Of a stretch of DNA of 64,000 bases, positions 1-64,000 are shown piece by piece (the first letter of the stretch is position 1; every line of letters begins with the position of its first letter). The notes below the pieces were generated by a model that saw only the letters and a list, made by a program, of their open reading frames with translations, searched no databases and had not been told where the DNA came from. Made by a program: the position numbers and the translations under genes. The DNA is from Zingiber officinale (taxonomy: Eukaryota > Streptophyta > Magnoliopsida > Zingiberales > Zingiberaceae), in the NCBI RefSeq assembly GCF_018446385.1, contig NC_055989.1:137791004-137855003 (forward strand), given 5' to 3'.

Positions 1-2622
1 TTTATTAGTTATCTAAATAGTACATGTTTGTACTATTTCAAACGTGTCTCTTGGTATTTTTGCTCAATATATTCAACTTTAACTTTCTCTCTAATATTCT
101 TATTTTTTTATCTTATCTATCCTCATATGTCTGTACATCAACTTTAACATCCCCATCTCTACAACTCTTATCTGTTGCTCAAGTGCTCGAACCAAAGCCT
201 AACATTCAACTTTATATAACATAGTAGGTCTAATCATCGTTTTGTAAAACTTTCCTTTAAGTTTTAGAAGTACTTTATGAACTTAAAGAATACTTGACTC
301 TCTCCTTCATTTTAGTCATCCTGCTTGTATTCTGTATAAGACGTCTCTCTCAATCCCTCCATGCTTTTATAAAAATGATTCTAAATATTTAAATCTCTCA
401 GTTCCAGATAACTCGTCATCTCCTATCTTAACAATTATCTTATTATACTTAATATTACTAAACTTAAATTTCATATATTTTATTTTTATTCTAATAAGTC
501 TAAAACCTTTCACTTCCACTATTTTTAGCAAAATTCGAGTTTAGCATTTACTCCTTCACATGTATCATCTATAAAAATAATATCATTTACAAACAACATG
601 CACCATAGTACTATATCTTGAATGTGTCCAGTGAGTTTGCCCATGATTAGTGTAAAAGGAAAGAGACGTAGAATTGATTCTTGATGTAACTCTATCTTTA
701 TGGTAAACGCTTCGATTAATCCACTTGAATTATTCACTCTTGTTATTACATACTCACACATATCTTTAATTAGTTTAATATAAGTTATGCTAACACCACT
801 TTTTTCTAGAATTCTCCGTATAATTTCCCTTGGAATTCTATTATAAGTTTTTTCTAGATCGACGAATATCATATGTAAGTTTTGCTTTTGTTTTTGATAC
901 TTTTCCATTAGTTACCTAAGAAGATGTATAACTTATATTATTGACATTTCAAACATAAATCCAAATTAATTTTTTATCACCGCGGTCTTCTTCTTTAATC
1001 TTTTTTCTATTACTCTTTCTCAAAGTTTCATGGTATGACTCATTAATTTAATACCCCTATAGTTTATACAATTTTATACATATCCTTTATTTTTATACAA
1101 GGGAAATAGAGTACTTACCCTCTACTAATCAAGTATTTTTAAATTTTTAATATCAGGTTGAATAACTTTATAAGACATTTGATACATTGTTTCCTAGGCA
1201 CTTTATATATCTATTAGAATATCATATAATCCAACTATTTTTTCATTTTGCATTCTATTTAAAACTTATTTTACTTCTAAAGTTTAAATTCTATAATAAA
1301 AATTTAAATTTTTATACTCATTAATCTACTTAAATTATCTAAGTTAAGTTGGTCAACTAATATTTCATTAAAAGTTAATAAAAATACCTCTTCCATCTCT
1401 CTTGTTTTCCTCATCATTTACTAGTATCAGATCTCTCCCCCCACCTCGCTTTATCTATTCTGCAAATGTCTCTTTTCCTTTTTTTAATCCAATTTTTGAC
1501 AGAAGTGATCTAAAGTTTCATTTTTAGTTGCATTCACTACTTTCTTGGCTTCTTTTTTGGCTACTATATATTTTAAATAAATGTCTCATTTTTACAAGTA
1601 TATAATACCTTATAGGTTATTCATTTTTCCTTCACATATTCTTGTACTTTCTCATTCCACTACTAAGATTCTTTACTTAGAGGTGCATGTCCCTTTAACG
1701 TATTTTGTACACTCTGGGCTACTATTTTTAACTTTAATATCATCTTATCTCATGTCATATTCGAGTCGTCGTATAATTCTCCTAGTACTTGTATTCCTTA
1801 AATATATTTTACTTCTCATCCTTTAATTTCTACCACTTAATTCTAGGAATCGTGTATATTTTCTTTTATTGATACTATACTTGAGGTGTATATCCAACAC
1901 TACTAACCTATGTTTGGTAGTTAAGTTCTTTAAAGATGATTTTATAATCTTTACAAATGTTCTTTTTCTAACCATAAGAAAAATTAATTTGTGATTTATT
2001 ATTCTTACTTTTAAACATGATGGAATGTTTTATTATTTCATTCCTACATGCTCATTTAGATTTTCTCCTATTAAAATCATTTCGCTTGGTGGAATATTTT
2101 GTAGGTTATCCCAAAATTTAAATTTGGTGTCTTCATCTAATCCTACTTGAGGTGCATATATCTTGAGAGCTATAATCCTATTTCCCTTTCTAATTACTTC
2201 TACTAATTTATCTTTTAGCGAACTATCGACAATAATACCTATTCAATTTCTTATTTTACTCTTTCCTATGTATCATAACTTTAAATCTGAATTCTCTATC
2301 ATTTTTGTCTTCTTTTCTACTCATTTTATCTCTTGTATACATTAAATATTAATTCTTATTATAATTATCATATCTACTATCTCCATTATTTTACCAATGA
2401 GCAATAGTCTTAGATTCCATGTTTTAAATTTTAGACAATTAGATTTCCTATACAATTTGTTCTTACTCAACCTATGATATGATAACTCTTGCATATTTAA
2501 CACTACACTCAAATACTCATGAAAATGTAGTGGTTATTGTCAAAACATTATAGTCAGACCCTGCAACGTATTCTTTCCTAGGAACATCCTAGTATTCACA
2601 CAATAGATTAATGGATCCAGTG
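1..2622 (-). mobile_element. RTE-type LINE, degenerate copy 1 (cut by window edge)
   Basis: This minus-strand relic is colinear with the full-length LINE at 18101-21289. Position 1 matches about 18310 there, so the 3' end lies outside the window, and similarity fades at about 2622 near the 5' end. A reverse-transcriptase piece is readable at 525-908 (LHMIFVDLEKTYNRIPRE, then CMLFVNDII). The catalytic FADD box has become FVND, so the copy is dead. Endonuclease-domain remnants lie near 2160-2345. Many indels break the frame throughout. The 5' leader has one copy of a short unit (about 2490-2580) that is present twice in the two better-preserved copies. Confidence 0.85.
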
Positions 2623-3217
2623 TAAACTGATCCTTTTTTTTTTGTTAATCTAGGTAACCAACTTATGGTGACTAGCCCTAGCTGTGTACAACTAGGCCCC
2701 ACTCTCCGTACACCATGAAATCATGGGAATGGAGTGACTCAAGTTGAGATTATAGTACATGTCTAAGTTGGAATTATCCTATCCGGTGCATTTTGACTCA
2801 GTTGATCTAGCTAAAGCTACCTCACCCTATTCTAAATTGGTTAGACTGGGGCTTAGAATAAGTTTCTTAAGCTTGTTGTTTTAGAAAGGTTTTGACTAAG
2901 ATGCATGACTACTTTAAGAAGATCCTTTGAGACTTACCCTGCCTATAAACCTATTCTAAAAATGCTCACATTACTAACTAAAATCTAAGTTTGAATCTTG
3001 CATGAGATCTTAACCTAAATCTAAATTATAAATCTAACCCTTAATCTAGATTATAAATCCTAAACATAAATCTCAATCCTAATCCTAAACCTAACCTTAA
3101 ATCTAAACTTAAACTCTAAAAACCCTAAACATTAAAGCTCTAAACACTTGTATTGTAATTTTTATTATATTATTATTTGTGCTACTTACCCAAGAACTTT
3201 CAAAGTCTTAGAGAAAC
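2623..3217. other. Unassigned non-coding stretch
   Basis: No gene is visible between the LINE end and the gag relic. The stretch holds a poly-T run near 2634-2643 and the telomere-like repeat tract listed separately. The rest is AT-rich without a recognisable reading frame or element terminus. Confidence 0.5.
3000..3150 (+). repeat. Degenerate telomere-like (CCTAAA) tract
   Basis: About 150 bp is made of loosely repeated CCTAAA, CCTAAC and TCTAAA words. It includes one perfect telobox-like AAACCCTAAAC at 3119-3129. The plant telomere unit is CCCTAAA, so this is either an interstitial telomere-like tract or a chance low-complexity stretch with the same composition. Confidence 0.5.
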
Positions 3218-3606
3218 TTTGTTTGATGTCTTTACAGGAAGGATACATTACCACCTCTCCTCCTCTCTTTGATGACAATAACTTTGTCATTGGAAGGGGT
3301 AGAATGGAGTACTACTTAATGGACAAGATTGACAATTGAATCATAGTCAAAGTTAGGTTCAATCTACTAAGAGATAAAAGTGGTCAAACCTTAGGCTTTG
3401 AGACATCGACAAGCGATATTAAAAGAAATCCTCAAACCAATGCTAAGGCCACAACCACCTTGCAATGCAGTCTAACCCAAAAGCAACTTAGCAAGCTTTG
3501 ACCTTTCTAAATCAAAGGACATATGGGAGAAATAAATTGAGCTCCATCAAGGGACGATTGACTTAAGGACTATCAAAAGAGATCTTATGCGGAGTCATCC
3601 AGAACT

Positions 3607-4671
3607 TGTAAGTAGTCCGGGTTAATTTTGATATTGATTAGCTGAGTTAAGTTAGATTCTATGTATTTAATGCCTTGTGTCTGAGTGTACAGAGACTTAG
3701 AAATATAAGAAGTTTAGCAAAAGAGGCAGTGAGCTAGAAGGATGACTCATGAAGGGATTTGACGGGATCGGTGCATCTGAGGGATAAGGACCTATGGAAG
3801 AGTACACTAGTGGAGCGAGAATGATGTGTGTAGGACATCCGCGGGACGAGAAGTCGGGAGGAAGCCTACTTAAGGAGAATGTCAGAGTTGGATTTGAGTG
3901 AGCTCAACTCTGGACAACCGGACCATCACCCAGGCTTGCGAAGAGTGATAGTCAGCTCAGAAGATGGCCATCCAAGACACCTCCAATCGACTAGAGGCGC
4001 CCTGTTGAAGTGAAGATCTGAGGTGTCTTCAATGACTCCAAGGCACCTCACATGCAACAGACTTAAGGCGCCTCTGATGGTTCAAGGCACCTCAAAGAGT
4101 TGGAGACCGTTGGCGAAGAGATAAGCAGTGGAATCCACGTCAGTCAAACTGAGGCACCTTCGATTAAATTGGGTGCCTTCGTTGGAATTGAGGCACCTCC
4201 AATGAACCAAGATGTCTCCATTCAACTAGATTAGTTTCTCCATTCAACTAGATCAGTTGAACGTCAGAAAACTTTATCCGATTGGAGGCACCCCTAGTCA
4301 ACCAAGGCACCCCGAATTGCCATATCAACAAAATGGTCACTTTGACCAGTGATTTATTATAACACCCTAAAGCTAGTTGTAAAATACACACCTATAATTA
4401 ATACTGTATTTTCTTTTTGAGCTTTCAACTGCTAGAAGAAGCTTCTCTACATCTAATCTCTGTCAAAGAAGAAGTTTTCTTAGTACACTTTTCACTATCT
4501 TAGATTAACAACTGCCTAGGTTGTAACCAAGTAAATTATGTCTCCTTACTTTATTTTTATGTTATTTATTTTTAATTAATTGTGTGTCCTTGTTAAGTAG
4601 AAAGCAAGAGAATTTGTAACTTTAATTTGCAGGGCTATTCACCCCCTCTATCCGGCCCACCCTATCCAACA
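3607..4671 (+). repeat. 5' LTR of the gag-only element
   Basis: About 1065 bp, from TGTAAG to CCAACA. It is similar over its length to 8749-9712. Both LTRs contain repeated GAGGCACCT / AAGGCACCTC words near their centres (for example 3980-4320). The 3' end is followed within two bases by the primer-binding site. Confidence 0.88.
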
Positions 4672-4697
4672 AGTGGTATTAGAGCCTAACCCTCTTA

Positions 4698-6458
4698 TGA
4701 TGTGCATAGTTTGTATACACTTTTATCCATATTTTAACGTACATCTACTTGCATTTCTTGATTACATTCTATGTTGTTGCATCTTATTTTATCATTATTG
4801 CCCCTTTATCGAAGATTTTCCATTTGCCATTATCTGATTGACAGGTTGCAATGCGAAAAAGAAACAGAGATAAAACACACCTCGAAGCTACACCAAGAAG
4901 AAGTACAAGCTGGTCGTGCCTCTTGGCGCGATCGTGACTCCCAGAGTTAAAAGCTAAGATATAGTCGTGCCCCTTGGCACAGTCATGTCTCTTACATCCA
5001 GAAGTCGTGTGTCGTACAAAACCCAAAAGGGGCATGATCGTGTGGATCGACATAGTCGTACCTCTCATGCTGTGAAGAAGACATGACTTGGCCATCCCCC
5101 ATGGCACGACCGTATCTCTCAACGGGCAAAGAACTGGACCCAATAAAAGCTTGTAGGGAGGTGGTCGTGTGGATATATGGTTGTGCATCCCCCAACCTAA
5201 AGAACGAGGACACGGTCATGCTCAGAGGCACAACCATGCCTTCTCTGGCCCAGAATTTCAAAACACGATCGTGCCCAGCAGACACAGCCTTGCTTCCTCA
5301 AATCTGAACTCCCGAGACGCGATCGTGCCAACTTGGCACGACCATAACACGACCCGTGCCTCACATGGTTGTGCCTCGCCTATAAATATAGGAGTTCTTC
5401 CCTCTTTGAAGGGTAGTAGAGTTTCCCCTTGGGGAGACTCAAGGTCAAGATTCATGCTTCATCTAAGCCACATCCAACAATCCGAGGCCATTTTCGACGT
5501 ATCCATCTTTCCCAGGGCCTAGCACAAACGATGGGTGCATGACATCTTTAGCGTAATGGTCAGGGGTCGATTTTCAGGAACTGACGACTTTGGGTTTATC
5601 CCACAATGTGTCTGACGCCTGTGTACTTGCATGTACCTTCCTCTATATCCGTGGAGTCAACACTAGAGGGGTCGTTAATGTAGCGGATCTATATAAGAGA
5701 GTAATTGTAATGTAAGATTGATGTGAACTCTATGGATTTTCCAATTTCCCTTCTAATGACATGTTCATGCTTTATATCCATTTGATTAAATGTGTGTGTG
5801 ATATGTTTGTACTTAATTTCCATGTCTAATTCATTGGATGTATAGATCACTCATCCCATAAAGGGGATGCCTTAGATTGTATGATCGGAGATTCCGTGAC
5901 AGGGGGTATTCTCTTAATTGGTCTTTCAAAGGCGTCACCTTAAAACAGAGGGTAATTCTCTACATGGAAGAATCAAATTAGGCTTAATGGATTGTTCCTT
6001 ATTCTATGTTAATAGGTGTGTTGTATAATCTAGGATCATATGACCGAGGAACCGTAGGTGACAAAGGGTAATCCTTTAATCGGGCATCCTAGGTTATCTC
6101 TACTACCTAGGGACATTGGGTAATCAAGGGAGCGATACTCCGACACGACCATCACAGGGGAGTGTCGAAATTTAGTTAAACTTCCTACATTGCATAAGGA
6201 AAAAGGATGAGAGATGAGCAATCCATAACATATTGATTAACATTACAATGAAACTGAACCCCTAGAACACTTACCTTGATATATTCTCCTCAAAACTCTC
6301 TTTCTCTCTTTTACTTCCTCAACCCTATTTTGTAAGACTTCAACCAATATTTTGATCGTCTAGTTAGCTAGCTGTGTGAACTCACTAGTGCTCATCAATC
6401 CCAGTGGGATCGATATTTTATTACTGATGATATAACCACACACTTGTGGTTCGTAACA
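4698..6458 (+). mobile_element. Gypsy-type solo LTR inside the gag-only element
   Basis: This is a single 1761-bp LTR with no internal region. It starts TGATGTGCATAG and ends TTCGTAACA. The flanking pentamers are TCTTA (4693-4697) and CCTTA (6459-6463), a target duplication with one mismatch. It sits just downstream of the primer-binding site of the host element. Removing it rejoins the leader to the gag ATG at 6498. A TATA box (TATAAATATA, 5381-5390) follows a dense cluster of CGATCGTG-like motifs. Solo LTRs arise by recombination between the two LTRs of a full element. The Athila/Tat-like affiliation is my inference from the start and the length. Confidence 0.8.
4900..5375. repeat. Cluster of CACGATCGTG-like dyads in LTR U3
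   Basis: Repeated near-palindromic words built on CACGATCGTG, and half-sites such as TGGCACGACC, occur about every 40-80 bp: near 4927, 5036, 5106, 5164, 5265, 5320 and 5336. They lie directly upstream of the TATA box at 5381. The arrangement looks like an array of binding sites in the LTR promoter. Confidence 0.6.
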
Positions 6459-6497
6459 CCTTAGAAGGACTAACCGCCAACGAAAGCAACAAGAAAG

Positions 6498-7563
6498 ATG
6501 GTTGGATCAAGCATCCATCTACCAAAGTTCGAGGGGGAGTTCACACTTTAGAAGCGTCGAATGGAGGTATTTTTCAAAATCAATTTCAATATACTTTTAA
6601 CTATTAAATATATTTTTGAAGCACCTAGGAATGAGAACGGAGAAGAAAATGAAGAGTACCAATGGAACAAGAAGCAGCAAATTGACTTTATGACCAACAG
6701 CAAGGAAGAGTTCTATCTACTGAGCATACTATCAACCCAGGAAGTCAATTGGATTGACACATACGACTCCACCAAAGAAATCTGGGAAAAGTTTCTAGAG
6801 CTTCATAAATGTACCTCAGAGGCCAAACTAACAAGACGAGACTTGCTCCAAAATCAACTTAGCAATCTATGGCTAAAACAAGGAGAAACGGTCGCACAAA
6901 TGCAAGCAAAGCTGGAAGAGGTAATTACTAGGCTCAACAACCTTAGAGAAATAGTAATAAATAGAGATTCACTAAGGTATGTATCAAATGCATTTTCAAG
7001 AACCTCGGAATGGACGTCAATCATAGATTCTGACTACATCTCCAAGGATATCGAGGTAAGTATATTAGAAAGTTTGTTTCAATTTTAGAACTTCATGAAT
7101 CTCAATGTGCATAACTCAGAAAAGAAAGGAACCGAAATAGAACCTAGCACTAAAAACCAAAAATATCAAACCGAATTTAGAATCATTCCTTAATGAAAAT
7201 GAAGAGGCTTATATGGTAAGGAAATTTAAAAAGATTTTAATTTTAACAACTTTAATAAGACACGTGCCAAAAAGTTTCTACGAGGAAGAAGGAAAGTGAG
7301 GTACTACAATTGCAATGAAGAAGGCATATCAAGGTCAACTATCCAAAATTGAAGAACAAGGGAAATGAAAAAGACAAAAGAACAAGAAGGACCAAGCACA
7401 AGAACCTCAAGGCGTCTCGGAGCAAATCGTCGTCAAAAGAGTCTGAGACCGAGGAATACACCAGACTAGTACTAATGGCCAACCACCAAGAAAAAGATGA
7501 TAAAAGTACTTCGGGAGAGAGCATGGGTGAAGGGGAGCATCCACCTACAAATTCGACGCAATA
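6498..7563 (+). pseudogene. gag of the gag-only LTR retrotransposon (broken)
   Basis: The ATG at 6498 follows AAGAAAG and opens MVGSSIHLPKFEGEF, a typical start for plant LTR-retrotransposon gag proteins. An in-frame TAG at 6549-6551 interrupts it. The main readable block, 6561-7088, contains the conserved core with motifs such as TYDSTKEIWEKFLELH. A degraded CCHC zinc knuckle (YYNCNEEG) follows near 7300, then a Lys/Arg/Ser/Glu-rich tail (7349-7564). A short coiled-coil-like piece is at 7612-7794 (LLEDFDKLKVENVKLKEQI). Gag would form the nucleocapsid particle. Frameshifts between blocks make this copy non-functional. Confidence 0.75.
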
Positions 7564-7794
7564 AGTAAGGTATGATTCTTACCCGCTGATAAATTATACA
7601 AAGCTATTAAAATGCCAAGTAGATCACTATGTAAAACTAGGAAACATATAAATTCAAAGAAAAACTATGTAAGTCTACTAGAAGATTTTGATAAACTTAA
7701 GGTTGAAAATGTAAAATTAAAAGAGCAAATAGAAATGTTAGAAAAAGGATCATACATGTTCAAAGTCAAATTTTTTACAAGTTCCAAATTTTAG

Positions 7795-8732
7795 ATATTT
7801 TAGAGGGCTTAATTGGTATATTAGAAATCATAGGGGTCAATTACAAAATTATCAAAAAAAAAATGATATTCCTAGAAAATTCTTAATAAATCTAGTAGGT
7901 AGAAATTTGTATAGTTCCAAAAACATGTTTAGCCAATTAAACAGTCTTAATTTGCATGCTAGAATTTAATTTGGTTGATTTTTTTGAAAAAAAAATATTT
8001 TCACAAATATTCTGTCTGATATTTTATTTTAATTTTTTTTTGTTATAAATACATATGTTATCTATTAGCAAAAAAAAATAGAATTTTTTTACTGTTAAAT
8101 AATTTTTTATTAATTATTTAATAAAAATGAAATTTTTAAATTTTAAAAATGTTCTGAGAATGATTTTTAAAAATCTTGATTTTTCTACTGATAATCATTA
8201 TATTTTGAATGTTTAAAAAAATTGACAATTTAGTTTGAAATTCAAATTTATTTTTAAGCATTTAATTTCAAAAATACCTATTTATGAAATGAAAAATATT
8301 TTCTCACTATCAAAAAATCAGATTTTTTGGGAAAAATTTTTCTATGGTTAGATTGATACTCTTTAATATTGACAAAAATTTTAGAAGTTTTTAAAAATTA
8401 TAAATAATTTTTAAATTTTATTTAGAGAATTAACGTATAATTCTTAGAAATTATTTTCTTTTTATTGAAAAATATTTTTTTTGAAAAATATACAGAATGC
8501 CATGCTATTGGTAAACCCCTTATAAAATTTTTAGATTTCTTTCTATTTTTTTTTTTCATTTTCTTCACCTATTTTTTTATGTTATCCAAGGAGGGAGAAA
8601 TTATGAGGGTTAAGTTAAGGGGGAGATTACAATTTTATTGTTTGTACTTAATTGCAAGATTTAATGTTTTCAATTGTTAACATAAATCATTTATTATTTA
8701 TTTACCCTAACTTTAACTCGAGTTGAGGTATA
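7795..8732. other. AT-rich non-coding interior of the gag-only element
   Basis: Over 900 bp of very AT-rich sequence with homopolymer runs occupies the place where pol would normally lie. No protease, integrase, RT or RNase H motif is readable in any frame. Confidence 0.6.
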
Positions 8733-8748
8733 TCAAAAAGAGAAATAT

Positions 8749-9712
8749 TGTAAATATCCCGGGTTAGTTTTGATGTTGATCAATCAAAGTTAAATTAGAC
8801 TCTATGTATTTGATGTCTTGTATTTGAGTGTGCAGGAACTTAGGAATAAAAGAAATTAAGCGGAAGATGTAGTGAGCGAAAAGGATGGCATGGAGAGGTA
8901 GTCGACGGGCTTTGTGCATTCAAGCTGGGGACGAGGAGTTGCGGAAGAGTACACCAATGGAGCAAGAAGGATGTGCGCGACACATCTGAGGGACGAGAAG
9001 TCGGAAGGAAGTTTACTTGAGGAGAATGTTGGAGTTGAGTTTGGTGAGCTCGACTCTAGACAATCGAATCATCACTAAGGCGTGTGAAGGGTGATGGTCA
9101 ACTCATAAGTTGACTATCCAAGGCACCTCCAATTGACTGGAGGTGCCTTGTTGAAGTGAAGATCCGAGGTGCCTCCAATGAGTTTGAGGCACTTCACATG
9201 CAATGGACTTGAGCCGCCTTTGATTGAATTGAGGCGCCTTTGTTGGAACTAAGGCACATCCAATGAGCTGAGATGCTTCCATTCAGCAAGATCAGTTGAA
9301 TGTTGGCAAACTTTATCTGATTGGAGGCGCCCCTAGTCAACCGAGGCATCCTGAATTGTCAAGTCAACAAAATCGTCACTTTGACTGGTGAGCTATAAAT
9401 AGCATCTTAGAGCTAGTTGTAAAATATACACCTGTAATCAATTCTGTATTTTCTTTTTAAGCTTTTAACTGCAATAAGGGGTTTCTCTACCTCCGACCTC
9501 TATCGAAGAAGGAATTTTCTTAATGCATTTTCCACTGACTTGGATTAATAACCACTCAGGTTGTAACCAAGTAAATTCTATATCCTTTCTTTATTTTTAT
9601 ATTATTTGTTTTTAATTAATTATGTGTCCTTGCTAAGTAAAAAGTAAGAAAATTTGTAACTTTAATTTGCAGGATTATTCATTTCCCTCTAGCCGGTTCA
9701 TCCAATCCAACA
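8749..9712 (+). repeat. 3' LTR of the gag-only element
   Basis: About 964 bp, colinear with the 5' LTR but about 100 bp shorter, with scattered substitutions, so the insertion is not very recent. It begins TGTAAATATCCCGGG and ends TCCAACA directly before the GAACT target duplication. Confidence 0.88.
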
Positions 9713-10470
9713 GAACTATCTGATGAAGAAAGCAAATCTATAAGTCATCTTCACGACAGATTCAAGGAGCTTCTCAATGGTCTTAACACAATAAGGGAAT
9801 GACTTAAAAATCATGATCTCATCAGATATGCTCTTAAGGTATTTCCATGGACTACTTTATTGGCATCCATGGTAGATGTGTATAAAATGTGTAGGGATTT
9901 GTATAATATAAAATTAAATTAGTTATTTTACAAATTCAAACTTCATAAAACAGACTAACCTTTATATGTAAGAAAAAGGTATAGCCTTAGTTATTGGCAT
10001 GTCTAATACAGTCAGGATCAAAATCAAAGTCAAACATTAAATCTAAATCCGAGTTTGAGTCTGAACCATGCACTGATGAAGAAGATAAATCCTAAAAAAT
10101 TGTTAACATGGTGAAGAAAATGATGAGGAGAAATAATTTCATCGAAAGAGGAGTTAAAAAAGAAATTCAAAGAAGTAAAGAAACAAAGAAAATATCTGGT
10201 GTTTTGAGTGCAACAAGAAATGGTACTACAAGTTAGAATGGTCTTAGTTGAAGGAACCAAAGAAAGATGATAAGCCAAGGAAGCAAAAAAGAAAGAGGGC
10301 ACTCAAAGTAACTTGTGATGAATCATCTATTGAGTCAAAATCAAACTCACAACAAGTCAATTTTATGGCTCTCATGACTAAGGAGCTTCCAAGTTTGAGT
10401 CCGAGTCTAAGATCAAGTCTGAATTAGAATCAAAATCTAACTCAAATTCAAAACATTAAGAAATGATCAA

Positions 10471-11570
10471 TGACTCAGACAAGTCCACTAATAATGTAAC
10501 AAATTCCCTGACAAATTATATGATACAATTGCTTATCTAACTAAGCCTTTAACTAAGTTTAAGCCCAAAGTCAAGTCACACCTTAACGAGGTCAGAGAGC
10601 ATGATGATGCATTATAATCATAAAATTTAAATCTAATATGCTTCTTATTAACATGAAAAGGTACATCATTAAATATTGCATAAGAGCGCAATGATGATAT
10701 CTTGGGATTTATCTTAGGAGCTATCCTTTGACTTGAGATTCCTTTCTTGTGACTCTTGAGTTGCCTCTTATTTTGACATATATAGTTGTGGTTGTGTCCT
10801 TTCTCATTATACTTGAAGCACATAATATGGTCTGCTTCAAGGGAATGACTTCCTTAGATTTCTCCTTAACTTTAGCCTTAGGATGTCATTTGAACCTTCC
10901 CCATCATATTGGGATATCTGCTCTTATAGTGTCCATTTTTCTACACTCAAAGCATGATTGAGTATGATATGGTCCTTGTTATTCAATTCAGGTAATACCT
11001 TTAGTTGTTAGGTTCTCAATGCTTGAAGAAATGGACTTTCTTCTTCAACATGTCTAGATTAGGTGGAAGGCTCATTGACCTTGACTTTGAATGTTAAATT
11101 TGAGACTTCTTGTTGATCTAGTGTCAATAGTATTTCCTCATTGAAATCGCATGATTATGTAGAAGCTTCATCAACTTCCACTTTTGAGGTTGATTTCTCT
11201 CATTCTCAAATGGTCAAACACCTCTCATCCTCTATTTTCTCTTGTCCATAAGCAAACTAGCTTCTATTTTAGATTCTTCCAACTCTTATGCTAATGAGAG
11301 ATTCTCATGGAATCTGCTTAACTTACTCCACAATTTATGAGCATCTTTATGCTCATTAATCCTATATAAAATATTTTAGAACACTAACCAAAAAGCAAAT
11401 GTTTGGCTAGCTTATTATTTGTCTCAAATTTTTTAACTTTCTTCTTGGCCCACTTTTCTCTCTTTAGAATTCTTTCTTTCTTATCCTTTGGAACTTTGAA
11501 ACATTCCTTGTGCGAACTAATTTGTGATGTCCATCATTATCAAATACTTCATCCTTACCTCTTATAGGTA
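10471..11570 (-). pseudogene. Second gag-like relic, opposite strand
   Basis: The minus strand at 10533-10823 encodes a decayed CCHC knuckle (MCFKYNEKGHNHNYICQ) followed by a Lys-rich tail. Further upstream on that strand (about 10900-11570) lie fragments that read as retrotransposon gag/coiled-coil sequence with many stops. No LTRs or target duplication could be assigned. It is head-to-head with the plus-strand gag relic that ends near 10470. Confidence 0.5.
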
Positions 11571-12671
11571 AAATCTCCTACTAAAAATATAATACAACGT
11601 GGATGTCATAACAACGTCCATCTCCAAATCCATGATATAATGATATCGAATCCTGATTAATACTGTGCTTCTCTAGCTCTTTGCTCCATTGATGATTAAG
11701 CCTAGAGAGACTTACTCTCATACTAACGGTTGAATTGATAGTGAGACTAAGGAGTGACTTCTTAATTATCATTTGTTTGTGTCTACAATAGAGTATGTAA
11801 TGGAAATGAATCAAATAAAAAAAAACAAGAGCAACACTTAGCCTTGACGTGGTTCAGAATCCTCAATTCCTACTTCATAACTTATGACTTGTCAGTGAGT
11901 CACCGATAGAATATCTCTAAGTTTTTTCCTTCTCGAATACTTTCTACAGATAAAGCAACCTAACTTGTCATTGAGTCATTCCTAGAATTCCTCTAGCTTT
12001 TTCACTTCTCGAATACCGTCTAGAGGTAAAGAAATCTTTTGCAATTAAGATTATAATGAATAAGAAGTTACAAGAAAAATAATAACAATTCCAACAAGAA
12101 ATAATAATTCCAATATTGGAGGCCTAACATTTGAGACTTCTCTGGCCAAGAGATCTTGTCTTTGGGACTACCTCTATGCCTAATATTAGTTAATATTGAT
12201 CCATTAGGGTGCCCATTTGATAAGAGGCCTAGTTTCTAAGACTTCCACTTGCTAAAAGGGCATACCTCCATTATTTTGGCATGTCAAGCAGCCTTATCTT
12301 TGGAACTTCATTATCTATTTGGTATCATCTATATGGTAACAATCAACCTTGACTTTCAAAACTTTCACTTACCCAATTTTAGATTCACCGTGATTTATTA
12401 AGACTTCTACTTATCTAACCTTAATTCATTTTGACTTGTTAAGATTTTCACTTATCCTGCCTTAGGTCCACCATGATTCACCAAAACTTCCATGTCATGA
12501 TTCGTCAGAACTTCTACTTATCTAGCCTAAGGTCCACATATCAATTTGTTAAACATCCAATTAATTTTAATCTATTGAGACTTTTTTCGCTTATCAAACA
12601 TCTAATCAATCATGACTTATCATATTTCATCTAATACCACACCGAGAGTCCAATCAACCCTAACTCACTTA
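11571..12671. repeat. Degenerate short-period repeats, no gene
   Basis: Two imperfect copies of a roughly 65-bp unit are at about 11893-12020 (TGTCAxTGAGTCA...CTTCTCGAATAC). A second family of roughly 40-60-bp units built on CTTCCACTTATCTAACCTTAGGTCCACC-like words runs from about 12340 to 12640. Such arrays are common inside plant LTRs, so this may be LTR debris. No coding sequence was found. Confidence 0.45.
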
Positions 12672-12895
12672 GGTGACATTTGGTTAAATGACTGAAATGA
12701 CTATGTATATAAACTTAATAGTAAGATGGAATAAGAATGAAAATAAAAATGAAATCCACCTAGTCATATGAGTTTGGTTGATTCCTATAAATCCGCAAAT
12801 CATTCTCAAACTGTTATTCTCAAACTCATAATCCAAATACTATATTTTGCTATCATTCCATTCCCTCATTCTTAAATCTACCAACCAGACACCAA
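12672..12895. mobile_element. Probable MITE
   Basis: A sequence of about 220 bp begins GGTGACATTTGGTT and ends AACCAGACACCAAC. These termini are imperfect inverted repeats, with GGTG-C-TTTGGTT-like ends. The interior is AT-rich and non-coding. The target duplication is not clear, so the superfamily is not assigned. Confidence 0.4.
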
Positions 12896-13727
12896 CTTTG
12901 TCCGATATCTAATATTCAATCATGATATATCAACCTAACTTAACCACATAAGTACATTGCTTAAAAATTAAAACACCTTGATCTAATTTTACCAATTAGA
13001 AAATAAGTACAACTACACTGAACTCATAAAGTCAATGTGGCAATATATGTGACTACACATGTTTTTATAGCCACAAAGCAACTACACAAAACACTTATTT
13101 CGTGTATCCTCTTGAAGCAACTCCTTTCAGAAAAAATAAAACCCTTTCTTATTCAAATGCCTTTTATACTCTACAAATATTTTATCTATTTAAGTTTATT
13201 TTTCATTCAATTTAGCTTTAAAAAATCACTGAATTCCAAATTTTAAAATGTTCCAGCTTTAGAAAGAACACTATTGCATTTTAAGAAACAACTAACCCAA
13301 CTTAAATGGGACAATATCATCTCCGAAAGAGAGATTCAAACTCTCACCTCATTCTAATGCCGATCATATTATTACTCCACCGGCTTATATCAGAGTTGAC
13401 TACCGAAAAGATATTTTGGCCACCAAAGAGTTGTCAAGTCGTAACCTAGATCACCTGCTGAATCACCGCATAGTCAACAGGCTCACCCACAAGGAGATGA
13501 AGATCTCTGCCCACCCAATAATTCACTCATTCTTTAACATATTCTAAACTATGAACTTTTTCCCCCTTCATTATTTACGTTCGATGAATCAGTCCATACA
13601 CCATGAAGCAACAACGCTAATTTTTTTTTAAAAAAAAAAAACAGAATAAAATTGCTGAAAGGAATCTTTTTCTCAATGTTAGATTACAACATTATATTGG
13701 GGGGGTAAAAAACTAGTAAACTATTCC
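12896..13727. other. Region downstream of DAK, no gene seen
   Basis: No reading frame with recognisable content. A poly-T/poly-A junction lies at about 13620-13641. A short tract near 13330 (GATTCAAACTCTC) resembles a pol III B box but lacks supporting structure. Confidence 0.4.
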
Positions 13728-13733
13728 TTTATT
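13728..13733 (-). terminator. Candidate poly(A) signal of DAK
   Basis: Minus-strand AATAAA (plus-strand TTTATT) lies about 160 nt downstream of the DAK stop codon at 13892-13894, a normal 3'-UTR distance in plants. Confidence 0.55.
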
Positions 13734-13891
13734 CAAGGTTCTTGCAATACAGCAGAATGACAAAGGGACAAGTATAGTAGTTTTCTCAGCTCATGCTAGC
13801 ACAAGCGGAAAACAAATGAGCAAAGTCATCAAAATGTGAACAATTGCCGCTGCGGTGTGATACTGTAGTTCATATGGTATACCAAAAGATA

Positions 13892-16228
13892 TTAATTTTT
13901 TGATGGATGAAATTTGCTCTCAACAGCTTGAGCAACAGCTCGATACCATGTTGCTGCTGCCATTGCTCCAGGATCAGGAACAGAAGATAGTAGATCAGGA
14001 GCAATATAAGAAGATCGGCCAGCCTGCGTGTTGGTACATCTTTTATCATGTTGGAGCAGAGTACAAGCATATAGACATGCATGCATTGAACTATACAGGC
14101 AACAAAACGTGTGTAACCTATGAAAGAGCTACCATTGAAAGTACTAAATATCAACTCCACTCCAGCATGAGGACCTAGTACAACAAAGGCTTTTAACTAG
14201 TGTATCACCACTAAATGGATGTTAAGTTGCAATAAATGATACAGGTGTATTGAAATATCCTTCTCAAGTTAAGATATCAAGTTAAGCTAAATGAATGTCA
14301 AATAGTGATAAGTGGAGCTAAATAGTGATATCTTAATTTGAGAAAGATAGGAAAGTAGCCTGAAGATTATGGAAATAAATGCTTCAAATATCTCAATTTT
14401 CTCAACTATTATTACCTGTCTTTTTTTTAGTAGATCTTCCTATTTTCTTTTGGAAAATTGCTAGTTCTAATTGAGCCCTAGGCTAGTTGAAGTGCATCCT
14501 TAAGGGGTTTATTGGGCCGCTTTAGAAAGACTTGGGGGGTAACAAGGTGCAAGAACATGATATTGAAAATAGTAGAGAGTTGACTCTAATGCCAAATTAC
14601 GAGGGATAAAAATATTATATTATTGCAATAAAATTTCTACATATATACCCTATAATTAAATACTCAAGTGGGACTAATCACACATGATATAATTAATTAC
14701 TCCAGCACCATCAAATGCAACTGCTTAAGATGCTTTTTTGTAGCATAATGCATAACACAACATCAGCTGCAGAGTACTATACCAGGGCACGCATATTCTT
14801 CGTAGACTCAGCCCCAGTCACTGCTGCTTCAGAAGATAACAGAAGGGCTTTTAAAGGATCATCTCCAGCATCCAATCTCTGACCATAGGAAATATTAAAA
14901 TAAATCTTTGTCATAAAGGACATATCAAAGGAAAACATGCGCCTTAATTTACCTCTCTTAGAACTTCAGATGCTGGAATTAGTGCATCCAACATAGTCCG
15001 ATATCCAGCAACTGCACCACCATATTTACTGACAGCTGCTACAGATGCCTCCAGAGCAGTAGCCCCTGATCAGTGCATCACTCTGTTACAATTACTAACG
15101 CAGCAAAGAAACCCTATGAGCCACAAAAACTTTTCTTACATTGTCTCGATGAAATAACTTGGTTTTGTTTCAAGCTTGCATATGCAGCCTTGCAGAATAT
15201 ATCATACCTGTTCAGTACACAACAAATAATATAATGTAAAACGCATCCATATGCTAACAATGGAATACAGGAAAACGAACATGTGAAAAAGGGAAACAAT
15301 TTTTGATAAAGAGTAATGATATACTACAGGATTCCACTAGTTCCGCCCATAACCCTTCTAAGCGAGGCTCCGATCTCATTTACTGTTTCTGCAGCATCAT
15401 TCAGTGGATAGCTGTGAAGTAAACTAGAATTAGAAAATGAATGGTGGCATGCAGAAAGGACACTTGAATTGTGTCTCTATGACACTTCATCATCCAAATA
15501 TATTTTTAAATCATCATATATTCAACTATTGACACTTGAAGAGAAATGATGGTCAAAATAAACTTCAAATCAATCAAATTTGCCAGTAAATTGGTATGCA
15601 TACAAGATGTCAACTATGCTTGACTAAACTTGGAACAATTTTTCCTGAGAAAATAAGGATTTTTAAACTATCTAATATTGTGATCCTTAGTATCTGAAAT
15701 CAATCTTTCCATTAACCTTCTGCAAGATAAACACAACATAATTTTCTGGAAAAGAAAAGTTGATGTTTATTTAAACATTTTATTGAAAATTGAATGTGCC
15801 TAATCCAGCCTAAAATAGTGAAAAAAAAACACTAAAAGTAGGTGCACTAAAGGAATCCAAAAAGGAGATGCCTAATTGCCTTTTGATCCTTCTACTTGCT
15901 TCACATAACCAAGATATGTTTTCTATAGCCTATAGCACTAGAAAGAATGCATACCATTTAATGTCTTCAAGAATAGTTGTAGCACCCCTGTACATCTGTA
16001 GATGTAAACACGGTATTTCTTAAACATATAAAACAGACTTTTACTAAAACGAAAATCAGTGATATCATCAAGTTTACTCACAGTGCTCCCACAATCACCA
16101 TCACCCACTTTACTGTCCCACTCATTTAATTTCTCTGTCAGATTAATTATCTCTTGTGCAGCTGCCTCAATAGCAACTTGTAATATGCAGCCTAGCTCAT
16201 TAAGCTTTCTTGGTTCACTCACTATCGA
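13892..16228 (-). CDS. DAK: DAK exons 14-20 (DhaL domain, stop codon)
   Basis: Exon 14 (16228-16082) carries the nucleotide-binding [13 protein letters not shown] motif. Exons 15-16 continue [12 protein letters not shown] and [12 protein letters not shown]. Exon 17 has [13 protein letters not shown], exon 18 [20 protein letters not shown] and exon 19 [12 protein letters not shown]. Exon 20 has [20 protein letters not shown] and ends with TAA at 13894-13892. These match the DhaL fold of the family in order and spacing. Confidence 0.95.
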
Positions 16229-19200
16229 CTGAAGAAAAATAATTTACAAGGAAAATAGAAATAAGGGGTGCAATTTAATGCAATATTTTCTACTTCTGAA
16301 TAAAGCCATCACCAAAATATGAAAAGCTAAGAAATCAACAAAATACAGTTTACATCTGGTCTGATGTATGCAATTACAACAAGAAGCAAACAAGCTATGT
16401 TATCATTAACTTAATTCAATGTCTCACATATACATATTAAACTACAATACAGAGTGATGAAGAATTTTTTGAGTGTGGTAAATAAATTTGTCAATTTTGA
16501 TTTAGTGCCAGCAGCATTATGAATGGGAGCAAACAGTGGTTCATCTAAATAGCTGACTACTATGCCAAAAGGGAAAAGAAAAATTAGAAAAGAAATTAAA
16601 CAACACACAAAGTCCCAAAAAGAATTGATTCCAGCGCATAAGCCACTTCAAATTTTTACATCAGACAACTTCACCAAAGGACAAATACCTGATCAATCAT
16701 AAGCATTTTTATTATTACCCTACTAAGTGAATTAATCACCGTTTTACATTCCAGTCTTCTCTTTATAATGTTTCTTAATCTGTCTTAGTTTTCTTATACA
16801 GAACAGGAATTTATGAAATCTTGCCACAAATTCATTACAATATATACTATATACTACGAGTTCTGTTTCTGTCTATGGACCCAGCCATACTACTTCTCAC
16901 AGAAACCAAAAGTGCAACACAGCAATAAGTTCAGCAAACTTATCTAGATTTTTGCTTAGAATCAAATGCAATTTTGTAGGTGATACTAGGCTTCTTATCT
17001 GCAAGATACAACCACAACATTACAACAAATATAGCAGATGCAGTTTGGTTCTGGACCATTGTTTGATGCAGTAATACAAGTTATGCAAAACATCCCTACA
17101 ATCAATTCCAACCTAGAACAAGGCTCTGTTTCGCATTCGTGGTCAATAAAACAGCACTCTAGTTTCACCAACAATGGTTCTCGTTGTTAAGTGATGTTCT
17201 CTTCTTTAAAATGTATGAGATTCCTTCATTTCAAAATGTCGAACTCTTCATCTACTTCACCATCACTTCATCTAGCAGCCCTCAAGCCTATGTTTATTAC
17301 CACGGAAAATTGAATGGGAGAAACGATGAAAACGACAATTCTTAATGGCACATCATTCCTTGCATGATGCCTACATGAGGATGTTGCAAACTTCTACCAG
17401 ATCTATTCCACCCATTATGCCTGTGTCAGATCGGCCTACTATTTTACTTCAGCCACAGTGAGGAGGGTTTCATGGAGGTGGCAAAGATCGTAACAAAAGA
17501 CACAAGCAATGGAGGTAGGCAGACTCCAATTCACCTAATATGAGAAGCTTAGAGATATGAAGGATATGTTTTGCACTTTCCATGCAAATTCCAATTGGCT
17601 ATACCTCATATAACACTCATATGGCTCAATCTGGACTAACTTCATAGGATGAACACCCTGCCAATAAACAATCTAGTCCTAGCTCCAACATTATCTCTGC
17701 TTAGGAATGCACTCCAATTTCCTTCGATTCCATGCTACAACAAATGTCTCATCATGGCATAATACTTGCTTGACGTATACCCATACTAAATTCAAAAGCT
17801 TCTAGTATTACTTCATTTTCTAACCTCTTGCCTTACTAATGGTAAGATTGCCAATAGGCCCTTCTCATCCATTTGAGGCATTGATTAGTGTTATTATCTA
17901 TCCATTTTTCCTTCTTCCTTTTATATACCTTGAGTTTCCTATGAATGTATTGTCAGTAAGCAAACTCATCAAAGCATTGAGCTATCAATAAGGTTTATCT
18001 AGCAATTCTATGCCCATTCAAAATTCAAGGACAGGAGAAGTGAAAAACATAGAGCTTTGAGTTGATGATTATATACCAATTGACTATGTTATATCCATAA
18101 CAACAACAACAACCAAACCTTTTCCCACTAGGTGGGGTTGACTGTATGAATCCTTTTACGCCATTGAGCTCTATCTCCTATTATATCATCATCTATATTT
18201 AAATAAATTTTATCTTGTTTTATTGTTGCTAACCAAGTCTTTTTTGGTCTTCCTCTTCCTCGTTTGATATGCATGTTTATCATAGTTTCACATCGCCTAA
18301 CTGGAGCATTTATTGATCGTCTAAGTACATGTCCGTGCCATCTTAAACGTGTCCCTCGGAGTTTGTCCTCAATAGATGCAACTCCAACTTTCTCTCTAAT
18401 GCTCTCATTTCTTATTTTGTCCATCTTCGTATGTTCACACATCCACCTTAACATCCTCATCTCTGTAACTCTCATCTTTTGCTCATGTGCTCGAGTCATA
18501 GCCCAACATTCAGCTCCATATAACATAGCAGGTCTAACTACGGTTTTATAGAACTTACCTATAAGTTTAAGAGGTACTTTACGGTCACATAAAACACCCG
18601 ACGCTCCCCTCCATTTCACTCATCCTGCTTGTATTCTATGTAAGACATCTCTCTCAATCCCTCCATTATTTTTAAAAATGATCCTAAATATTTAAATCTC
18701 TCAGTTCCGGACAACTCGTCCTCTCCTATCTTAACAATTGTTTCATTACTTCTAATATTGCTAAACTTAAATTCCATATATTCTGTCTTTAATCTACTAA
18801 GCTTAAAATATTTCCCTTCTAGTGTTTCCCTCCAAGATTCTATCTTAGCATTTACTTCTTCACATGTCTCATCAACCAAAATAATATCATCTGCAAACAA
18901 CATGCACCACGGTACTGTGTCTTGAATGTGCGCAGTGAGTTCGTTCATAATTAGTGTAAAAAGATAGGGACTTAGGGCTGATCCTTGATGTAACCCTATC
19001 TTTATTGGAAATGTTTCAGTTACTCCACCTGAAGTCTTTACTCTGATCGTTACATCCTCATATATATTCTTAATTAGTTCAATATATGTTACGCTAACAC
19101 CTCTCTTTTCTAAAATTCTCCATATAAGTTCTCTTGGGACTCTATCATAAGCTTTTTCTAAGTCAATGAATACCATGTGTAGATCTTGTTTTTGCTCCTG

Positions 19201-22200
19201 ATATTTTTCAATTAATTGTCTAAGGAGATGTATAGGTTCTATTGTCGACCTTCCGGGCATGAACCAAATTGATTTTCTGTCACTGTGGTCTCCTTAATCT
19301 TTTTTCTATTACTTTTTCCCCAAGTTTCATAGTATGACTCATTAGTTTAATACCCCTATAGTTTGCACAATTTTGTATGTCTCCCTTGTTCTTATATAAG
19401 GGAACTAGAGTACTTATCCTCCATTGATCAGACATTCTTTTCATTTTCAATATCATATTAAATAATTTTGTAAGTCATTCAATACCTAGTTTCCCTAAGC
19501 ACTTCCATACCTCTATCGGAATATTATCTGGTCCAACGGCTTTTCCATTGTGCATCTCATTTAAAGTTTGCTTTACTTCTGAAATTTGAATTCTACGATA
19601 AAAATTAAAAATTCTATGCTCATTTGACCTAATTAAATTACCTAAGTTAAGTTGGTCACCTAAACCTTCATTAAAAAGTTAATGAAAATACCTCTTCCAC
19701 CGCTCTTTTATTTCTCCATCATTTACTAATACCCTATTACATTCATCTTTAATACATTTTATTTGGCTACGATCTCTTGTTTTCCTTTCTCTCACTTTAG
19801 CTATTCTATAAATGTCTCTTTCCCCTTCTTTTGTATCCAATTTTTGATATAACCGTTCAAAAGTTTCATTTTTTGCTTCACTCACTATTTTCTTAGCTTC
19901 TTTCTTGGCTATTGTATATTTTTTTAAGTTTTCCTCGTTCTTACAAATATATAATTCCTTATAAGCTATTCGTTTTTCCTTCACTTTCTCTTGTACTTTC
20001 TCATTCCACCACCAAGATTCTTTATTTAGTGGTGCATGTCCCTTTGATTCACCGAGTACACTCTTAGCTGTTATTTTCAACTTTGATACCATCTTATCCC
20101 ATGTTGTATTAGAGTCATCGTATATTTCACCTAATGCTTGTATTTTTACCTTCTCCTTAAATATATTTTGTTTCCCATTCTTTAACTTCCACCACTTAAT
20201 TCTAGGAATTGTATATATTTTCTTTCTATTGATACTATGTTTGAGGCATATATCCAACACTACTACCCTATGTTGGGTAGTTAAGCTTTCTCGAGATGAC
20301 TTTGCAATCTTTACAAATCTTTCTATCCTTCTTCCTAACCATAAGAAAGTCAATTTGCGATTTATTATTCCCACTTTTGAATGTGACTAAGTGTTCTTCT
20401 CTTTTCTTAAAAAAATGTATATGCTATCGCAAAATCTAATATAGTTTTCCCTCTCTCATATTCCTCAGTTTTCACTCCGACATGCCCATTTAGATCACCT
20501 CCTATTAAAATCATTTGATTTGGTAGAATATTTTATAATATTTCATCTAAGTCCTCCCAAAACCTTGATTTGGTAGATTCATCTAATCCTACTTGTGGTG
20601 CATATACGCTAATTATGTTCATAGTTTCTTTCGCCACTATTATCTTAAGGGCTATAATTCTATCCCCTTTTCTAACTACTCCTACAACTTCATCCTTTAA
20701 CAAACTATCTACAATGATACCCACTCCATTTCTTGCTTTACTCTTTCCAGTGTACCATAACTTAAAACCCGAGTTCTCTATCATCTTTGCCTTCTCGCCT
20801 GTCCATTTTGTCTCTTGTACACACAAAATACTAATTTTTCTCCTAATCATCATATCTACTACCTCCATTGATTTACCAGTGAGAGTTCCTATATTCCATA
20901 TTCCAAATCTTAGATTATTAGTTTTCCTATCATATTTTTGTTATTATCTAACCTATGGTGTGAGAACTCTTGCCTATTTAACACTACACCCAAGTTCTCA
21001 TGGAGATATAGCGGTCCTTGCTAAGACATTACAGTCGGACCCTGTAACGCGAACTCTTGCATATTTATCACTACATCCGAGTTCTGGAGATGTAGCGGTC
21101 CTTGTCGAGACGTTACAGTCGGACCCTGCAACGCGTTCCTTCCGGGGAACAACCTAGTATTAGCACAATAGTTTAATGGATTCATTCATTGAATATTTGT
21201 CATAATTTGACGCTGGCTGACAACCTAACGCAACCCTCCTCCTTTATCCGGGCTTGGGATCGGCCATGACCGGTCATCATGGGCGGAGTTTGACTATGTT
21301 ATATCCATAAACAAAAAAAAAATACTAAGGGTGTAGTTGTAAATTTTAAAACTTCTTGGATCTTTTCACAACAGTGTGATTAAAAAGCAACGACCTGAAT
21401 TTTTTTCCTTCCTCTCCTGTGACTTTGTCTTTCCCATCTGCCCTAACCTCTTTTTAATTCTCCCTAACCCATATCTTTGTCAACCCCATCTTTTTTTTTT
21501 CTTAACCACAAATCATGTTGCCGCCATCGCCTCGCTGCAAGCCGTCGTTGTCGTTGCCGCCACTACCACTCCACAATAATAAGCCGACTAGACTCAATCA
21601 ATTTAGGTGGAGTTTATTTCTACATGTTCTCATTGAACTACCTTGTGCATGATTAAACCTATAACTACAAACTACAAACAACCACCAAACTTTATCCCCA
21701 CTAGATGGTATCGACTAAAATCCTTTTATGACATTGAGTCACATCCCCTACTTTATCATCATCTATATTTTAATAAATTTTATCCATTTTATTATTGATA
21801 ATCAAGTCTTTTCAATTTTCCTTTTCGTGTATATTTATAATAGTTTCACTCTAAATAAAGAATTTATTACTCGTCTAAGTACATATTCATGTCATTTAAA
21901 TGTGTCTTTCAGAATTTTTTTCAATAGATGTAACTTTAATTTTCTCTCTAATGTACTTATTTTTTATCTTGTCCATCTTCCTATATCCACACATTCACCT
22001 TAACAACCTCATCTCAGCAACTTCCATCTTATACTCATATGCTCAAGTTATAGCCCAACATTCAGTTCCACATAATATAACAAGTCTACCGTCATTTTGT
22101 AGGACTTCCCATTAAATTTCAGAGATACTTTACTATCACAAAAAAGATCTGACGCACTCCTTCATTTTAGAAATCCTGTTTATATTATATATAAGACATA

Positions 22201-25200
22201 TATCAATCTCTCCATCCTTTTGCAAAAATAATCCTAAATACTTAAAGTTCATAGATGCTCTTCTATCTTAACAATTGTCTCACTACATAAATTTAAATTC
22301 TATATATTCTGTCTTTATTCTATTAAATTTAAAATCTTTCACTTCCTCCTTCACATGTCGGATTTAACAAAATAATATCATATGCAAATAACATGTACAA
22401 TAGTACAAAGGATAAGGACTTAGAGTTGATCCTTAGGATGCGTTTAATTCAAGTTATCATGTATAACCTTGGTTATATGATTACCAAGTAATCACATAAC
22501 TAAGGTTATGGGGAATAAAACATAACCAAATGTTGTTTGGTTCAACTTAGGTAATGCAACAAAAACTTGTTTGTTTAAAGGTTTTAATGAATAACCTAAT
22601 TTAATATTTTACTATATTACTCTTAGTTACAAAACCAACCATATATATCTTTTAAACTCTACGTTTTTTTATTTTTTCATTTTCACATTTTTTCTTTATT
22701 TTTATGTTTGTTTTTTTATTTTTTATTTCTTTTCATTTTTTTATTTTTTAAATTTTTTCTATTTTTTATATATATATTTTTTAAAAAATATGTTTTTATT
22801 ATTTTTTATTATTTTTTATTTTTTTATGTTTTTCCCATTTTTTTATTATTGTTTACATTTTTCTATTTTTTAAATTTTTTAATGTTTTTTTACATTTTTT
22901 TATTTTTTTAAAAGTTTTTTATTTTATTTTTTATTTTTTTCTTTACATTTTTGTTTTTTATCACATTTTTCTTTTATTCGAGGATATTTTGGGTAAAAAA
23001 ATTTGTTCACCCCGGAATTAAGAAAAATCTCAATTTTTCGAGGTTTTTCGATTCCGGGTTACATGTCCCTTTTGCTGACGTGTCGGACATGGAACATTAC
23101 TCGGGAATCATCCATTACCTAAATCAAACAGGATTTTCGTTGATAACCTTGAATGGATAACCAACCAAACGCACCCTTAATGTAATCCTATTTTTATGAA
23201 AAATGTTTCGGTTAATCCACATGACGTCTTTACTCTTATTATTACATCCTCATATATATCCTTGATTAATTCAATATACGACCCCACGGGTCATCCGAGA
23301 TGGTAAGTGGTGGCATGCTTGCCACATGAGGTCGTGGGGTCGAACCGCAGGGCTATCGGAGCATAAATCCCCGAATCCTGTGCAACTCACCCCACCACCA
23401 CTTGCCCTCTCGGCTGTCGTGATTTACCTCCCTCGTGATGGCCTGGGGTCGGGTGCGGCGAGGGCGCTGGGGGCGAGCAATTTCGCCTTTTGCCACTTGC
23501 CACTTGATTAATTCAATATACACTACACTAACACTTATTTTTTTTGGAATTTTCTATATAATTTCCTTTGGGGCTCTATCATAAGTTTTTTTTAAGATAA
23601 TATCATGGGTAATCTTGCTTTTGTACTCAATATTTTTGTATAGTTTATATTGTAGACATAAATCCAAATTGATTTTCGATCACCGTGATTTCCTTTTATT
23701 TTTTTTATTACTCTTTTTCAAAATTTCATGGTATGACTTATTAGTTTAATACCCCTATAGTTTGCATAATTTTGTACGTCTCATTTATTCTCTATAAGGG
23801 AATTAGAGTACTTACCCTCCACTAATAATGTGTTTTTTTCATTGTCAATATAAAAGTTGAATAATTTTGTAAATCATTTAATGTCTTATTTTCCTAGGCA
23901 CTTCTATACATCTATCGGAATATCATCTAATCTAACTATTTTTTTTATTTTACATCTCATTTAAATATTATTCTACTTCTAAAGTTTAAATTCTATGATA
24001 AAAAATTAAGTTTTTATACTCATTTAACCAACTTAAATTACCTAAGTTAAGTTGGTCATCTAAACTTTAACTAAAAAATTGAAAAAAAATACCTCTTCCA
24101 TCACTCTCTTATTTCCTTATCATTTAATAATATTCTATTATATTTATTTTTAATGCATCTTATTTGGATAAAATTTCTTGTCTTCTTTCTAGCTTTAGTT
24201 ATTCTATAAATATCTTTTTCCCCTTCTTTTGCATCTAGTTGCTGATATAAGCACTCAAAAGTTTCATTCTTGATTTCATTTATTATTTCTCTTTTTTTGG
24301 CTAGTGTATATTTAAAAAAAAAAATCTCATTCTTTGTATAATATCTTAAGGCAAAAATCAAATAAGCACCCTCATTTTTAGAATCATCAAGATGACGCCC
24401 CACTTTGATATTGTTATCAAAAGGGCACCTCATCCCATGAACAATTACCCAACTACCATTCACTACATTATTCTCATTATTATCTCTTACCAATTATTTC
24501 CTGCCTAAATCCTGAACCAGGGGCATGTTTTAGCGTTTAGTAGCTACTACAACGTGAATATTTGGTAAACTTTGAGAGATCGTAACTTTTGACTCGAGTT
24601 GAACCACTAAATGCATAATATATCAAATTGAAACTCGTTAAAAGATCTACATTTGCTACACCCGTAATGACCTAGGCTTAGGCCAAAAAAGTCATTTAAA
24701 GTCTTTTCGGAGGCTTTGAAAAATTTTAGTCCTCTTTATTAATGTTATTTTCTATATTATAACAGTTATAAAATCATAGTTGCTACAACTATTGTAGTTG
24801 TAGCAAATATGAGACCGTAACTACTACAACATGTGTAACTACAGTTTCGTAACTGCTACCACGCACTTGAACGATTCAAGATTTAAGCAAAAGATATAGA
24901 CGGGATAATAATAAGAACGGTATTAGAGGCTAGTTGTGTCATTTTACATAAGGTGAGGCACCCTTTGACAATATAGAAAAATAGGGGTGCTCTTTTGACT
25001 TTTGTCCAATACCTTATAAGTTGTTCATTTTTGCTTAACTTTCTCCTATACTTTCTCATTTCACACTAAGATTCTTTATTTGTCGGTGCACGTCCCTTTA
25101 ACTCATCAAGTACACTCTTAGTTATCATTTTCAACTTTAATATCATCTTATTCTATATCGTATTCAAATCCCCATGTATTTCTCCTAATACATTTATTTC

Positions 25201-28200
25201 TGTTCTCTCCTTAAATATACTTTATTTCCTATCTTTTAACTTCCACTACTTATTTCTAGGAGTCGTGCACATTTTCCTTCTATCAATACAATGCTTGATG
25301 AGCATATCCAATACTAACCTATATTGGGTAGTTAAGTCTTCCAATTTTTTAACATGACTTTGAAAAACGTATTAGCTAATATAAGTTCATATATTATAGT
25401 AAAATCTAATATAATTTTCCCTTCTTTATTTCTTGTTTCAAACTCATTCTCTCATGCACCCTACAATGGAAAAAAAATTATTTATAATTGCTGATGAAGA
25501 AAGATTCAGTAGATTAAAATGTATATAATATGTGCTCGATTATTTCTATAAATTAACTTAGTGCATGATGATGAAAAATAAATAATAATTTCATTGATAA
25601 TCAAATTAAGTATTTATCATAGGAACATTAAAGATAAATTCTTAATTGTGTATATTATGTCTTGTTAGAAGAAAAATTAATTGCATACTCTTATTTACCT
25701 CTATTGCTCAATCATATCCTTTATGTTTACTTCTCCTTTGATACTCGTGTTTATCAAATTATTGTATTCTATCAAAATTTATTAATGAAACTTATAAGGG
25801 ATAACTTGCATTATTATAAGAAATAAAGAGTGGACCAATATCATATATAATTACATTAATATAGTTCCTATAACTAAAAAATATGAGAGGGCTTCGACTC
25901 AACGCTTACATAGCTTCTCAACTAAATAAATAGAGATTCTTATCAAGTTATTTATATTAGGTTAGTAATAAAATATTTCTTTATAAACATGGAACATTTG
26001 TTTCATGCTTTTAAAAGAATTTTCGAGTCTTTCTACACTTTCATAGCCTTTGGCCAAATTAAGATAATTTTCTTCACCAAATGGATTGCGGGTCGTTCAC
26101 CCTACTCTTATGTAAGGCACCTTACTAGGTGGATTGTTAGTGTTGTGCCCAAAGAATGTCCACATATCTCCATAATAGTATGATATTGTCCACTTTAGGC
26201 CTAATCCCTCATGACTTTGTTCTTGGGCTCTATCCAAAAGGCCTCATGTCAATGGAGATATCCTATATCCTTTTGAATTCATGATCTTTACCAAATCTTG
26301 GGACTTTGATTGAACCCCAACAATCCTCCCCTCAAATGAAGGACCACAATTACTCTCATGGTCTGAGCCTCCTCGTGAGCATCCGGTCACCCTAACCTGC
26401 TCTGGGCCTCATGAGCATCCGGTCACCCTAACCTGCTCTGGGCCTCCCCGCGAGCCTCCACATCTGGTCATCCTGGCTTGCTCTGAGCCTCCACATCTGG
26501 TCACCCTGACCTGCTTCGAGCCTTCCCACAAGCATCTGTCACTCATGACCTACTTCGGGTCTCCTCGTGAGCATCCAGTCATCCTGATCTACTCGCCCCT
26601 GCAAGTATCTAATCACTCTGACCTGCTCCGAGCCCGCCACAAGCATCTGATCACCTTGGCCTGCTCCGGGCCTCCTCGGGAGCATCCGGTCACTCATGAC
26701 AAGCTCCGGGCCTACCCTCAACTTCGTTCAAGACCACCCCACATGACATTTGATCTGGACCATGACTCTGATATCATTTGTTGAGACCAAATGATGTCTA
26801 CATATCTCCACAATGGTATGATATTGTCCACTTTAGGCCTAGGCCCTCATGGCTTTGCTCTTGAGCTCTATCCAAAAAGATCTCATGCCAATGGAGATAT
26901 CCTATATCCTTTTAAACCTATGATCTTTACCAAATATTTTCAATATGAGACTTTAATTGAACCCCAACAGCTAGCTCACTTTATTTTTATGTAAGACATT
27001 TTTCAAGTGAATTGCAAGTCATTCACCCTAATATGTACGTATATATGCATATATATGATGTATTTCGTATTGGATGGATTGTGAGTCGTTCACCCATGTA
27101 GATACAATACATCTCGTTCAAGTGGATTGCAGATCGTTCACCCTATCTATGTATAAGTGCATACTACAATGCATTTCATTATAAATGAATTGTTGGTCAT
27201 TCACTCTCATATACAATGCATCCCTCTTGGGTGGATTGCAGGTTGCTTACTTTTATTTTTACAGTTATATGATGTATTCATATTATGTGGATTACATAAC
27301 GTTCACTTTTACTTACACGACATAGCTTTAATGGGTGTATTGCATGTTATTCACCCACTTGATAAATTATGTTAAGTCTTCAATAAAATAAGACTATAAT
27401 ATGTATAACGTTGAAAACAAGAAAGTAAAAAATTGATGAAACAAGAATTAAAGATGAATGACATAAAAAAGGTATAATCAAATGGTGCTTACGAACATGG
27501 AAACATAAATTATCAATTATGTTGTTAGCCTCTCTTATGTTGTTACCCTTATATTTTCATGCACGACTCTCCTATTTCCACTTTTCACATTGTGCTCGCT
27601 TTCCTTTTCCTTTGACCTCCATACCAGACTTAAGATGATTTTCAAAGTTTGGTCAATATTATGGACGATTGCTTAGGGTGGCATCCGGCCGGAGGTGTCT
27701 TGCGACTCCTCAGGCGTCGCCTGCGACGCATCGGAGATGAGGACGCCTCCGGTGCCGGTTTCGCCCGCCCAATGGTAAAAGTCATCTGTGTCGGGCGGCA
27801 CGGAACGACATTTCATTCGTTGGTTTTACATACTTTTTTTACCTTGATAGACAATACATTACCTTAATAATATTGAAAACATTTCTATCTTTTTGTGCCT
27901 CGGTAATTGAAATAAAAACTCAATTTGATATGGCAATTCTAATTAGTATATTTCTCATAAGTTCCAGTTCTTTTCTAGCCAATGTATCCTTATTAGTCAT
28001 CCTATACTTATTTCCCATGACATTGTAGAGAAAAATAGACACCCGATCAAGATAGCTTGCACATTACTACTTCACATGGAAGTTCCATACAAATTTTTGA
28101 ATGATGCAGTTCTCATTGCATGCATCTTATAAATGGCATATCTTCTATTGTTAATCATGGTCAAATTGCCTTCAACATTTTATTCCCAACTGATATCATA

Positions 28201-31200
28201 TATAGTATCTTTCCTGATTCCATTTAGTTGTATTTTGTTCATCTCTTAAACCCAGGTAGAGAAAATGTCTCCTAAAATTGTATAGAGTATCTTCCTTAGC
28301 TACACTGCTATGCAAATAGGGCATCAACTGCTGAGTTACAAGTTGTCTTCATCCATGCAGATGTTATGTCATAATTAAGCTGCCACACACACTTTGTTTG
28401 GGAAAAGGTGCAATCTAAGAAGATAATCACATCATTCATTTGTTTGAAGGATATTAATAGATTTACTAAGTCTTCATGACCTCCTAAAATAAATATATTT
28501 GCAACAGTTGGAAACAACTTAGAGAAGGGAGAGTTTGTGACCTACTCATACGCATGCTAATACACACGGTTGTATATGTGAAGTTACAATAAGGTAATAC
28601 ATATATAGGTAGAGGGGACTAACCGATAAGCCTAATAATTTCCCCCTTAACAATTATTAGATAAGAGAAATTAGATGTAAGTACAGTAGATAAAATGAGA
28701 AAAACTAGGTTACAATGAAGGCATGTTATAAAATATTGATAAATTTTATAGTTAAACAGGAATCAATTGGAGCTGACAGTGTAGGAGAGAGTTGAGTATG
28801 TAGTGGGTAAAAGATGATTAAAGAAACAAGTTACCTAAACTAAAAATGATTGATTACTAGTGGCATGCCTAGCATAGTTCAATGGAAGGATAAAATTCAT
28901 ATAATTGGTCTCATATAGTTGGGACTAACATGGCTTGTTGATGTTGAAGTTGTAGACTGGAAGTAAATTAAAGAAGCAACATCTTTCCTCTCAAAAAAGG
29001 CAATATATTGTCAACGTCTTAGACAAAGAGCTAGACTTCAACTGCTATTTGAAAAGACTGTTTCCAACAAAAAGTGAAGTAGAAGTACTACTCAAAACTG
29101 ATGTTCTACCTCTTTTTTGCTACTTGCATTTGATGCTGGTACTGGAACAGGAATTTTGGTAGGCGGTCGATCACCTACAACTTCACATTACCTACCTCAG
29201 TTCAATAGACTAGACCTTGACAAAGTAAAAAATGAATGCAACCAGCAATGTAACCAACAAACCCATACAAATATACAGTAAGAAAGAAGGACAATAATAG
29301 CCAAATAAACTATATTGGATATGAAAACATTCTATAAAAAGTCCATTGGCTTAGTGAGAAAATTTGACTTGTTGTTTATTGTTTGTTACTTGATCTAAAA
29401 CCAGATCAACTAAGCACCATACACTAGATGAGCAGCAGACTCAAAATACAAAAGTCAACATCAGCATTTAGTTGCCACTAACTATTGTCAAGGCATGGAA
29501 TCTTAATCTCAATGCATCACATAGCTAGCTTGAGAGTTCATGGATCATACTGTTCTTTTTGTTACAATGAGTTCATATGCAGAGTCCATTAGTCAAATAT
29601 GCTTCACCTATATTTTACAACCTTCATCTTCCAAGTACATTGTAAAATGAAGAACACTTGACTAATATGCATTACTTGGTAAATCATCATTTAGAAGCCT
29701 CAAGAATATGACAATTAAATTTATGTTGAACAGTAAACATTTTTATTCATTTTACAAATAGGTTCTGTAATACTAAAACATATTCAAAATTGTGAAACAC
29801 TTGGATAGTAGCTTCGATCATATTCACATCTCAATCATCCCATTTGAAAGAATAAAATTGGTGCTCTAGGTTGTCGAACATTAATCATGGTAAATTGCCA
29901 ACAGTCATACAAATGGAAAATTCATAAGGTCCAATGATATTAAGGAAATCATACGGATAAAACATAAAATTCAAACTAAACAAAGTTGTTCATTCCATGG
30001 GTTCATGCTTATAACAAATGTACGTTTAGATGAAATTGAATAAATAATGTAATTATACAAAGTAATGGGGAATTACCTTCCACACCAACAGGCCAACATG
30101 GAGCCCGAGTTGGGGCATCCAAACGAGCCAGAATTGCTGGATCTGCCTTCATAATGGAAATGGAAAATCCTGTTCAAATACAGCCGTATTGATTAGTGCT
30201 AAGAAACATTGAAGACTGGAGCTTCTTGGATAAGCTGACCTGCCATATCGAGTGAAGTCATAAATGATCCAGTGTAAACACGGTCAATAGCAAGTCCATG
30301 TTCTAGCTGTAATTGCGGAACAGCCTTTCCTGCTGCAATCATCAACTCCATCACAGGTGTGGCACCAAGTCTACATTCATGAAAAACTGGATTCAGATAC
30401 AGTTGGATGTTGGAATTTCCTGTGACGACATGTCTAGAAAAACATTCATTTGTAATTCATTTAATAAGTAATTTGAAGCATGACTATTGTATAGAAGACA
30501 TCTAGTACAAAAAATTCAACAGGAAACAAAATATGAAATCACCGCACCAATTTCTAATCTCTATTAGAGAGTACAAATTGAATATTTACTTAAAAACTTA
30601 AGTCTGGTAGCTCCAATCTATACTTTCATATTCATATCATGAAAGTGACTTGTACCACCTCTGTACTAGGACCTCACAACTGGTATTATGATTGAATCAA
30701 GTTTAAGCATGGGACAGTGTAAGAAATAATAATTAGATGAGTATTAGAACATACAGAGTTTAGTCAAGTGAGCTACTTAGTGAATCAGTGTCATACTGGA
30801 GTGTAATGATTCTTTTTGAATTAAATAAAAATTCTTTCACAACTCTGTAACTAGAGGTGCCCAAAGCTTAGGGTTTAAATTTTTCCTCCTTCCCATAACA
30901 AGATCACAGGTTTCATACACCTTGAGTAGACTCTTCTATCCATTTATATTATTCATCATCATAATATTATATTCATATTCAAACATTTCCATTCACAAAT
31001 AAGTCCCTATAATTAGTATTAGGAACCTTAATGCAATTATAGAAACGTGTTTGGAAATACTATATAATGCAAGGGTCTGCATGTAAAATTATGATGAGTA
31101 ATAAACACACACCCATAGAAAGGGCCCTAATCTTTCTCATCTACATGATATCTAATCTCTTCATGGCACCCAAACCAGCCTAATTCAATCTAATCGCACT

Positions 31201-34200
31201 ATCCCTCCACATCAATGTCAATCACAGGATCAGCAAGAGCATCAGATTCTCAAACGAGTGTGTCGCCAAACAGTTGATTTGTTCTCACATCTGCTACCAT
31301 CTCCAAGGCATCATCACCCAGCCAATCTGTCATCTCCAGACAGGCTTCATGTAGCAAATTAGGCTTGATGAGAGCATCAGATTGAAAGATTGGTCGAAGA
31401 ATAATTTTGAGATTGAAGCATCAGAGTAGCATCAAATTGGTCGAGATAATCATATTAGCATCAGATTAGAATATCAAATTGGGATCGATTTCTGAGGATT
31501 TCTGCCAAAATGTTATCCGCATCAGGTTATGGAGTGATTTTGCAACTTTTTTTGGAGGATTTCTTCAACAGATTGGGAACAATAGCCAGCCATTACACCA
31601 GTTTCACCAATTCCTATGTTGATTTGTGAGCAGGCTGACTTCTTCTCCTTGAACAAAAGAGACTTTAAACAAAACTCAAAATGTAAAGTTCCTCAACCAC
31701 ATCACCAACAGTGCCGTCTACTAATTCCTTGAAGATTTCAGGATCCATGAATATCACCAATGAAAAAGTTAATGGGAAGAATTATACCCCATGCCTGTGG
31801 CGGTTCAAATCTAGTTCATGAATCAAGGTTACCTGGAACACCTTACAATCCAAGCTACCAAGATTTTCAAGTTTATCAGAGCCTCATGGGAGCAGATTGA
31901 TGTTCAATTGCTTGCACTTCTTTGATAATCCATAGATCCTAGCCTCATGAGCATCTTTTAATACTTCTTTTCATAATGCAAGACTTGGACACCAGCTAGA
32001 GTTTTATACTTAGGTGATAGATTTTGAACCTGTGATATTAAAAACACAAAAAACAGGAAGAAACAGAACTAAACTATATATCTTATTATTTAATGAATTA
32101 CATGAACATATAATTATAGTTATATGTTTACAAGAGATAAAAATAAACTAGAGATAAAATCAGAGATAAAATAGGAAGATAAGATAAGATATTTTACACT
32201 CCCCCTCAAGCTGGATAGTATATGTTATACATCCCAAGCTTGTCTATTAACCGGTCAAATATAGGCTTAAAGAGAGCCATTGTAAGAATGTCTATAGCCT
32301 GTTGTGCGGTAAGTACGTGAGAGACTTTGATAATGCCTTCATCAATCTTCTCCTTAATGAAATGTCGGTCAATCTCAACATGCTTCTATCATGATAGATG
32401 GGGTTGTGTGAATTGAGATCGCAGCTTTGTTGTCGCACCAAATAATTATAGAACTTTGCTTTGGTATGTCTTCAAGGAGTTGTTCCAACCAAAGGGGTTC
32501 ACATATACCAAGAGCAGTGAAACGAAGCTCGGCCTCGACACTACTTCTTGCTATAACATACTACTTCTTACTTCACCAAGTGACCAGATTTCCGAACACA
32601 AAAGAGCAATCACTCGAAGTGGATCTCCGATCATTCGGACACCCTGCCAAATCAGCATCAACAAATACTTCAACATTTCTTGTGAATTTCTTTCTGAACA
32701 TCAACCCTATGTCAAAAGTTCCCTTTAGATACTTCAAAATTATGTTTGCAGCATTCAAGTGACATTGATACGGTGAGTGCATAAATTGACTAATACAACT
32801 CGCTGGAAATGCGATGTTAGGTTGGTGTGCGTAAGATAAATCAATTTGCCAACAAATCGTTGAAACATGCCTCGGTTATCTTCTGGACGAGTCTTAAGTT
32901 TTACATTTGGATCCATGGGAGTATCAACATGTTTACATCCTATTAACCCGGTGTCTCTTAGCAAGTCAAGAATATATTTTCATTGTGAGACGAATATTCC
33001 TTCCTTGGTTCGAGCAACTTCCATTCCAAGGAAAAATCGAAGTTTCCCAAGATCCTTCATTTCAAATGTTGCTGCAAGATGTTTCTTGATTCTTTCCATC
33101 TCTTCAAGGTTATTATCGGTGATTATAATGTCGTATACATAAATAATCAGTATGGCAATCTTATCCTTTACCCTATGGTGAAATAGAGTATGGTCGGTGT
33201 AAGCTTGCTTGTAACCAAGTTGTTGAACCGTCTTGGCAAACATGTCAAACCAAGCCTTAGGAGATTACTTTAGACCGTAGAAAGCCTTCTTTAGACAACA
33301 AACTGAGGCTCCTTTATTCAAGTGGCAGATCTGTATACACCTCTTCTGCTAAATCACAGTTGACAAAGGCATTCTTGACGTCTAGTTGGTAAAGTGGTCA
33401 ATCTAAGATTGCTGTAAGAGATAGTAATACCTGAATAGTGTTGATCTTTGCCACAAGAGCGAAATCTCTTGGTAGTCAATTTTGTAAGTTTGAGTGTATC
33501 CCTTGGCCACGAGACGGGCTTTATATCTTTCAACTGACCATCGCTTTTACACTTAATCGTGAAGACCTACCAATAGCCAATCAAGTTTTTTCCTATTGGT
33601 CGATTAATTATGTCCCATGTATCGTTGTTTTCCAAGGCTTTTATTTCTTCATAGAGCGTTGTATGCCAATGTTTGTGTTTAAGAGCCTCGTCAATATTGG
33701 CTGGTACTGCTGTTTCTGATAGATTTGTTACCAAAGCACGCATGTTTAAATAGATAAGAGTATCCTAAAAAATGTGAGATAGGATGCTGAGTAATCAAAC
33801 AAATACCTTTATGAAGTGCGATTGGCATATCCAATTGTGGTAGCTTAGTATCATCAAGACCAGAACTTGAGCCAAACGAGTAAGGTGATGGAGATATCAG
33901 ATCAGAATTGATTTCTATGTGCTTTCTTCTGCTGTAAGCTACTAGAAAAAATCAATGGGTTTGAAAATTTTGGGTACTAGAGTGATACAGGAAGATATTT
34001 GAGGTGATTGTGGATTTTCCTGACTTGGAATTTCTAGATATGCAAAAGAAGGGTAATCTTGAATTTCTAAATTTTTTTTATGGGTCTTGTGGAAGTAAGA
34101 TAGTTCCTGATTTTGTGGAGTTAATATCTCCCCCTAAGCTCGATTAGGAAGTTGATTTGTTTCCCATAAATATTCCCAATTAATTAGAGAAATATGCAAT

Positions 34201-37200
34201 AAGGCTAAATTTTTTATCAGAGACTCTCCCTGGGTAGAAGGTTTCGAATAAAAGGATTGATGTTAAAAAAAGATGACATCTCTAGAGATAAAATATTTTC
34301 TCTTTGAAGGAGAATAACATCTATAACCTTTTTCTTTTTGGAAAAGTACCCAACAAAAATGTACTTGTAACTTCTAGGATCTAACTTAGACCTAAGATGA
34401 TTATAAATATGAATGAAAACTGAGCATCCAAATCTGTATAAAGGAAAATCAAAAAAGATATGAGATTTTGGAAAACATTCTTGTAGATTGGAAATTGGGG
34501 TTTTAAATTTTAACACCCAAGTTGGTAACTGATTTATCAAATAGCAAGCAGTTAACATATCCCCCAAAAATATTTATGTAGATTGCTAGTAAAAAGTAGT
34601 GTGCGATCAACTTCTAGAAGATGACGATTTTTCCTTTCAGATATACCATTTTGTTGTGCTGTATCAACATAAGAGCTTTGATGAATAATATCCCTTTTTG
34701 AAGAAAAATCATTTAGTCAGGAATTAAAAAATTCGATTCCATTATCAGTTCCAAGAATTTGGATACAAGAGTTAAATTGAGTGAGAATCATGTTATAAAA
34801 TTGCTCAAATATATACGCAACTTCAGATTTTTCACGTAAAAGAAATATCCAATAAATCCAAGAATGGTCATCAATAAAGGAAATAAACTACCCTTTATTT
34901 GAAATTGAATAAATTCGTGAAGGACCTGATATGTCATATGAACAAGCGAAAAAGGTTTCAAAGCATGATATAAATGAATTGAAAAAGGAACCTTAGTGTG
35001 TTTAGAAAATTGATAAATTTCACAGAGTGATCTAAAGGAAGAAACAACGAAGGAAATAAGCAACGCATATAAGAGAAGCTAGATGGCCAAGACGGTGGAG
35101 TGGCTTTATTTGGTGGTGGCGGTGAGAAGAGACTAAACTACGAACAACTTGACAATAGCAAATCTGAGAGTTAGTACATAGAAAGTAGTACAATCCAGCC
35201 ACCTCAGCAGCACGTCCAATCGTCCTCCCCGAGTTCTGATCCCGAAAAACACACAAGTTTTGGGAAAAATTAGCCACCCAATCCGAATCCCGAGTTAGTT
35301 TGCTAATTGAGAGTAAGTTATATGACAACTTGGGAACCAAATAAACTTTATACAATAAAAGATTAGGACTAAGAGTCAGTTCTAATTCCCACTACTGTTT
35401 CATCCATCCTCCAAAATAAGAGTACGAGTACCAGAATATTGACTGTATGAAGAAAAAATACTACGAGTACCTAACATATGCTCAGAAGCACCAGAATCAA
35501 TAATCCAAGACTCACTTGTTGTGGTTGACTCATTCATAGTAGAGGAGGAAATACCATGAGTCACCAAAGATGTAGAGGATGAGAACATTTAACTAATCTG
35601 ATTGAGTTGGGCCTGGGTGAAGGTCAAAGATGATGAGGATGCTGCATCGGATTTGGCTACAAGCGGAGGCTTGGATCTAGACCCGACCCTGGGCCAAGTC
35701 CGACCGACCCGTTGACCCGATTACGCTAGGCCGAACCGGAACCGGCCCGACACCTGCCGGACCGATTCCGATTCCATAGATCAAGAACCGACGAACCGCC
35801 GATTCGGCCTGTAGTTCACAATTTTTTTTTTACTTTTTGCCCGATTCTTAGCCGATGGAAACCTCCGGTTAACTAGCGGTTCTAGCCAGTGAGGGAGGGA
35901 TGAGGGTTTTTTGGATTTTTTTCAACAGTTAAGATCATTTGACGATTTTTTAATCAATGGCTATGATTTAGTGTCCATTACTATCCAAACTCTATAAATA
36001 GAGAGATCATTTCATCATTTTCACACACATCTTCTCTACTCTTAATCTCAATTTCATATTCTCTATACGTTTTCGTCTTCATTTCTATGCACTTTCGTAT
36101 CCAATTTTCAATTACAAAGGAAGGAGATTATGGAGGTGCATCATCTCGCGCTCAAAAGGGAAAGAAAATAGTAAATCCCCGCAAGGACCCAACATTCAAT
36201 CCACCGATGATGAGATCGAGCACCTTCCGAATCCTCTTCTAAAGTCTGATGATGAGATCGAGGACCCAACATTCAAAACACAAGGAAGTACTGATGCAAT
36301 TACTTCTAAGGTTCGAAAAATTCCTCCTCTAAAGTCTTTTATTTTTACTAAACATTTTGAGAATGTCACTCTTCCAATTACGTGCAAAATATAAGTACCG
36401 CAATGCTTCTTACAAATTTCAAGCCGACGACGGCTATGGGTCGTTGAAACATGTAAAAACGAAGCATCCGATGAAATATGAACTCGACTGTTCTCAAACA
36501 TAATTATCTAGATTTTCTTCAACTAGCGGTATTACTAATTCCGGTTTATTTTTATATTCGGATAATAAATTAAGAGAATCATTAGCTAAATATATTTCCG
36601 TAAAACATCTTTCTTTTAGTTTTGGATCTAAATGCACATTTGAAGATTTTTATAAAGAATCTTTTAATCCATGTGTTAAACATGTTTCTAGGACTACATT
36701 TACTCGTACAATTAAAAAATTAGTAAAACAAGGAAAAAAGAATTTAATTGATGAATTTAGTAAATTAAATAATAAATTTCTTTATGTTCTGATATTTAAA
36801 GTTATCATTGACAAACATATTCGTATATGGGTGTGATCATTCGCAAACACATTCATATTCGTAAAAATGAGCTTAAATTAAAGGTAACTACTGTAGAGCA
36901 TCAAAATAGTTATAATGAATATTATCCTTCATACATATAGAGAAGGGGAGACTTGGCACAACGGTAAAATTGTTGTCATGTGACCAAAAAATCACGGATT
37001 CGAATCCTGAAAAGTCTTTTGCAAAAAGTAGGGTAAGGCTGCGTACAATGGATCTTTCCCCGGGACCCCGTATAGCGGGAGCTTCGTGCACCGGACTGTC
37101 CTTTTTTATCCTTCATACATATATAATTCCATAAATAACTTATACCCTCTTCCACAATTTCATTATCCTATATTGAGAATAATTAAGTTTTTCTATGAAA

Positions 37201-40200
37201 ATAACGATCAATAATTAAGATAGATGACCCTAAAATAAAAAACTATTTTGTTATTATAGTATTGACTCTTATCAAACCACCATGATTTTCCAAAATAAAA
37301 CTCATGGGAGAAATTAAAATATTTTGGCAACGTGTTCAAGCCAACCTAGTCATGCTATGACCTGAACCCATCCCATGATCCCATGATGGTCTTTGATAAA
37401 AAGAGAACTAACCAAAACAATCCATTTCAAATCCATACAATAACAACACAGTCTAATCCCACTAAGTCGGGTCGGATATATGGATCCTTCAACGACATTG
37501 GACTTTATACCCCATTATATCATCATCATCTATACTTAAATAAATATTATATTATTTTATTATTACTAGGTCTTTTTTTAGTATTCCCCGTTTGATGTGG
37601 ATATTTGTCATAGTTTCACATTGTTAACTGAAGCATTTATTAGCCGTATATTCGTGTCATCTTAAACGTGTCTCTCAAGTTTTTCCTCAATAGATGCAAC
37701 TCCGATTTTCTCTCTAATGCTTCATTTCTTATTTTATCCATCCTCGTATAACATCCACCTTAAAATTCTCATCTATGTAACTCTCATATTCTGCTCATGT
37801 GCTCGAGTTATAGCCTAACATTGAATGTCACATAACATGACAAGTCTAACCGCTGTTTTGTAAAACTTCCTTTTAAATTTTAAAGATACTTTACAATTAC
37901 ATAAAACACCCGACGTTCTCCTCCATTTCAACCATCTTGCTTATATTCTATATAAGACATCTCTCTCAATCCCTCCATCATTTTACATATATGACCCTCA
38001 ATACATAAAGCTTTAGTTTCAGACAACTCGTCATCTCCTATCTTAACTGTTGAATACTTCTGAAGATTCCCTTAATTATAGAAATTATGATTGATTTGTA
38101 TTCCCTTGATTATTAGGATTGAGATTCTCTTTTCCACATGATATCAGAGCGAGGTTGAAAGGCAAATCTTATTTTTTCTGTGTCGTTGTTCCTTGTGCCG
38201 CAACATCGCCCGACGCTGTTGTCCTCCTCTCCTCTTCACAAACTGACACCGACGTTTTCCTGCATCATGAGCACATAGTCCTTCGTCCTTTCTTGTAGTC
38301 CGGCGACGGAGAGCAGCTCGGGAGATCAGCAGTTTAACGACGACAGGGATTATTCTTCATGTAGTTCCACCGTCCTCACCTATCTTCTTGCATCGCTTGA
38401 GTCTTTCTTCGCTATGTGCCCTCTTTCATTGAACTGATCAATGGCTTTCTCCGGCACTTTAAAATCGGATATTTCAATCTTTACCAACAACATCACTGCA
38501 CCATTCTCTTTCGAGCAGTTGGATGGTAAGAACTACTCTTCTTGAGCCTCTCACATCAAGCTTTGGCTTGTTGGATAGGGTTATGAGACACATCTCACTC
38601 ACATCAAAGAGGATGTCCAAGTCGTCGATCGTCCTCTATAGAAAACGATTGACGTCCGGTTATGTTGCATTATCCGAGCCACCATCCATCCAATTTTTAG
38701 GAATGTCTTCCGCACTCACAAAACCTGTAACTCTGTTTGGACAAAGGCTCAACAACTATTTACAAACACCTCTCGGCGATTCTATTAGGTTTGAGTGTTA
38801 GTATTAGCCCTAGTACCAATTATGAGATGATTGTAAAAGGCTTATTTTGTATCATATATATATCATTATTAATAAAAGACAAAGTTGGTTATTATATTTA
38901 TTTCAGTTCAGTGCCAATTGAATAAGTATAATAATGTCCTTGGGTAGTAGGTTCTTATCTACAGTATATCAATTGGTTGAATTGATAGTGAGATATTATA
39001 GATATACATAGAACACTATTCTTAACTGTTCCTAGTCGAGCATTAATATACAAGGACAATATTAATACGTTGAGACTAGCATGTAGGTCAACGAATGACT
39101 TGATCTCACAAGTCATGGATATGAGATATCAGGTTGACACATTAGTATATATTAGAGAATATATACTGAATGACCCGCCATGAGAATATTTCATGGATCG
39201 TCGTATGAGTGTCGTAAACATTCTCATGTGACTATTGGTATGAATAGTCCTTAGACTGAAATCACTACGGTTCCTACATAAGGAGTTGTATATTTTAGTA
39301 TCGTCAAACGTCACCCGTAACAGGGTGGACTATAAAGTCGATCACTGGGTTACAATAAATTATGCAGAGGAATGTGAGTGATGTAGATGGGATCTATCTC
39401 TTTGACGGAAGCGATATCCCTTGATTAGTAGGACACAAGAAAGCATGACCATGCGCAAATGAGTCAATATGAGATATTGAGCTTATTTGATTGAGTGTGT
39501 CTACTTAGAGATCAAGGAACACAAAAATTGATAAGAGGATGGCATGGTCTATGCCTCATTAATCAATCTAGATATCAAGGATAAAGGGACCAAGTCATAC
39601 AAGATGATAGCCACGGACAAGTTAAGTCGGATCTCGACTTTCTCGTCACTTGGGTAGCAATGATGTCTTGCTAGATGTCACTCATTGTTTATGTATCGCA
39701 AATGTTGGTTTGGGAACATTGCCAACATTACGAGAACCTATAGGGTCACACACAAAGAATAAGTTGATATGGAGATGAGTTCATGTGATGAATCAATGGA
39801 TTAAGTGTAATCTGAATTTGACTCATTGAGTTAGACTCAAAGGGATCCAATTGTTGGATTGAGTCGAGTTGCTTGAGAATCAATGGGTTGGACTCATTGG
39901 GTGAGCTTGAGTTCACCAAGGAAGTTGAATGGTCAAAATTGAACCATTAGATTGAATGGTTAATTTTGAACCATTAGATTAGAAGATGAAAGGGTGGAGA
40001 CTCTTGGTATACCATGGGATGGTTATAAATATCATTTTGAATGATATTTTTCATGAGTTTTAAGAGAGTTTTCATGTGTTGAGACCCTTGGCATTCTTCT
40101 TCCTCCTTCCCCCTCTTGGCCGAAATTACCATTGTGGTTGCTAGCACAACCTTGTGATTTCTTCTCCATCTTACTTTGTTTGTGAGACAAGCAAAAACAA

Positions 40201-43200
40201 GGCTTGTTCGTGTGGATACCATAGAGGCGCGGACGTGTGATCGTGCTGAGATCCGAGCTGTCGGGAGATCGTGTGCACGCATCAAGAGTATAATCCTATC
40301 ATATAGTTTAGTATAGTTTGTTTTCAGAAAATGTTTCTTCCCTTCGCATGGATCTGCTAGATGGAGGATCTAGTAAATTTGCGCTGCGTTTCCGCGTCTT
40401 TGGCACGCTAGATCCCAACATTGAGAAGATCTCATGACCACCCTCAGTGCCCATAGGTTAAGGATTCAATGTTTACCTATTTAGGTTCAGTCTCTAGCTT
40501 TCTTTGTGACTTCAATGAACTACTTCCACCTGCGATCACTCCTATTGCGGGGCTTGAAAATCGGAAGAAATTTTTTGTCGATGGCTTTATATGGTTTGCC
40601 CCAAGATTATTCTCATATTCACAATCAGATCCTGAGCAACTCAACAGAAGCTATCATGGATAGTACCTAGGCACCTCTCCTCCGTGTCCCTGTCAAAGTG
40701 TTGTTGTTGCCTCCACTGCAACCGACCAGGACACACGATTGATAAGTGTTGGAGTCTCCATGGTCGACCTCCTCGTGCTGCTCAGATCGCTCAGAGTTCT
40801 GTCATTTCTTCTGCTTCCGTTGCACAATTGCCACCGGATCTGACTCCACCGCCCCCACCGCCTTCCTATGATGACTTTCTGAAATGGTATGAGGATCGTC
40901 AAGCTTCAGATTCCACTGCTGTCGTCGCACATGCTGGTAATTCCTTTGCTGGCAATTCCTTTGCTGGCATATCTCGCTCTTAGGGTCCTTAGGTTCTTGA
41001 CTCTAGGGCCACCGATCATATCACTGGTAATAAATCCTTTTTCTTGTCTCTCTACTTTCGGTTATTTACCCTTTGTCACCATGGCCAATGGTTCCCAAAC
41101 TCAGTCCAGGTGTTGGTATTGTTCATCATTCCTCGTCTTTTTCTATCTATAATGTTCTTTATGTCCCTGGAGTTCCCTTAAATTTATTGTCCATAAGCCA
41201 ACTTACTCGGGCCTTTGATTGTGTCATCTCTTTTACTAAAACTTATGTTTCCTTATAGGACCAAAGTACGGGGAGGAGAATTGGCTTCGAATGTGAGTCT
41301 CATAGCCTATACAGGCTTTAACAACCCTCTCTTATTGGTTCGGCGGCGACATCTCCACTTCTTATTCATGCTCAATTGGGGCATCCAAGTCTGGATAAGT
41401 TGAAACAACTACGTCCTAGTCTTTCTCACTTAGAGTTTTTGTCTTGTGAGTCGTGTCAATTAGGAAAGCATGTCCGTAGTTCTTTTTCTTCTCGTACAGT
41501 CGAGCTACGCCCCCCTTTTGTTTTGGTTCATTCTGATATTTAGGGTCTGAGTCATATTTCTTCTACATTAGGATCACGATATTTTGTTAATTTTATAGAC
41601 GATTTTCCCCGTTGTACTTGATTATATCTAACGAAGGATTGTTCAGAATTATTTCCTATTTTTCAATCTTTATTCCATGAAATCAAAACTCAATTTGGTA
41701 TTTCTCTTCAAACTTTGCAAAGTGATAATGCGAGTATCTATCTACTCAATTTTGTACCTTCTTGGTATCTCACTGTTGCATCGCACGTCTTGCCCTCATA
41801 CCCCTCAACAGAATAAGATTGCAGAACGTAAGAATCGTCATCTCCTCGAGATCACCCGGACTCTTCTTCTCCACTCTCACATTCCTCATCAGTTTTGGGG
41901 TGACGCTATACTAACTGCGTGTTATCTCATCAATCGCATGTCTTCCCCAACTTTCCAGGGTAAAATACCTCATTAGTCTCTTCATCCTTTACCGCCTAGG
42001 GTCTTTAGTTCTATATGTTTTGCTCATGCTCTTAATCCTGGCTTGACAAATTCTCTCCCCGGTCTCATAAGTGTGTCTTCCTTGGATACCCCGATATCAG
42101 AAAGGGTATAAGTGTTATTCCTCTACTCTCCATCAGTACTTTATCCCTGCTAATGTCACATTCTTTGATCTGATTCCCTTTTTAGGGTCTCACGCATCTC
42201 CATCCGAGTTCTCTCCTCCGCCTCCAGTAGTGACTGTCTTTATCCTCCGGGGGCGTCTCTATCACCTCCAGCCCATCTCCTCCTTTGTAGGTTTATCGGC
42301 ATTGTCCTCGCCCTGCTTTGCCGCCGCCCATCACTGACACTGCCATAGACACACCTTTGGAGCCAAGTCCTTCGCCTCTTCCTCCGGTCCCGTCTCCTGA
42401 GTCTGATATTCCCATTGCACTTCGGAAAAGTATGCATTCCACTCGTAATCCTTCTCCTCATTAAATTTCCTTAAGTTATCGTCTTTCTCCTTCCTACTTT
42501 TGTTGTCTTTCTTCTTTGTCGTCTATCTCTCTTCCAAAGACTACAGGTGATGTCCAGGATGAAAACAGGCTATGCTCAATGAAATGTGTGTCTTGCAGCG
42601 CAGTGGGACTTGGGACCTCGTTCAGCTATCACCTGGGAAGTCAGTTGTTGGTTGTCGATGGATGTATACAATGAAAGTTAGTCCAGACGACACGATTGAC
42701 CGACTTATGGCTCACCTCGTCGCTAAAAGCTATACTCAAATCTTCGGATTGGATTATGAGAACACTCTTGCTCCTGTTGCCAAGATGTCTGTGCGCCTTT
42801 TCCTGTCCATTGTTGCGATTTGACATTGACCTCTTTATCAGTTGGACATCAAGAATGCATACCTACATGGTGACCTGCTCGAGGAGGTCTACAAGGAGCA
42901 ACCTTCTCAGGAGGAATCTTTTGGTCTTGTATATCTTTATATGACCTCAAGCAGTCACCCAAGGCATGATTCGGTAGATTTAGTATTGTAATTCAACAGT
43001 TTGACATGACTCGGAGTGAGGCTAACCATTCTGTCTTTTATCGCTACTCCTCTACTTGTTGCATCTATTTAGTGGTTTGTGTTGATATCGTCATCGCAGA
43101 TAGTGATCAACTCGAGATTTCACAGGTAAAATAACATCTTTTCAAACATTTCCAGACAAAGGATCTCGGCAAACTCAAATATTTCTTGGGGATAGAAGTA

Positions 43201-46200
43201 GCACAGTCTAAAGATAAGATCATTATATCCCAAAGGAAGTATGCAATGGATATTCCGGAAGAAACAGAAATGTTAAACTCAAAGACAATCAACAACCCCA
43301 TGGATCCTAATGTTAAGCTCCTGCCAAATCAGGGAGAATCTCTTCCAAATTCTGAATGGTACAGATGATTAGTAAGGAAACTAAGCTATCTTACTGTTAT
43401 TCGTCCGAATATCTCGTTTGCAATAAGTGCAGTAAGTCAGTTTCTCAACTCTACATGCAAGGATCATTGGGATGTTGTGACTTACATTATTCGATATATC
43501 AGAGGTACACCTGGAAAGTCTTTTGTACGAAGACAAAGAATATACTCGAGTTGTAGGATATTCTGATGCAGATTGAGCAGGATCTCCTGCTGATAGAAGA
43601 TCCACTTCTGGGTTTTGTATATTTGTCGGAGATAACCTTGTTTCTTGGAAAAGCAAAAAAGCAAAATATTGTGGCAAGATCCAATGCAAAGGCAGAGTAT
43701 CGAGCTATGGCCATAGCCAGTCAAGAGCTTATATAGCTAAAACAGTTGCTTCAGGAACTAAGGTTTGGAGAGGCTACATAAGTATCACTTATATGTGACA
43801 ACCAGGCCACCATGCATATCACCTCGAACCCAATTTTTCATGAGAGGATAAAACATATTAAAGTTGATTGTCACTTTTGTCAAAAAGAAAGTTATATCTA
43901 GAGAAATATCTACTAGCTTTGTCAATTCACATGATCAACTAGCAGATATATTCACTAAGTTACTGAGAGGTCCCCGAATTGACTATATATATAAAAATTT
44001 GGTGCATATGATCTATATTCTCCCGCTTGAGAGGGAGTGTTGAATACTTCTGAAGATTACCTTAATTATAAGGATTATGATTGATTTGTATTCTCTTGAT
44101 TATTGGAATTAAGATTAATTTTTCTTTTATCTCCTTATGTATATAAATACCTACATGTAAACATATTAATGATAAGATAAAGAGATTTTCTCTTTTCCAC
44201 ATTAACAATTATCTCATTACGTCTCCTGTTACTAAACTTAAATTCCATATATTATCTTGACTTTACTAAGCATAAACCTTTCACTTATAGTATTTCCCAC
44301 CAAGATTCTAGTTTAGCATTTACTACTTCACATATCTACCAAAACAATATTATCTGCAAACAACATGCACGACGGTATTGTATTTTGAATGTATTTAGTA
44401 AGTTTGTCTATGATTAGTATAAAAGGATAGAGACTTAGAATTGATCCTTAATGTAATCATATCTTTATTAGAAATGCTTCAATTAATTCATATGAAATCT
44501 TCAATCTGGTCGTTACATCCTTATACATATCATTAATTAGTTCAATATATGTTACGCTAACACCTTACTTTTCTAAAATTTTTCATATAATTTCTCCTAA
44601 GACTCTATCATAAGCTTTTTCTAAATCAATGAATATCATGTGTAGATTTTGTTTTTGCTCCCGATACTTTTCAATTAGTTGATGCATAGCTTCTATTGAC
44701 GACTTTGTAAGCATAAATCCAAATTAATTTTTATCACCGTGGTCTCCTTCCTTAATCTTTTATTTTTTATTACTTTTTTTTAAAATTTTATAATATGACT
44801 CATTAGTTTAATATCCCTATAGTTTGCATAATTTTATACATATCCCTTATTCTACATAAGAAAACTAAAGTACTTACCCTCCATTAATTAGACATTTATT
44901 TCGTTTTCAATATCATGTTAAATAATTTTGTAAGTCATTCAATACCTTATTTCCCTAGGCACTACCTCTATCGGAATATCAGTCTAATGATTTTTTTATT
45001 TTACATTCCATTTAAAGCCTGTTTTACTTTTTGAAATTTGAATTTTACGATAAAAATTTAAATTTCTATACTCATTTGACCTACTTAAATTATCTAAGTT
45101 GGTCACTTAAACATTTATTAAAAAGTTAATGAAAATACCTCTTCTACCATTTTTTTATTTCTCCATTATTTACTAGTACCTACTGCATTCATCTTTAATA
45201 TATCTTAATTTCATTCTTTGCTTAATTTACTACTTTCTTATATCTTGGCTATTGTATATTTTTTAAGTTTTCGTCGTTCTTACAAATATATAATTTTTTA
45301 TAGATTATTGGTTTTTCTTCATACTTTCTCATTCCACCACCAAGATTCCTTAACTCATCGAGCACACTTTTAGTTAACTATTTTCAACTTTAATATCATC
45401 TTATTTTATATCATATTAGAGTGTAAACCTTCTCCTTAAATATATTTTATTTTCCATCCTTTAACTTCCACCACTTAATTCTATGAGTCATGTATATTTT
45501 CCTACTACTGATACTATGCTTGAAAAGTATATCCAACGCTATTAACTTATATTAGGTAGTTAAGCTTTTTCCAGAAATAACTTTACAATCTTTATAAATC
45601 TTTCTATCTCTCTTCCTAATCATAAGAAAGTGAATTTGCGATTTATTATTTCCTCTTTTGAATGCAACAAAGTGTTCTTCTCTTTTTTAAAAAAATAAGG
45701 TCAAATGTTATCGGAAAATCCAATATAGCTTTCGCTTCTTCATTTTTTATTCCAAACGTATAACCCTCGTGCACTCTCATATTTTTCATTTTTCACTCTG
45801 ACATATCCATTTAGATCGTCGCCTATTAAAATCATTTCATTTACTAGAATTTTGTAATACTTCATCTAGGTCATTCCAAAACCTTAATTTGGTATCTTTA
45901 TCTGATCCTACTTGAGATGCAAATATGTTAATTACGTTCATATTTTTTTCACCACTACTATCTTGACAGCTATAATCTATCATCTTTCTACCTACTCCGG
46001 TAACTTTATTCTTTAACGAACTATCTACAATAATACCTAATTATTTTTTTCTCTTTCCTGTGTACTATAACCTAAAATCTGAGTTCTCTATCATCTTTAT
46101 CTTCTCACTTATTTGTCTCTTGTACACATAACATATTAATTATTCTCTTAATCATCGTATCTACTACCTCTATTTTTTTACCTGTGAAGGTTCTATGTTT

Positions 46201-49200
46201 TAAATCTTACATTATTAAGTTTTCAATAATATTTGTTCTTATCTGACCTGTGTGGTGTGAAAACTCTTGCATATTTAACACTACATTCAAGTTCTAATGA
46301 GATATAGCGATAAGTCGAACCCTATAACACAAACTCTTATACATTTTACACTACACTTGAGTTCTGAAGATGTAGCGGCCCTTGCCGACACGTTATAGTT
46401 AGACCATGCAACACGTTCATTCAAGGGAAGGACCTAATATTAATATAATAGTTTAATAAATTCATTCATTAAACATTTGCCTTAGCTGAACACACCCCTA
46501 CTTTATCCAGGCTTAGGACCAACTATGATGAGGTTAATTCATCATGGGCAGAGTTACATTTCAAATCCATAGTAAAATAAAAATCTAAATCAATGATTCT
46601 GACATGTGAAAAAATATGGTTCCCAATTTAAAACTTTATAAAGATGTAATATTGGGAATGAGCATTGCTCTAGACATATTGCGATAGATGACCTTAATTT
46701 TAGTGGGCAATTAGACCAAAATGTATCTTTGTTTGGATAAACAGAATAGAAAATTGTTTTATTATTATCATTATTATAACATTAACTCCTATTGAACAAC
46801 CATGATTTTCCAAAGTAAAACCAGTTGGAGAAACTAAAATTTTTTAGCAAAGCATGCAAGCTAAGCTAGTCTTGCTATGACTTGAACCCATCCCACGAAT
46901 GATGAACCCATGATGATCTTTAGATGAAATGAGGATTAACCGAAAAATGCATTTCAATATACTCTAAGGATAAACTCCATAGTAAAATAAAAATCTAAAA
47001 CAATCATTCTAAAGTATGACAGAATATGGTTCCCAATGTGAAACTTTATAAAGATGTAATATAGGAATGAGCATTGAAGCCCACCCCTCCCCCACCCTCT
47101 TTAAAGCAATAAGTGGATTACTTTCATCCACCTATTAAAGCAGACTTATTACAAAACCAGTTTCGATAGTGTAAGAAAATTGTAGTTAGTAAATACTATT
47201 GTGACCACAATTTCAAAAACAAAAGCATAAAATCTAAGTTGAAAAAGAAAAATGTCCGAAAGTGGCACTGACTTTAAAGATAACACCTAGAGCCCCTACT
47301 TTACTTAAATTCAATGAACCTTTGGCCAATTTACATATCCTAACTTTAAAAGTGTCTTGTGATAATTTGACCCCTTTAGAAAACAAGCACACAAACCATG
47401 ACATAATGTTGTATTCTCGAGATGAATTGTTAAAGTTCATGTTAAAGAAATTATTATTGACTTGACCATTTTGAATAATAATTGATTGCTAATGACGATA
47501 TTATATCTAATTCGTTCATGCTTACCTAAAAGAAGAAAAGAGAAAATTAAGGAAAACAAAGATAATGAAATAAGAATGCAAAACATCCATTTTGACAATT
47601 AAACTTTCATTGATACGTGTGCCTTTTTAGTTACTTATGGCTCTGAAACTCAACCGACTATAAAGTTGTTTTTATTTTCCATTTTATTTTCACAAAAATT
47701 TAGGATTCCACTAAGCATATATAAGATAAATATTGATGGTAAGAACATATTTCTACCGAGTAGTATAAACTATACAATAGTTCTCTTCTTGCATTCATGC
47801 ATTTAAATTAAGAAGACCTCCAAGAACCATTTTCCCCATTTTATTAAGCTGATTTGTGTTAATAAAATTGATTTAAATGTCTAGTTATTTAACTTACCAA
47901 TACATTTGAACAATGGTTTAATTTTTCAAAGATAATTTTATTATCTTTAGTCAATGTTCTCATCCTCAACACTGCTTTTTTAGACACTAAGACTACAGTA
48001 AACATATAGAGATTGTTCCCACTTTGTGATCGATCATACCATTTCCTTACACATTGGAATTGGATTTATTACTTTAAGGTTTCCATTTGCCTAAATAAGT
48101 TATTTAGACGAATTATTTAATGTTTGGCAATAGATCACCAACTAGGAGCAAACTAAGCGCAAGAGGAGATCAAGTGGAGAACACAATGGTTTATAGATCT
48201 ATTGACATCAAATTTGTGTGGATATCAAGGATTGAAATACAGAGGCATGCAGCGCGAAACAGGCACTATTTGTCATTCCAATGTGGGATAAACACAGGTA
48301 CCTATCGGCACCGTGACTACGAGGCCATCGCGAGGTCGCCGCAAGGTTGCGGAGGGCACGGCGACCTCACGGTTGCCCTCCCTACATTGGCGCAAAGGTC
48401 ACCACGACCTCTGTGGGTCACAGAGGCAACCAAGACCTCCATGGGTCGCACTGGAGATGCTCATGCCCGCGTCACGGCAAGGACGCATGCATCGTGGCAG
48501 GGGCGTTTAGGGAATAATTAAACTTAAACTTAGTTAATAATCTAAATAGATTTAATCAAAGCCTAATAAAACTATCATATTAATTTAATATATTTTTTTA
48601 TTTTTTAAATTCTGAAAATATATAATAAAATTTCGATTTATTTATCATATGGAGACGCGGGGATCTCGTTAATTTTATTTTTTTTTCTTTTTTTTAAAAA
48701 AATATTTTTTGTATTTTTAATTTTTTAAATATTTAAATTAAATTTTTTTATTTTTAATTAATATATTTATATTTTAAAAATACCTAAACCATAATGGCAC
48801 GGCACAATACGATACCGAAAGTTATTGTTCCAGTCATAAACCGAAACTCCGATATAACTCGAGACTCGAGATTTTAAACCATAATGAATATTCAATAGTT
48901 AGGTGTTTAAGGTGGTCAAATTACCAAATACAAATATATATAGCTAGGTAGATATAGATTTATTTACATCAAATGTTATAATAATTTCTTATTGGAGAAA
49001 ACATGAATATAGTAACATTCTATTTGTAGTTCCTTGGTGAGTGAGAATGTACAATTTAAATTAGAAAATTAAGATTTAGAATATTTTAGAATACTAATTT
49101 TAGATTTTAAAAATTGTTTAAAAGTTGCAAGTTTTTATTATTGTGATCAAGATAGGGAAATTTATTATTTATTTTATAGGATAAGTTATTCTATAACTTG

Positions 49201-52200
49201 GTTGTTTGTTTCCTAAATCTGTAGCGATATATTTATTTGGATTATGACATTGTTTTATTATCTTCAAATTAATTTGTTGTTTGGCAATCATTTCTTTTTA
49301 CAGGAAATCAATTGATGCACACAATTTTGTGATTCATTCACCAAGGCACAAAGGTTTATCACCTTCTTGCTCATTTTGCATCACATATTTTACAAAATCT
49401 AGAATTTAGGAGCAATATTTTTCAATTCATAGTTCTCAAAAAATTCAAGAGAAGCAATAAAAGAAAATAGGAATAAGAACAATATCAGTGGTTGATAGAT
49501 ACCAAGTCCAAACTTGGATTAAGGAAACCAAAACTGATACTTCCACTATTGCACATGAACATCATCTAGTTTGCCGTTTCACATTGAAAATAACAAAGAT
49601 GGCAATTGTATACCCACTAATTTGATTCAGAGAGAGAAAATTAGGTAATGTGTTAAGGTTTATCTGTGGAACCAAGTTTGTGGCACTAATTCAACAAATA
49701 TGATCAGTTTTCAGCAAAAGCATCTTAGAGACAAAGTACCCGGTAATGTCACTGGTTAATAACTATGTATTTTTAATAAGAAAACAAGGAAACAAGCATG
49801 TGACATGGTGGTAGTTGCTTTATAGCTCCATAAATAACTTCTTTCTTCCACATCAAGACACTATATTGGCACCCAATTTTAATAGGTGAACTTAAGAAAT
49901 TAGAATCTCAATTCCAAGGAAACCATTTTATGTTCAATTCACAGGTCAACAAATTAATAATAAGCTACTTCAAGTTACTAGTTAGTCAAGCACAATGTGC
50001 TGCTCTATAAAGCACAAATTAATAGAGTAGAGTTAACCATTTCTGTTCAATTCACATATCAATAAATTTCTAATTAGCTACTTCAAGTAACTAGTTAATC
50101 AAGTACATTGTGCAGCTCTTTAGAAAAATTAATACAATAGGAATTAGGTAAATATGAGAATATATATCTAAGAAACTACAAAATAATGTAAGAACCCATA
50201 CCCATTAATCATCAGAACCACTCGGCTGCCCCTGGTGATTGGGACATATTGAGTTTCCTGCAAGTATTGGAAGACTACTTCACTGTCGATGTAGAAAAAA
50301 AAAAACTCCAACTATTCTTTGATTGTTAATATCAGGAAACGTGGATATAGTTTTCTATATGAATGTCTCATATGTAAACAGCATTAAACTAGAACATATG
50401 AATTGGAAAGGGTAAATCAGACAAGAAGAAACATATTATATCATAATATAACTACATGGTTCTAAGTTTTAACTGCCAATGGATAAATGCACTATGATAC
50501 CCAATAATACAAATCTAGCCAGGTAATAACTAAAACTATCTCATCCACACGGTCAAAATAAAGAATGACAAATATCCACCCATAGTTGGCATTATAGCCT
50601 AGCAAGTAAACATGACCCATCTCAAAAACCTACAGATGTCTTGGATGCTTTTGACCAAAAGGAGACTCTCAACCCTTCCTCTGTCTCTTTGCTTAGTTTT
50701 GAGCTCTCAGAACTCACATTGGATTAACAAGGGAGTTTCCAAATTCATCTTATTTGGAGTCACCTTCATCTCTTCACCTCAAAGCGAAAACTCCACCTCA
50801 AAGGAATCAATTTCAACTCATCCAATCAAAGTCACCACCACCCTTCACCTAACAAGGGATCATCCACACTTCTTCAACTTATACAGAGTCAACTTAGCCT
50901 TTTCACGCTGTGAGTCACCTCTACCTCTACACCTCTAAGGAGTCACCTTCAAATCTTCACTTTATAAGCAAGTCATGTTTACCAGGAATCATCTTGCAAA
51001 GTCATCATCTCCACCTCTTCATGTGATGAGAACCTTTTCACCTTATAAGGAACCATCTCCGCCTTACACCTGACCAATAGAATAGAGACATCTGAGTATC
51101 CACTTGAGTGTTGGTATCTAACACGGATATAGAGGGATTAGATGAAGAGTTCAATCATTCATAAGACTGACCGCATCAAAGTTTCATTGAGCTACTCATA
51201 CTAAGGAATAGCAGCACTAGCTCTATCAAATCATTTGAACAACTAGTTTATAAAAAGTGGAATTGTGAGTTAGTCAAACCAAGAGCACCTAGTCTGGGCT
51301 ATGTTGTTGACATTAGGCTTCCTTCAAATAAAGTACTATATCTAAGCCTGATAAAGCTACATAGAACAGGCCTCGAAGGTAAGAGAGCAGGCTCATTAAA
51401 TCTCATACCATTTCCGAACTAACCACCTTGCTCCTTGAAAGCTTGATTCTTTTTTATTGCTACAATGTTGTTTTGATCAACAAGTTCCTTTCCTTACGGC
51501 AGATTGACAGACTAGAAAAGCCTTCTTGCTTGTGTCTGGAAGCATTTCTGCCATTGACATCATTTGCAAAGTTGTGATCCCAGGAAATGCTACCTAATGA
51601 GAATTGGGAAACGATGACTTAAAAATAGTTGCCTCAAGCACTTCTATTAGTGGCAACTAACCCTTCATCAAGATGGCCACTTCCACTAGTCTTCTACTAA
51701 TCCTTTTAATATGGCCACAGCCCTTTCAAAACTTTCTTATGCTCGGGATTCTGTTCAAAGTCATAAATTTTTAAATGTTGATGGGTATGGGTTGCCACAG
51801 CCTAAATGTATCATTATGGCCAATAACTGATATCATGTATGTTGACATGGGTAAATTGTCACTGTGTCACTCGCACTAACACAATGTAGAAGGTACCAAC
51901 TGACATAAGGATTGTCTCAGTATATTAGCCAAAAATGTATTATTATAGTTGTTAACCAATACTGAAACTATGCTGGCATGAATAAATGGCATTGTGTCAC
52001 TAGTGCCAACACAATTGGAAGGGACCAACCAAGCAAAGTTTGTCTCCGTAGGTCCATCCTGAATCAATTGAGACAAAAATACTCACTTCACATGATATCC
52101 TTCAATTCTATGGTCAAGGGGAGAAGATGAGACATTATAAAGAGAAAGGAGTGAGAATAGGAATAAATATCCATAACAGAAGCAATAGCAATAGCAACAG

Positions 52201-55200
52201 GAATAACCAAATGCATTTCTATTCTATAACTGTCTAATCTAGTTTCAATTGTGTCATTAAAAATTTAATTTATTTGTTTTTTTAATTTCTACTGGCTCAT
52301 TTGAAGGCAAACAAGTTACGTATAAAAGTATTATCAGTCTTCATTTGAATAGATCTCGACATTATTTTAAGTGTGCAAAGTGACAACACGACATCATATA
52401 AAACTATACCATTCCGAGCTGAAGCCAAAACTTTAGGGTGAAACAATACTTAAAAATTTGATTGGGCTACTCAATTACAACATTTTTGCTTTCAAGTGTC
52501 ATAATGTTGCATTCCTAGAAGTTTTCCTAGTTATCATGCCCCTTGGTCTTGTCTATAAATGCTCCTGAGTTAAGTACTAGGGCTGCCAAACCAAGCTCTT
52601 AGATGCTGCTTTGAAACTTATTTGTTGTTGGACTTTCATCAAGATTTACTTGCTCAAACCCACGGAGACATCTTTGTTTGCATTCCTTTCTGATCTGTCA
52701 TTGCATGTGCCTTTAGTAATTTGAGAATATTGTTAGCTGTTATCTTGTCTATAAATGATCCTGAGGCAAAGTACTAGGGCTGTTGAATCAAGTTGTTAGA
52801 TGCTTGTCTGAAACTTATTTTGTTGTTCAACTTTAATACAGATTTACTTGTTCAAACTTATAGAGACTTCTTTGCTTGCACTCCTTTCTAATTTTTTATT
52901 GCATATGCTTTTAGTAATTTGTGAATATTGTTAGTTGTTATCTTTCAATTTCAATATATGACTTTAGCCTATTACAATTTTTTCTAGTTGACATATTTCA
53001 GTTATTTAGTTATTTTCTATATGTTTTCCTATTGCACTCAATGCTGGTGATTAGCAAAAGCTTGAGATATATTGCATGCTGTTTGTAATGCCTTTTCTAT
53101 AATTGTCATGATGCTATGTAACTCATGTTCTATCCATGAGAAAAGAGACACTTGATCAACACTTTGATGATATTGGTTTAACTGTTCTATGACCGAAGAC
53201 ACTATATATACTTGAATAAATGATTCTCGTGCTACAGCATGCATACCGCTGACAATATCTGCTTGAGAACATGAGAGACCACAACATCAACTGGCTGAAG
53301 ATCAACAACAGCAGCGCCTGGTTCTCCATGCTGAAAAGACGACTTGAAAAGATAAGCATCATATTTTGCTAAAAATGAGAATGGCAGTGAAGAACAGTGC
53401 TTCTTTATGCTGATAGATTATCAGGTAACATCCTTCTTAGTATATTTTATGTTGAAAGTGGTTTTTACCATTGAATTAGAACATAACTTACAATTCCAAG
53501 TCCAAGTTCCATCAATCCTGGACCTAGGCGATCTGATGTGACCTGACCAGGAAGTGTACAGACTGATAGTGCAACTCCCATTGTACCCACCATTTCAGAA
53601 GCATGCTTTGCTTCTGCAGCAACATCAGCAAGGTGTAGACCAGCATCTGCAGCGGCTCCAGCAACCTAAAATATGGACAAAGAAATTAGTACATAGCAGA
53701 ATTTTTTTCAGCACAAATTCTAAATGTCAAAATTAGGCTTAACACATTCAATTGGTGTAACTATTAAAGAATAAGGTCTTATTTCTACATGCAATTTTAA
53801 GCCTTTGGTCTCCCTGCAATAATGGATATGGGATAACTCTTCAGAGCTAATAGATATCTCCTAGATGAAGAACATATTGGGGTCAAGCATAATTGGATTT
53901 TGATTGGCGCCAAAGACAACACCTTATGAACTAGAATTGTTCCTGCTAATCCTCTTCGTCCAGCTATGCCACGAGGTGGTGGAAGAGCACAATCATCTCC
54001 AACGACAACCATCTAAGGATATCAAATCAAATAAATGCCAAAGAATCATTAATAACTAAATATCATATAAATATGAGAGAATTTGTTTCAATTACCTCAA
54101 CTTTATATCCCTCTGCTTTTGCTTGCTCAGCTGCCAATCCAAAATTCAGTCGATCACCAGTATAATTCTGCTCACATATAGTTGTCAAAAAAAAAATAAC
54201 AATAGACTGTCAATTGTTAATATTCCTCAAACATTCAAATAGAAAATCAAAGGAAAAAAGGGATTATTTACAAATGCACATTCCAAGACAAACACTATAG
54301 TACCGTGACTATCAAAAGGCAACCCTTGGGACCTGTTACAGCTCGAATACCCTGCAAAGTCGAACCCAAGTGAGCTTATATTTCATATGGACATGATAAG
54401 TAGATTTACATGTTTAAAAAGACGTACAGCCAAAATAGAGTCGACTGGCGGGGAGGTAAAAACATCACCACATATGGCAGCTGTTAACATCCCTGGACCA
54501 ACAAATCCTGCTTGAGCAGGTTCATGCCCACCTCCACCTCCTGCAATTTAAAGTTAGATGGATGTCATTCCTGACAGATTACTTTGAGCAGGCTGCAAGA
54601 TTGAAATGCCACAGAAATGCTCAAGCATAACAGTCCTCTGACATGGCTAATTTGTCATGATAACTAAATATCCTGTTATCAATAAATACATATGTTCATT
54701 CCTCTAATCATAGGTGCACTTGTGGACATGTATTTTTGAAGGGTTGAACTTGGGAAGATGGAATGCCTATATGACCCACTTGCATCCAGTGCTAGGCAAA
54801 AAAAATGCATGTGCATAATGTGGATATAGTTTTAGCTTTGATGAGAAAAACATTGATAAGGAGTACAAATAGAAGGGTTTTTTGGCCATCAAATTGACTA
54901 TATGCAGATACCAAATTTGTTTGGTTAATTATACAGACAGGTTCACAAGAACCTCTAGGCTTTAAACTAGAATTGGCATTGAGGCACAAGACACGTATCA
55001 ATTTTTCAGAGAATAAGAAAATATGTAAACAAACATGCAAAGAGAAGGATAACTTAATAGCAAGCAGTACCAGATATGACAGCCACTTTATCGTATGTAG
55101 CACTCAAGACATCAGCACGTAGTACTACCTTAATCTGCGAGATAGAGTGAGAATTTATTTACAAAGATTATATGATTCATGGCATACTTTCACGAGAAAT

Positions 55201-56951
55201 ATACCTGTGGAAAGCCATCCAAGTACTGTAAACCAGGATAAGTTTCAACTAATCCCTCAATAAATTCAGTTACCACATCTGCATTTTGGTTAGCCAAATC
55301 AACTCCTTATTAAATACAAATCATTTTACATTAGGGTTAAAAACAAGGAATTTGTCTGCAAAAAGGAAGAAGTCAACAGCTCAACACATGCATCCTCTCC
55401 AACGTGCAAAAGATTCACATTTGCCACTGTATAATAAAACAGATATGCCCGAGGTATGCATCCAAATCATTGAACAACAACACTTCCACTTATAACCATA
55501 TCAGCAATTCAAAAGCTAAATCAACTTTAACCAGTTTAAGAGAATTCATTGGATATCCATAAAGCAACAAATATGGTTAAAAAAGTAAACAAGTGTCAGA
55601 ACCTAGGGCATGCATACTAATCAACAGCCTAGTCATATTTAAGTTGGAACACAGTGTTCTTTTCTTAAGATACATATTGAAGTCAATTCAAATTGATCAC
55701 CTTAACAATGACTGCATGTTCTTAATCATTAAAAGTAGCATAAACTATCAAATTAAAATGGAAAAAAACCCATCTGGGAGACATTATTGAGAGTCTAAGT
55801 TGAACAGTAAAATCCTTATAATGAATCTAAGATGATAACTTACCTAAATCTTAAGATCTAGATTAAGGACCTCTATTATTACACAAAAAATAACAAAAAA
55901 TCTAAAAGGAAAAGAATCATCAGCATTCTCTCTTATGAAAGATCACCAATAATCCAAGGTTTTCTTTAACATAAAATCCAAGGATGATAAGATTTGCTCA
56001 AGATAATGGCAGTATTTCACTAGCACAGACCTCATACAAGTCAAACAGTAAAAAAACTGCAATAGTTACTACAAGTCAAAATTCCCCCCATTAAGATAAT
56101 ATCAAGCATCTAAAATCATGATTTCATAAAACAAAAATAAAGAACCAAAGACCAAAGGCGGTGCCAAGCTATCAAGACATATTCAAGTAAGTTGAGATGA
56201 TCACAAGTATAAGCCAGCATCTGATACAACAATGTATCGTCAAACAAGTAGAACTTGGCTAGCACACCGTGCAGTATGATTAAACAACAGATATGGGGTG
56301 GGGGTGAAATCCTGATCATGATCTAGATCCAATCATATTCCCAGATCAACCATTATGTAAAACTTCAGGATTTTCCCAATGTGTGTCCTAGACTCTTTGT
56401 ATTCTAAAAGGAGAATATGTTATGTTGTTTGTATGAGCTTTTGATGCCGACAAACTAAGATCATTCCATGTGGCTATACTTCCATAATCTAGTCAAACCC
56501 CACATAAGCATCTGACTCTGCTTTATTTATATATTTTTCTTGAAGCCGTCAGTGCTTTACTTCTCCGCGTTCTCTATGTTTCTTTCTTCTCACCGCATGT
56601 AGAAGGGTGTTCGAATCCTAACAGCTGGGATCAGAGCTATTCTGATCCTAATACTTGTTCCAAAAACAAGAAAGTCAGCTAATATAGAACTAAAAACGAG
56701 CTCATCAGCATCTAATCGAATAATAGAAACCCTTAGAGCAGGCATTCATCTATACGAGGCAGTATCCAATGAAAATCAAGAACACTCAACGATAGACTCC
56801 ACAATGCAGTCAGATCACAGCAATCGCAATATTCACCATAGATAAGAAAAAATCGAATGAACAGAAATCATAGAAAGCAAACAAAGAAAAAAAAAGTAAC
56901 TGAGAAGAGACCATTCGGATCATTGACCAGCTTCTTTCCCTGGTACGCCAT
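13892..56951 (-). CDS. DAK: Dihydroxyacetone kinase, 20 exons over 43 kb
   Basis: ATP-dependent dihydroxyacetone/glyceraldehyde kinase (single-chain DhaK-DhaL type, 594 aa, normal for the family). Exons on the minus strand, in order: 56951-56912, 55278-55205, 55134-55071, 54540-54428, 54351-54304, 54167-54096, 54012-53923, 53665-53492, 53330-53247, 50257-50202, 30370-30240, 30169-30077, 29174-29110, 16228-16082, 15995-15955, 15411-15328, 15207-15140, 15065-14953, 14878-14783, 14023-13892. All junctions are GT/AG, phases agree and the sum is 1785 nt. DhaK covers about residues 1-345: GGGGGHEP with His65, NYTGD with Asp118, and GIHGEPG with His226, the residue that binds the substrate covalently in the family. 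DhaL covers about 369-594: [13 protein letters not shown] supplies Mg-ADP ligands Asp406, Asp411 and Asp413. No signal or transit peptide is obvious, so a cytosolic location is inferred. Animal homologues also have FMN-cyclase activity; that is untested here. Introns 10 and 13 are transposon-filled. Confidence 0.95.
18128..20374 (-). pseudogene. LINE reverse transcriptase and C-terminal region
   Basis: Readable in three blocks. 20374-19679 is the linker between endonuclease and RT, with [16 protein letters not shown]. 19260-18616 is the RT core, with [15 protein letters not shown], the [14 protein letters not shown] motif and the catalytic [13 protein letters not shown] box, which is intact here. 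18619-18128 is the C-terminal block, with [10 protein letters not shown] and [11 protein letters not shown], typical of plant RTE. The blocks are in different frames, and 19261-19678 is coding-like but broken. Confidence 0.85.
20533..20868 (-). pseudogene. LINE endonuclease domain (APE type)
   Basis: This 112-codon block carries apurinic-endonuclease-like motifs: [13 protein letters not shown] (catalytic Glu in QETKW), then [11 protein letters not shown] and ISVYAPQVG. In RTE elements this domain nicks the target for target-primed reverse transcription. The later catalytic GGDLNGHVG-like stretch lies beyond a frame break (about 20400-20520), so the domain is not intact. Confidence 0.8.
20960..21150 (-). 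repeat. Tandem duplication in the LINE 5' leader
   Basis: A unit of about 90 bp (ACTCTTGC...CACTACA...GATGTAGCGGTCCTTG...CAGTCGGACCCTGCAACGC) occurs twice in a row. The LINE at 37438-46556 also has it doubled (about 46255-46415), whereas the LINE at 1-2622 has only one unit (about 2490-2580). Confidence 0.7.
21315..21668. other. Intronic sequence between two LINEs
   Basis: About 350 bp of intron with a C/T-rich stretch (21400-21500) and short GCCGCC-like words near 21530. No gene is supported. Confidence 0.4.
22436..23176. mobile_element. PIF/Harbinger-like non-autonomous DNA element
   Basis: 741 bp with terminal inverted repeats (GGATGCGTTTAATTC at left; GGGTGCGTTTGGTTGG when the right end is inverted) and a 3-bp target duplication TTA on both sides (22433-22435, 23177-23179). 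Removing it restores the LINE sequence. The interior has an extreme T-rich stretch (22660-22980) and no transposase. A TTA duplication with G-rich ends fits PIF/Harbinger (Tourist-like). Confidence 0.8.
23280..23502 (+). mobile_element. tRNA-derived SINE with 19-bp target duplication
   Basis: A GC-rich 223-bp body sits in AT-rich LINE sequence, flanked by a perfect 19-bp direct repeat (23261-23279 and 23503-23521). It has an A-box-like word (GAGATGGTAAGTGG, about 23298) and a B box GGTCGAACC at 23338-23346, the pol III promoter pattern of tRNA-derived SINEs. It has no poly-A tail and ends TTTTGCCACTTGCCA. It differs from the Au SINE at 36940. Confidence 0.85.
24349..25007. mobile_element. Mutator-like non-autonomous element
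   Basis: 659 bp with terminal inverted repeats of about 22 bp (left AGGCAAAAATCAAATAAGCA; inverted right GGACAAAAGTCAAAAGAGCA). It is flanked by a 9-bp target duplication AATAYCTTA (24340-24348, 25008-25016; one mismatch). Nine-base duplications are the hallmark of Mutator-like elements. The interior is non-coding and contains a second inverted pair around GGTGCC/GGCACC words. Confidence 0.7.
26141..26969 (-). mobile_element. TRIM (miniature LTR retrotransposon)
   Basis: 829 bp in total. Two LTRs (26141-26322 and 26779-26969) start TGTTG and end CCCAACA and are closely similar. The flanks are GTTAG (26136-26140) and GCTAG (26970-26974), a target duplication with one mismatch. Read on the minus strand, a Met-tRNA-type primer-binding site TGATATCAGAGTC (26776-26764) follows the right LTR, and a polypurine tract GAGGGGAGGAT (about 26333-26323) precedes the left LTR. 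The interior has no coding capacity; most of it is a minisatellite. Confidence 0.85.
26360..26714. repeat. Minisatellite inside the TRIM
   Basis: About nine imperfect units of 33-44 bp are built on GCATCCGGTCACCCTGACC followed by TGCTCYGGGCCTCC. It fills most of the TRIM internal domain, between the polypurine tract and the primer-binding site. The long open frames crossing it on both strands are a by-product of the periodicity. Confidence 0.8.
27640..27800. other. Isolated GC-rich island in intron 13
   Basis: About 150 bp of markedly GC-rich sequence (GGCATCCGGCCGGAGG, GGCGTCGCCTGCGACGC) is embedded in AT-rich intron. An open frame runs through it on the plus strand, but no protein family is recognised. 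It may be a captured exon, a SINE fragment or a small mobile element. Confidence 0.35.
27870..29109. other. Intronic sequence without recognisable content
   Basis: About 1.2 kb of AT-rich intron 13 next to exon 13. I see no coding pattern, terminal repeats or tandem structure here. Confidence 0.5.
29110..30370 (-). CDS. DAK: DAK exons 11-13 (end of DhaK and linker)
   Basis: Exon 11 (30370-30240) encodes [16 protein letters not shown] and the stretch to [11 protein letters not shown]. Exon 12 (30169-30077) continues [10 protein letters not shown] and [14 protein letters not shown]. Exon 13 (29174-29110) encodes a proline-rich interdomain linker, [20 protein letters not shown]. The three exons form a compact 1.3-kb island between the two giant introns. 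Confidence 0.94.
31740..32030 (+). pseudogene. Possible short gag relic
   Basis: A plus-strand stretch reads [14 protein letters not shown] followed by a few compatible fragments. This resembles the N-terminal LNGKNY-x-W motif of copia gag proteins. It lies next to the LTR of the minus-strand copia but in the opposite orientation, so it belongs to another insertion. The rest of 30371-31739 shows nothing recognisable. Confidence 0.35.
32031..32198 (-). repeat. 3' LTR of the truncated copia
   Basis: 168 bp with TG/CA ends next to a typical copia polypurine tract. No second LTR copy exists in the window. Confidence 0.75.
32573..33243 (-). pseudogene. Copia RT and RNase H (broken)
   Basis: Three adjacent frames read as the C-terminal half of copia pol. 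33243-32980 has [25 protein letters not shown] and [16 protein letters not shown]. 32964-32755 has the connection [15 protein letters not shown]. 32782-32573 has the RNase H core [18 protein letters not shown]. Frame changes and the YVDD to YVYD substitution make it inactive. Antisense open frames here are shadows. Confidence 0.8.
34217..35588 (-). pseudogene. Copia protease and integrase (broken)
   Basis: 35588-35400 carries the aspartic protease motif DSGASEHM. 35355-35032 reads [20 protein letters not shown], the GAG-pre-integrase zinc region. 35063-34788 holds integrase-core debris. 34567-34217 begins [13 protein letters not shown] and FKTPISNL, the conserved end of the integrase domain, and includes the [10 protein letters not shown] motif. 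Stops and frameshifts separate the parts. Confidence 0.8.
35681..36860 (+). pseudogene. hAT transposase relic (BED-finger end)
   Basis: A GC-rich start (35690-35780, repeated CCGACC/CCGGACC words like hAT subterminal sequence) is followed by a TATA-like CTATAAATAG near 35990. Coding-like sequence then begins around 36130. It reads through a BED-type zinc finger with stops ([11 protein letters not shown], then [14 protein letters not shown]). It continues [19 protein letters not shown] and [20 protein letters not shown], matching the region after the BED finger in Ac-like transposases. Sequence similarity ends near 36800, and the catalytic and dimerisation domains are absent. Confidence 0.65.
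36940..37105 (+). mobile_element. Au-type SINE
   Basis: A 166-bp body is flanked by a perfect 18-bp direct repeat (36922-36939, 37106-37123). The tRNA-like head has an A box (TGGCACAACGG, 36954-36964) and a perfect B box GGATTCGAATCC (36996-37007). The tail contains AGGGTAAGGCTGCGTACAAT and CCCGGGACCCCG...AGCGGGAGCTTCGTGCACCG and ends in a short T run, all typical of the angiosperm Au SINE family. It is inserted next to the hAT relic. Confidence 0.93.
38048..38138 (+). repeat. 5' LTR of the copia (internally deleted)
   Basis: 91 bp, TGTTGAATAC to CTTTTCCACA. It matches both ends of the 164-bp 3' LTR but lacks its central segment, including the TATATAAATA promoter region. Confidence 0.88.
38442..40983 (+). 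pseudogene. Copia gag (broken, interrupted by the solo LTR)
   Basis: The ATG at 38442 opens [14 protein letters not shown] and reads into [11 protein letters not shown], then stops. Gag-like sequence reaches 38795 and resumes at 40421 after the solo LTR. It ends with a CCHC zinc knuckle ([20 protein letters not shown]) at about 40705-40765 and a proline-rich tail. Several stops and frameshifts are present. Confidence 0.75.
38796..40420 (+). mobile_element. Solo LTR (1625 bp) inside the copia gag
   Basis: It starts TGTTAGTATTAGCCC and ends GATCCCAACA, with TG/CA ends. The 5-bp target duplication TTGAG is perfect (38791-38795, 40421-40425). There is no coding sequence; a TATA-like TATAAATATC lies near 40024. 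The size and the TGTTAG/CCCAACA termini fit a large-LTR copia lineage (SIRE/Maximus-like), which is my inference. It is the innermost and youngest layer of the nest. Confidence 0.88.
40984..44030 (+). pseudogene. Copia pol (protease, integrase, RT, RNase H), broken
   Basis: Protease near 41000: [12 protein letters not shown], where the catalytic DSGA has become DSRA. GAG-pre-integrase with [15 protein letters not shown] near 41185. Integrase at about 41400-41970, with [17 protein letters not shown] and the [15 protein letters not shown] end. RT at about 42570-43340, with [39 protein letters not shown] and [15 protein letters not shown]. RNase H after 43550, with [15 protein letters not shown]. 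The end reads [12 protein letters not shown] near 43945. Stops and frameshifts occur in every domain. Minus-strand open frames here are shadows. Confidence 0.85.
44038..44201 (+). repeat. 3' LTR of the copia
   Basis: 164 bp, TGTTGAATAC to TTTTCCACA. It contains TATATAAATA (about 44141), a likely TATA box, and is followed by the TTAAC target duplication. Confidence 0.9.
46572..47075. repeat. Ancestral intron tandem repeat split by LINE copy 4
   Basis: Sequence to the left of the LINE (about 37215-37437) is similar to 46686-46950. Sequence to its right (46572-46680) is similar to about 46976-47075. Before the LINE arrived this was a tandem pair of roughly 350-390-bp units, one of which now contains the insertion. 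Confidence 0.65.
47076..49920. other. Intron 10 sequence without a recognised element
   Basis: Mostly AT-rich. Exceptions are a GC-rich patch at 48300-48510 (AGGTCGCCGCAAGGTTGCGG and similar) and an oddly regular CTCGAGACTCGAGATTTTAA stretch at 48859-48878 preceded by CCGAAACTCCGATATAACTC. These may be parts of an unclassified element spanning roughly 48150-48890. No protein is recognised. Confidence 0.4.
49921..50128. repeat. Tandem duplication, 114-bp period
   Basis: The sequence from AACCATTT.TGTTCAATTC at 49921 recurs at 50035, with CTACTTCAAGTxACTAGTTA and the following CAAGYACAxTGTGC shared. It lies immediately downstream of DAK exon 10, in intron 10. Confidence 0.75.
50202..50257 (-). 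CDS. DAK: DAK exon 10 (56-bp micro-exon)
   Basis: This 56-bp exon encodes [18 protein letters not shown] plus two bases of the next Gly codon. It is isolated between a 3-kb intron upstream and a 19.8-kb intron downstream. Its acceptor (TTGCAG) and donor (GTATGG) are canonical. Skipping it would shift the frame, so correct splicing across the giant intron is essential. Confidence 0.92.
50258..52547. other. DAK intron 9, unique part
   Basis: No gene or mobile element is recognised. A CACCTC/CTTCACC-rich stretch lies at 50760-51060, and two loosely similar TTGTGTCACTxGxxCxAACACAAT phrases are near 51860 and 51990. Confidence 0.45.
52548..52940. repeat. Tandem duplication, 196-bp period
   Basis: Two adjacent copies (52548-52743, 52744-52940) both start CTTGTCTATAAATG and contain TCCTGAG, AGTACTAGGGCTG and TTTAGTAATTTG. 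They differ by scattered substitutions. The duplication lies within DAK intron 9. Confidence 0.85.
53247..56951 (-). CDS. DAK: DAK exons 1-9 (most of the DhaK domain)
   Basis: Exon 1 (56951-56912) starts [13 protein letters not shown]; the next in-frame residues are [10 protein letters not shown] from exon 2, the usual start of plant DAKs, which fixes the ATG. Exon 3 ends inside the Gly-rich loop and exon 4 completes [17 protein letters not shown]. Exon 6 carries [10 protein letters not shown]. Exon 8 ends GLGI and exon 9 opens with HGEPG, so the substrate-binding His226 is the first codon after intron 8. Intron 1 (1633 bp) holds an LTR fragment. Intron 9 (50258-53246) holds only short duplications. 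Confidence 0.95.
56418..56639 (+). mobile_element. LTR plus primer-binding site remnant in DAK intron 1
   Basis: A 208-bp stretch (56418-56625) starts TGTTATGTTG and ends GAATCCTAACA. Two bases later comes TGGGATCAGAGC (56628-56639), one mismatch from the Met-tRNA primer-binding site TGGTATCAGAGC. No second LTR or coding region is seen, so this is a truncated copia or TRIM relic. Confidence 0.5.
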
Positions 56952-57140
56952 TCTGGCAAATGGAATTCGACCACGAACCCACGATCGCCGAGTCGCCCTC
57001 CTCGATCGAAGACGAGAAAACCCTAGCTCGAGCCCTCGGCACAGAGAACAGAGGAAGACAGCGGAGACGAGGACGCTCAAGGAAGACTTTCAGCTCGTAA
57101 TATATTTTTTGCCCTTTTTCTTTTGATTCTCAGAGAGCAC
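56952..57140 (-). promoter_or_regulatory. DAK 5' UTR region
   Basis: This stretch lies between the TATA box and the DAK start codon at 56951. A transcription start about 25-35 nt downstream of the TATA box would give a 5' UTR of roughly 160 nt. Confidence 0.55.
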
Positions 57141-57150
57141 CCTATTTATA
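57141..57150 (-). promoter_or_regulatory. DAK TATA box
   Basis: Minus-strand TATAAATAGG, a near-consensus plant TATA box, lies 190 bp upstream of the DAK start codon. Confidence 0.7.
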
Positions 57151-57256
57151 GATCGGAAGTCTTATCTGGGAAGCGAGTCCCTAAGCGACCCATTTGCCCG
57201 AACAGAGAATGCCAAATTATTGCCTTGCCCACTCGGTATTCTCGAGGTAGTTGCGC

Positions 57257-57262
57257 CACGTG
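57257..57262. promoter_or_regulatory. G-box (CACGTG) in the DAK promoter
   Basis: A perfect CACGTG in the context GCCACGTGTT lies about 105 bp upstream of the TATA box. Such boxes bind bZIP/bHLH factors and in the (G)CCACGTGT context are often ABA- or light-responsive. A role here is inferred from position only. Confidence 0.5.
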
Positions 57263-57399
57263 TTCGCCGTTGAAATCACAGCCGTTCGATCAAGGTATTA
57301 GCCGCGGGTACTTGAGTATGCCAATTGTGCCGTTTAAGTTGACAAGAAGCCCAAAGTAATTAGATGGTAAGTGGTTTTTTTTTGTTGTTTCTTTAATGG

Positions 57400-58682
57400 A
57401 CAGCATAAGTGTCTTCAGCCGATACAAACCGTCCATTTGTCCCTTAGCTTCCAGTTTTCCTTATATCTATTGCCAGATTGTGCTGTTGTCTGTTACAAGT
57501 GAGCAATTGTCCATTTCGTTCCCCGTCTTTCCAAGCCCGCCTCATCGCAGCATACAACTGCGGTTCTAACCCAAAGTTACACTATGTACGCGGTATTGAC
57601 ACGTGACTTGCAGCACCAAGAAAAGCAAAAGAACCTTAAAATTTGCTGGTTTGCACTCCAAGAACTTATTTGATAACTAAAAAAAATTATTTCCAATTTA
57701 TACTTTTGAAAAATGAAAAATAAATATTTACTGTATTATTCATCTTTAATAAATTTAAATTTGTTAGAAAAATAATTGCAAATGTATTAAAAGATTTTAA
57801 ATCAAATAAAGCTCTTGACTTACCAAACTAATTTGTAAATTAGTTTTGGTCATTTATAACAATTTTTTTAAGACCAAGATGGTTTTCAAATTAATTAATT
57901 TATGATATGCGTGTTTAACAAAATATATATATATATATATATAATCAAGGAAAATAACGTAAATGAAGGAAAGAGAAAATATAATATATGTGCATTGAGT
58001 TGAAATGTGAGAAATATAGAAGAAAAAATTTTAAGATTTAATCATCCAAATAACTCAAGTCGTGTGTAAAAATAACAGAGTTTTACACTGACTATACATA
58101 TTTAGTTTGAAGGGACAAATCATATTTATACTAAGTAAATATAAAAAATATAGTAATAATATTGAGCTGTATTAGGACATCTTTAATGGAGATTTTTCTT
58201 CAGATTTTTGTTCTTCAAATTTGTGTAAAAAAATTGGCCACCGTTGTGGCCAGATTTATCTTTTTCGAAACCATCGGCTGGGAAGCCAAGTTTTTGTCGA
58301 ATAGTGAACCCTAATTAAAAAAATAAATTTTTTTTATGAAATTAACTGTTTTTTTTTTACTTTTTATTTTCTTTCATTTTTTTCTTTCATTTTTTCTTTT
58401 TTTCTGGCCGTTTTTATTCCTAGTGTTTATTTTCCAACTGTTTCATATTTTTTTTCCCATTTGCAATGGCTAATTTGGATACCTATATATATTTATTCTC
58501 TCTGTAAATTTTTCTAATTCATCCTATGCTCAATCAAGTCATTCTATTATTATTTTTTCTAATCCATTTTATCCTTTTTCTTTTCTTCCAAAATGGATCT
58601 AAATTATAGTGGATCCTTAAGAAAATTTTCCAATTCTAAACATACAACTTTACAAAGTTTACACATTTGTCTTGATGTTCAG
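57400..58682. other. DAK upstream intergenic region
   Basis: AT-rich sequence without a gene. It includes an (AT)n microsatellite at 57923-57942 and an AAAATTGG...GGCCACCGTTGTGGCC mini-palindrome near 58232-58252. Confidence 0.5.
57923..57942. repeat. (AT)n microsatellite
   Basis: About ten uninterrupted AT units in the intergenic region upstream of DAK. Confidence 0.85.
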
Positions 58683-58739
58683 TGATCCGGTGGTCAGAAC
58701 GGGGGACCACTACAAGAAAATCTTCATTCAACAACACTC

Positions 58740-58990
58740 AAACGACAACGGTTTTATACTAAACTGTTGTTTTTTTACCTTTTAACAACGGTTTTAACAA
58801 AAACCGTTGTCTTTTAGCAATTTTTTTGACCTACAACAATGATTTTTAAAAATCGTTGTCTATTTATGTTTTTTTGGGGCTACGACAACGGTTTTTAAAG
58901 GCTACGACAACGGTTTTTGAAAACCGTTGTCTATGTGCGCTTTTTTTTGGGGGTTACGACAACGGTTTTTAAAAACATTTGTCTATTAAG
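58740..58990. repeat. CACTA left subterminal repeats
   Basis: About nine copies of ACGACAACGGTTTT or its complement AAAACCGTTGTCT, often as head-to-head pairs able to form hairpins, within 250 bp of the left terminus. Confidence 0.9.
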
Positions 58991-59437
58991 TGTTGTTGAA
59001 TACCATATTTTTTTCCCTCACCATTTTTTTTCCCTTCGTCATTTTTTACCGCCGAGTTTTTCTTTCCCTCTCCCCGAAATTTTTTGCCGCCGATTCCGCC
59101 CCTTTACCTTCTCGATCCCTAAGCATTTCGGTCCAACCAACGATCTCTTCATCTACTTCACGTTTTTCTTTCTTCTCGATCCCACCTCGCTGCCACCAAA
59201 ATCCACCCAACTTCCCCGACGAGCTTTTTTTCATCCTGTAAGAGGAAGGCAGAATGAATCTGCGCTTCTTTTGTTTTCTCCTCTTCTTCATCCTGGAAGA
59301 GGATGTGAAGGGCTTAGGGTGTCTCAGATCTCAGCGGTGACTCGTCTCCTTGCTTGTGCTTGGTCCCTCTTCACCAAAACCTCTTCCCTCCTCGTTGGTC
59401 TTCTTCCTCATCCGAAGGGTGTCGTGATCGGTGTGTG

Positions 59438-60111
59438 ATGACGACAGGTGAGGCGGCGGCATCTCCGAAGGTGGGCATCGCGTTCTCCAACCGCCTCCGG
59501 CACGTGGAATCCTTGTCCTTGCACCCCTCGGGCGCTGGTCAGATCTCACACCTTAACGCCGTCATCCTCGGTGAGTCCCTAGAATGAGGAGAACGACCTC
59601 ATCTTCCCCTCACAAGAATTTTCCAGCCAGGCCCTCGTCTCCTCTCCCGAACAGGTGTGTGCTGCTTGTACTTGAACTCTTCGGTTCGAGCTTTCTTGGG
59701 CTAATTCCGTTTTATGGGCTTGAAGGTTCCTCCTTTATTGGGCATTTCGTTGTTTTTGTAAGTAAGTTTTGGCTTTGTTTAGGTTTATGTAAGTTTTATT
59801 CTTTTGTGGAAACTTGTAGATTGTGATATTTGCTATTGTACAGAACTAGTTGTGTGCTTTTTTTCCCGATTCGGAAGAATGCGAAAACTTTAAAATGGAA
59901 CATTGTTTAGTTTCTTGGATAAACTTGTTTTACCTTTTTTTTCTCAACATTAATATCATGTATCTTCAGTATCGGAACATGTACAGAAATTGATAGAGGA
60001 TCCAGCTGGTTCTGGTCAGAGATCGCTTCCCAATTCTACTGGAATGAGAAGTGAAATCTGGAGGTTTAGACCAAAAACATTGTTGTGAGGAAGGGAATTG
60101 TCAAATTCGAG
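59438..60111 (+). pseudogene. ACS: Captured acetyl-CoA synthetase exons 1-2
   Basis: Exon 1 (59438-59654) reads MTTGEAAASPKVG and then RLRHVESLSLHPSGAGQISH and LNAVILGESL, then after a frameshift EENDLIFPSQEF and SSQALVSSPEQ. It ends at a GT donor (59655). Exon 2 (59970-60111) reads MYRN, IEDPAG, WSEIASQFYWNEK, then IVVRKGIVKFE, ending at GTGAGT. This is the N-terminus of plant acetyl-CoA synthetase (acetate to acetyl-CoA). Two frameshifts and two in-frame stops in exon 2 show decay. The AMP-binding core is not present. The C/T-rich upstream part (59006-59437) may be the captured 5' region of the same gene. The family call is from recalled conserved motifs. Confidence 0.82.
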
Positions 60112-60632
60112 GTGAGTTGTCTTACACTTAATCTTGTTTGGTGGACAATGATGAATATTTTTTGTTCTTTGTTTTCTCCTTTTGGAGTTCAGTTGTTGCC
60201 GTAAATATGATATTTGTTAGAGAATGTCAGCATCCTTGTGAAGAGTTTGAGTGTTTTTCTTACTGAAGGAGTGAAACTGTTACAAATGGATAAGAGAACC
60301 TGCCAATGTTTTTAAAATCTCATTGTTCAAATAGTTTGAGACTTTCATATGCTATATTTTGTTGTTGATTGATGTCTTAATTTTTAATAACTTTTATTCT
60401 TGTAGTTGTTGCCTTCTGATTGGGTTACTTATATTCAATTAGAGGCAAACTTTTCTTCATGCTTTCTTTTGTTTTGGATACTCAGATATTGCAGTTTTTG
60501 TTCTTGTTTTGTTCATCATCTAGGTATTCTAGTTTGATTTTTAGTTGCATACATTTTCAGATCATTTGGAGGTTAAATGACAGACTTGTTAAGCTGCATA
60601 TTTCCTTACATGTTTTTATGTACTTACTGTAG

Positions 60633-61412
60633 CTGCACGAACTAAAAATTACAGTGGCGCTAAACTGGAAGGTGTTGTTAGAAGTGCTGTCTCATATGCC
60701 TTGAATCGACAGATAAGCTTCGATGATTTGACCAAGCCCTTGGATGAGGAGAGCATAAAAGTCACTATGGATGATTTTTTGAATGCTCTTCATGAGGTTG
60801 GACTAGCTTTTGGTGCATCAATGGATGATCTTGAACAACGCAGGTATGTTCAAGTTTGACATTGTCTCGGTTGAAGATGATTCCACATCCTTGAAAGCAA
60901 TTCTACTTGGGGGTGTTCAGGAGGGCCTACAGATTTTTGTGCTCTGAATTTTCTTAATGTTACATAATGTGGCATTATCTTTAATGTGCAAATGGCTTTC
61001 AGGCTTAATGGGATTATCGATTGTGGTGAGAGGCATAAACACATCCATGAGAGAGCCCTGCTTCTTGTGGAGCAAATCAAAGACAATCAGAGCCCACTTG
61101 TTACATACCTTCTGGAAGGTCCAACTGGCAGGTAAATTTACAACCAGCTTTCTAATTGATTAATCTGACTTTTCTGCCGATTCAATCTGCTATTTATTCT
61201 TTTATGTCAGTGGCAAAACTTCAATGGCAGCTACAATTGGTATAGAGAGTGATTTCCCATATGTCAAGATGGTAAGTTGTGATATTATTGATGAAAGAAA
61301 AATACTTATGTCAGTACCATCATGTTAAATGATTAAATCCTCTCATTATTAGATATCTGCAGAAAGCATGATTGGTCTCGGTGAAGTAACTAAATGTGCA
61401 CAAATTGTCAAG
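60633..61412 (+). pseudogene. NSF: Captured NSF (vesicle-fusing ATPase) exons
   Basis: Four exons with canonical borders and no stop: 60633-60843, 61003-61131, 61211-61271, 61353-61412 (461 nt; 153 whole codons). They read [40 protein letters not shown] and [14 protein letters not shown]. The D2-domain Walker A GPTGSGKTSMAA follows, then SDFPYVKMISAESMIGLGE. NSF is a hexameric AAA+ ATPase of about 740 aa that disassembles SNARE complexes. Only the end of D1, the linker and the first quarter of D2 are present, so the piece cannot work as NSF. The clean frame suggests recent capture or selection. Confidence 0.9.
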
Positions 61413-61573
61413 GTGAGTTGAATGCTAGAATAATTTAGTAAAAGTTCTCAATTTATTAAATTGTAAATAAAAAAACATTTTAAGTATTTATCCTACTAAT
61501 TTTGTCCATGCATTAGTAATATCCTACTAATTTTGTCCATGCATTGTTTCTATCTGGGTTGCAAGATGAGTTA

Positions 61574-62015
61574 CTACCCCCTTTGCAAATGCAGATGCTG
61601 CACTCTAAAGCTATTATTGAAAATGAAATCCAAGAAACAACTTGGAATATTGCCCTGTAATAAATTCCATGAGATATCCAAGAATTGCAGTTGAGATAAT
61701 TGCCTAAGACTGAAAGGGATTGACCCACTTAACTTATTGCCATGAATGTTAAAGTTCCATAACTGAGATCCTTGTGGACATTTAGACAAACCATCAAGTA
61801 GATTTGCTAGTTCTCCACCAATATTATTCAAAGACAAATCAAGAGTTTCCAAGTTGTATAGATCACCCAAACTCAATGGTATTTGCCCATCAAGTTATTC
61901 ATTGATGCATCAAAATACCTTAAGTTGTGAAGATTACCCATGTTTTCTGGTATTTGACCAGAAATATTATTATCAGATAGTAATAACTCCTCCAAATAGA
62001 TGAGATTGTACTCCC
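61574..62015 (-). pseudogene. Captured leucine-rich-repeat fragment (antisense)
   Basis: The minus strand encodes about six plant-type LRRs: LEELLLSDNNISGQIPENMG, NLHNLRYFDASMNNL, then after a one-base loss GQIPLSLGDLYNLETLDLSL, NNIGGELANLLDGLSKC, KLSGSIPFSLRQLSQLQFLD and ISWNLLQGNIPSC. The pattern (LxxLxxLxLSxNxxxGxIPxx) is that of extracellular receptor-like proteins and kinases. No signal peptide, transmembrane segment or kinase is included. It lies opposite in orientation to the ACS and NSF pieces, so it was captured separately. Confidence 0.85.
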
Positions 62016-62488
62016 AAGTCTAACTCTCCTTAGTAGTTCTATCTGTTTCTTGCATAATTCTTAATCCAACTTTGCATTCATTATCAAATGCTGCAAGACA
62101 TTGCTTCCTGATGCATAATTTAATAGTTAACTTATATTTGCATGCAGATTTGAGAACAATTTTTAAGAAAGAAATAAAGACAAGCTATTGTTTCATGTCA
62201 TCTTTCTTTGTTTCCTGGTATATCTTTTGACTATGCTACAACAATTAGTTGTTGATTTGTATTCTGAATCAGTCTTGAGTCTCTAGGCTAATAACAACTG
62301 GCATTCTGGGGCCATCTCAACTCTCTGTGGTAGTTGTGCTATTGAGACGAAAGAAAACAATTTAAAAGTAATGCTAATAAAGTTCGTTTGAAATTATATC
62401 ATATTCATATATATTATTTGTGATATGTTGAACACATCTACCAAAATTCTTTAAGAAATAGCTTACGTTTGCCTTATTGTAATTTGCA

Positions 62489-62880
62489 GGCATGCAGTAG
62501 TGATGAAGATGGTTTGCTTGGTTTCGACGTACATAGTGATGGCCATGGCCAAAGGTGCTGCCTAAACTCATGATTTTTGTTTTGACGCCATTAATTCCAC
62601 CCAATTCAACGGATATGGTGTTTTATTGCAGGCAACTAACTGTTCTAGCAAGAGATGAGCGAATGGAGATCACCTCAAGCATGAATGGTGCTCCTCTATT
62701 CCCTCCAAAGAAGAAATATTTTTCTTGTATCGAAATGAATGGTTTTCTGCCATTAATAGCAATTTTGTCAATCTTCATTTCTTGCTCTATGTATAGTTGC
62801 CTTGATGTATCCTTACTATCTTGATTATATTTGGTTTGTCAGGTTATTGCGTCTCAAGACTAGCTCGAGGTGACAAAATA
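62489..62880 (+). pseudogene. Captured exon-like pieces of an unidentified gene
   Basis: Two exon-like blocks with intron-like borders: about 62490-62553 (after TTTGCAG; ACSSDEDGLLGFDVHSDGHG) and about 62632-62687 (after TTGCAG; QLTVLARDERMEITSSMNG). They join in frame. A third possible block starts near 62843 (after TTTGTCAG) but has an early stop. I do not recognise the protein. Confidence 0.5.
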
Positions 62881-63222
62881 TGCTGGATTAGTCTGTGCTC
62901 AGGCCCATCAAGAAATCCTACAAGTTGAAGATTGTGATGGGACTTGGGTTGACAATAATTAAGTGCAATCCTACATGACATGAACCACCATCACAAGTTT
63001 CTAGTATTTTAGCTATTGTTCATTAGTTGTAAATGGAGTTTATTTGTATTGGGATAAATTTTATTTAAACATGAGATATGTTTCTTCTTTTGTGATTGTA
63101 ATTCTTGTATAACTAACATTTTGAATGATATTAATGTGGGGAATATTCTTTCTTGATTATGATTCTTTATTATATATTTAAATTGAAATTTGATATATTT
63201 GTATTAAAATATAATAATTTAA
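62881..63222. other. CACTA interior, non-coding
   Basis: About 340 bp between the last exon-like block and the right subterminal repeats. It resembles a 3' UTR and downstream region (TTGTAATTCTTGTATAAC, AATATTCTTTCTTG) but has no definite signal. Confidence 0.35.
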
Positions 63223-63480
63223 AAGACAACGGCTTAAAACTGTTATTTTTATCTATCACCCTCAAAGACAACGGTTAAAAACCATTGTCGTAGCCCCAAA
63301 AACGGTTGTAACTGCAGTAAAAATGCTCTAAATAACAACGGTTTTAAACCGTTGTCTTTTCATTCAAAGACAACGGTTTAAAACCGTTGCAAAACTGTTG
63401 TCTTTTTATTCAAAGACAACGGTTTAAAATTACAATGGTTTTAAATGGCATACGACAACGGTTTTTAACCGTTGTCTTTC
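63223..63480. repeat. CACTA right subterminal repeats
   Basis: About ten copies of AAAGACAACGGTTTAAAA and its complement, paired as inverted repeats, mirror the left end. A few copies have decayed (ACTGTTATTTTT, CCATTGTC). Confidence 0.9.
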
Positions 63481-64000
63481 AATGTTTTTGTTGTAGTGGA
63501 CCCCCGTTCTAGAGAGTCAACGCCACGTGGAAGTCAAAGGGCCAGGTGGCCGACCGGAGATGGGTGGGTCGAACGGCCGGCCGGCTGATCGGTGTCTAAC
63601 TGATGGCAGAAGGCGCCCCAGCAGGAAGCTGGGCCCCGGCGCTCATGGTACAGGATCGTAAGGCCGAGCGGAGGGTACGCTCGGCCGAAGACATGAGGTA
63701 GCATACTGCTAGCAGTCTCCACAAAGCACATTACCGAGAATCTCCCAAGTAGACCACTATAGGTGTCCGGCAGGACGTAAGGCAGAGACTGGCCGGCCGG
63801 ATGCCTATAGTGGGAGCAAGGGGAAAAGGACAAAGAACATCTTTTTCTGACAGCAGGTATGTTCTACGTTTAGGCCATACTCCGAATCTTACGACAGGGG
63901 ATTCCGCTGTCCCATCGAAGACGTGCTTGGACTGTAGCAGTATGGGGTCAGGTAAGCTCACTAACAGGCCCTTACTGGGGTATGGGCTGAGGACACGTGT

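Follow-up and report, generated by a model that had tools for sequence, protein, structure and literature searches.

Judged by its sequence, the 4791-bp CACTA element at positions 58708-63498 of the analyzed window (64,000 nucleotides of ginger DNA) is a non-autonomous Pack-CACTA with multi-gene capture, and we are highly confident that pieces of host genes from five sources were copied into it in successive rounds. The genome holds a nested series of cargo, namely ARGONAUTE (AGO) alone, AGO with acetyl-CoA synthetase (ACS), AGO with ACS and NSF (type C), the same with an LRR fragment added (type B), and the same with 3-ketoacyl-ACP synthase III (KAS III) added in turn (type A). Type A, to which the window copy belongs, has lost most of the AGO piece. 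The original prediction had named at least three host genes (ACS, NSF and LRR) and one further piece to which it gave no identity; multi-gene capture and the extra cargo stood, while the count was incomplete, since the extra piece is KAS III, recognized via its source locus, and AGO adds a fifth source. Features are collected in Table 1.

Table 1. Coordinates of the element's features in the window
Feature	Positions	Strand	Evidence or remark
Target site duplication GAC, left	58705..58707		sequence and unoccupied site
Target site duplication GAC, right	63499..63501		sequence and unoccupied site
Left terminal inverted repeat CACTACAAGAAAA	58708..58720	+	same start in window copy and 12 other full-length copies
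Right terminal inverted repeat (TTTTGTTGTAGTG)	63486..63498	-	compared across full-length copies
Left subterminal repeats (ACAACGG/CCGTTGT)	58726..59001		single-strand fold z -8.3
Right subterminal repeats	63221..63482		single-strand fold z -13.6
ACS segment (5' flank, exon 1, intron 1, exon 2, part of intron 2)	59000..60142	+	left border set by query, not measured; right border is start of NSF homology
ACS exon 1 with ATG	59438..59654	+	frame broken by 2-bp deletion
ACS exon 2	59970..60111	+	ACAS_N 1.2e-9; frame broken in 7/7 copies shown
NSF segment	60143..61528	+	96% to C18:37415055-37416444 and C17:38648678-38650065
NSF exon a	60633..60843	+	
NSF exon b	61003..61131	+	
NSF exon c	61211..61271	+	
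NSF exon d	61353..61412	+	
31-bp tandem duplication (87%) at NSF breakpoint	61489..61550		
LRR fragment, inverted	61613..62008	-	98% to C8:103531568-103531930
KAS III segment	62130..62743	+	97% to C8:92093199-92093809; may begin as early as 62009
KAS III exon	62490..62554	+	
KAS III exon, truncated	62632..62743	+	
ARGONAUTE-derived 3' segment	62758..63170	+	common to types A, B and C; right limit approximate

Ends, insertion site and copies of the element

The CACTA termini, GAC duplication and subterminal repeats originally proposed were confirmed to the base, with the ends CACTACAAGAAAA...TTTTGTTGTAGTG lying exactly at the element's limits. Features of the CACTA superfamily are present, namely 5'-CACTA inverted termini, a 3-bp target site duplication, and subterminal direct and inverted repeats. 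Repeats resembling GACAACGGTTTT (up to two mismatches) occur 24 times in the window, 22 of them within the element ends, with 4.6 expected, and the ACAACGG core is found seven times in the first 300 bp and eight times in the last 300 bp, compared with 0.02 and 0.01 in shuffled sequence. The subterminal repeat had no match in scans of prokaryote and virus collections, and a literature search with its letters returned unrelated papers only. A CACTA transposase provided in trans would be expected to bind to these end repeats. The proposed lack of a transposase held, as no transposase domain (E<=0.001) was detected in the scanned open reading frames (73 of the 101 in the window, all >=75 aa, six of them inside the element). 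Transposase_21 is abundant in the genome (6544 first-look candidates; 150/150 of those scored were above the cut-off), and no autonomous partner with these CACTA ends was identified.

The insertion lies close to where one terminal repeat of another, host element begins, and the second terminal repeat of that element (L040), 2.2 kb to the right, provides the unoccupied site: there, 27 bp of target sequence on the left directly join 778 bp on the right, with a single GAC. A preference of the family for palindromic targets was considered and rejected, as the window site has 9/9 complementary arm bases and the other 19 copies have 1-5/9; a literature search on palindromic CACTA targets gave unrelated papers only.

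The genome searched comprises 3.09 Gb in 22 chromosome-size contigs and is most likely haplotype-resolved; counts are lower bounds, as most searches scored part of the candidates. The proposed search for sister copies recovered at least 12 further full-length copies with 96-98% identity, located at distinct sites and colinear over the whole 4791 bp. Moreover, matching 3-bp duplications flank 18 of the 19 other two-ended copies (19/20 with the window copy), the single exception being L011. In a query made of the joined flanks of six copies, the repetitive flank of L020 occupied all the places scored, and the L020 site was uninterrupted in 40/40 of them. Long-read errors could account for some of the frame breaks in the cargo, but the further full-length copies, together with the matching duplications, rule out a chimeric assembly, so that we assign a practically negligible probability to the cargo being an assembly chimera or a chance clustering of gene fragments.

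Across 13 copies, the C-to-T rate per site per copy was 0.055 at CG, 0.051 at CHG and 0.011 at CHH sites, compared with 0.0025 for A/T transitions. Such decay at CG and CHG sites is as expected of methylated DNA, and suggests that the copies are methylated.

Sources of the cargo and probable order of capture

The assignment of the first cargo piece to ACS exons 1 and 2 was upheld, with the correction that both exons are frame-broken: the Pfam match to exon 2 was obtained on a frame-corrected reading, and at the DNA level 131 bp of this exon are 76% identical to an ACS-like exon of the host. NCBIfam gave weak support (acetate--CoA ligase, 0.0007), and, of the PDB searches with the ACS exons, one had no match and another placed acetyl-CoA synthetase (E 0.66) among chance hits. 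The deletion in exon 1 is also present in type B (L024, L025), and exon 1 is open up to the splice site in 3/4 aligned type-C copies. The four NSF exons with introns, likewise predicted, were corroborated by a PDB phmmer match (1.5e-31) and GT-AG introns. At the NSF source locus on C18, the next NSF exons follow beyond the breakpoint. Similarity to the source ends after TATCCTACT, which corresponds to the first nine bases of copy 2 of the 31-bp duplication.

The LRR fragment was correctly predicted as inverted (LRR_1 2.3e-13, minus strand), although it too is frame-broken, the match being obtained on a reading joined across the break. Compared with its source, an LRR cluster, it lacks 213 internal bp, with an 8-bp overlap; intron loss was considered for this gap and rejected, as gap and overlap were judged to resemble a deletion between short repeats. 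The KAS III segment also matches C7:105212407-105213042 (93%), and the gene at its source locus extends past the breakpoint. A transposase origin had been considered for its exons, which gave no Pfam match, and was dropped when the source locus gave 3-ketoacyl-ACP synthase III. The LRR and KAS III sources both lie on C7/C8, more than 11 Mb apart. Aligning the cargo to host loci, as had been advised, located the NSF and LRR sources, while no direct source gene of the ACS piece was found in the genome; the NSF, LRR and KAS III sources occupy separate loci, rather than one normal locus.

The AGO piece retains an ARGONAUTE PIWI exon remnant from 62843 on (VIASQD*LEVTKYAGLVCAQAHQEILQ), and no other cargo appears to be as old or as widespread. 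No direct source gene was found for it in the genome; 40 AGO DNA places were considered as host AGO genes and rejected, 0/40 lying within 25 kb of 31 PAZ places. A literature search on AGO capture gave no matching paper.

Regarding the nested series, seven of nine ACS places below 92% identity have AGO within 25 kb and no NSF there (54/54 NSF protein candidates scored), with the pieces about 8 and 20 kb apart at two of the seven; the places on C17 and C18 are possibly allelic. AGO+ACS loci include C17:11404707-11408481, C11:111512766-111516541 and C13:113514647-113518416. The AGO-only and AGO+ACS places, located by their cargo matches, are putative CACTA elements. In the unrooted tree of 19 copies, support was 100 for the C clade, 98 for the B clade and 100 for A against B+C. 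When the middle of type A (LRR and KAS III) was compared with nine middle segments from B or C copies, none matched. That type C is ancestral is suggested by the way the cargo nests and by the 2-bp deletion common to A and B. On this reading, genomic copies that still contain introns accumulated in the element's interior round by round. Each gain probably came from DNA repair, or from aberrant excision, as the element transposed, and the repeat scar at the NSF junction is consistent with this. Type A would then represent a recent amplification after the captures, now methylated and decaying.

Possible function of the cargo

As protein, the cargo probably has no role: the CG/CHG decay of the copies makes a protein function unlikely, and so does the NSF frame, which is intact in 4/13 type-A, 2/2 type-B and 0/4 type-C copies. 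A working chimeric protein or transcript would start in ACS, run through the NSF exons in frame to KAS III, and end in the AGO-derived 3' part. All pieces except LRR share a single orientation, the phases of NSF exon d and the first KAS III exon fit together to give an open NSF-KAS III frame in the window copy, and 11/13 type-A copies have no stop in the KAS III exons; nevertheless, the ACS frame of the window copy stops 49 codons after its ATG, and this, the NSF frame counts and the implied methylation make such a product very unlikely.

At most, the cargo may be transcribed in part or feed small RNAs. That the family is a small-RNA source regulating its source genes is a more tenable, yet still doubtful, proposal. 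With 96-98% identity to the best host locus of each, the NSF, LRR and KAS III pieces are similar enough for 21-24-nt matching, the termini fold back, and the methylation-like decay suggests that the family is a silencing target; in addition, a review describes genes captured in maize by Helitrons, Pack-MULEs and Sireviruses as reservoirs of siRNA (PMC13317346). On the other hand, methylation may be limited to the elements themselves. We consider it highly improbable that the AGO piece was kept because its RNA interferes with host silencing, as a decoy or as a small-RNA source against AGO transcripts; were it so, this RNA would help the lineage to amplify and to gather further genes. A fragment of a host-silencing PIWI domain inside a methylated-looking transposon lineage is, in any case, noteworthy for small-RNA biology.

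Significance and relation to known systems

Arguments on how DNA transposons take up genes still draw mostly on the end results. In this genome, sequences holding one to five captured genes appear to be surviving intermediates, three source regions retain 96-98% identity, and the scar of at least one junction can still be read, so that capture order, the chemistry of the junctions and the way capture relates to amplification become directly testable. Pack-CACTA is an already known kind of element; unusual here are the ARGONAUTE cargo and a series of successive captures that can still be read. The element has Pack-TYPE features, with no transposase found, surviving source loci (NSF, KAS III and LRR) and several copies sharing cargo. 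Among the matches listed in a literature search, nothing relevant concerned CACTA capture in Zingiber.

The original prediction overstated the rarity of multi-gene capture by CACTA elements, which is well documented, with examples from soybean, maize and wheat. Tgm-Express1, the soybean CACTA element of the wp allele, is described as carrying five unrelated gene fragments and as giving spliced chimeric transcripts (PMC1947982); the ginger element carries other cargo, and belongs to a family of several types whose captures form a nested series. According to PMC8903248, maize Pack-CACTA is the Pack-TYPE group with most distinct loci, and the majority of rice and maize Pack-CACTA elements have few copies. 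The ginger element resembles Pack-CACTA of Arabidopsis, rice and maize in its CACTACAA ends, target site duplications, lack of transposase and coding DNA from multiple loci, but differs from the low-copy rice and maize elements in having at least 13 full-length and many partial copies, with successive cargo types. Its 3-bp duplications agree with those given for the superfamily (PMC4938662, PMC8978399), unlike the 5 nt stated for rice and maize CACTA elements in PMC8903248. Finally, 140 CACTA capture events are reported for wheat chromosome 3B in PMC4290129, and, like those captured genes, the ginger cargo shows capture and exon shuffling and is partly degenerate; in contrast to that survey, a single ginger lineage is resolved into capture steps.

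Structure and insertion site of the element

The CACTA element spans exactly 4791 bp of the window, its left end reading CACTACAAGAAAA and its right end the near-mirror TTTTGTTGTAGTG, and it is flanked by GAC on either side. ACAACGG/CCGTTGT units occur seven times in the first 300 bp and eight times in the last, against 0.02 and 0.01 in shuffled sequences, and single-strand folding of both ends far exceeds that of shuffles (z = -8.3, left; -13.6, right). The exact termini, target duplication and strong subterminal repeats of the original prediction are therefore borne out, and the element is a real, well-formed Pack-CACTA, i.e., a non-autonomous CACTA carrying captured gene pieces (CACTA features are given in PMC8978399 and PMC4938662).

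At the insertion site, the initial 778 bp of the right flank have a second copy 2.26 kb beyond (96.8% identity). Immediately before this copy stand the 27 bp that end the left flank, the two matches overlapping by exactly 3 bp, GAC. As these flanks join with a single GAC, one terminal repeat is interrupted by the transposon some 25 bp from its edge, the other repeat being the unoccupied site. The interrupted repeat (~0.8 kb) belongs to a repeat-flanked host element, probably an LTR retroelement; this host is roughly 3 kb long, with internal tandem repeats of ~65 bp. The target, AGAACGGGG-GAC-CCCCGTTCT, is palindromic; this was rejected as a family trait, since none of the insertion sites of the other 19 copies is palindromic, which marks the palindrome as a local peculiarity. 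Elsewhere in the window, several related sequences are old retroelement copies, one of them with a reverse transcriptase domain, and one of 73 open reading frames scanned matches a Dak1 (dihydroxyacetone kinase) fragment (6.7e-9).

Coordinates of the element, its cargo and related sequences (C, chromosome-sized contigs; L040, right flank plus 5 kb)
Feature	Location	Matching locus	Identity or remark
CACTA element	58708-63498		
End of left flank	58681-58707	L040	27 bp
Second terminal repeat of host	L040 2734-3535		
ACS exon 2		C18:8976780-8977000	76% over 131 bp
NSF segment	60143-61528	C18:37415055-37416444; C17:38648678-38650065	96%
LRR piece, inverted	61613-62008	C8:103.39-103.75 Mb; C7:117.60-118.16 Mb	best 98%, leaving aside 213 bp missing
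KAS III segment	62130-62743	C8:92093199-92093809; C7:105212407-105213042	97%; 93%
Last PIWI exon	from 62843		
Other PIWI pieces (examples)	C17:11407189-11408481; C10:100046148-100047592		
Clustered high-copy repeat	C1:47.2-48.5 Mb; C2:53.8-55.3 Mb		copy L020 sits in a relative of it
Related retroelement sequences	1-2619; 18103-22345; 23503-25337; 37437-38047; 44202-46957		mostly 69-81%
Reverse transcriptase domain	18619-19293, minus strand		
Tandem repeat	52547-52944		198-bp unit, twice, 82%

Sister copies and apparent capture intermediates

The genome searched comprises 3.09 Gb in 211 contigs, of which C1-C22 are chromosome-sized (18 from their lengths, the remaining four from match coordinates), and the window was placed on C4. 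Related loci lie on adjacent contig pairs, e.g., C7/C8 and C17/C18, which fits the haplotype-resolved ginger assembly, described in PMC8342452 as 11 pairs and 3.1 Gb. The search for sister copies proposed in the original prediction returned full-length matches at 13 places including the window, the other 12 at 96-98%. In total, 31 copy places (L009-L039) were retrieved, and both ends could be placed in 19; identical 3-bp duplications flank 18 of these (19 of 20 with the window), the exception being L011. The joined flanks of L020 aligned as one unbroken sequence to each of the 40 places scored, which belong to a repeat family (95-97%), while those of five further copies gave no scored match in this joint query of six, in which the L020 repeat filled all 40 scored places and the L017 block was wrong at its start.

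Three types of copies were distinguished. Type C (L029-L036, L038) carries ACS and NSF, together with ARGONAUTE (AGO) sequence, as seen in the six middle segments compared; type B (L024, L025, L037) adds the LRR piece to this cargo; and type A, that of the window, has gained KAS III as well and retains little of the AGO piece. An unrooted shared-region tree of 19 copies, omitting the fetched L021-L023, L026-L029 and L034-L039, supports C at 100, B at 98, and A versus B+C at 100. Divergence from the best source is 4% for NSF, 3% for KAS III and 2% for LRR, in rough agreement with the proposed order of capture, and genome searches found no ACS or AGO source of comparable identity. NSF lies within 25 kb of the AGO middle segment at 10 of 40 scored DNA places. 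Of nine ACS places below 92% identity, AGO without NSF is nearby at seven, NSF at an eighth, and neither at the ninth; a protein search with all 54 candidates scored found no NSF at those seven. The AGO-only and AGO+ACS places are unproven candidates for CACTA elements.

Among the 13 full-length copies, no pair has flanks that match in register at the junction, although the flanks of some are related repeats. In contrast, the type C copies L029 (C9) and L032 (C10) have a common left flank (52 bp identical beside the element, 93% over ~600 bp), and are probably a single insertion present in both haplotypes. From this difference, type A looks younger than type C.

Sources of the captured pieces

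The four NSF exons originally proposed were confirmed by a PDB NSF match (1.5e-31) and by source loci on C17 and C18, the latter continuing into the next NSF exons beyond the breakpoint (PDB NSF, 1.1e-19). At that breakpoint the element holds a 31-bp tandem duplication, absent from the source, which may stem from template slippage. The inverted LRR fragment likewise stood, matching an LRR gene cluster on C7/C8. The piece earlier left as unidentified can be named from its C8 source: just past the match lies coding sequence for the C-terminal end of 3-ketoacyl-ACP synthase III (KAS III), and element exons and source read jointly match Pfam ACP_syn_III_C (9.4e-38) and PDB KAS III (1.1e-30), mainly within the source-locus part.

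The claim of acetyl-CoA synthetase (ACS) exons 1-2 holds in origin, exon 2 matching Pfam ACAS_N (1.2e-9, frame-corrected reading) and an ACS-like host exon; in type A the frame is not intact. Exon 1 is open up to the splice site in the type C copies L031-L033, with a stop in L030, whereas the frame breaks near the same point in 13 of 13 type A and both aligned type B copies; there, both B copies lack 2 bp relative to type C, as do 12 of the type A copies, and L013 lacks 3 bp.

Type C carries PIWI-domain exons (Pfam Piwi 5.2e-21, joined reading) at the position taken up in type A by LRR and KAS III, and the last of these exons persists in the window element. An exon-piece search, in which 150 of 287 candidates were scored, gave at least 252 matches; the 150 listed represent 117 places, and five of them adjoin a PAZ locus and are host AGO-like genes (40-62% protein identity among the matches listed). 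Most listed matches contain one to three in-frame stops. The dispersed pieces are an abundant AGO-carrying repeat lineage.

Decay, present role and comparison with known elements

Across the 13 type A copies, C-to-T changes per site per copy reach 0.055 at CG, 0.051 at CHG and 0.011 at CHH, with A/T transitions at 0.0025, an excess at CG and CHG that would be the mark expected of methylation there. The copies differ from their majority sequence by 1.33% on average, and by 0.0047 for changes at A/T sites; with a substitution rate of 1.3e-8 per site per year, the latter would amount, roughly, to a few hundred thousand years. As the NSF frame is unbroken in only four of 13 type A copies, translation from the ACS start codon of the window copy would stop after 49 codons, and decay is of the methylation type, we think that the cargo is passenger DNA. 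There is a modest chance that it would exert small-RNA effects on NSF, LRR or KAS III.

A literature search on captured ARGONAUTE pieces found no case, including in the part of the capture review PMC8616336 consulted, and the cargo may tentatively be regarded as undescribed. Overall, Pack-CACTA elements are already known as a kind, and this one stands out by the capture intermediates that appear to survive and by its ARGONAUTE cargo. The capture model is treated in PMC13317346 and PMC8616336; Pack-CACTA are described as holding the most distinct loci in maize (PMC8903248), and 140 CACTA capture events are given for wheat 3B (PMC4290129). The five gene sources of the window element compare with the five captured fragments described for soybean Tgm-Express1 (PMC1947982).
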